This document shows, in pieces, positions 1 to 33,430 of a stretch of 33,430 bases of DNA. Made by a program: the position numbers and the translations under genes. Source of the stretch: Magnetococcales bacterium (GTDB lineage Bacteria > Pseudomonadota > Magnetococcia > Magnetococcales > UBA8363). How positions within the stretch are numbered: the first letter of the stretch is position 1; the number at the start of each line of letters is the position of its first letter. Location of the stretch: positions 1 through 33,430 of the forward strand of contig JADGCQ010000037.1 in NCBI GenBank assembly GCA_015228925.1, read 5' to 3'. The notes beneath the pieces are model-generated. The model was not told the DNA's origin, did no database searches, and saw nothing but the letters and a program-made list of their open reading frames with translations.

Positions 1-55
1 CACAGATTCAAGACGAAGGATTCTATGCGGCGTCACACAGTTTACAACATGAGCG
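1..55. repeat. Right end of a dispersed inverted-repeat element (partial copy)
   Basis: Positions 1-55 match 7583-7637 in the same orientation at 52 of 55 bases by eye; the differences are at positions 2, 32 and 44. The match stops at the shared ATGAGCG, which is the right terminus of the full element at 7360-7637. The left part of this copy lies outside the window. Confidence 0.85.
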
Positions 56-105
56 GTCGTTTTTTATATCGCTATCGCAGGATGTCACACGGAAACGCTT
101 CAAGA

Positions 106-384
106 TCAGAGCGGTTTCACCAGCGCGGCCATGGCATCGACGGCTACGAACATCAGGCTTCTGAGCTTGATCACCATGCGTTGCTCCAGTTCCTTGATGT
201 CCCGCTGCGACTCCGCCCGGATTAACTCGATATCCCGCTTCAAGTCCGCCCAGACATGCTCCAATTTTAGTTTGGTGGCCAATCGGTCTTCCATCCATCC
301 AACGAGGGTCTCAGCCTGTAATTTCACAAAGCGTTGGCAGCCAATGAATTGTCCGGCTGGAAACCGACCGTTATGCTGTCGCAT
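106..384 (-). CDS. Small coiled-coil protein, DUF1640-like, possibly internally deleted
   Basis: This 92-residue frame ends with a charged helical stretch (DRLATKLKLE, then KRDIELIRAESQRDIKELEQ) and a hydrophobic C-terminal segment closing in ALVKPL. That arrangement resembles small DUF1640/CCDC90-type proteins, which have a coiled coil before a C-terminal membrane helix. Members I recall begin with a motif like 'FDTHRFVKRL..AGF..QAE'. Here RFVK runs straight into LQAETLV, as if about nine residues were lost, and the ATG at 384 lies 14 bases inside the upstream transglycosylase gene with no clear ribosome binding site. The helical part is intact, so the gene may be expressed, but it could also be a decaying copy. 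The neighbouring repeat end at 1-55 suggests an unstable spot. Function is unknown. Confidence 0.5.
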   Translation of the reverse strand: MRQHNGRFPAGQFIGCQRFVKLQAETLVGWMEDRLATKLKLEHVWADLKRDIELIRAESQRDIKELEQRMVIKLRSLMFVAVDAMAALVKPL

Positions 385-1180
385 CGCCTTCCATCATCCC
401 CATGATTCGGGAAACATAGCTGCGGGTTTCACCCGGCATGGCGGCCATAGGTTTCTTTTCCAGATTGCCCATACCCCAGTTATAGGCGGCCAAGGCGGAG
501 CGGACGTTGCCGTCGTACCGATCCAACAACCGGCTCAGATAGGCGGTCCCCCCCATGATGTTTTCCTCGGCATCGAAGGGATTTTTGACCCCAAGCTCTT
601 TGGCGGTCCCTGGCATCAATTGCATCATCCCCTTGGCTCCCGCTGCCGATACCGCTTTGGGATTGAAACTGCTCTCCACCTGAATGACGGAACGGATTAA
701 ATCGGCATCCACCCCATATTTTTTTGAGGCTTTTTGGATGATGGTGTCGTATTTTGTCCCGCCAGGACGACTCTCCGATGTCCTGGGGATAATATCTTCC
801 ACCGCGATGCGCGGTTTGACGGGAACACCGGAGGCGGATTGACCCCCTTGTTGTATATAAGCTTCCAAGGCGGACGGTCCCGAAGCGGACCAATTGCTTT
901 GCAAACTTGCGATATCCACGCCGTTACGGTCGGGTGTCAAAGTCATGGCCCTTAAATCCTTGGCCTGTTGCAAAGCCATCATCACCGATTCCACGAATGG
1001 ATTGACCTTGGGTTGCTTGGCATAAACGTCGGCGGTCGGGATGTTTCTCGCCTCCAAAGCTTGGTCGAGATGTTGAGAAAATGGATTTTTTTCAACAGTT
1101 TCAACACTTCGTTGTCGCCCTTCTCGGGCAAAAGGAATTGGAACGGATATGTCTGGGACACTGATGGGAGAAGCCGCCAT
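371..1180 (-). CDS. Lytic transglycosylase, SLT domain (269 aa)
   Basis: It cleaves the glycan strands of peptidoglycan. The C-terminal half (about residues 143-265) is a goose-lysozyme-like SLT domain. It has the catalytic glutamate E169 in IQVESSFNP, then the conserved GAKGMMQLMPGTA block (182-193), the NIMGGTAYL block and the ALAAYNWG block. Residues 1-140 are low-complexity and hydrophilic, with no signal peptide or lipobox. That is unusual for a periplasmic enzyme and is seen in enzymes delivered by other routes, for example with flagellar or secretion machines (inference). The ATG at 1180 follows AGGTGACCCA, an acceptable ribosome binding site. It is transcribed away from the tRNA-Leu gene. 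The family call is firm; the physiological role is open. Confidence 0.9.
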   Translation of the reverse strand: MAASPISVPDISVPIPFAREGRQRSVETVEKNPFSQHLDQALEARNIPTADVYAKQPKVNPFVESVMMALQQAKDLRAMTLTPDRNGVDIASLQSNWSASGPSALEAYIQQGGQSASGVPVKPRIAVEDIIPRTSESRPGGTKYDTIIQKASKKYGVDADLIRSVIQVESSFNPKAVSAAGAKGMMQLMPGTAKELGVKNPFDAEENIMGGTAYLSRLLDRYDGNVRSALAAYNWGMGNLEKKPMAAMPGETRSYVSRIMGMMEGDATA

Positions 1181-1284
1181 TGGGTCACCTGAAAGGAGTG
1201 AATGGTTAGGTTTGTCAAAGCGTCTAGCAATATGTGTACCATCATTGCATCCCTAAAAAATGTCACATCCGTCCAAGTCCTACA

Positions 1285-1313
1285 TTGACATCCATGCGTT
1301 CTTTACCAATAAT
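1285..1313 (+). promoter_or_regulatory. Sigma-70-type promoter of tRNA-Leu
   Basis: A perfect TTGACA (1285-1290), a 17-base spacer and AATAAT (1308-1313) end 13 bases before the tRNA. This is a near-consensus housekeeping promoter and would start transcription just ahead of the mature 5' end. Confidence 0.85.
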
Positions 1314-1326
1314 GGAACGAGTGAAA

Positions 1327-1413
1327 GCCCAGATGGCGGAATTGGTAGACGCGCTAGATTCAGGGTCTAGTGGCCTTACGGTCGTGGAAGTTCGAGTCTT
1401 CTTCTGGGCACCA
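1327..1413 (+). tRNA. tRNA-Leu (anticodon CAG)
   Basis: The acceptor stem GCCCAGA (1327-1333) pairs perfectly with TCTGGGC (1403-1409). Discriminator A1410 is followed by an encoded CCA at 1411-1413. The anticodon stem CTAGA/TCTAG encloses the anticodon CAG at 1361-1363, which reads CUG. The T loop TTCGAGT is present. A long variable arm (about 1371-1388) makes this a class II tRNA, as expected for leucine. No obvious terminator follows, and the next gene (cheD) is convergent, ending at 1475. Confidence 0.97.
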
Positions 1414-1474
1414 CCTCTTTCATGCATGATCCATAAAAGTTTTGGCAAGCTATCTTAAGTCTGCGCCGAATCCC

Positions 1475-2035
1475 TTATTTTGTCCGAGAAATCGGTGGGT
1501 GTCTTGGCTCCCCCATCCGTTCCAACGCGGTTCTGTGGATCCGCTTCAGCTTGACCTCCCCCGTCCCTGAGTGAAAAATAATTTTTCGTCCCCACGAACC
1601 GCCCACATCGGAGGAAATCAGCCGTAATTTTTTGTCCCGGATCATATCCATGGCTGTTTCTACATTACTGCGTCCAATGGCTGTGGACGATGCTTGGGGT
1701 ATGCCGGGCAGGTGGAACATCATGGCTCCGCCAAACAGCTTGACATCCAATTCCCTGTTTGGAATCCCCAGATGATCAAACCAAGCAAGCATGAATTTCA
1801 AAGAGCAGGAGACATACTCTCCCATCGACCGACATACTTTCAATCCAGAGGGGGGATGGGTACATTCCCGGAAGGGAAATATGCCGTGAGACATCGCCCC
1901 CAGTTGCCGTTGCGGATGAAATAGGGCGATCGAAACACATGAACCCAGAACCGTATGAATTTCTGCGGGCCGACTACTCACATACAGTTCTCCAGGGTCC
2001 AAATTGACAACAATATCGCCTGATGCCTCGGCCAT
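1475..2035 (-). CDS. cheD: CheD-like chemoreceptor glutamine deamidase
   Basis: CheD deamidates glutamines on chemoreceptors through a Cys-His pair and, in several bacteria, binds CheC and raises its phosphatase activity. The 186-residue protein has the CheD core: TVLGSCVSI with Cys33, then SHGIFP with His50, and the VKLFGGAMMF strand about 50 residues later. The start was set at the ATG at 2035, 17 bases past the stop of the upstream kinase; an upstream extension to 2110 would overlap that gene and lacks family similarity. It is the last gene of the minus-strand operon that also holds two CheC-like genes. No chemoreceptor gene is in the window, so its partner may be CheC rather than a receptor (inference). 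Confidence 0.9.
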   Translation of the reverse strand: MAEASGDIVVNLDPGELYVSSRPAEIHTVLGSCVSIALFHPQRQLGAMSHGIFPFRECTHPPSGLKVCRSMGEYVSCSLKFMLAWFDHLGIPNRELDVKLFGGAMMFHLPGIPQASSTAIGRSNVETAMDMIRDKKLRLISSDVGGSWGRKIIFHSGTGEVKLKRIHRTALERMGEPRHPPISRTK

Positions 2036-2051
2036 GGATACACCCCACTGT

Positions 2052-3152
2052 TTATGGCATAGAATGGATGGGAATGGATACGGTGAACACCGATCCCTCA
2101 CCCACAACACTTTTTACGGTAATTTCTCCATGGTGCGCATCGACGATCTTTTTAACAATGGCAAGCCCCAGTCCGGTACTTTTTTCTTGCCCGGTAGGTC
2201 GTGCGCTCAATTTTTGAAATGTCCCAAACAAACGTGCCTGATCCACATCCGATAAACCCGGCCCCTGGTCTTCTACTTGGAACCACGTTTTGGTTTCGTC
2301 ATGGCCGGTGCGAATGGTCACTTGTGTTCCTGCATGGGAAAACTTGATCGCATTGGAAATAAGATTATCAGCAACCTGAGACATGCGCCCTTCATCCAGT
2401 TGCACCATGCACGGTTCGGAAAGGTAAACGTTGAAATGAATAGATTTTTTTTCTGCGGCAAAGCGGAATAGTTCGATTCGGGAGGGCAACAGTTCTTCCA
2501 GGCTCCCCGGATGCCGATGAATCTCAAATGCACCGCTTTCGATGACGGAAACATCTAAAAGATCATCAACCAGGGTAAGCATCTGGTCCCCGACGTTCAA
2601 GATTGTCGTAATAAACCGATGTCGTTCATCTTCTGTCAGTTTCAGGTTCAGCAACATATCCGATAACCCACAGATAGCGTTGAGCGGATTGCGCAAATCA
2701 TGCGCGGCCATGCCCAAAAATTTGTCTTTCAAACGATTCAATTCAACCAAACGCTCTCTTTGTTTGAGTAACTCCAAATGGATCCGAATTCGGGCGATCA
2801 CGGCGTCGGCATGGAATGGTTTGCGGATAAAATCGACCGCCCCCATCTCCAACCCCCTGGTCTCATCGTCTGGCTGATCCATCCCGGTGATTATGATGAT
2901 GGGAATGGCCGCAGAATTTTTTTCTTTCTTCAACTGGCGGCATACCGCAAATCCATCCATTCCCGGCATCATGATATCGAGAAGAATCAGATCGGGTGGC
3001 GGATTGGATCTGGCCCTTTTCAATGCCTCAGGACCATTTTTTGCGACAATGACCCTGTATTCGCTACTGAGTAGTTTAATCATGATGCGGAGGTTTGTTG
3101 TATCATCATCAACGACAAGAATTCTTGGTAAATCTTCAGGTATCTGTCGCAT
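2052..3152 (-). CDS. Response-regulator/histidine kinase (REC-HisKA-HATPase, 366 aa)
   Basis: A receiver domain comes first (about residues 9-125), with the acidic cluster D15-D17, phospho-acceptor D59 in LLDIMMPGMDG and the conserved lysine in RKPF (K111). A short coiled linker leads to HisKA with H151 in AAHDLRNPLN. The ATPase domain has the N box around N267 (DNLISNAIKF), DQGPG (295-299) and GTGLGLA-type residues (STGLGLA, 325-331). There is no membrane segment or sensor domain, so its input is probably phosphorylation of its own receiver, plausibly from the hybrid kinase encoded just upstream. The ATG at 3152 is preceded by GGGAGGCA. The gap to the upstream gene is 22 bases, so this is the same operon. 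Confidence 0.93.
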   Translation of the reverse strand: MRQIPEDLPRILVVDDDTTNLRIMIKLLSSEYRVIVAKNGPEALKRARSNPPPDLILLDIMMPGMDGFAVCRQLKKEKNSAAIPIIIITGMDQPDDETRGLEMGAVDFIRKPFHADAVIARIRIHLELLKQRERLVELNRLKDKFLGMAAHDLRNPLNAICGLSDMLLNLKLTEDERHRFITTILNVGDQMLTLVDDLLDVSVIESGAFEIHRHPGSLEELLPSRIELFRFAAEKKSIHFNVYLSEPCMVQLDEGRMSQVADNLISNAIKFSHAGTQVTIRTGHDETKTWFQVEDQGPGLSDVDQARLFGTFQKLSARPTGQEKSTGLGLAIVKKIVDAHHGEITVKSVVGEGSVFTVSIPIHSMP

Positions 3153-3174
3153 TGCCTCCCCGCATGATCAACCG

Positions 3175-5928
3175 TTAGCAATGATCCTCTGAATGATTCA
3201 GTTGATCAATGATTTGCAAGATGTCTGAGAGGGTTTTTCGAGCCATTTCAAACTCATAATCATCAATTTGCGCTTCCATGACATGAAATGCCTGCAAGAC
3301 TTCGACATCGGAGAGAAATTCTCTGACACTGGCCATAAGGTTCAATGCTTCCGAATCCCCCTCATCCAACAACGTGTCAAGTTGTAGAAAAACAGATTTC
3401 AAATGTTTGGAGTCAACGGGCTGAGTGGCCATTGTCAACGGTGTTTGAGATATTCTTGCCGATTCAATGCTGGCAATCAAAGGTTCCAAAGCGTTCATGA
3501 CCCGGTTAACCTCTTGAGAGAACGGAGTCAAAAGCACTTCGATTCTTTCCGTGACGCCAAGTTTCAACACAGATTCCAAACGCTGGGAAGCCCTATGCAA
3601 CGACATGGCCCCGATCGTCCCTGCCGTCCCTTTGAACGTATGGGCGAGCCGATAGGCTTCGGTTTGATCATTACGATCCAATGCCGACCGGATCCTGTCA
3701 GCGATGTCACGATAACCACGATAGATATTTTCCAAGACACTCAAATACAAGCGACGTTTTCCACTGACATTCTGCAATCCCATACGAACATCCACACCGT
3801 CCAAGGCTTCTGGAAGCACGATGGTATCCAGAATATCACGCACATGACCTTCCGCTTCTGGACCTATGACCGCATCGTCGAGGTAACTGCCAGCCTGTTT
3901 TCCCGGTTGTATGAAACGACACAGGGTTTCGAACAAAGTTGGCGGATGCACCGGTTTGCTGATGTGTTCATTCATCCCTGCCGCTAAACATTTTTCCCGG
4001 TCACCCGTCATGGCATTTGCCGTCATGGCAATGATGGGGAGATCTTGAAAGTTATCCATTTGTCGGATGGCACGACTCGCGGAATAACCATCCATGATTG
4101 GCATTTGAATATCCATGAGAACGGCATCGAACGCCGTCTGTTGGACCGCCGCGACCGCTTCCTCACCATTGTGTGCCATATGAACCTGTATCCCTTCATC
4201 TTCCATCAGTTCTTTGGCAACCTGTCGATTGATTTCATTATCTTCAACCAACAGGACACGCGCCCCTTTGAGAACTTTTTTATCGCGGGCGATTCCGACA
4301 GGCAAACCACCATGCGACCATTGACGTTCGGGTTTGTGTCCAAGGGCGGTGAGAACCGTTTCGAACATGATCGAAAGGTTGACCGGTTTGGTGAGAAAAA
4401 CATCGATCGGCGATTGTGATGTCGCCAAGGTGATGCTTTCACGGGAATAGGCGGTGATCAAGACTATCTTGGGTTGTTTTGTCAGGAGAGATAGTTTTTT
4501 GATTTCTCTGGCCGTTCTGGCACCATCCAATTTTTCCATTTTCCAGTCGAGAAAGACCATTTCAAAGGGAACTTTCCCTGTGCCGGAGGCGCGTTCCAGT
4601 TCATACAAAGCTTCCTCGCCAGAGGCAACGGCAGTAACCTTGAAAGAAAATGATTCCAATAATTTTTGCAAGACTTCCCTGGCTACAGGATTATCATCGG
4701 CGACAAGAACGGGGAGACCGACGAAATCCTTCGAGGGGAGACGAAACCGGCGACGACTGGTATCTTTGCGGGCCAGGAGGGTTGTGAATTGGAATGTGGA
4801 ACCTTGACCGGGGGTACTGACAACCCACAGTTTTCCACCCATCATTTCCACCAACCGTTTGCAGATGGTCAATCCCAGACCGGTACCGCCAAATTTTCGG
4901 GTGGTGGAACTGTCGGCTTGGGAAAACGCTTCAAATAATCGTCCCATCTGCTCTTCGGTCAATCCGACACCGGTATCCTGGACCCTGAAATGGAGTTCAA
5001 CCCGATAATCTTCGGAACTCATGATGTGGATGGAGAGTACAATATTTCCTTTTTCAGTGAATTTGATCGCATTATTGGTCAGATTGATCAAAATCTGCCG
5101 CAAACGCAGGGGATCGCCGATAAGTTGCAGGGGTACCCCCGTATCGACGTGAAAACTGATTTCCAGACCTTTTTCTTCGGCTTTTAAGGAAACAATATTG
5201 GCGACATCAAGAAGGACGTTATCCAGATTGAATGGAATGGATTCGATCGTCAGTTTTCCCGCCTCAATCTTCGAGAAGTCAAGAATATCGTTCACGATGC
5301 CCAATAACGAGTGTGCGGCATTATAGACCTTGCTGACATAATCCCGTTGTCGTTTATCGAGGTTGGTTTTCAGTGCCAGATGGGACATTCCAATAATGGC
5401 ATTCATGGGGGTGCGAATTTCATGGCTCATGTTGGCCAGAAAATCGCTTTTGGCCCGGTTGGCGTTTTGCGCCACATCCCGTGCCGCTTGTAGTTCGCGT
5501 GATTGATTGCGTAAAAGATGCTCTCGGGACACCGTATTGGTGATGTCCTGGATCATGATACAACAATGACGGACCCCCTGGTCGTTACGCACCGCCTTGA
5601 TATGGATCATCTGATCCATTTTGGAACCGCCCTCGGTTTTTTCCGAGGCGGTGAGCAGCGGAAAGGAAATTGGCGTCAGACGATGGGAAAGTATGGTTGG
5701 AAGCCCAGATCTGAAGGCATTATCGATGGCTTGGTGAATTCTGGTGTGTGCAAGTTCTCCAAACACATCAAAGAGCGCACGACCCAGAACCTCTTCCGAT
5801 GGTAAACCGGAAGATTTTTGCATCCATTCGTTCCAAAACACAATGGTGTGGTTGGGTGCCAGGACAACAACCCCTACGATACTGATTTCGAGTATCTTGG
5901 CTAAAAAATGGTTGTCCAGATTCGACAT
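3175..5928 (-). CDS. Hybrid sensor kinase, PAS-HisKA-HATPase-REC-REC-HPT (917 aa)
   Basis: This is a soluble multi-step phosphorelay kinase. Numbered from the ATG at 5928, an N-terminal PAS-like domain (about 5-130) contains VVLAPNHTIVFWNEW. HisKA has H169 in NMSHEIRTPMNA. The ATPase has the N box near 280-290 (NLTNNAIKF), DTGVG and GGTGLGL. Receiver 1 has D461 in FLDWKMEKLDG, receiver 2 has D606 in LMDIQMPIMDG, and an HPT domain has H763 in AHTFKGTAG. A roughly 80-residue helical tail follows. The start was chosen for its TGGAGATC spacing; an alternative 30 bases upstream would overlap the CheC-like gene. All phosphotransfer residues are present. It sits between two CheC-like phosphatases and a REC-kinase, so its receivers are likely CheC targets (inference). 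Confidence 0.93.
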   Translation of the reverse strand: MSNLDNHFLAKILEISIVGVVVLAPNHTIVFWNEWMQKSSGLPSEEVLGRALFDVFGELAHTRIHQAIDNAFRSGLPTILSHRLTPISFPLLTASEKTEGGSKMDQMIHIKAVRNDQGVRHCCIMIQDITNTVSREHLLRNQSRELQAARDVAQNANRAKSDFLANMSHEIRTPMNAIIGMSHLALKTNLDKRQRDYVSKVYNAAHSLLGIVNDILDFSKIEAGKLTIESIPFNLDNVLLDVANIVSLKAEEKGLEISFHVDTGVPLQLIGDPLRLRQILINLTNNAIKFTEKGNIVLSIHIMSSEDYRVELHFRVQDTGVGLTEEQMGRLFEAFSQADSSTTRKFGGTGLGLTICKRLVEMMGGKLWVVSTPGQGSTFQFTTLLARKDTSRRRFRLPSKDFVGLPVLVADDNPVAREVLQKLLESFSFKVTAVASGEEALYELERASGTGKVPFEMVFLDWKMEKLDGARTAREIKKLSLLTKQPKIVLITAYSRESITLATSQSPIDVFLTKPVNLSIMFETVLTALGHKPERQWSHGGLPVGIARDKKVLKGARVLLVEDNEINRQVAKELMEDEGIQVHMAHNGEEAVAAVQQTAFDAVLMDIQMPIMDGYSASRAIRQMDNFQDLPIIAMTANAMTGDREKCLAAGMNEHISKPVHPPTLFETLCRFIQPGKQAGSYLDDAVIGPEAEGHVRDILDTIVLPEALDGVDVRMGLQNVSGKRRLYLSVLENIYRGYRDIADRIRSALDRNDQTEAYRLAHTFKGTAGTIGAMSLHRASQRLESVLKLGVTERIEVLLTPFSQEVNRVMNALEPLIASIESARISQTPLTMATQPVDSKHLKSVFLQLDTLLDEGDSEALNLMASVREFLSDVEVLQAFHVMEAQIDDYEFEMARKTLSDILQIIDQLNHSEDHC

Positions 5929-5944
5929 GATCTCCAGGCGTCTC

Positions 5945-6604
5945 TCAAAGATTGGCAAGGATCAGCGCCAGTTCGCGCTTTAAAATTAACATGGCCGGTT
6001 TGGAAAATAAAAGTACAACAAAGCCACTCAATGTGTGTTGGGTGTTTTTCTCGTCACTGGTTTTAAAATCCATCATCAACACAAAGGCGCGATCATGATC
6101 CGTGATCTGTTCAAGGATCTCATCCTCTTGTACCATCACATGCGATGTAATATCCAACAGGAACCGACTTGAACCACGTAGAAATTCCGCTTCTTCAAAT
6201 TCAAACTCAAGGCGCAACATTTGGGTAAAACTTTCGAGGAAGGCATTGAGAATGACGTTGCCAACATCCAGCAGGGTTTCCTGTTCCAATTCTGCCAACA
6301 CCTCCAAGGCCATATCCTCACTCAGCAGTGTACGGACAAGTTCCAGGCTTTCGCTCCCTGGGAATACCAGGAGGGCGGTCCCCGTCAATTTTCCCTTGAA
6401 TGTTTGTCGCACGGCCACCAGCTTTTCATCATGCCCCGCCGACAGCATCCGGGTGGCTTCTTCGTAGGGGACCACCCTAAGTTTGGGGAGTTTTAAGAGT
6501 ACTTCGTTATGTACCATCTGGCTCAGGGAATTGGCAGCCATCCCCAGGCCCAGGTTGAAAAATTCCTTGAGAGCGTCCTCTTCCAATTCGCTGAGTAAAA
6601 ACAT
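5945..6604 (-). CDS. CheC-like phosphatase, first copy (219 aa)
   Basis: CheC/CheX/FliY proteins dephosphorylate CheY-type receivers using paired Glu-x2-Asn sites. The first site is E14/N17 in LKEFFNLGLG. The second is D113/N116 in LLDVGNVILN, where aspartate replaces the usual glutamate. Length fits CheC (about 205 in Thermotoga). The start is the ATG at 6604, preceded at a distance of 10 bases by GGAAAGG; a TTG nine bases upstream is too close to that site. With this start the first active-site pair falls at exactly the same residue numbers as in the neighbouring paralogue. The gene ends 17 bases before the hybrid kinase, indicating cotranscription. The altered second site may be weaker. 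Confidence 0.88.
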   Translation of the reverse strand: MFLLSELEEDALKEFFNLGLGMAANSLSQMVHNEVLLKLPKLRVVPYEEATRMLSAGHDEKLVAVRQTFKGKLTGTALLVFPGSESLELVRTLLSEDMALEVLAELEQETLLDVGNVILNAFLESFTQMLRLEFEFEEAEFLRGSSRFLLDITSHVMVQEDEILEQITDHDRAFVLMMDFKTSDEKNTQHTLSGFVVLLFSKPAMLILKRELALILANL

Positions 6605-6651
6605 GAACTGCAAACCTTTCCGTCAATTTGCGCTTGAAACGAAGATGCGGG

Positions 6652-7335
6652 TCAAGTTACGGTAAGTCGATGGATGGCATCCCGGATATAAACTTTAAGA
6701 TCTGGAAGTTTGGCCAAGTCAAGAAAGAGCATCACTTCTCCAGTAATTTCTCCGGTGGAAGTTTTAAAACGGACGTCCAATTGGAGTACCTTGTCTTGTA
6801 GGTGCGGGGGGCGGCGCGAATCGACCCGCTTTGAGGTACCCAGACCATCCCCGCAGTCGGCAATTTTGTTTTTTTCGCGGGCGATACCGATCAAAACATC
6901 CGCCGTGCGATGGATGTGGACTTCGGGAATTTGGGAATCCAGTTCAGTTTCCATCATGTCTGCCAAACTTGCCAAGCATGAATGAAGAATCAGGTTGCCC
7001 AATTCGGAGAGAACGTCCACTTCACTGACTTCAGAACCACTGAGAAGTTCCGTAACGGCCTGACTGCTGGTTTCTGGGACAAATAAAAAGGCATCTCCAG
7101 AAAGGGCGGAGACATTTTTGGCATCCAGGAACGTTTGGCGTATGGTATGCGCCTCGGTGCCAAAGCGCAAACCGCATTCATCGATGGCAGGCCGTTTGGG
7201 TAGAATATTCAAAGAGGGGACGGTGAGCAGCACCTCCTCGCCCAATAGTTCACTTAAGACGGCTGACCCCATTCCCAAACCAATGTTGAATGCTTCGGTC
7301 AAAAGGTCCAGTTCCAATTCGTTCAAAGAACTCAA
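6652..7335 (-). CDS. CheC-like phosphatase, second copy, TTG start (227 aa)
   Basis: Two CheC active-site pairs are visible: E14/N17 in LTEAFNIGLG and E111/N114 in LSELGNLILH, both canonical. Compared with the neighbouring copy it carries an extra charged, Arg-rich loop near residues 165-185 (including CGDGLGTSKR). The start is most likely a TTG at 7335, seven bases after GGGAGG; starting at the TTG at 7350 would place that site inside the coding region. This is the first gene of the five-gene minus-strand operon. Only about ten bases separate its ribosome binding site from a repeat element beginning at 7360. CheC-type CheY-P phosphatase activity is inferred from the motifs; the natural receiver is unknown. 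Confidence 0.86.
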   Translation of the reverse strand: MSSLNELELDLLTEAFNIGLGMGSAVLSELLGEEVLLTVPSLNILPKRPAIDECGLRFGTEAHTIRQTFLDAKNVSALSGDAFLFVPETSSQAVTELLSGSEVSEVDVLSELGNLILHSCLASLADMMETELDSQIPEVHIHRTADVLIGIAREKNKIADCGDGLGTSKRVDSRRPPHLQDKVLQLDVRFKTSTGEITGEVMLFLDLAKLPDLKVYIRDAIHRLTVT

Positions 7336-7359
7336 ACGGTTGCCTCCCAATGAAAAATC

Positions 7360-7637
7360 CGCTCATGTTGCAAGCTGTGTGACGCCACATGGAATCCTGA
7401 GGAATTCCAACGTCACTTTTCTAATTCTACATTGCCGCACCGATAATGGCATAGGTCTGCTCATCCCTCTTTAAAAAATCTGCGTCCATCTGCGAAATCT
7501 GCGGATTCACGACATACCCTCCGTATTCCACATACGCTTCATGAACTTTTCTTCTGTGCTATCCGCAGATTTCGCAGATTCGCGCAGATTCAAGACGAAG
7601 GATTCTATGCGGCATCACACAGTTTGCAACATGAGCG
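7360..7637. mobile_element. MITE-like element with nested inverted repeats (278 bp)
   Basis: The outer arms are 7360-7397 and 7600-7637. They are inverted copies of each other at 34 of 38 bases, beginning CGCTCATGTTGCAA. The inner arms are 7477-7506 and 7561-7590, inverted at 27 of 30 bases and built from three spaced ATCTGCG units. A 54-base loop lies between the inner arms. No reading frame of note is inside. The right end (7583-7637) recurs at positions 1-55, so the sequence is dispersed. No target-site duplication is evident. It could be a MITE mobilised in trans or a large REP-type hairpin element. Confidence 0.75.
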
Positions 7638-7661
7638 ACAAAAACATTTCCAACTTCAGGT

Positions 7662-7770
7662 TTTCTATTTAAAGTCAGGAATAAAGTCAAAGGCAAAAAT
7701 TGAAGCTTTCTATTTAAAGTCAAAACCCTGGGGAAAGAATTCCTAGAGACCCCTTCTTTCTTTTCAATAG
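7662..7770. repeat. Second dispersed repeat with 16-base direct repeats and a C/T-rich tail
   Basis: TTTCTATTTAAAGTCA occurs twice exactly, at 7662-7677 and 7707-7722. It is followed at 7726-7770 by a CCCTGGGG...AGACCCCTTCTTTCTTTTC stretch. The latter resembles the reverse complement of 33387-33430 at the window end, so it is probably a degraded copy of a family repeat. With the element at 7360-7637 it accounts for most of the gene-free stretch 7351-7867. I see nothing further in 7771-7867. Confidence 0.6.
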
Positions 7771-7867
7771 TTTTTCAGGGGGGACATAAACGGTTACACT
7801 CAAAACACTGGAAGGGTCATCTACAAAATCCATTGCAGCCTTGCCACCCTTCCAGTGGGTGATCATC

Positions 7868-8503
7868 TTACGCATCCTTGATCAACAAACCACCTTCCAC
7901 CCGTACTTTGACGGCGATCAAACCCGCTTTACCCTCGGGATCAGGCCCCAAACATTTCCCAGAGGCCAAATCAAATACCCAATTATGCATACCACACTCC
8001 ACCCGGTCTCCATGATCCACCCCCTTGCACAAGGTGGTTTTGGAATGGGGACAACGACTCAGATAAACCTTGGCTGAAGCGGGGCCGGTACGAAACACAA
8101 TGAGGTCGCCATCGGGTCTGTGAACACAGGACATTTTGTTCATGGGGAAATCGGCGATGGCACCAAGATTGTTATCACCCGCCTGCTTGTTTTCACCCGG
8201 AACCTCGGGCAGAAGATCCAGGTCGATGAGAACGTCGATGGCATCCAACATTTTATTCAACCCCGATGCCGGAAACGCCATCATCACCGCATCCAAGATT
8301 TCCTCTTTGCTGGCCCCCGCTTTCAAAGCCTTGGGGGCATATTGACGCAACCCCCGTTCGGTACCCACCGCCACTTTGGTGACAATCTGGATCAAACACC
8401 GGGTTTTATCATCCAATGCTTTGACGCTATGTTTGTAGAAGCTGAGAAGATGGGTGGCCGCATCGGGACGAACCGCCCCAAGATAGCGTAATGCTTTAGA
8501 CAT
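7868..8503 (-). CDS. CMD-like/Rieske fusion protein (211 aa)
   Basis: Residues 10-95 resemble the carboxymuconolactone decarboxylase/AhpD fold, with KALKAGASKEEILDAVMMA as the recognisable helix pair. The redox CxxCxxxH of AhpD is absent: the aligned stretch reads TERGLRQY (48-55). Residues about 115-211 form a Rieske-type [2Fe-2S] domain with ligands C151, H153, C170 and H173 in CPH-x16-CGMH, followed by WVFDLASGKC. The protein is soluble with no signal peptide. The ATG at 8503 has GGAGAG five bases upstream; a longer frame to 8611 adds unrelated sequence. It lies downstream of rne on the same strand, 156 bases away. An electron-transfer or ferredoxin-like role is likely for the Rieske part; the job of the CMD-like half is unknown. 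Confidence 0.82.
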   Translation of the reverse strand: MSKALRYLGAVRPDAATHLLSFYKHSVKALDDKTRCLIQIVTKVAVGTERGLRQYAPKALKAGASKEEILDAVMMAFPASGLNKMLDAIDVLIDLDLLPEVPGENKQAGDNNLGAIADFPMNKMSCVHRPDGDLIVFRTGPASAKVYLSRCPHSKTTLCKGVDHGDRVECGMHNWVFDLASGKCLGPDPEGKAGLIAVKVRVEGGLLIKDA

Positions 8504-8583
8504 GATGCTCTCCATTGGTTTTTGATGGTCCCCCTGGAATTTCTTCCTATGCGAAGCAAGTGTGCCAGGGAAACCGCTATGTT

Positions 8584-8618
8584 GGATATTGCAAAGGGAT
8601 AGCCTCGGCAATATCCCT
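8584..8618 (-). other. Two mutually exclusive hairpins between rne and the Rieske gene
   Basis: GGATATTGC at 8584-8592 is complementary to GCAATATCC at 8608-8616 (nine base pairs). AGGGATA at 8595-8601 is complementary to TATCCCT at 8612-8618 (seven base pairs). Both use bases 8612-8616, so only one can form at a time. Neither is followed by a clear U-tract on the minus strand. Confidence 0.5.
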
Positions 8619-8659
8619 CAACTTTAGTCAATCATCCTAAGAGACCCAATACCGTATGG

Positions 8660-11212
8660 TCAACGCGATTCATCCCAGTCGGAAGCGATGGAATGGTCCT
8701 CTGGGAGCAAATGATTTCCGATGGATTCGGAATCATCCGCGTCATCGGGGAGCATGGCACCATGGGGATGGCCATCCGAGTTGCCCAGGTTGTCATCGTC
8801 CCCATGACCGCCCATGGATCCTTCGACCAGGTTTGGTTTTTTCCGTCCGCGACCGCGGCCTCCTCGACGGGATCGTTTACGTTTTGCGGCGGCGTCACCC
8901 TGAGCGTTGGAAACTGCACTGGCCTCCTGAATCTGGGGAACTGACATCTGATCCTGAAAGGCATCGTCGTCATCATCGGCCAACAGACTGGATTCTTCCG
9001 TCGTCTTGGTCGGGTTGACATCATGCAATGTGTAAAGTCCAGGAAATCGCATGGCCAAAGCCTCAACCTGACGCATATCCTGCTGCGGTACCGGTGCGGG
9101 TGGCGTCGGCTCCCGAAGGTTTTGCGGCTCATCGGAATCTTCGTCTTCATCACCCTGTGCCATTTCCCCGCCCTGCGCCAGACCATTCACTGGCGTAGCA
9201 TCGACGGCTCCCGGATTTTTCTTGCGCCGCCGCCTGCGCCGCCGTTTTTTCTTCCCAGCCTCACCGGTCTGTTCCACTGCGGGGGGATGGACGGTTCCAT
9301 GGTCGGGGACAGACGCCGGGGTCGCGGTCGCTGGTGCAACAGGGGGCTGCGCAACCAGTTCACCAGAGGGTTGGACAGGTTTGGAACTTTCCGGCGGCGT
9401 CACGGCGACGATTTTGCTTTTTTCCTCCCGGGGTTTGTCTTTTTTATTCTTTTCCAGGTGATTGGTCGTGAATTCAGGTGGTTGCAAACGGACATCGGCA
9501 TGAATGTTGACGGTAACCTGATTGGATTCCTCCAGGGCAACCAAAGATGCCCGCTTGTGGTTGAACAGATAATTGACCACCTCCGAGGAAACCTGGTAGT
9601 TGAGTACCTGGTATTTACCTTGGGATACCTCTTCTTCGATGCAGCGATAGGTGTAGATCGCCGCCGACTCTACCGAACGGATCGTCCCCAACCCCTTGCA
9701 CCGTGGACATTCGATGCGATTGGTTTCGCTGAAAGTTGGCCGGAGTCGCTGACGCGATAACTCCAAAAGACCAAACTGAGAGATGCGGCCAATCTGCACC
9801 TTGGCGCGATCACTTTTGAATGCATCCTTGACCCGTTTTTCTACCTCTTGGATGTGCTTACGGTCTTCCATGTCGATAAAATCGATCACAACCAGACCGC
9901 CCAGATCCCGCACGCGCAATTGTCGGGCGATTTCGTCAACCGCCTGAAGGTTGGTTTTGAACGCCGTCGATTCCACATCCTTTTCGCGGGTGGACCGGCC
10001 TGAGTTGATGTCGATGGTCACCAGGGCTTCGGTGGGATCGATGACCAGATAACTCCCCGCTTTCAATTGAACCACCCGCTCATGCATGGTTTCAATCTGG
10101 CTTTCCACCTGATAACGGGCAAAAATAGGGACACTTTCGCGGTAAGGTTGCACCACCTTGACATATCGGGGCATCAACAAACGCATGAAATCCTTCCCCA
10201 TGCGGTACCCCTCCTGCCCTTCGATGAGGATCTCCTCCATATCGGTCGTATAAAGATCGCGGATGGTCCGAATGATCAGATCCCCCTCCTCATGGATCAG
10301 GCAGGGGGCTTTTTTGGTTTTCGCCCCCTCCAGGATCATTTTCCACAGGCGGGTCAGATAGCTGATATCACGACTGAACTCCCGCTTGTTGCGTTCCATC
10401 CCAGCGGTGCGGATAATCAGACTCATTTCGGGGGGGATGGCGAGGCCGTTGAGAATACTCTTCAGATTTTTGCGTTCGGCAATATCGGTGATTTTGCGGG
10501 AAATCCCGCCGCCACCCGGATTTTCAGGCAGAAGCACCGTATAACGGCCTGCCAACGAAAGATTGGTTGTCAGTGTGGCCCCTTTGTTGCCACGGGATTC
10601 TTTGACGACCTGGACCAGGACGGTCTGGTTGCGTTGCAGAATTTTTTGGATAGGCGGTGGACGACGCCGATGTTGTCGGCGAATCTCTTCGGCGGGTGGA
10701 CGGTCCTCCTCTTCCTCTTCATCCCCATCGCGCTCTCGGACCTCTTCGTGGGAGGGGCCAGGTTCGGGCGTTGTTGCATCGGTATCGGAGAGACTGACCA
10801 ACTCTTCGCCCGGGATGCGGGTTTCAGCAGCCACGGCTTCCGGGATTTCGGTGGCGGAGGTGGCAGCCGCTTGCCCCTCGTCGGTATCGGCATCCTCATC
10901 ATCACCGCTATCATCGTCATCAACCGGCGGGGCAACGACTGGGGCATCCTTGCCGACGGTCAGACCGCCAGGGGTAAAATATTTGGGATGAATATCGTTG
11001 ACGGACAAAAAACCTTGGCGGCCTCCATGAAATTCGATGAAAGCGGCTTGAAGCGACGGCTCAACCCGGGAAACCCTCCCCAGATAAATATTACCTTTGA
11101 TCTGCTCCTTGTTTGCGGTTTCAATGTCAAGATCGACAAGTCGGTTATCTTGTGTGATGGCAACCCGGATTTCTTCAGGGTGAGTGGCATCTACCAGCAT
11201 GCGTCTGGTCAT
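8660..11212 (-). CDS. rne: Ribonuclease E (850 aa)
   Basis: RNase E is the main endonuclease of mRNA turnover and rRNA/tRNA processing. Residues 36-90 and 187-220 form the S1 domain, split by an acidic, Pro-rich insert (91-186), as is usual in alphaproteobacteria. The DNase I-like catalytic part has D401 in VTIDINSGR and D444 in VVIDFIDM, matching the magnesium-binding aspartates of E. coli (D303, D346). The Zn-link cysteines are C502 and C505 in CPRCKGLG. The C-terminal 300 residues are unstructured with Arg/Lys tracts (KKKRRRRRRRKK and RKRSRRGGRGRGRKK), expected RNA-binding sites and degradosome scaffold. The ATG at 11212 begins MTRRMLVDA; a frame to 11260 adds nothing family-like. The gene is divergent from rluC, as in E. 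coli. Confidence 0.96.
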   Translation of the reverse strand: MTRRMLVDATHPEEIRVAITQDNRLVDLDIETANKEQIKGNIYLGRVSRVEPSLQAAFIEFHGGRQGFLSVNDIHPKYFTPGGLTVGKDAPVVAPPVDDDDSGDDEDADTDEGQAAATSATEIPEAVAAETRIPGEELVSLSDTDATTPEPGPSHEEVRERDGDEEEEEDRPPAEEIRRQHRRRPPPIQKILQRNQTVLVQVVKESRGNKGATLTTNLSLAGRYTVLLPENPGGGGISRKITDIAERKNLKSILNGLAIPPEMSLIIRTAGMERNKREFSRDISYLTRLWKMILEGAKTKKAPCLIHEEGDLIIRTIRDLYTTDMEEILIEGQEGYRMGKDFMRLLMPRYVKVVQPYRESVPIFARYQVESQIETMHERVVQLKAGSYLVIDPTEALVTIDINSGRSTREKDVESTAFKTNLQAVDEIARQLRVRDLGGLVVIDFIDMEDRKHIQEVEKRVKDAFKSDRAKVQIGRISQFGLLELSRQRLRPTFSETNRIECPRCKGLGTIRSVESAAIYTYRCIEEEVSQGKYQVLNYQVSSEVVNYLFNHKRASLVALEESNQVTVNIHADVRLQPPEFTTNHLEKNKKDKPREEKSKIVAVTPPESSKPVQPSGELVAQPPVAPATATPASVPDHGTVHPPAVEQTGEAGKKKRRRRRRRKKNPGAVDATPVNGLAQGGEMAQGDEDEDSDEPQNLREPTPPAPVPQQDMRQVEALAMRFPGLYTLHDVNPTKTTEESSLLADDDDDAFQDQMSVPQIQEASAVSNAQGDAAAKRKRSRRGGRGRGRKKPNLVEGSMGGHGDDDNLGNSDGHPHGAMLPDDADDSESIGNHLLPEDHSIASDWDESR

Positions 11213-11395
11213 ACGGTCTGTTTCCTTTGTGTCCGTAGCGCCGTTTGGCCACATGCCCATTGCGGTAATCCGCTGGCGGGCGAAACGGCAAGGTTCGAAT
11301 AGGGGGTGAACTTGAAATAAAGAAAAGAATGGGGGATGCAGACAGGGTGGCCATAATCAGGTCCAAGTTCTTAAGGATAATTTTCCATGCCGCTC

Positions 11396-11424
11396 ATTAT
11401 AGAAAGGGTTTGCCATGAAAGCAA
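11396..11424 (-). promoter_or_regulatory. Probable rne promoter overlapping the rluC start
   Basis: Reading on the minus strand, TTGCTT (11424-11419), a 17-base spacer and a perfect TATAAT (11401-11396) form a sigma-70-like promoter. Transcription would begin near 11389 and give rne a leader of about 175 bases. The -35 box lies inside the first codons of rluC. RNase E is known to autoregulate through its long 5' leader in E. coli; whether that happens here is inference. Confidence 0.5.
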
Positions 11425-12404
11425 ATGCGGTGATAACCACGCATGAAAAAACTGGTGTTTCCCAGGTTTCCGTGGTTGAAAGCAATGCCGGAATGCGCTT
11501 GGATCGCTTTTTAAAACAGCAACTTCCCGGTTGTCCTGCCGGATTGATCCAAAAATTGTTACGCACCGGCCAAGTACGTCTGGATGGGGGGCGGGTCAAA
11601 GGGGATCACCGTTTGGAGGTGGGGCAAACGGTACGCATTCCTCCAGTGCGTGTCCCATCCGAAGCCTCCGCAAACACGCCGCATACGCCGCCCCCGGCTA
11701 TGCTCAGGGCTTTGGAAGGGTGTGTTTTGCTCGAAGGGGCGGGGTTTATGGTCATCAATAAACCGCCAGGTTGGCCTGTCCATGGTGGCAGTGGTCAAAC
11801 GGTGGGATTGATCGATGGTTTGCGCCATTTATGGAAGGATCGTCCCGAGCGGCCTGAATTATGCCATCGATTGGATCGAGACACTTCGGGATGTATGCTT
11901 CTGGCCACCCATCGCCAGGCCGCCAGTGTGCTGACCGCACTGTTTCGTGATGACAAGGTGAAAAAAACATACTTGGCTTTGGTCCGTGGCATTCCCCACC
12001 CTGCCGAAGGGATGATCGATGCCGCTTTGGTCAAGGGGGTCGTCAAATCGGGTGAACGGATGGTATTGACCGATGATGCGGGGCAACATGCCCGGACCCG
12101 CTACCGCGTCAGTGAACGGTATGACCAAGCCTCCCTGCTTACGGTCACTTTGGAAACCGGACGGACCCACCAGGTCAGGGCGCATTTGGAGTCGATCCGC
12201 CACCCTTTGGCGGGGGATTATAAATATGGTGACCGTATTTTTAATCGCACGATGAAATCTTTGGGATTAAAGCGTATGTTTCTCCATGCGCACACCCTGA
12301 CCTTTCCCCATCCAGGCACCGGGGCACCTGTCCAGGTCACGGCACCACTGGATCCTGCATTGGTCGCGTTTTTGGAAACATTGCGGCATGGCAAGCAACC
12401 ATGA
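11415..12404 (+). CDS. rluC: 23S rRNA pseudouridine synthase RluC-type (329 aa)
   Basis: RluA-family enzyme; in E. coli RluC makes pseudouridines 955, 2504 and 2580 of 23S rRNA. An N-terminal S4 RNA-binding domain (about 27-80, with MRLDRFLKQQLPG and VRLDGGRV) precedes the synthase domain. Motif II is HRLDRDTSG with catalytic D154. VINKPPGWPVHGG and TLETGRTHQVRAHL are the other family motifs. The length fits. The ATG at 11415 has AAAGGG upstream. It is head-to-head with rne and 21 bases ahead of a HAD phosphatase gene, the same neighbourhood seen in many proteobacteria. RluD cannot be fully excluded, but the rne neighbour favours RluC. Confidence 0.9.
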   Translation: MKANAVITTHEKTGVSQVSVVESNAGMRLDRFLKQQLPGCPAGLIQKLLRTGQVRLDGGRVKGDHRLEVGQTVRIPPVRVPSEASANTPHTPPPAMLRALEGCVLLEGAGFMVINKPPGWPVHGGSGQTVGLIDGLRHLWKDRPERPELCHRLDRDTSGCMLLATHRQAASVLTALFRDDKVKKTYLALVRGIPHPAEGMIDAALVKGVVKSGERMVLTDDAGQHARTRYRVSERYDQASLLTVTLETGRTHQVRAHLESIRHPLAGDYKYGDRIFNRTMKSLGLKRMFLHAHTLTFPHPGTGAPVQVTAPLDPALVAFLETLRHGKQP

Positions 12405-12425
12405 TGGTTCTGGAGATAAAGTATC

Positions 12426-13106
12426 ATGCTTTTTGATCTGGTCATTTTTGATTGCGATGGCACCTTGATGGACAGCTTGGACGGCATTTGGCGCGGGGTC
12501 AATCGGGCGGTGCGTTCGCAAGGAATGCATCGTCCCTTCAGCCATGCCGAGGTTGCCACCATCGTTGGATTGTCCCTCCCCAACGCTTTTGCCCATTTGT
12601 TGCCGGATGCGGGAGAGGAGACTTGGGAAGCCTTGACTGTGGCCTATAAACAACAATTTCGCAAACTGGCCAGCGAAGGAGTCCCCGAACCACCGCTTTT
12701 TCCCGGAGTGTTGACAACCCTACAATGCCTGCATGATGCCGGGTTGGTCCTGGCGGTCGCCACCGGTAAGTCCATGGCGGGGCTTTCAAGATCACTGGGG
12801 GCTTATGATCTGGAGAAATATTTTTCTTTTTACCAGACCGCCGATTCCGCCCCCAGCAAACCCCATCCCGGCATGGTGATCCAAATTCTTGCCGACAGCG
12901 GTTTGTCCGCTTCCCGAACGCTGATGGTGGGCGATACCGATTTTGATATGATCATGGGCCGGAATGCCGGCGTTTTCACCTGCGCCGTCACCTTCGGTTG
13001 CCATGACCGCGAACGTTTGGCCGCTGCCACACCCGATTTTTGGCTCGATCATATGCACGATCTTCCCAGTCTTTTGGGACTCCAAAATGATTCGAGAAAA
13101 ATCTAA
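12426..13106 (+). CDS. HAD-superfamily hydrolase, phosphoglycolate phosphatase-like (226 aa)
   Basis: The phosphatase motifs are complete: motif I FDCDGTLMDS with nucleophile D9 and acid D11, motif II in AVATGKS, a lysine in SKPHPGM, and motif IV VGDTDFDM. The helical cap after motif I (about residues 17-80) is of the Gph/PGMB type. The substrate cannot be read from sequence; phosphoglycolate is one candidate. GGAGATAAAG lies upstream of the ATG, and the gene follows rluC by 21 bases, so the two are probably cotranscribed. Confidence 0.88.
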   Translation: MLFDLVIFDCDGTLMDSLDGIWRGVNRAVRSQGMHRPFSHAEVATIVGLSLPNAFAHLLPDAGEETWEALTVAYKQQFRKLASEGVPEPPLFPGVLTTLQCLHDAGLVLAVATGKSMAGLSRSLGAYDLEKYFSFYQTADSAPSKPHPGMVIQILADSGLSASRTLMVGDTDFDMIMGRNAGVFTCAVTFGCHDRERLAAATPDFWLDHMHDLPSLLGLQNDSRKI

Positions 13107-13212
13107 AACGCTAAGGGTGGAGAAAAACGGGTGATTGTGGCACTATTTAATTTACCCACGAAGGGTTCTGAAAGGAACAGACCCGGTTGCAGATCCGATA
13201 GCGAGGAAACTT

Positions 13213-14616
13213 ATGATCCCCAAGACACTCTTTGAAAAGATTTGGGAAGAACACCAAATACGCCAGGATGAGGATGGGACATCGCTCCTCTACATCGATC
13301 GTCATCTGGTTCACGAGGTCACTTCACCCCAGGCCTTTGAAGGTTTGCGGCTGAATGGCCGCTCCGTGCGGCAGCCGGGGGCCACGTTTGCCGTCCCCGA
13401 TCACAATGTCCCCACCAAGGATTTGTCCCAAGGGATCCTCGACCCCGTGTCGCGGCTTCAGGTGGAAACGCTGAAAAACAATTGCCGTGAATTTGGCATC
13501 CGTATTTTTGACATGGGAGATCCCCGTCAAGGGGTCGTTCACGTCATGGCACCCGAACAAGGGTTGATCTTGCCCGGTCTCACGGTGGTCTGTGGCGATT
13601 CCCATACCGCCACCCACGGTGCCTTTGGTGCCTTGGCTTTCGGTATTGGCACCTCCGAAGTGGAACACGTCCTTGCAACCCAAACGCTGACCCAAAAACG
13701 TCCGAAAACCATGCGGATCACGCTCAATAACACGCTGGGACCGGGTGTGACCGCCAAGGATATGGTCCTTTATCTGATCGGCCAGATGGGTACCGCTGGG
13801 GGGACGGGGTATGTGGTCGAGTTTGCTGGCGAAGCGGTCCGTACCCTCTCCATGGAAGGGCGCATGACCGTTTGCAACATGGCCATCGAAGCGGGTGCCC
13901 GTGCCGGCATGGTGGCGGTCGATGATCATACCATCGACTATCTGTCCCAACGCCCCTTCGTTCCCAAAGGGAAAGCCTGGATTGAAGCGGTCATTCAATG
14001 GCGTCATTATTGTTCCGATCCTGGGGCGCACTTCGACCGGGAGATCAAATGGGACGCTGGTGTCATCGAACCCCAGGTCTCCTGGGGGACTTCGCCGGAA
14101 ATGATGGCCCCCATCTCCGGGCGGGTTCCCGATCCGCAGCAGGAATCGGATCCGGTACGCCGGGGTTCCATGGAAAAAGCCTTGGCCTACATGGAACTTA
14201 AACCCGGTACCCGGATGATCGATATTCCCATCGATAAGGTGTTCATCGGTTCGTGTACCAATGGTCGTATGGAGGATTTGCGTGCGGCGGCGGCGGTACT
14301 CAAAGACCGCCGGATTGCCAGTCGCATCAAACTGGCCTTGGTGGTCCCCGGCACCGGTTTGGTCAAACGTCAGGCTGAAGAGGAGGGACTTGACCAAATT
14401 TTTATCGCCGCTGGCTTTGAATGGCGGGAGCCGGGTTGTTCCATGTGTCTGGCGATGAATAACGATGTCTTGTCGCCGGGGGAACGGTGTGCCTCCACGT
14501 CAAACCGTAATTTTGAGGGTCGCCAGGGGGCCGGAAGCCGAACCCATCTGGTAAGCCCTGCCATGGCGGCTGCGGCAGCCATCCATGGCCATTTTGTGGA
14601 TGTCAGAGGGGTATAA
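13213..14616 (+). CDS. leuC: 3-isopropylmalate dehydratase large subunit
   Basis: LeuC with LeuD isomerises 2-isopropylmalate to 3-isopropylmalate in leucine synthesis. The 467-residue length matches the family (E. coli 466). The [4Fe-4S] ligands are C348 in IGSCTNGR, and C409 and C412 in [29 protein letters not shown] and the C-terminal [10 protein letters not shown] are family signatures. The ATG at 13213 follows GAGGAAACTT; an in-frame extension to 13135 is unlike LeuC. It heads the block leuC-gst-leuD-leuB-asd. The 106-base gap to the HAD gene could hold a promoter, but I found no leucine-codon leader peptide there. Confidence 0.97.
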
Positions 14617-14641
14617 AATCATCCGTCGAAGGAGTGTCAGC

Positions 14642-15310
14642 ATGGATTTGGAGTTGGTATTATTCAAGGCATGTCCTTTTGCCCAACGGGCGGTCATCGT
14701 GTTGGATTACCTGGAGGTTTCTTATCGCAAAACCCTGATCAACCCGACGGATCGGCCCGACTGGTTGTTGGAAATTTCTCCGATGGGTCAGGTTCCCGTT
14801 CTCAGGATCGATGAGACCCGGGCAATTTTTGACTCGGTGGCCATCGGCGAATTTGTCAACGACATCGCCAATGGCGGACTGTTGGCGTCCGATCCGGTAC
14901 AAAAAGGGGTGGAACGGGCATTGGTCGAATGGGCCGGAACCTGCCAGCGGGCCTTTGGTGAACTGATCACCGCCGCCGATGAGGGGGCTTGGCATCGGGC
15001 GTTGGGCGATTTCACCAACAAACTCTATTGGGTGGAAAAACTGGCCCATGCATCGGGTCCGTGTCTGATGGGCGAAGGGTTTTCCCTGGTCGATGCGGCG
15101 ATGGCACCTTTGTTTATGCGGATGCGCTCCTTGCAAAAGGCGGTCGTCTGCTTCGATGGCGAGGCGACCCCCAAAATTGCCCGTGCTATGGAGAGAATCC
15201 TTGCGACGGCTGCCGTGGTGGGATCGGTGGAAGGGGATTTTGACCGGATGTTGCGTATGGTCGTCCGGGGGCGTGGCAAAGGGGGATACGTCGATTCTCG
15301 TATGGGTTGA
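14642..15310 (+). CDS. Glutathione S-transferase-like protein (222 aa)
   Basis: The N-terminal thioredoxin-fold domain (1-80) carries CPFAQR (11-16), the cysteine motif of omega/SspA/glutaredoxin-like transferases, and the cis-proline loop MGQVPVL. The all-helical C-terminal domain (about 85-200) contains GEGFSLVDAAMAPLF, the N-capping-box region typical of GSTs. Possible roles are glutathione-dependent reduction or an SspA-like transcription role; sequence alone does not decide. The ATG at 14642 has AAGGAG nine bases upstream and lies 25 bases after leuC. Its position inside a leucine operon, between the two subunits of one enzyme, is unusual. Confidence 0.85.
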   Translation: MDLELVLFKACPFAQRAVIVLDYLEVSYRKTLINPTDRPDWLLEISPMGQVPVLRIDETRAIFDSVAIGEFVNDIANGGLLASDPVQKGVERALVEWAGTCQRAFGELITAADEGAWHRALGDFTNKLYWVEKLAHASGPCLMGEGFSLVDAAMAPLFMRMRSLQKAVVCFDGEATPKIARAMERILATAAVVGSVEGDFDRMLRMVVRGRGKGGYVDSRMG

Positions 15311-15313
15311 TTG

Positions 15314-15350
15314 TCCAACCTTTCAATGGGTTGGATGCTATTTTTCTTTT
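15314..15350 (+). terminator. Hairpin with T-rich tract between gst and leuD (terminator or attenuator)
   Basis: TCCAACC (15314-15320) pairs perfectly with GGTTGGA (15329-15335) across an 8-base loop. TGCTATTTTTCTTTT follows at once. It begins three bases after the gst stop and ends ahead of the leuD ribosome binding site. A seven-pair stem plus T-tract resembles an intrinsic terminator, which would reduce leuD relative to leuC. Confidence 0.55.
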
Positions 15351-15367
15351 TCGAGGAGCAAAAGGTC

Positions 15368-16036
15368 ATGGAACCTTTCAGGGTATTGAATGCCGTTGTC
15401 GCCCCATTGGACCGAGCCAACGTCGATACCGATGCCATTATTCCCAAGCAATTTTTAAAATCGATCCAACGGGCCGGTTTTGGACCCAATCTGTTTGATG
15501 AATGGCGTTATCTGGACAAGGGTGAACCGGGAAAATCTTGTCGGGGACGCCCGATCAATCCCGATTTTGTCCTCAACCAGCCACGCTTCAAGGATGCCAA
15601 AATTCTTCTGACCCGCGATAATTTTGGCTGTGGTTCCTCCCGGGAACATGCCCCGTGGGCGTTGTTGGATTATGGGTTCCGGGTTATCATCGCACCCAGT
15701 TTTGCCGATATTTTTTTCAACAATTGTTTCAAGAACGGCATCCTCCCTGTGATTCTGGAGGGCAAAACGGTGGAAACACTGTTGCAGGAAACCATGGCGA
15801 CTCCAGGATACCGATTAACGGTGGATTTGGAATCCTCAATGGTGATAACTTCCGCCGGTCTTTCGTTTGCCTTTACGGTGGGTCCGTTTCAGCGCCACTG
15901 TCTGCTGCATGGGTTGGACGATATCGGTCTTACCCTGGAACATGAGGGTAAGATCAAAGCTTATGAGGTTCAAGCGCGCAAGAACAGACCATGGGCTTTT
16001 ATTCCCGAAGATGGGGATCGCCTTGGGTTTGTTTAG
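15368..16036 (+). CDS. leuD: 3-isopropylmalate dehydratase small subunit
   Basis: This is the swivel-domain partner of Leu[15 protein letters not shown] (about 18-31) and [15 protein letters not shown] (about 80-95) are the hallmark segments that line the active site. At 222 residues it is slightly longer than E. coli LeuD (201). The ATG at 15368 follows GAGGAGCAAAAGGTC; the in-frame region back to 15311 encodes the hairpin/T-tract and is unlike LeuD. The gap to leuB is 34 bases. Confidence 0.96.
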
Positions 16037-16070
16037 ATGATGATCGTGTTGTAATGAAAAGGGTGAGAAC

Positions 16071-17159
16071 ATGACAAGTCAAAAGATTTTGGTGTTGCCG
16101 GGTGACGGTATTGGCCGTGAAATCGTTGCTGAGGCGATGAAAGTTTTGGAATGGGTTGGTTCTCGCCCTGGTGTTTCGTTGCTGATCGAGGAAGGATTGA
16201 TCGGTGGCAGCGCGTATGACGCAACGGGAGGGCCGCTCCCGGAAGAGACGGTGATTCGGGCCAAGAAAGCGGATGCGGTTCTTCTCGGAGCGGTGGGTGG
16301 CCCCAAGTGGGATCGCCTTGATTTTTCCTTGCGCCCGGAACGGGGTCTCCTCGGTATTCGCAAAGCCCTGGATCTTTATTGCAATCTACGCCCGGCGCAA
16401 GTATTTTTGCCGTTGATCGATGCTTCTCCACTCAAGCGGGAGGTGGTTGAAGGGATTGACATCATGGTGGTGCGGGAACTCTCCTCGGGGATCTATTTTG
16501 GTGAACCGCGTGGGGTGGAAACGCTGCCGGATGGTCGTCGGCGAGGGTTTAATACCCTGGTTTATACCACCGATGAAATTGAACGGGTGGCCCGTCGTGC
16601 TTTTGAAATGGCCCGGCGCAGAACGGGTAAACTGTGTTCGGTGGACAAAGCCAATGTTTTGGAATCCACCGCTTTGTGGCGTGAGGTGGTCAGCGAACTG
16701 GGGGCGCGGGATTATGCCGATGTTGCCCTGAGCCATATGTATGTCGATAACGCCGCCATGCAATTGTTGCGCAATCCCCGCCAATTTGACTGTATTGTCA
16801 CGACCAACATGTTTGGTGATATTTTATCCGATGAGGCCAGTATGTTGACCGGTTCCATCGGTATGCTCGCTTCCGCCTCTTTGGGAGATGACAATGCCTT
16901 GTATGAGCCGATTCATGGTTCCGCCCCCGACATTGCTGGAAAAGGGATTGCCAATCCCCTGGCAACGCTATTGTCGGTGGCGATGATGTTGCGTCATTCC
17001 CTGAATTGTCCCGTCGAAGCGGATCTGATCGAAAGAGCGGTCAATCGGGTATTGGGGCAGGGATACCGCACTGCCGACATCATGCAACCCGGTGCCCAGC
17101 AGGTGGGTACGGTGGCCATGGGCGATGCGGTGATGCGGGCACTGCACGGGTTGGAATAA
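16071..17159 (+). CDS. leuB: 3-isopropylmalate dehydrogenase
   Basis: It oxidises and decarboxylates 3-isopropylmalate using NAD, giving 2-ketoisocaproate precursor. At 362 residues the length matches the family. The signatures are [10 protein letters not shown] at the N terminus, [14 protein letters not shown] (substrate loop), [10 protein letters not shown] with the catalytic lysine, YVDNAAMQL with catalytic Tyr/Asp, and [24 protein letters not shown] for NAD/metal binding. The ATG at 16071 is preceded by AAAAGGGTGAGAAC. It is followed by asd after 32 bases. Confidence 0.97.
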
Positions 17160-17191
17160 CGGACGGTTATGCTTTGGCTTGGAGACGAAGG

Positions 17192-18208
17192 ATGAAAAAG
17201 TATAATGTGGCGGTGGTTGGGGCAACCGGCAATGTGGGCCGCGAAATTTTAAAGATTCTTGAACAGCGGGAATTTCCAATCCACCAGTTGCACCTGTTGG
17301 CTTCCGAACGCAGTGCTGGATCGACCATCGCGTTCAACAAGAGGGATTTGGTTGTCAAAGACTTAGCAACCTTTGATTTTACCGGCGTCCACATCGGATT
17401 GTTTTCTCCCGGGGCATCGGTCTCCTCCCGTTATGCCCCCATCGCTGCCCAGGCGGGTTGCGTCGTGGTGGATAATACCTCTTTTTTTCGTATGGATCCC
17501 GATGTCCCCTTGGTGGTGCCGGAAGTCAATCCCCAAGCCATCGCCGGTTATAAGAAAAAAGGGATTATCGCCAACCCCAACTGCTCCACCATCCAGATGG
17601 TGGTGGTTTTGAAACCCATCCACGATGCGGCGGTCATCAAGCGTGTTGTGGTGGCCACCTATCAGGCGGTCTCCGGGGCGGGGAAAGAGGCCATGGACGA
17701 ATTGTTTGAGCAGACACGCAGCATGTTCACTCCTGGCCAGTCGGTCCCCCCGAAAAAATTTGCCAAGGAGATTGCTTTCAACGTGTTGCCGCACATTGAC
17801 CAATTTTTGGACAATGGGTACACCAAGGAAGAGATGAAGATGGTCAACGAGACCAAAAAAATTCTCGACCCCGCCATCCAGGTTGCACCGACGGCGGTGC
17901 GTGTTCCCGTTTTTAATAGCCATTCCGAAGTACTCACGATCGAGACTGAAAAAAAACTCTCTGCCGCCGACGCCCGTAAACTATTGGCACAAGCCCCCGG
18001 GATCATCGTCATGGATGATCCTGCCGCCTTGGTTTATGCAACCCCACGGGACGCTTCGGGCCAGGATGCCACGTTTGTTTCGCGGATTCGTGAAGATGTG
18101 AGCTGTCATCATGGCTTGCAAATGTGGGTCGTTTCAGACAACCTGCGTAAGGGGGCCGCTTTGAACGCCGTTCAAATCGCGGAAGTGTTGATCCACCAAT
18201 ATCTTTAG
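17192..18208 (+). CDS. asd: Aspartate-semialdehyde dehydrogenase
   Basis: It reduces aspartyl-4-phosphate to aspartate semialdehyde with NADPH, feeding lysine/diaminopimelate, threonine and methionine synthesis. The 338-residue protein begins VAVVGATGNVGREIL (NADP-binding). The catalytic cysteine is C131 in ANPNCSTIQM. QAVSGAGKEAMDEL and RVPVFNSHSE, with the conserved Arg and His, follow. The ATG at 17192 is preceded by GGAGACGAAGG. The order leuB-asd-fimV is the same as in Pseudomonas. Confidence 0.96.
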   Translation: MKKYNVAVVGATGNVGREILKILEQREFPIHQLHLLASERSAGSTIAFNKRDLVVKDLATFDFTGVHIGLFSPGASVSSRYAPIAAQAGCVVVDNTSFFRMDPDVPLVVPEVNPQAIAGYKKKGIIANPNCSTIQMVVVLKPIHDAAVIKRVVVATYQAVSGAGKEAMDELFEQTRSMFTPGQSVPPKKFAKEIAFNVLPHIDQFLDNGYTKEEMKMVNETKKILDPAIQVAPTAVRVPVFNSHSEVLTIETEKKLSAADARKLLAQAPGIIVMDDPAALVYATPRDASGQDATFVSRIREDVSCHHGLQMWVVSDNLRKGAALNAVQIAEVLIHQYL

Positions 18209-18277
18209 AGGGGGAGGTGGTCCGGGTGGGTGGTATGATCCGCGAAGCCATAGCGATACGTTCATGGGACAGGGCGA

Positions 18278-18289
18278 CACTTATAAGTG
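18278..18289. other. 12-bp perfect palindrome before fimV
   Basis: CACTTATAAGTG lies just upstream of the G-rich ribosome binding site of fimV. It could be an operator half-site pair or a short hairpin masking the site; nothing else supports either. Confidence 0.3.
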
Positions 18290-18301
18290 GGGGGACTGAC
18301 C

Positions 18302-20713
18302 ATGAAAGATTTCGTTAGACCAGGGGGGTGGTCGGTGGGGTTTGTGCTACTGGCCCTCATGGTGTTGCCTTTGCATGTGGCGTGGGGTTTGTCGTTGGGG
18401 GCGTTGGAGGTCCGTAGCCATCTGGGGGAACCTTTCGACGCGATGGTGGCCATCACCTTGGGGGAAAAAGAGGTCGCTATCCCTGTGGGAGCAGCCAAAG
18501 CTATCCCGGAAGATTATCGGCCCCTCAACCTGGAATATCACGAAGTGATTTCCACGCTGTTGTTGGATTTGCAAGGGAAAGGGAGCCAGCGTCGCTTGGT
18601 GATTACGTCCAAGGTTCCTGTCAACGTCCCTTTCTTTAATTTTTTGCTGAAGTTGTCCACGGGACAGGGTGACCATTTTCGCAATTATCCGATCTTCCTC
18701 GAGGTGCGGCCATCCACCCTTTCTGATGTTTTCCAACCCGAAGTCCAGTCGTTGCGCCCCCCGACGATCACCCCCATCGACCAGGGGCGTGGTGAATATG
18801 GTCCTGTTCGTCCTGGTGAAACGTTGTTGGGAATCGCTGATCAATTTGTTGTCCCCCCTTATAGCCGCTACCAGGTCTTGGCTGCGTTTTATGAACTGAA
18901 CAAAGCTCTTTTGGTCAATGGCAACATGAACGGCCTCCCTGTGGGTGTGATCCTTAAAGTCCCCCCTCTGAGTCATGTGGGGGCATTGCGCGGTGATCAG
19001 GCACAGGCTTTGGTTGCTGCGCAACACCGGGATTGGGTGGATGGGGAAAGCAAAGGGCGTGTGGTTTCGACCCGTCCGAAAATGCCTGCCGGAACGGCCC
19101 CATCCAACACGTCGAAGGGCGATGGTCTGCGCAAAACCGATTCCGATGTCCCCAAGCCCCCCTCTAAGAATCCCTCCGCCGCCGCGAAAGACGTTATCGA
19201 CATGCGTTTGACGGTGGCACCATCCGAGAAGGATGACAGTTTGGCGTCGGCCCAACGGATGGCCGATACCCAATCGGCTCAAGGTGACAATACGGCCAAG
19301 GCGGCACCCCAGGCGGACGACAAAACCAAACACAATCAACCCGATTCTGTCCCTGCGGAAACGGTTTTGGCACTCAAGGCCGATGTTGCCAAACTTTCAG
19401 GAATCCCCGAGGCAACGCCAGTTCCTCCCTTGGAACCGAAATCTGGTGAATGGCAGGCTGGGATGGTCGAAGTCGATTCTCTGAAAAAAGATGTGACCAG
19501 GCTTAACGACCAGCTCAAACAAAGTGAAGCGTCACGGACCCATTTGCAATTGCAGATGACCGCTTTGGAGGCCCGATTCAAGAAACTGGAACAGGATCGA
19601 AACCGGAAAGAACCGGAGGTTGTCGCCCCCTTCCCTTGGGAATCCCTGGTGATCGGCGGGAGTGTTGTCGCTCTGGTTACGGGTATTCTTGCATGGTTGA
19701 GCTTTAAAAAGAGACGGAACGTGTGGTCTGCACCTCCGGGGACGACTGCGGAAACGGCGGCGGTGGCACCATCCCATGGCCACCCAACCCTTCCTGGGCA
19801 GGCTCGGGGTGTTCGTGATCATGGGACACCTAGGCCGCAGAGTGATGTGAATGGGGTCGATGCGGGCGTTTTGGGCGTCCTTTCGGAGGGGCTGCCATCG
19901 GTCCCAGAGCAACCGCCCGCCGACGCACTTTCCCAACCTTCCTCTGAGAAACCTTTAGAACGGGAGCCGTGGGAGGCGGAGGAGAGTGCCGAGGTTTCTG
20001 CCGGTCAACGCCATGAAACCTTGGAAGAACAGGTTGGTTCCCCCCAGGCTGTTGTTGAAAACGTCACGGCTGTCATAGATAACAGACCTGTTGTGACCAC
20101 GGCGGCGGTTGATTTGGATGATGATCTGGATGCCGACATGTTGGATTTGGGTGGGGAAGACGAGGCGAAAAATATCTTTAATTTGACAAACGATGATCAA
20201 GTATCTGAAACATCCGGTGGTGTTCTCCTGACGCCGACGAAGGATGATTCTGCGAATATCTTTGACTTGGGCAATGAGGAAACGGACACTCCATCCCAGG
20301 ATTTGGAAAAGTCCGCAGTTCTTATGGAAATTGGCCAGGAGGATGAGGGATCTTCTGCGTTGGCAACGGTGGAAAGTGGTTTGTCGTCTCTTTTGAATGG
20401 GGAAGAAACGGTTGAAGTCACCCCAGTGCGTGGAACGGGTAAACCCCAGGACTATGAAACCATTGTATTTGAACTACCATCCCGTTCAGAACTGGAAGAT
20501 GCAGGAACCTCTCCGAAAGCCAAGCCGATTGAGGTAGAGACCGTTGCTTTTGATCGGAGTGGACCGGACGTGACGGTTGCGAACAAGGCTGAAAAGAGGT
20601 CAACAAAAGAAGGTACTTCTCCATTAAGATCGAACGAGAACCCTTTAGGAAAGGCTGTTGAAGAAGATTCTGATGATGATTTGCTTGAACTTGAATTGAT
20701 TACGGAAGAATAG
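18302..20713 (+). CDS. fimV: FimV-like pole/pilus assembly protein (803 aa)
   Basis: FimV is an inner-membrane protein that, in Pseudomonas, organises the cell pole and type IV pili. A signal peptide (1-29) is followed by the FimV N-terminal domain (about 30-140, starting LSLGALEVRSHLGEPFDA). A LysM-like peptidoglycan-binding segment (166-223, VRPGETLLGIAD to LPVGVILKVPP) comes next. Then there is a Pro/Ala-rich linker, a coiled coil (about 386-436), one membrane helix (448-468) and a 335-residue acidic cytoplasmic tail with the repeated motif NIF(N/D)L. The C-terminal TPR module of Pseudomonas FimV is not visible; the protein ends in DDDLLELELITEE. The ATG at 18302 follows a run of G; a GTG 15 bases upstream is less likely. 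Confidence 0.88.
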   Translation: MKDFVRPGGWSVGFVLLALMVLPLHVAWGLSLGALEVRSHLGEPFDAMVAITLGEKEVAIPVGAAKAIPEDYRPLNLEYHEVISTLLLDLQGKGSQRRLVITSKVPVNVPFFNFLLKLSTGQGDHFRNYPIFLEVRPSTLSDVFQPEVQSLRPPTITPIDQGRGEYGPVRPGETLLGIADQFVVPPYSRYQVLAAFYELNKALLVNGNMNGLPVGVILKVPPLSHVGALRGDQAQALVAAQHRDWVDGESKGRVVSTRPKMPAGTAPSNTSKGDGLRKTDSDVPKPPSKNPSAAAKDVIDMRLTVAPSEKDDSLASAQRMADTQSAQGDNTAKAAPQADDKTKHNQPDSVPAETVLALKADVAKLSGIPEATPVPPLEPKSGEWQAGMVEVDSLKKDVTRLNDQLKQSEASRTHLQLQMTALEARFKKLEQDRNRKEPEVVAPFPWESLVIGGSVVALVTGILAWLSFKKRRNVWSAPPGTTAETAAVAPSHGHPTLPGQARGVRDHGTPRPQSDVNGVDAGVLGVLSEGLPSVPEQPPADALSQPSSEKPLEREPWEAEESAEVSAGQRHETLEEQVGSPQAVVENVTAVIDNRPVVTTAAVDLDDDLDADMLDLGGEDEAKNIFNLTNDDQVSETSGGVLLTPTKDDSANIFDLGNEETDTPSQDLEKSAVLMEIGQEDEGSSALATVESGLSSLLNGEETVEVTPVRGTGKPQDYETIVFELPSRSELEDAGTSPKAKPIEVETVAFDRSGPDVTVANKAEKRSTKEGTSPLRSNENPLGKAVEEDSDDDLLELELITEE

Positions 20714-20741
20714 TTATTCAAAAAGCGGGAAGGGGAATGGT

Positions 20742-21596
20742 GTGACCGCGCAGAGAGTGTTGCTGACAATCTTGGGATGGTTATGGTGTGGCTGTGCCAT
20801 GGCACAGGATGTCGTCTTTGGGCCGGTTGAGGTTGCCAGTGCCATGGGAGAGCCGCTTCATGTGCGGATTCCGCTACAAAGTTCTCCGAAAAGTCCTCTG
20901 GAGAATCTTGAAGTCCTCTGGGGGGTGCCGACCAATTATTCGCATCCGGGTGGGCCTGATTTGACAATCGTCGCACAGTCATCTGCAAGTGGGGGCGTTT
21001 TACTGGTCGATAGTGACCGCAGCATGACCATTCCGTTTTTCACCCTTTTGGTCAAATTTGTCATGGACGGTCAGATTTATATTCAAAATTTTCCAGTTTT
21101 CTTGGGAGATCACGGAAACAATGCCGTTGAGCCAGGGCTAGAGGGTCAGCAATCACCGATGCAATCGGCTGCCCCAAGCCAGGTTTCGACTGCCGAGCCA
21201 TCAGAATCGCCGCTAAAATGGTGGAAAAATGGTGCCATTGGGTTGATAATGATCATTATGTCGGGGATGGTTGCTTATATTTTGCGCAATAAATACCGTA
21301 GTCGTAGCGGCCAAGGATTGAGTCCCCGAGGTTTTTCCCGCAAAAGACCCATGGCGGTTCCCATGGCGACGCGATCTGCCCAGGGTGTTTCGGAATACGT
21401 TTTGCGTGAGGATCCCGATCCCGGTATCGTCGCGTTTGATTCACCGATGGTTGTCCCCGAATCGCATCCAGGGCAACCAACGACTGCCGTGCAGGAGAAG
21501 GAGACGGTACCTGAGGTTTCTGCCAATGCGGTCGCCAAGGGGGTCAAAATTTCTTCTGTCGTTCGGAAGAAAATTTTGGATGTTTCAGAAAAATAA
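20742..21596 (+). CDS. Short FimV-N-domain membrane protein (284 aa)
   Basis: A signal peptide (1-21, ending CAMA) is followed by a domain that parallels the FimV N-terminal domain of the upstream gene. Here GPVEVASAMGEPLHVRIPL corresponds to LGALEVRSHLGEPFDAMV, and IPFFTLLVKFVMDG...NFPVFL corresponds to VPFFNFLLKLS...NYPIFL. There is no LysM segment or coiled coil. A single membrane helix (about 163-182) leads to a basic then Pro-rich cytoplasmic tail of about 100 residues. The start is the GTG at 20742, with GGGGA upstream; a nearby ATG is out of frame. It lies 28 bases after fimV, so this is probably a diverged, trimmed duplicate. Function is unknown; it may act as a periplasmic sensor or FimV partner. 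Confidence 0.8.
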   Translation: MTAQRVLLTILGWLWCGCAMAQDVVFGPVEVASAMGEPLHVRIPLQSSPKSPLENLEVLWGVPTNYSHPGGPDLTIVAQSSASGGVLLVDSDRSMTIPFFTLLVKFVMDGQIYIQNFPVFLGDHGNNAVEPGLEGQQSPMQSAAPSQVSTAEPSESPLKWWKNGAIGLIMIIMSGMVAYILRNKYRSRSGQGLSPRGFSRKRPMAVPMATRSAQGVSEYVLREDPDPGIVAFDSPMVVPESHPGQPTTAVQEKETVPEVSANAVAKGVKISSVVRKKILDVSEK

Positions 21597-21621
21597 GTGA
21601 TCAAACCGCAGCGATGCCCAC

Positions 21622-21639
21622 GCCGTAACCGTTTACGGC
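21622..21639 (+). other. Hairpin ahead of the PilZ-kinase gene
   Basis: GCCGTAA (21622-21628) and TTACGGC (21633-21639) pair perfectly around a four-base loop. No T-tract follows. It lies 38 bases before the start codon and could affect translation or mRNA stability. Confidence 0.35.
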
Positions 21640-21677
21640 ACCCGCACCCGTTACCAACCCATTGACTTCGAGTGTTC

Positions 21678-24600
21678 ATGCCGACTTCTGGACCCGAAAC
21701 CCACCAACATCCGTTGCGGCGCAGTTGGAGCCGAATGGACTACCATGCCAAGGTTGTCCTTGTTTTGGAAGAGGGGTGCGTCATCACCGGGCATACGCTG
21801 GATGTGGGGCTTGGCGGCGTTCTGATTCGTGTCGATAAGGATGCCGCATCCCTCACCGAGGGGCAGAAAGGGGCGTTGCGTTTGGATCCCGATCCTTTTG
21901 GGATGCGTTTTTTTTGCGTCGTCGCGCGGATGGTGAACGATGAAGCTTCTCTTCAATTTATCGATGAAATCAATTCGTTTGGGTTGTATGTCACGCAGTT
22001 TATGATGGTCGATGTGCTGGTTCGGACAGCCGATGCCTTTGCCGCCGCCCCTGGACTGGAAGAGACGATTCAGACAGCCGTTTCCAACATACGCAGTCAA
22101 TTGCAATGCGAAGCCTCTTCCTTGTTTTTGATCGATGATGACGACAAAAACTTGGTGTGCTACGCCTCTTCTGGCCCTGTGGCACTGCTTGGAATCCGCG
22201 TGAGTATCCTTCGGGGGATTGTTGGCCGAACCTATCGGGAGGGGCGTGCCTTTTTAATCCAAGATGTTACAACCGATCCCCATTTTTGTGCGGAAACGGA
22301 CCAACGGACGGGATTTACCACACGCTCTGTCCTGAGTGCCCCCTTGATCATCCAAAATCGGACCATTGGTGTCTTGGAGGTCATCAATAAACGCGGTGAC
22401 GGTCAGTTTGCCAAACATGAACTGTTGGTGCTTACGGCCCTGGCCTCGCAAACGGCCTTGGCTATTTTTAACATACGTCAACGTGAAAAGCTGGATCTTG
22501 CCCGGGCCGCCAGCGAGTCCAAATCGGAATTTCTGGCCCGTATGAGTCATGAGATTCGTACACCCATGAATGCCATTATTGGGTTTACCGATTTGGCGTC
22601 CCGTAAAAGAGCGGATGAGGTTTATGAGTATCTCAGGAAGATTGCGCATTCTTCGCGCTCACTGATGCGTATTATCGATGATATTTTAGATTTTTCAAAG
22701 ATTGAGGCTGGCAAGATTGATTTGCATCCGGTGGACTTCAATCTTCAGGATGTCCTGGATCATATGCAGGAGATATTTTGGAAACAGTCGGAAGATAAAA
22801 ATATCGATCTGATCATACGCATATCGCGGGCATGCCGACTCCCTTTGTATGGTGATGCGCAACGTCTGGAACAGATTCTCATCAATCTTACGAACAATGC
22901 CATCAAATACACCGATTTTGGCGAGGTGGAGATCTCGGTTGCGGTGATCAAACAAACACCAGAGGATGTTGAACTCCGGTTTGCCGTGCGTGATACGGGC
23001 ATTGGTATCGCCGAGGAAGACATTCCCCGTCTTTTCCAATCATTTTCCCAAGTGGATCACTCCCTGACCCGCCGGTTCGACGGTACAGGTTTGGGACTGG
23101 CCATTTGCAAACAACTCGTTGAACTCATGCAGGGTCAGATCGGTGTATCCAGTGCGTTGTACCATGGCAGCACGTTTCATTTTACAGCGGTTTTCAGGTT
23201 GCTTGCGGAGGGGTTGGAAAAGAAGGTCATACCGCCCCATTTCTTGGTAAGTCCGAAGGTTTTGTTGATAGAGCCTTCAGCGACCAGACGTGCGGCCCTC
23301 ACCGATTTTTTGGAATGTCTGGGCATGTCGGTGACCGCAATGGATACTGAACGGGAACCATGCCATACCCAATTGTTGCGCCATTATGAGGGGACGTTGG
23401 CCATTATCGATTTGCCCCGCGCCGAACAACAAGCGTTGGAATTATTGCAACAATTGTATGGTTTTTCCAAGCATCCCTCCGAGAAGGGGGCATTGTCTAT
23501 TATCTTATTGTCACACTTTCACCATGAAATGCATGTGCGCCAACTCGCCGCCGCCACCCCAGGGATCACCATTTTATTCAAACCTGTGGGGACAACGGCA
23601 TTATTGCGGTGTATTCAAGAACTCACGCAACCTATCACCGAATGGGTTTCCCCGGTCGATGAAGACAAACAAGAAGAGCATTTTCGTGTCCGTCAACAAC
23701 TGTATGGTGCCAAGATTCTCCTCGTAGAAGACAATTCCATCAACCAACAGGTTGCGGTTGAATTATTGGAAGAGGTTGGCATGACTGTTCGGGTCGCCAA
23801 TCATGGTGCCAAGGCGGTGCAATGGATCAATACCCATGCTGAGGTTTTTGATTTGGTCCTTATGGACATCCAAATGCCTTTGATGGATGGTTACACGGCG
23901 ACCCGTTTGTTGCGCAACAATCCTGGGAATCAAGATCTTCCCATTGTGGCGATGACGGCCCACGCCTTGAGTGAAGATAGAGACAAATGCCTTGCGGTAG
24001 GGATGAACGATCATTTGGCCAAGCCCATCGAACGGACCAAACTTTATGATATATTGCTCCGTTGGATTGTACGACGGGAAGGTTTGGGGCAGCCGGTGGA
24101 TTCCATCGTCCCTCCCCGTTGCATGGACCATAATACGGCCCATTATGTCCCTTCCATGCCTGGAATCAACATCCAGGAAGCGTTACAGCGTCTTGGCGGC
24201 AATCATAAACTGCTCAGGTCTATACTGAAGGAATTTTACCAGACATTTGCCAACGCGGAAGACAACATCAGACGGGCTATTGTCATCAATAAACCAGAAG
24301 ATATCCAGACTGTTGTGAATGTACTGCATACCATCCGGGGTGTTGCGGGAAACTTTGGTGCCCAGCGGTTATCTCGGACGGTTGCCGAGTTGGAACGGGA
24401 GATCAAGGATACGCAAACAGGTTCTCCAGAGTTACTTCATCAATTTAGTTTGGCTATGCAGGAGGTTTTAAACGCGGTTCGTCGTCTTATCGCGGAAGAA
24501 AAAGGGCAGGAATCCACGGACAACCAGGATGTGTCTGATGAGATTCTTGATAAAGTTGAAATTGCCGCCACCATGAAAGTTTTGGCGAAACGTCTTATGA

Positions 24601-24791
24601 TTAAAAAAATGAGTGCAGAAGAGGCGTATGAAGAACTGAAATCTTTGCTTTCCGGGGCATCTGGTGAGATTAAGAATGCTATGAAAGAGCTGGGTCACCA
24701 TATTGACAGTCTTTCGTTTCGTCTTGCACTGGAGCATTTGGCACAGCTTTACCGGCTTCTTGATATCCCCATGGATGAGTCGCAACAATGA
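21678..24791 (+). CDS. Hybrid kinase, PilZ-GAF-HisKA-HATPase-REC-REC-HPT (1037 aa)
   Basis: The N terminus (about 12-110) resembles a PilZ c-di-GMP-binding domain. It has an RxxxR motif (R15, R19) and LDVGLGGVLI, where the usual D-x-S-x-x-G has glycine (G44) in place of serine. A GAF domain spans about 126-265. HisKA has H291 in RMSHEIRTPMNA, and the ATPase has NLTNNAIKY, DTGIG and GTGLGLA. Receiver 1 (about 525-650) keeps D578 and K635 but has lost one acidic-pocket residue (LIEPSA). Receiver 2 has D730 in LMDIQMPLMDG. HPT has H884 in LHTIRGVAGNFG, followed by a helical tail. There is no membrane segment. The start is the ATG at 21678; a GTG two codons earlier is equally possible because no strong ribosome site is visible. 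It likely signals to the overlapping REC-PP2C gene. Confidence 0.88.
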   Translation: MPTSGPETHQHPLRRSWSRMDYHAKVVLVLEEGCVITGHTLDVGLGGVLIRVDKDAASLTEGQKGALRLDPDPFGMRFFCVVARMVNDEASLQFIDEINSFGLYVTQFMMVDVLVRTADAFAAAPGLEETIQTAVSNIRSQLQCEASSLFLIDDDDKNLVCYASSGPVALLGIRVSILRGIVGRTYREGRAFLIQDVTTDPHFCAETDQRTGFTTRSVLSAPLIIQNRTIGVLEVINKRGDGQFAKHELLVLTALASQTALAIFNIRQREKLDLARAASESKSEFLARMSHEIRTPMNAIIGFTDLASRKRADEVYEYLRKIAHSSRSLMRIIDDILDFSKIEAGKIDLHPVDFNLQDVLDHMQEIFWKQSEDKNIDLIIRISRACRLPLYGDAQRLEQILINLTNNAIKYTDFGEVEISVAVIKQTPEDVELRFAVRDTGIGIAEEDIPRLFQSFSQVDHSLTRRFDGTGLGLAICKQLVELMQGQIGVSSALYHGSTFHFTAVFRLLAEGLEKKVIPPHFLVSPKVLLIEPSATRRAALTDFLECLGMSVTAMDTEREPCHTQLLRHYEGTLAIIDLPRAEQQALELLQQLYGFSKHPSEKGALSIILLSHFHHEMHVRQLAAATPGITILFKPVGTTALLRCIQELTQPITEWVSPVDEDKQEEHFRVRQQLYGAKILLVEDNSINQQVAVELLEEVGMTVRVANHGAKAVQWINTHAEVFDLVLMDIQMPLMDGYTATRLLRNNPGNQDLPIVAMTAHALSEDRDKCLAVGMNDHLAKPIERTKLYDILLRWIVRREGLGQPVDSIVPPRCMDHNTAHYVPSMPGINIQEALQRLGGNHKLLRSILKEFYQTFANAEDNIRRAIVINKPEDIQTVVNVLHTIRGVAGNFGAQRLSRTVAELEREIKDTQTGSPELLHQFSLAMQEVLNAVRRLIAEEKGQESTDNQDVSDEILDKVEIAATMKVLAKRLMIKKMSAEEAYEELKSLLSGASGEIKNAMKELGHHIDSLSFRLALEHLAQLYRLLDIPMDESQQ

Positions 24792-25918
24792 TTTCTCCCC
24801 TTTCCATGCCACGGGTATTGATTGTTGATGATGTCCCTGGAAACATCAAGATGCTGGCGTCCATTCTTTCGGATCATTATGAAATATTTTTTGCCACATC
24901 GGGGGCGGAAGCCCTTGAATTATTATCCAGTCAGGATGTTGATATTATTTTGCTGGATATTGTGATGCCAGAGATGAATGGTTACATGGTTCTTGAGAAA
25001 ATCAAGTCAGATACACATCTGAGAGATGTTCCCATCATATTTCTTTCTGCCCGGAATGCTCCCGAGGATGAGGTGCATGGGTTACAAATGGGTGCGGTAG
25101 ACTATATCACAAAGCCTTTTTCGTCTGCGGTGGTCAAAGCCCGTGTCAATACCCAATTGACCATGAAGAACATGAATCAGCAACTGGCTGAACTAACCAA
25201 TGAGTTGCTGGCTGAGCGTCAATTTATTGAGTCTGTTGTCCAGAATATGGTGGGATCCGTTGCAGTGAATGGTCCACAGATCACGTATTGGATGAAGCCG
25301 GTGGAGAAGACCTCTGGCGATCTTCTGATGGTGGCCAAAGGAAAGAATAATGTGCAATATTACTTTCTGGGTGACATTACCGGTCATGGTTTATCATCGG
25401 CGGTTGTTGGGCCGATTATTTCCTATATTTTCTACTCTATGACGGATCGTGGTAGTTCTCTGTTGGATATTATTAACGAACTGAATCATTATCTTGTAGC
25501 CAAGTTACCGCCCAATGTTTTCCTTGCAGGTTGTTTCATCGCTGTGGATATGGAAGAGAGTCGCATGGAAGTATGGAATTGCGCCATGCCGGACCTATTG
25601 GTGTTTCGGAATGAGATGTTGTTATGCCGCATCCCTTCTCATTTTCAACCTTTGGGTATACTCATCAGCCATTATGGAGATCCCGAAATATTGGAATTAT
25701 CAAAGAACGACCAAATCTTTCTGCTTTCCGACGGTTTGGTCGAGGTTTACAATAGCCATGGCCAGGAATTTGGGATTGAACGATTGGTTGGTGTCATTGC
25801 CAACATGGTGAAACAAAATCAGCCGTTGCAATATGTTCATGATCATTTGATGAAATATAATGATTCTGGAAGACAGAAGGATGACATGACCATTGCTCGA
25901 ATTTCCATTGTTCAATAA
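24788..25918 (+). CDS. Response regulator with PP2C (SpoIIE/RsbU-type) phosphatase domain (376 aa)
   Basis: The receiver domain (about 9-125) has D14/D15, phospho-acceptor D57 in ILLDIVMPEMNG and K in ITKPF. A short coiled linker follows. The SpoIIE-type PP2C Ser/Thr phosphatase has metal-binding aspartates in KTSGDLL, LGDITGHG, LLSDGLVE and QKDDMT. Such proteins usually dephosphorylate an anti-anti-sigma (STAS) protein in a partner-switching module; no STAS or anti-sigma gene is in the window, so the substrate is unknown. Its ATG overlaps the TGA of the kinase gene (ATGA at 24788-24791), implying translational coupling and matched amounts of kinase and regulator. Confidence 0.92.
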   Translation: MISPLSMPRVLIVDDVPGNIKMLASILSDHYEIFFATSGAEALELLSSQDVDIILLDIVMPEMNGYMVLEKIKSDTHLRDVPIIFLSARNAPEDEVHGLQMGAVDYITKPFSSAVVKARVNTQLTMKNMNQQLAELTNELLAERQFIESVVQNMVGSVAVNGPQITYWMKPVEKTSGDLLMVAKGKNNVQYYFLGDITGHGLSSAVVGPIISYIFYSMTDRGSSLLDIINELNHYLVAKLPPNVFLAGCFIAVDMEESRMEVWNCAMPDLLVFRNEMLLCRIPSHFQPLGILISHYGDPEILELSKNDQIFLLSDGLVEVYNSHGQEFGIERLVGVIANMVKQNQPLQYVHDHLMKYNDSGRQKDDMTIARISIVQ

Positions 25919-26032
25919 GTGGCATCTCAACGATGTTATTGAAGGATTTTGGGTCACCGAGTTGACCGAAGCGGAGGTCCGATCCTGGCGTCTACCCCAA
26001 AACATGCGCCGCTGGGGCCGAAGGAGGAGAGC

Positions 26033-26410
26033 GTGAACATCCAGCAGCATGTGGATTATTGGCGCAAGGGGTCGGATGAGGATGCCGAAACTGCCGCCAT
26101 CCTCCTCGAAAAGGCCAAACTGCGGGAAGGGATCTTCTTCGTGCATCTTTCGATGGAGAAAATTCTCAAGGCGCATATCACCCGCACCACGGACGCGCCG
26201 CCGCCCAAAAGCCACAATCTGGTCCAACTGATGCAGTGCGCCGGGTTGTCCCTTACTCAGGAGTGGTTGGGACTCTTTCGCGTGTTGAACAGCTACTGCA
26301 TGGAAGGACGCTACCCCGACCAAGTGGCTCCGCCTCCCGTGCCACAGCGGGCAAGGGAGATTTTCCAACAGGCCGAGGAGGTCCGCAAGTGGTTGATCGC
26401 GCAGTTGTAG
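26033..26410 (+). CDS. HEPN-domain protein, module 1 (125 aa)
   Basis: This is a small all-helical HEPN protein of the nucleotidyltransferase-associated group. VDYWRKGSDEDAETA, the central FFVHLSMEKILKAH helix, SHNLVQLM and the late GRYPD motif are characteristic. The GTG start at 26033 has an ideal AAGGAGGAGAGC ahead. A classical R-x4-6-H ribonuclease motif is not obvious, so nuclease activity should not be assumed. Its last 22 bases overlap the nucleotidyltransferase gene in another frame. It is likely one half of a toxin-antitoxin-like or antiphage pair (inference from the family). Confidence 0.85.
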   Translation: MNIQQHVDYWRKGSDEDAETAAILLEKAKLREGIFFVHLSMEKILKAHITRTTDAPPPKSHNLVQLMQCAGLSLTQEWLGLFRVLNSYCMEGRYPDQVAPPPVPQRAREIFQQAEEVRKWLIAQL

Positions 26411-26718
26411 AAGCAGTACACCAGTATATGCGCGTGTTGGATGCCGAAGGAATCCCGGTGGCGTTCTCTGTGCTGTACGGTTCTTTTGCCCGTGGGGAGG
26501 AACATGAATGGAGTGATATCGACCTTATGGTGGTCTCTCCCATGTTTGATCAGGAAAAACGTCGTGAAGATATCGATCATCTCTGGACGGCTACCCTGGA
26601 TGCGGATGTCCGCATTGAGCCGGTGGGTATTGGTCTGAAACAATGGTGCGAGGATGATGGCATTCCTCTCATCGAAATCGCCCGCCGCGAAGGGCAGATC
26701 ATTTATCCTCACCCATAA
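26389..26718 (+). CDS. Minimal nucleotidyltransferase, module 1 (109 aa)
   Basis: This is a MNT-type polymerase-beta-fold protein. VLYGSFARG, then SDIDL, gives the GS...DxD active site, and RIEPVGI supplies a downstream acidic residue. The start was assigned to the GTG at 26389, seven bases after GAGGAGG. This makes the protein exactly as long as the second copy and aligns without gaps from residue 1 (61 of 109 identical by eye). In related systems the MNT protein modifies its HEPN partner with AMP and neutralises it; that activity here is inferred. Confidence 0.85.
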   Translation: MVDRAVVEAVHQYMRVLDAEGIPVAFSVLYGSFARGEEHEWSDIDLMVVSPMFDQEKRREDIDHLWTATLDADVRIEPVGIGLKQWCEDDGIPLIEIARREGQIIYPHP

Positions 26719-26771
26719 ACCGGAAGGCTCACTATGGGTTCCAGGGTGTTGTCTACGCGAGGAAAGAAAAC

Positions 26772-27170
26772 ATGAGCCTCAATGTGCAAGCCCAGGTGGA
26801 TTATTGGCGCATCAGCTCCGATCAGGATTGGGCCGTGGCCGTGGGTCTGATCCAGCGTGGCAGCCAGCGGCATGGCCTATTTTTCCTCCATCTGTCTATG
26901 GAAAAGCTTCTTAAGGCGCACGTTTGCCGGGTGACGGGAAATTATCCACCAAAAATTCACAATCTGCTGAATCTGAGAGAAAAAGCCGGCTTGACCCTGT
27001 CAGGGGATGAAACGGAACTGTTGGGACGCATGAATGCCTTCTGCATGATCGGTCGTTATCCTGACGACCCGGTGATTGAAACGATTCCTCAACAAGTCGC
27101 CCAGCATTATGTCGTCGAGGCTGGAAAGGTGCGAACATGGTTACTTCAGAAGTTGTCGCAATCATCATGA
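26772..27170 (+). CDS. HEPN-domain protein, module 2 (132 aa)
   Basis: A diverged paralogue of the first HEPN gene. VDYWRISSDQDW, FFLHLSMEKLLKAH, KIHNLLNL and GRYPDD align with the first copy, while the N and C termini differ more. The ATG at 26772 follows GAGGAAAG. The gene overlaps the second nucleotidyltransferase by 34 bases. The same reserve about nuclease motifs applies: no R-x4-6-H is evident. Confidence 0.85.
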   Translation: MSLNVQAQVDYWRISSDQDWAVAVGLIQRGSQRHGLFFLHLSMEKLLKAHVCRVTGNYPPKIHNLLNLREKAGLTLSGDETELLGRMNAFCMIGRYPDDPVIETIPQQVAQHYVVEAGKVRTWLLQKLSQSS

Positions 27171-27466
27171 ACTACCTTGAATTTCTGAAGAAGGATGGTA
27201 TGCCTGTCGCTTTTGGCGTCCTGTTTGGCTCGCAGGCTCGTGGAGGGGCCACGCCCGATAGCGACTTCGACTTGGTGGTGGTCTCTCCTCTTTTCGACAA
27301 TGCCGAACACTGGAGCGATACCGAACGCCTGTGGACAGCAACGGTTTACACCGACTCCCGCATCGAGCCGATTGGGGTTGGTGTGAGACAATGGGAAGAA
27401 GATGACCGATTGCCCATCATCGAAATCGCCCGCCGCGAAGGCCAGATCATTTACCCCCACCAATAA
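27137..27466 (+). CDS. Minimal nucleotidyltransferase, module 2 (109 aa)
   Basis: The active-site segment is VLFGSQARG followed by SDFDLVVVS, giving the GS...DxD pattern, with RIEPIGV downstream. The last dozen residues, IEIARREGQIIYPH, are identical to module 1, whereas the first 20 differ strongly. The ATG at 27137 lies within the end of the HEPN gene. The gene converges on yejB, 38 bases away. Confidence 0.86.
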   Translation: MVTSEVVAIIMNYLEFLKKDGMPVAFGVLFGSQARGGATPDSDFDLVVVSPLFDNAEHWSDTERLWTATVYTDSRIEPIGVGVRQWEEDDRLPIIEIARREGQIIYPHQ

Positions 27467-27504
27467 CGCCCATTGCCAGCGGCAGTCCGACCCCATCTCC
27501 GGCC

Positions 27505-28569
27505 TTACTGCGCCTTCTCGAAGGTAATGCGCGGATCAACCAGCACATAGGTGATGTCGGTCAGCAGTTTGGTCAAAAGGCCCAACAACGTGAAAAAATA
27601 AAGGGTCGCCATGACGACGGGATAATCACGGTTGATCACCGATTCATACCCCAAAAGCCCCAGTCCATCGAGGCTGAAAATGGTCTCGATCAACAAACTG
27701 CCACTGAAAAAGGCGGCGACAAAGGAACCCGGAAACCCTGTCACCAAAGGGATCATCGCATTACGAAAAACGTGCCGATACAGCACCGCATTTTCGCTCA
27801 ACCCTTTGGCACGGGCCGTCAGGACATACTGTTTGGCAATTTCTTCAAGAAAGCTGTTTTTGGTCAACATGGTCATCACCGCAAAAGAACCCACCGTCGA
27901 TGCCGTGATGGGTAACACCATGTGCCACAGATAATCCAAGATTTTTTCTATCCAAGGCAATTCGTTCCAATAGTCGGAAACCAATCCCCGCATGGGAAAT
28001 AAATTCCAAAAGCTTCCCCCTCCAAACAAAACAATCAAAAGGATTCCCAACACAAATCCAGGGATGGAATATCCCGTCAAGATCACCGTGGATGTCCATG
28101 AGTCAAACCGACTTTGGTGACGTATCGCTTTGCGTATCCCCAAAGGGATGCTCACCAGATAGGTCAAAAGAAACGACCAGATGCCCAGGGAGATGGAGAC
28201 CGGGAGTTTTTCCACCACCAAATCGACGACCGAACGGTGATAATAATAGGAATCGCCAAAGTCAAAGCGCAAATAATTCCACATCATCGTGATGAAACGC
28301 GCCACAGGCGGTTGATCAAAACCATAAAGATGCCGCAGTTGCGCAATCTGTTCAGGATCCAACCCTTTGCTACCGCGATAGTTTCCTGTTTGTACGGATG
28401 CCGCCGCCGCCACCTCGCCGCCACTGCTGTCATGCCCCTTTTCCATCAGCGAAACCATCCGCTCCACCGGGCCACCCGGGACAAACTGGATCACCAGAAA
28501 GGTGACCGCCATAACACCAAACAAGGTGGGGATCATGAGGAGCAAGCGTCGGAGGATATAGATGGCCAT
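27505..28569 (-). CDS. yejB: ABC transporter inner-membrane permease, YejB-like (354 aa)
   Basis: YejB is a permease of a binding-protein-dependent importer for oligopeptides and microcin C-like compounds. It starts with the family pattern YILRRLLLMIPTLFGVM (first membrane helix) and has a large periplasmic loop (about 35-110). Further helices include LGIWSFLLTYLVSIPLGI, and the ATPase-contacting EAA-type loop reads YVLTARAKGLSENAVLYRHVFRNA. The end DPRITFEK is typical of YejB. It lies nine bases after yejA. The usual downstream partners, yejE (second permease) and yejF (ATPase), are not here; plus-strand HEPN/MNT genes occupy that place. Confidence 0.92.
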   Translation of the reverse strand: MAIYILRRLLLMIPTLFGVMAVTFLVIQFVPGGPVERMVSLMEKGHDSSGGEVAAAASVQTGNYRGSKGLDPEQIAQLRHLYGFDQPPVARFITMMWNYLRFDFGDSYYYHRSVVDLVVEKLPVSISLGIWSFLLTYLVSIPLGIRKAIRHQSRFDSWTSTVILTGYSIPGFVLGILLIVLFGGGSFWNLFPMRGLVSDYWNELPWIEKILDYLWHMVLPITASTVGSFAVMTMLTKNSFLEEIAKQYVLTARAKGLSENAVLYRHVFRNAMIPLVTGFPGSFVAAFFSGSLLIETIFSLDGLGLLGYESVINRDYPVVMATLYFFTLLGLLTKLLTDITYVLVDPRITFEKAQ

Positions 28570-28578
28570 CGCTTGAAT

Positions 28579-30375
28579 TTACCGATTTTCTTTTTTAATC
28601 CACCAGGACAGCAACCACTCCCCCGGACTGTAATAGAGCGGTAAGGTTTGTGGGCGGTCGAAACGATTCCAGTAGGCGATGCGATGCTTATTCATATACC
28701 AATTGGGAATCAGATAGTTACCCGCCAATAAAACCCGATCTAGCGCGTGACAGGCAGCGATCAATTTTTGACGGTCCTCGGCATAGATGATTTTCTCCAC
28801 CAGAATGTCCACCGCTGGATCTTTTAACCCGATCAGGTTGCGGCTCCCCGAGACATCGGCACTTTGAGATTGCCACATATCCCGTTGTTCGTTGCCAGGA
28901 GACTGGGATTGGCCAAAGACTCCGACGATCATGTCATAATCAAACCCGTCGATGCGACGTTGATACAGGGTTGAATCGACGACGCGGTAGTTCAAGCGGA
29001 TCCCCAGTTTTTCCAGATTGGCGGCGAATGGTGCCATGACCCGCTCAAAATCGGGCGACGACAACAACATCTCAATTTCAAACCGTTGGCCACTGCCGTT
29101 GACCAAAATGCGGTCGCTCCCCAGTTTCCACCCCCCTTGACGCAATAATTCCACAGCCTTGCGCAAATTGCCGCGTAACCCTTCCGGTCCCAGGGTGCTG
29201 GGTGGTTGTGCAATATCGCCAAAGACAACGGGATCCAGTTTGTCCTTGATGGGTTCCAGCAGGGCCAACTCTTCTGCGGAGGGTTTGCCTTGGGCGGCCA
29301 ACTCGGAATTGGAAAAATAACTGGTAGACCGCACATATTGGCCGTGGAATAAATTTTGGTTGCTCCATTCAAAGTCAAAGGCGAGCGTCAGTGCCTGACG
29401 CACCTTGATATCCTGAAAAATCGGTCGCCGCAGGTTGAAGACAAACCCCTGCATCCCCGAACCGTTGTGATGGGCCAGTGTCTCTTTGATGATTTCGTGA
29501 CGGTCAAATTTGTCACCCTGGTAGTCTCTGGCCCATTGTTTGGAGTTATTTTCAAAAATAAAGTCAAATTCATGGGCTTTGAACCCTTCGAGAGCGACTA
29601 CCGGATCCTTGAAATATTTGATGGTGATCCGTTCAAAGTTGTACATCCCCCGATTGACCGGCACCTTCCACCCCCAATACTGGGGATTTCTTTTGTAGGT
29701 GATAAGTTTTCCCGGTTGGAAACCTTCGACCAAGTAGGGACCGGAGCCTAGGGGAATCTCCATGGTATTGGCGTCGAAGGGGTGGGTTTGAAAATAATCG
29801 CGGCTGAAAACCGGCAATTCGCCCAGGATCATGTGGAGTTCCCGGTTTTTACGGGCAAAGTGAAACCGGACTTCTCTCGGCGATAAAATCTCAACGGAGC
29901 TGATGTCTTTGAAATAGCTAGCATAAAGTGGATGAGCTAAGTTGGATTTAAGGGTTTCCAGGGAATATTGAATATCGCTGGCGGATATTTTTTGACCATT
30001 GGAAAAACGGGCTTCTGGGTTTAACGTCCCCTGGAGCGATAATTGGTCGTCGGCGACCACCATATCCTGGAGCAACAAGCCGTATTGTGAAAACGGTTCA
30101 TCTTTGGATTGAACCATGAGCGTTTCAAACAGAAGGGATCCCAGATAAGCGGGTGCCATTCCTTTGAGCGTGAAGGGGTTCATTTTGTCAAAACTCCCCA
30201 CGCTGTGCAAAACCAATTCTCCCCCTGGTATGGCCTGGGATGAGGTATAATCAAATCCGGTAAAGTTGGGGGGATATTTCAACGGTCCATCCAGGCTGAT
30301 ACCGTGACCCGCCATGATCCACGATGGCCAAATCATACAGACAAGGAGAAACAGGACAAGACGCAAGATAATCAT
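28579..30375 (-). CDS. yejA: Periplasmic peptide-binding protein, YejA-like (598 aa)
   Basis: This is an extracellular solute-binding protein family 5 member. A signal peptide (about 1-22, IILRLVLFLLVCMIWPSW) precedes HGISLDGPLKYPPNFTGFDY, the YejA opening. LVLHSVGSFDKMNPFTLKG, GSGPYLVEGFQPG, YKRNPQYWGWKVPVNRG and RQALTLAFDFEW follow in the order expected. The length is normal for YejA (about 600). The start is the ATG at 30375; the frame stays open to 30702 but that part overlaps the AMMECR1 gene and precedes the signal peptide. The ribosome binding site is weak. It is divergent from the AMMECR1 gene with a 139-base gap. Confidence 0.92.
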   Translation of the reverse strand: MIILRLVLFLLVCMIWPSWIMAGHGISLDGPLKYPPNFTGFDYTSSQAIPGGELVLHSVGSFDKMNPFTLKGMAPAYLGSLLFETLMVQSKDEPFSQYGLLLQDMVVADDQLSLQGTLNPEARFSNGQKISASDIQYSLETLKSNLAHPLYASYFKDISSVEILSPREVRFHFARKNRELHMILGELPVFSRDYFQTHPFDANTMEIPLGSGPYLVEGFQPGKLITYKRNPQYWGWKVPVNRGMYNFERITIKYFKDPVVALEGFKAHEFDFIFENNSKQWARDYQGDKFDRHEIIKETLAHHNGSGMQGFVFNLRRPIFQDIKVRQALTLAFDFEWSNQNLFHGQYVRSTSYFSNSELAAQGKPSAEELALLEPIKDKLDPVVFGDIAQPPSTLGPEGLRGNLRKAVELLRQGGWKLGSDRILVNGSGQRFEIEMLLSSPDFERVMAPFAANLEKLGIRLNYRVVDSTLYQRRIDGFDYDMIVGVFGQSQSPGNEQRDMWQSQSADVSGSRNLIGLKDPAVDILVEKIIYAEDRQKLIAACHALDRVLLAGNYLIPNWYMNKHRIAYWNRFDRPQTLPLYYSPGEWLLSWWIKKENR

Positions 30376-30514
30376 GGAGAGTGTCAGCCTTTTGGAAAAA
30401 TAGTGAGCCGATCCGAAATGATGAACCGATTGCACAATGTTTGCAAGAGGATGACACAATACGGCGACTGGAAAATGCTTAAAAATCATTGAATGCCCAC
30501 TGCGGAGGGTTTTT

Positions 30515-31093
30515 ATGGACAATGCACCGGACCTAGAAATGAACCAATTGCCCATGCTGGCGCGAACCCATTTGGCGGCCTTTCTGGAGGGGGAACCGGT
30601 ATTCAAGGATCGGGAAAAATGGGTGAAATTGTTGCCACCCTTGGGGAAACAGGGGGCCTGTTTTGTCACGTTGACCCATAAGGGGGCTTTGCGTGGCTGC
30701 ATTGGCTCCTTGGAGGCGCACCGAAGTTTGCTGGATGATTTGCTGGATAATTGCCTGGCTGCCGCTACCCGTGACCCCCGCTTTCGCCCGGTGACCCGCC
30801 CGGAATTGGACGAAATCGCCCTGGAGGTCTCTATTTTGACCCCGGCTGTCGAACTCCAGTATCAGGATACCGAAGATCTCCTCGCCCAACTGCAACCCGG
30901 TGTCCATGGTGTCATTTTGTCCCACTCTGGAAGACGATCGACATTTTTGCCCCAGGTTTGGGAGCAAATCCCCGCCAAGGAGACTTTTTTAAATCATTTG
31001 TGCCAAAAAGCGGGGTTGGATGGCGATTGTTGGCGGCGTAAACCGGGTATTCGGGTGTATCGGGTGGAAAAATTTAAGGAAATGAAATCCTGA
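30515..31093 (+). CDS. AMMECR1-domain protein (192 aa)
   Basis: The conserved LRGCIGSLEA core (about residues 60-70) is present. The domain start GACFVTLTHKG, DPRFRPVTRPELDEI and the GVHGVILSHSGRRSTFLPQVWEQ segment are also recognisable. In many prokaryotes this is protein A of the AmmeMemoRadiSam set, whose chemistry is not established here. The ATG at 30515 follows GGAGGG by seven bases. The Memo and radical-SAM partners are absent from the window. Confidence 0.92.
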   Translation: MDNAPDLEMNQLPMLARTHLAAFLEGEPVFKDREKWVKLLPPLGKQGACFVTLTHKGALRGCIGSLEAHRSLLDDLLDNCLAAATRDPRFRPVTRPELDEIALEVSILTPAVELQYQDTEDLLAQLQPGVHGVILSHSGRRSTFLPQVWEQIPAKETFLNHLCQKAGLDGDCWRRKPGIRVYRVEKFKEMKS

Positions 31094-31108
31094 CTTGGGG
31101 GAGAAGTC

Positions 31109-31783
31109 ATGGCCGGTTTTCGTGTCCATTTTGTGACTGCGGCAGGGATGGGAGGGGTTGTGGGGACGACGTTGCTACAGGGGGGGATCTTGGAACCCCA
31201 GGGTGTCGTGATCGGTTTCTTTTTGGCGACCTTGGGCGGTTTGCTACCCGATGTGGATGCGGATCATTCCACCTTGTTGGGGACAGGCATGACCATGGTT
31301 GCGCTCACCGTGTCCTTTCTAGTCCTGTTTCGGTACAGTGATCACCACACCGTCCTGGAATTGCTTGGCCTGTGGCTCGCTTGTTATCTGTTGTTTAAGT
31401 GGGTTGTGTTTGGCATCGTCACGCGGCTGACGATCCATCGCGGACTTTTTCATTCGCTGCCGGCAGCCGTCCTGGCCGGTTTTCTGACGATCATGGTGTT
31501 GCATCATCTTTTTGGTTGGGCCAACCGGTTATCCTGGCTTGGCGGTGGTTTTGTCCTGCTGGGTTATGTCCTCCATTTGTTATTGGACGAAATGGCCAGT
31601 CTCAATGTGTTTGGCATCCAGGGGGTACGGCACTCCTTGGGGAGCGCGTTCAAATGGCGCAGTCCCGATCTGATCCCCACCTTGGGGGTTTATCTGGCAT
31701 TGTTCCTGGTGTTTCCAATGCTTCCAGACCCGGCGGGGTTGTGGGAGGATTTGGCGGTGGCGGGGGCTTGGCCGATCTTCTGA
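31109..31783 (+). CDS. YdjM-like membrane metal-dependent hydrolase family protein (224 aa)
   Basis: A multi-helix inner-membrane protein with the family's histidine/aspartate-rich signatures: LPDVDADHST (about 47-56), then IHRGLFHS (about 110-117) and LHLLLDEMASLNVFG (about 153-168). These residues are conserved in the YdjM/DUF457 group and suggest metal binding, but no reaction is known. The ATG at 31109 has GGGGGAG upstream, 15 bases after the AMMECR1 gene. Confidence 0.85.
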   Translation: MAGFRVHFVTAAGMGGVVGTTLLQGGILEPQGVVIGFFLATLGGLLPDVDADHSTLLGTGMTMVALTVSFLVLFRYSDHHTVLELLGLWLACYLLFKWVVFGIVTRLTIHRGLFHSLPAAVLAGFLTIMVLHHLFGWANRLSWLGGGFVLLGYVLHLLLDEMASLNVFGIQGVRHSLGSAFKWRSPDLIPTLGVYLALFLVFPMLPDPAGLWEDLAVAGAWPIF

Positions 31784-31800
31784 TGGCGAGGGATTACAGC

Positions 31801-33024
31801 ATGGGGCAATCAACGGATTATCTTGTTGTGGGGGCGGGTATCGTCGGGTTGGCGGTGGCGCGGGAATTGCGCAAGCGTTATCCAAAGTTGCGGATCACGA
31901 TCTTGGAAAAAGAGGCCGCCGTCGGTCACCATGCCAGTGGTCGCAACAGTGGCGTATTGCACAGCGGCATCTACTACGGCGGCGGTACGGTGAAAGCCAG
32001 GGTATGTACCCAAGGGGCGCGACGGATGAAAGCCTTCGCGGCGGAACACGGCATCCACTGCCACCATACCGGAAAGATCATTATCGCCACCTCCCCGGAG
32101 GATCTCGCCACCTTGGAGCGTTTGCAAGAAAATGCCCGTCACAATGGTGTCCGTATCGAAGTCTTGGATGAACAGGGGATTCGCCAGATCGAACCCTTTG
32201 CGGGTGTGTTCCAGCAGGGTATTTATTGTTTGGATACCGCCGTCATCGATGCCAAGGCGGTTTTGTATAAGCTGGTGGCGTTGTTGCAGGACGACGACGT
32301 TTCCATTGTGTTCAATGCCCAGGTGATCGCCGTCGATATCCCGGCCCGAACCGTCAAAACCCCCCAGGGAGAATGGCATTACGGCTATCTGTTCAACTGT
32401 GCCGGTGCGTTTGCCGATCAGGTGGCCCGATATTTTGAACGGGGGCTGGATTATGCGCTGCTCCCCTTTAAAGGGATTTATTTTAAACTGCACCCCCAGC
32501 GCAATCCCATGGTGCGTGCCAATATCTATCCTGTGCCCAACATGGGACAACCTTTTCTGGGTGTCCATGTGACCCGTTCCATCCATGGCGAAGTGTACGC
32601 CGGTCCTACCGCGATTCCGGCATTGGGACGGGAAAATTATGGGATGTTGCAAGGGGCAAAATGGGGAGAATCTTGGCGGACGGGGTATGCGCTGTCCAGA
32701 ATGTATCGCGCCAATCGTCACAATTTTCGCAAACTGGTCCATTCCGAGCTTGGGAAATACCGCAAAAAAGATTTTCTGGCTTCCGTGAATAAGCTACTCC
32801 CGGACCTGACCGGAGAAGATCTGGTTCCTTGTGATAAGGTGGGGATTCGACCGCAACTGGTCAACATACGCGAGAACAGGTTGGAGATGGAATTTATCCT
32901 GGAACAGTCCCCCGACTCACTGCATGTCCTCAATGCGATATCTCCAGCATTCACCAGTGCGTTGGCATTGGCGGAGTGGATTGTTGATCAAGCACACCAT
33001 CATGCACCACGGCCCGCCACCTGA
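31801..33024 (+). CDS. lhgO: L-2-hydroxyglutarate oxidase/dehydrogenase-like FAD enzyme (407 aa)
   Basis: It belongs to the DAO superfamily and would oxidise L-2-hydroxyglutarate to 2-oxoglutarate, passing electrons to the quinone pool. The FAD Rossmann motif YLVVGAGIVGLAVARELRKR lies at residues 6-25. EKEAAVGHHASGRNSGVLHSGIYY is the LhgO signature, and the C-terminal GIRPQLVN and SPAFTSALALAEW segments are also family-like. The ATG at 31801 follows GAGGGATTACAGC; an alternative ATG at 31783 overlaps the previous stop. The substrate is assigned by family resemblance. Confidence 0.9.
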   Translation: MGQSTDYLVVGAGIVGLAVARELRKRYPKLRITILEKEAAVGHHASGRNSGVLHSGIYYGGGTVKARVCTQGARRMKAFAAEHGIHCHHTGKIIIATSPEDLATLERLQENARHNGVRIEVLDEQGIRQIEPFAGVFQQGIYCLDTAVIDAKAVLYKLVALLQDDDVSIVFNAQVIAVDIPARTVKTPQGEWHYGYLFNCAGAFADQVARYFERGLDYALLPFKGIYFKLHPQRNPMVRANIYPVPNMGQPFLGVHVTRSIHGEVYAGPTAIPALGRENYGMLQGAKWGESWRTGYALSRMYRANRHNFRKLVHSELGKYRKKDFLASVNKLLPDLTGEDLVPCDKVGIRPQLVNIRENRLEMEFILEQSPDSLHVLNAISPAFTSALALAEWIVDQAHHHAPRPAT

Positions 33025-33079
33025 GTGTGCCGCCTGAACGTGGAATTATCCAGGTGACGGACCGATAGAACATGCCGCT

Positions 33080-33187
33080 TTAGGATTGTTTCTCAAAAGC
33101 CTCTGAACCTTCTCCACACACTGGGCAGATTTTGGGAGGATGGTCGCCCTCATGCACATAACCACATACGGTGCATTCCCATTTCAT
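33080..33187 (-). CDS. Rubredoxin-like small metal-binding protein (35 aa)
   Basis: A short but convincing gene: MKWECTVCGYVHEG, then PPKICPVCGEG, and a stop after EAFEKQS. Two CxxC knuckles (C5/C8 and C21/C24) match the rubredoxin fold of rubrerythrin C-terminal domains and would bind one iron or zinc. The ATG at 33187 is preceded by GGAG eight bases upstream. At 35 residues it is shorter than classical rubredoxins (about 52). It converges on lhgO with a 55-base gap. An electron-carrier or peroxide-defence role is possible. Confidence 0.85.
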   Translation of the reverse strand: MKWECTVCGYVHEGDHPPKICPVCGEGSEAFEKQS

Positions 33188-33386
33188 CGATTTGTCTCCA
33201 TCTCAAGGAAAGTTAAATGGGGCACACTGCCGCAGGCAGAGGCCATGAAAAACTTTTTCCTGGAGATTAACGTATTGGATGGCGTTATACAATCGTTGGG
33301 TAACAGGAAACCCGTTTTTTAGATTGATGGCCGGTGACACAGGGCAATCGCATTTGAAATTGGCACGTACAAACGCCCGAAAATGA

Positions 33387-33430
33387 TCAATTATTAAAAG
33401 AAAAAAGGGGTCTGGGGGATTGCCCCCAGG
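33387..33430. repeat. Dispersed repeat with a perfect hairpin, running off the window end
   Basis: CTGGGGG (33412-33418), ATTG, CCCCCAG (33423-33429) form a perfect seven-pair hairpin next to an A-rich tract (33395-33407). The stretch resembles the reverse complement of 7726-7770. Read on the minus strand it has terminator form (stem then CCCCTTTTTTCTTTT), so it could also end a minus-strand transcript from beyond the window. I see no feature in 33188-33386. Confidence 0.6.

Follow-up and report, generated by a model that had tools for sequence, protein, structure and literature searches.

Gene content of the locus

The window analysed here is a stretch of 33,430 nucleotides of DNA from a Magnetococcales bacterium. 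Its features of interest are as follows.

13135..18208, + strand: left neighbours leuC, a 241-aa gene of no known function, leuD, leuB and asd (conserved)
14585-15310: the 241-aa gene, between leuC and leuD
18302..20713, + strand: fimV, 803 aa
20742..21596, + strand: short fimV, 284 aa
21672..24791, + strand: hybrid histidine kinase, 1039 aa, cytoplasmic (GTG start; alternative ATG start at 21678)
24327..24329, + strand: codon of the Hpt phospho-histidine, H886 (H884 from ATG 21678)
24788..25918, + strand: REC-PP2C (RsbU/HsbR-type phosphatase), 376 aa
24956..24958, + strand: codon of D57, phospho-acceptor of the REC-PP2C receiver

A first-pass annotation of this DNA had proposed that the four same-strand genes in 18302-25918 form a single FimV-fed signalling pathway. 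The genes are present and their domains are real by Pfam and NCBIfam profiles, and the ATGA overlap described as joining the kinase and REC-PP2C is confirmed; fimV and short fimV are 28 bp apart, and short fimV and the kinase 75 bp. A transcriptional break in the latter gap was considered and rejected, as promoter and terminator matches between short fimV and the kinase were no better than those in shuffled sequence. The annotated leuCDB-asd-fimV order holds insofar as all of these genes precede fimV, but the extra 241-aa gene lies between leuC and leuD. A Pseudomonas-like context with truA adjoining fimV is ruled out, since none of the seven genomes searched has truA linked to fimV. In Magnetococcales, the leuC-to-asd neighbours are the anchor of the fimV module.

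Two membrane proteins with FimV periplasmic domains are encoded, as annotated. FimV has a signal peptide, a FimV_N Ig-like domain (aa 30-134; 63 bits, Pfam/NCBIfam), a LysM/FimV_core region (aa 173-245), and one TM segment followed by a long acidic cytoplasmic tail with the C-terminal end ..LELELITEE. The FimV_core/LysM score of 46.5 bits exceeds the TIGR03505 cut-off of 43.45, so that the LysM of FimV/HubP proteins is present. The short FimV has a signal helix, a FimV_N-like Ig domain (aa 26-118), a TM helix at ~157-188 and a disordered tail; TIGR03505 found no LysM/FimV_core in it, and its FimV_N score of 26.5 bits is slightly below the 27-bit cut-off, but homologues 38-49% identical come directly after fimV in six same-genus genomes and thereby support its identity independently of the profile score. 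A low-confidence AlphaFold model of the short protein comprises a signal helix, an Ig-like sandwich, a TM helix and a disordered tail, and Foldseek returned generic Ig-like matches to it, none at E <= 0.001. No FimV C-terminal model matched either protein at E 0.01 in a search for a C-terminal TPR (FimV) domain. As judged from these domains, asd-fimV-short fimV is a module for a polar membrane protein of FimV/HubP type and its shortened companion.

The kinase was annotated as a hybrid with a PilZ-type input, and profiles bear this out: PilZ (16-99), GAF (129-265), HisKA (283-347, with H293), HATPase (394-505), REC (682-794) and Hpt (851-934, with H886) were all matched. An additional receiver at ~530-650, the first of the two, is degenerate and lacks the acidic pair. 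The Hpt histidine had been given as H884, which is the right residue when ATG 21678 is the start and becomes H886 from the GTG. The PilZ RxxxR motif (R17-R21) is kept in all five kinase orthologues; the second motif reads D/N-VGLGG in the same five, with Ser replaced by Gly relative to D/NxSxxG, and c-di-GMP binding by this domain is uncertain as judged from its motifs, and would be expected to be weak if present at all. An AlphaFold model of PilZ-GAF, made from two sequences, had a pLDDT of 31, too low to be of use.

REC-PP2C comprises a receiver (10-120), in which D57 had been correctly named as phospho-acceptor, and a SpoIIE/PP2C domain (193-371), right after which the protein ends. Catalytic residues of both it and the kinase are invariant in alignments of orthologues. 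One may postulate that REC-PP2C is instead an adaptor of the RssB kind, which would bind a sigma factor destined for proteolysis and have no phosphatase activity; indeed, both RssB model NF045505 and the 3eq2 structure of RssB match it over REC and the PP2C-like fold. RssB adaptors have a PP2C-like domain without metal-binding residues, whereas the metal-binding Asp motifs SGD, GDITGHG, SDG and KDDMT are all present here and invariant in six orthologues. The SpoIIE score is 99.6 bits against a cut-off of 25, and the RssB score 69.7 bits against a cut-off of 700. Given the intact Asp residues we rejected this reading, which we regard as very improbable.

Two modules within the genus

We compared eight genomes of the genus, namely the window's own (G000) and seven relatives (G001-G007). 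The asd-fimV-short fimV genes are kept together without the kinase in six of the seven relatives, and the pairing of the kinase with REC-PP2C is a genuine two-gene module, found side by side in five genomes out of eight (the window's, G001, G003, G005 and G007). In the last four of these, the kinase-PP2C pair lies at other loci, on a different contig from the fimV pair, and is followed by a mechanosensitive-channel gene; a GT4 gene lies on the opposite side of the kinase in G007. Two further relatives, G006 (99% complete) and G002 (95% complete), retain fimV-short fimV without the kinase, in the order fimV-short fimV-GT4-mechanosensitive channel, and G006 has no orthologue of the kinase or of REC-PP2C. 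A more distant genome, G019, carries the kinase module without fimV, in an operon that also encodes RsbW and one more protein. No genome examined other than the window's has all four genes together, the outcome that the first-pass annotation had itself named as refuting its proposal.

The proposal that FimV and short FimV feed the kinase from the membrane, with the four genes acting as one envelope-sensing pathway, fits their single strand, short gaps and ATGA overlap. The same large mechanosensitive-channel gene, moreover, follows kinase-PP2C in four genomes and fimV-short fimV-GT4 in two others, which suggests one ancestral cluster; because both pairs adjoin this gene in different genomes, the two probably lay side by side in an ancestral genome. 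Such shared neighbours suggest an ancestral link and are no proof of shared function. The separate contigs in four genomes, the persistence of the fimV pair alone in G006 and G002 and the fimV-less operon of G019 all speak against the proposal, and we consider it unlikely. We thus rejected the four-gene pathway, its neighbourhood being unconserved across the seven same-genus genomes; on gene order, the four genes are read as two independent modules that happen to adjoin each other here.

STAS and RsbW genes beside mamD

A STAS substrate encoded in the window is ruled out, as no STAS match was found there. The search for such a substrate, which the first-pass annotation had recommended, nevertheless produced a concrete candidate: in G002 a STAS gene directly follows the orthologue of REC-PP2C, which is 66% identical (the next paralogue reaches ~36%). 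Orthologues of this STAS gene, at 61-65%, occur in the window's genome, G001, G003, G004, G005 and G007, where other STAS matches reach <= 38%, and in all seven loci the gene lies ~1 kb upstream of mamD. Magnetosome genes are those of the internal compass of magnetotactic bacteria. The two genes concerned in the window's genome are on contig C172.

C172:15957-16262: STAS gene, beside mamD
C172:8465-9394: REC-HATPase_c_2 (RsbW-type) kinase gene, a few kb from the STAS gene

The STAS profile scores 39 bits (cut-off 22.6), and S54 of the SIDSAG motif, a phosphorylatable Ser at the SpoIIAA/RsbV position, is invariant in all seven. HATPase_c_2 in REC-RsbW likewise scores 39 bits (cut-off 27.4), identifying an RsbW-type kinase, and the N-box is invariant among orthologues. 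Each of the seven genomes with STAS also has a REC-RsbW orthologue (67-96%), with the gene near STAS-mamD wherever contigs reach far enough. Farther along the STAS-mamD locus, MamH, MamK and MamM score above curated cut-offs in G001, as does MamK in G002. Contigs C116 and C32 of G002 are both broken inside one 1188-aa gene, which places RsbW, PP2C, STAS and mamD within ~10 kb. Beside RsbW is a gene for a 1183-aa membrane protein with no confident Pfam match and no PDB relative, and next to it a ZorAB-like motor.

Related linkages are found in the wider order. In G019, which belongs to another family, the operon encodes, on a single strand and in this order, an Hpt-bearing hybrid kinase, REC-PP2C, REC-RsbW and a protein homologous to the large RsbW-linked one (581 bits). 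REC-PP2C and REC-RsbW homologues are adjacent in G023, G028, G024 and G039, with STAS between them in G028, and in G015 the PP2C gene most similar to that of the window has a mamD gene 0.4 kb away.

A candidate split partner switch and its known relatives

The explanation that we favour for these gene contents, domains, conserved catalytic residues and linkages, all of which are observed, is that the kinase-PP2C pair and the mamD-side STAS and RsbW genes make up a partner switch split over two loci, one of them magnetosome-linked, and independent of the fimV module; we consider this probable from the sequences. The parts of a partner switch are all present: a PP2C with intact metal ligands, a STAS protein with Ser54 and an RsbW-type kinase. 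In this model, a signal at PilZ-GAF would pass through kinase H293 and the receiver to Hpt H886, and from there to D57 of REC-PP2C, setting phosphatase activity. REC-PP2C would then dephosphorylate S54 of the STAS protein encoded beside mamD, REC-RsbW would oppose it by re-phosphorylating STAS, and the free partner would probably act on a local target, which may be a sigma factor, the 1183-aa membrane protein or the ZorAB-like motor. All steps of phosphate transfer and removal are inferred from sequence, as are the output and whether phosphorylated D57 would raise or lower phosphatase activity. The annotated idea of an output by Ser/Thr dephosphorylation is well supported, as a prediction, by the STAS candidate.

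Several observations call for caution. In six of the seven relatives with the STAS gene, no PP2C of this kind adjoins it. STAS, RsbW and PP2C are all absent from G006, the sister of G002, in which PP2C moved into the magnetosome region; because this absence may be a single loss, the phylogenetic profile is weakened as independent evidence. G004 has STAS and RsbW and no PP2C or kinase match, probably due to its 78% completeness, and in G002, which has PP2C without a kinase orthologue, another kinase must feed the phosphatase. The window's genome also has 33 Hpt genes and about six further SpoIIE genes, so that cross-talk or other pairing is possible; two other PP2C genes (C149, C120) and small STAS genes (C2, C137) likewise have no adjoining partner.

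One may envisage an alternative scenario in which the target of the kinase and REC-PP2C is another STAS protein, or else a stress sigma factor acting locally, with no relation to magnetosomes, and the magnetosome-side STAS uses another phosphatase. Each genome has several SpoIIE and STAS genes, other SpoIIE genes lie beside a STAS of their own (C186, C141, C44), and G002 is the one genome in which this PP2C is closely linked to the magnetosome STAS, with PP2C-mamD neighbours in G015 in addition. Yet the adjacency in G002 involves orthologues on both sides, and the G019 operon groups a hybrid kinase, REC-PP2C and REC-RsbW with a protein homologous to RsbW's neighbour at the magnetosome-linked locus; we regard this scenario as rather improbable, and retain the split partner switch. 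That a dedicated phosphorelay and Ser/Thr partner switch governs magnetosome-linked functions in this Magnetococcales genus, with REC-RsbW, the large membrane protein and the ZorAB-like motor as partners at the mamD-side locus, is a more tentative proposition, which we consider possible.

To our knowledge, little is known of the regulation of magnetosome formation and use in magnetotactic cocci, which are mostly uncultivated. If correct, the split switch would be a first circuit of post-translational control assigned to a magnetosome-linked locus. Its sensor kinase, phosphatase, substrate and counteracting kinase would all have names, and each step would be open to in vitro work with purified proteins, for organisms known here from genome assemblies only. 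The case also illustrates how adjacency in a single genome can mislead: the FimV link dissolves on comparison, and the partners of kinase-PP2C likely lie on other contigs. Our search of the literature found no description of a split magnetosome-linked partner switch of this kind.

The closest parallel is HptB-HsbR-HsbA of Pseudomonas aeruginosa, in which hybrid kinases and Hpt phosphorylate a REC-PP2C regulator, and a STAS protein is dephosphorylated and opposed by an RsbW-type kinase (PMC6482189); the predicted flow from hybrid kinase/Hpt to REC-PP2C to STAS, against an RsbW-type kinase, is alike. HsbR, however, carries its kinase/anti-sigma domain in the same polypeptide, whereas the window's REC-PP2C has no such domain and REC-RsbW is a separate protein; HptB is free, whereas the Hpt here lies inside the hybrid kinase, and the STAS and RsbW genes here are at a magnetosome-linked locus. 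In CrsR-CrsA (Shewanella) and SypE-SypA (Vibrio fischeri), REC, PP2C and RsbW-type kinase activities set STAS phosphorylation, and the output of SypA is not a sigma factor (PMC6482189, PMC12826045); CrsR and SypE are single three-domain regulators, whereas here there are two regulators, each of which has one REC. The RsfS-RsfR system of Mycobacterium smegmatis, in which a histidine kinase is paired with a PP2C that bears a receiver and removes phosphate from an anti-sigma antagonist, shares the two-gene layout of the kinase-PP2C module; RsfS is non-hybrid, unlike the window's kinase, phosphorylation lowers RsfR activity, and the output through sigma-F is known (PMC10950880). The window's FimV, for its part, shares the Ig-like FimV_N, LysM, single TM segment and acidic cytoplasmic region of FimV/HubP polar landmark proteins (PMC12918733), and differs in having no detected C-terminal TPR/FimV domain and in being followed by a short, LysM-less FimV_N protein.

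Two gene pairs in the window

Profile searches found all four genes with the domains assigned in the first-pass annotation, which had read them as a single FimV-linked signalling pathway.

18302-20713, plus strand: fimV
20742-21596, plus strand: short fimV
21672-24791, plus strand: PilZ-GAF hybrid kinase
24788-25918, plus strand: REC-PP2C

Neighbourhood comparison, based on orthologues mostly from draft assemblies, separated them. In six same-genus genomes (G001, G002, G003, G005, G006 and G007) asd is followed by fimV-short fimV, and in four of these (G001, G003, G005 and G007) orthologues of the kinase (55-62%) and REC-PP2C (68-73%) adjoin each other on contigs other than those of fimV-short fimV. 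Kinase orthologues were not found in G006 (99% complete) or G002 (95%), both of which keep fimV-short fimV, nor was a REC-PP2C orthologue found in G006. Since fimV-short fimV and kinase-PP2C occur apart in relatives, the four genes are two modules, and the comparison gives no support for a FimV pathway working as one unit.

The grouping may still reflect descent. A large MscK/KefA-type mechanosensitive channel gene lies directly 3' of kinase-PP2C in G001, G003 and G005 and one gene away in G007, where a GT4 gene stands upstream of the kinase; in G002 and G006 the channel comes after fimV-short fimV and that same GT4 gene. Given these neighbours and the genus tree, ((G003,(G001,G005)),(G000,G004),(G007,(G002,G006))), in which some internal nodes are weak, an ancestral order fimV-short fimV-GT4-kinase-PP2C-channel is plausible. 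These shared neighbours speak of history and are no evidence for a pathway.

L177:5327-8716, L170:12294-15752, L207:2120-5500: MscK/KefA-like channel, 1130 aa

Upstream of this channel stands kinase-PP2C, fimV-short fimV-GT4 or, in G004 and the window's genome (G000), a PilB/GspE-like ATPase.

FimV contains FimV_N and LysM/FimV_core; a C-terminal TPR domain was not found by profile search. The last residues form a short acidic motif, which reads ELELITEE in the window and much alike in G007 and G002. Short FimV is predicted to comprise a signal-anchored Ig-like domain, a TM helix and a disordered tail. The kinase's domain set held except that the acidic pair is missing from the first receiver, which makes a pseudo-receiver probable; c-di-GMP binding by the kinase's PilZ domain is doubtful because Gly replaces Ser in the second PilZ motif in 5/5 orthologues. 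The Hpt histidine is H884 if the start is ATG at 21678, but residue 886 if it is GTG. The kinase's nearest named relatives are Magnetococcales MAGs, the closest being JADFZF010000168.1 (L039), whose coordinates and identities equal those of G003 contig C75. Two further PilZ-GAF hybrid kinases, ~40% identical, are encoded in G000 (4.25 Mb, 219 contigs, the window lying on C150) at C164:65584 and C197:56477 (L181, L182); the genus thus has a small family of such paralogues.

Elsewhere in the window, two successive HEPN + minimal nucleotidyltransferase gene pairs after the phosphatase gene (25949-27466) resemble HEPN/MNT toxin-antitoxin pairs, both MNT proteins weakly matching PADLOC candidate family PDC-S09. 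At 1475-7350, CheD and a CheC-like protein are encoded in a cluster with two kinases, one a REC-histidine kinase and the other a 927-aa protein that carries an Hpt domain; an RNase E gene (8660-11260) adjoins this cluster. Between leuC and leuD lies a 241-aa gene (14585-15310) with no NCBIfam match at E 1e-20; it keeps this position throughout the genus as well as in G015, G024 and G028.

STAS and REC-RsbW genes beside mamD

The search for a STAS substrate, proposed in the first-pass annotation, yielded a candidate. In G002 a REC-PP2C orthologue (66%), there without the kinase, lies directly 5' of a 102-aa STAS gene, orthologues of which (61-65%) occur in G000 (C172:15957-16262), G001, G003, G004, G005 and G007; none was found in G006 (best match 31%). 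In 7/7 loci a mamD gene, scoring well above NCBIfam's 100-bit cut-off, follows within about 1 to 1.6 kb, with a MamB/MamV-like cation transporter gene next in G000, G001, G005 and G007. Farther along the G001 locus are MamH (637 bits, cut-off 300), MamK (498, 400) and MamM (370, 350), and MamK is also present in G002; together with mamD these genes link the STAS locus to magnetosomes. In G007 the STAS-mamD stretch is small, flanked on one side by ATP-synthase genes and on the other by rpsB-tsf-pyrH-like genes (recognised by eye), so the main magnetosome island may be elsewhere. The best PP2C homologue in G015 is 0.4 kb from a mamD gene.

In G000, G001 and G004 a 310-aa REC + HATPase_c_2 protein of RsbW type is encoded within a few kb of STAS, and its orthologues (67-96%) show exactly the same seven-genome distribution as the STAS gene. 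The RsbW gene adjoins one for a large membrane protein (1183 to 1188 aa) that belongs to no known family. In G002 two contig ends cut this large gene (residues 1-792 on C32, 822-1142 on C116), which would place RsbW, PP2C, STAS and mamD within about 10 kb; we infer this join, the contig ends having no exact overlap.

L235:2476-6027, L246:13484-17047, L263:320-5347: large membrane protein, 1183-1675 aa, next to REC-RsbW
L250:1197-9796, also L251 and L252: giant protein, 1850-2632 aa, next to magnetosome-linked REC-RsbW

No confident Pfam or PDB relative was found for the 1183- to 1675-aa protein; the homologue in G019, from another family of the order, has an additional PilZ-like stretch. In G002 the N-terminus of the giant protein is of the ZorA-type MotA/ExbB/TolQ kind (PADLOC E 7.8e-25); downstream of its gene come those for a protein resembling ZorB/MotB (1.2e-18) and for a TPR-SPOR protein. 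According to PMC6783814, strain UR-1 has genes of the EH-signature, MotB and apolipoprotein-domain types in the interval from mamD-like to feoA1; they may encode a Zorya-like motor of this sort.

The cleanest independent evidence for a kinase-PP2C-RsbW link is the gene order in G019, where one strand encodes, in order, a hybrid kinase (PAS, HisKA, HATPase, two REC, Hpt), a REC-PP2C closer to the window's (40%) than any other from beyond the genus, REC-RsbW, and a homologue of the large protein, 1675 aa long. REC-PP2C and REC-RsbW are also neighbours in G023, G024, G028 and G039; in G028 they flank a low-scoring STAS gene. Other, unpaired PP2C genes of G000 (C149, C120) may regulate the STAS protein encoded near mamD. 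The shared absence of the switch genes from G006 could be a single event, given that PP2C already lies within the magnetosome region of the sister genome, G002; G006 retains a MamD-MamK-MamB region, so the switch is not required for having mam genes.

A proposed partner switch and known circuits

As judged from sequence, the most likely mechanism is a phosphorelay to REC-PP2C acting on a STAS switch opposed by REC-RsbW; the catalytic residues of the proposed switch are all conserved among orthologues. An intracellular signal at PilZ-GAF would set autophosphorylation at H293, from which phosphate would pass via the second receiver and Hpt H886 to D57 of REC-PP2C. This would either raise or lower phosphatase activity: phosphorylation activates HsbR (PMC6482189) and inhibits RsfR (PMC10950880). 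REC-PP2C would then take phosphate off STAS Ser54 and REC-RsbW would put it back, leaving free STAS or free RsbW to act on a target, candidates being a sigma factor, the large membrane protein and the motor whose giant ZorA-like and ZorB-like genes lie beside RsbW.

Our literature search found no paper joining the magnetosome with partner switching or a STAS domain, and the one match for anti-sigma antagonist or PP2C with magnetosome was an unrelated Leptospira paper. Within the literature searched, the magnetosome link and the use of two regulators, each enzyme bearing its own REC, are undescribed, while REC-PP2C/STAS/RsbW circuits themselves are already known from HsbR-HsbA (PMC6482189), CrsR-CrsA, SypE-SypA and RsfS-RsfR (PMC10950880).
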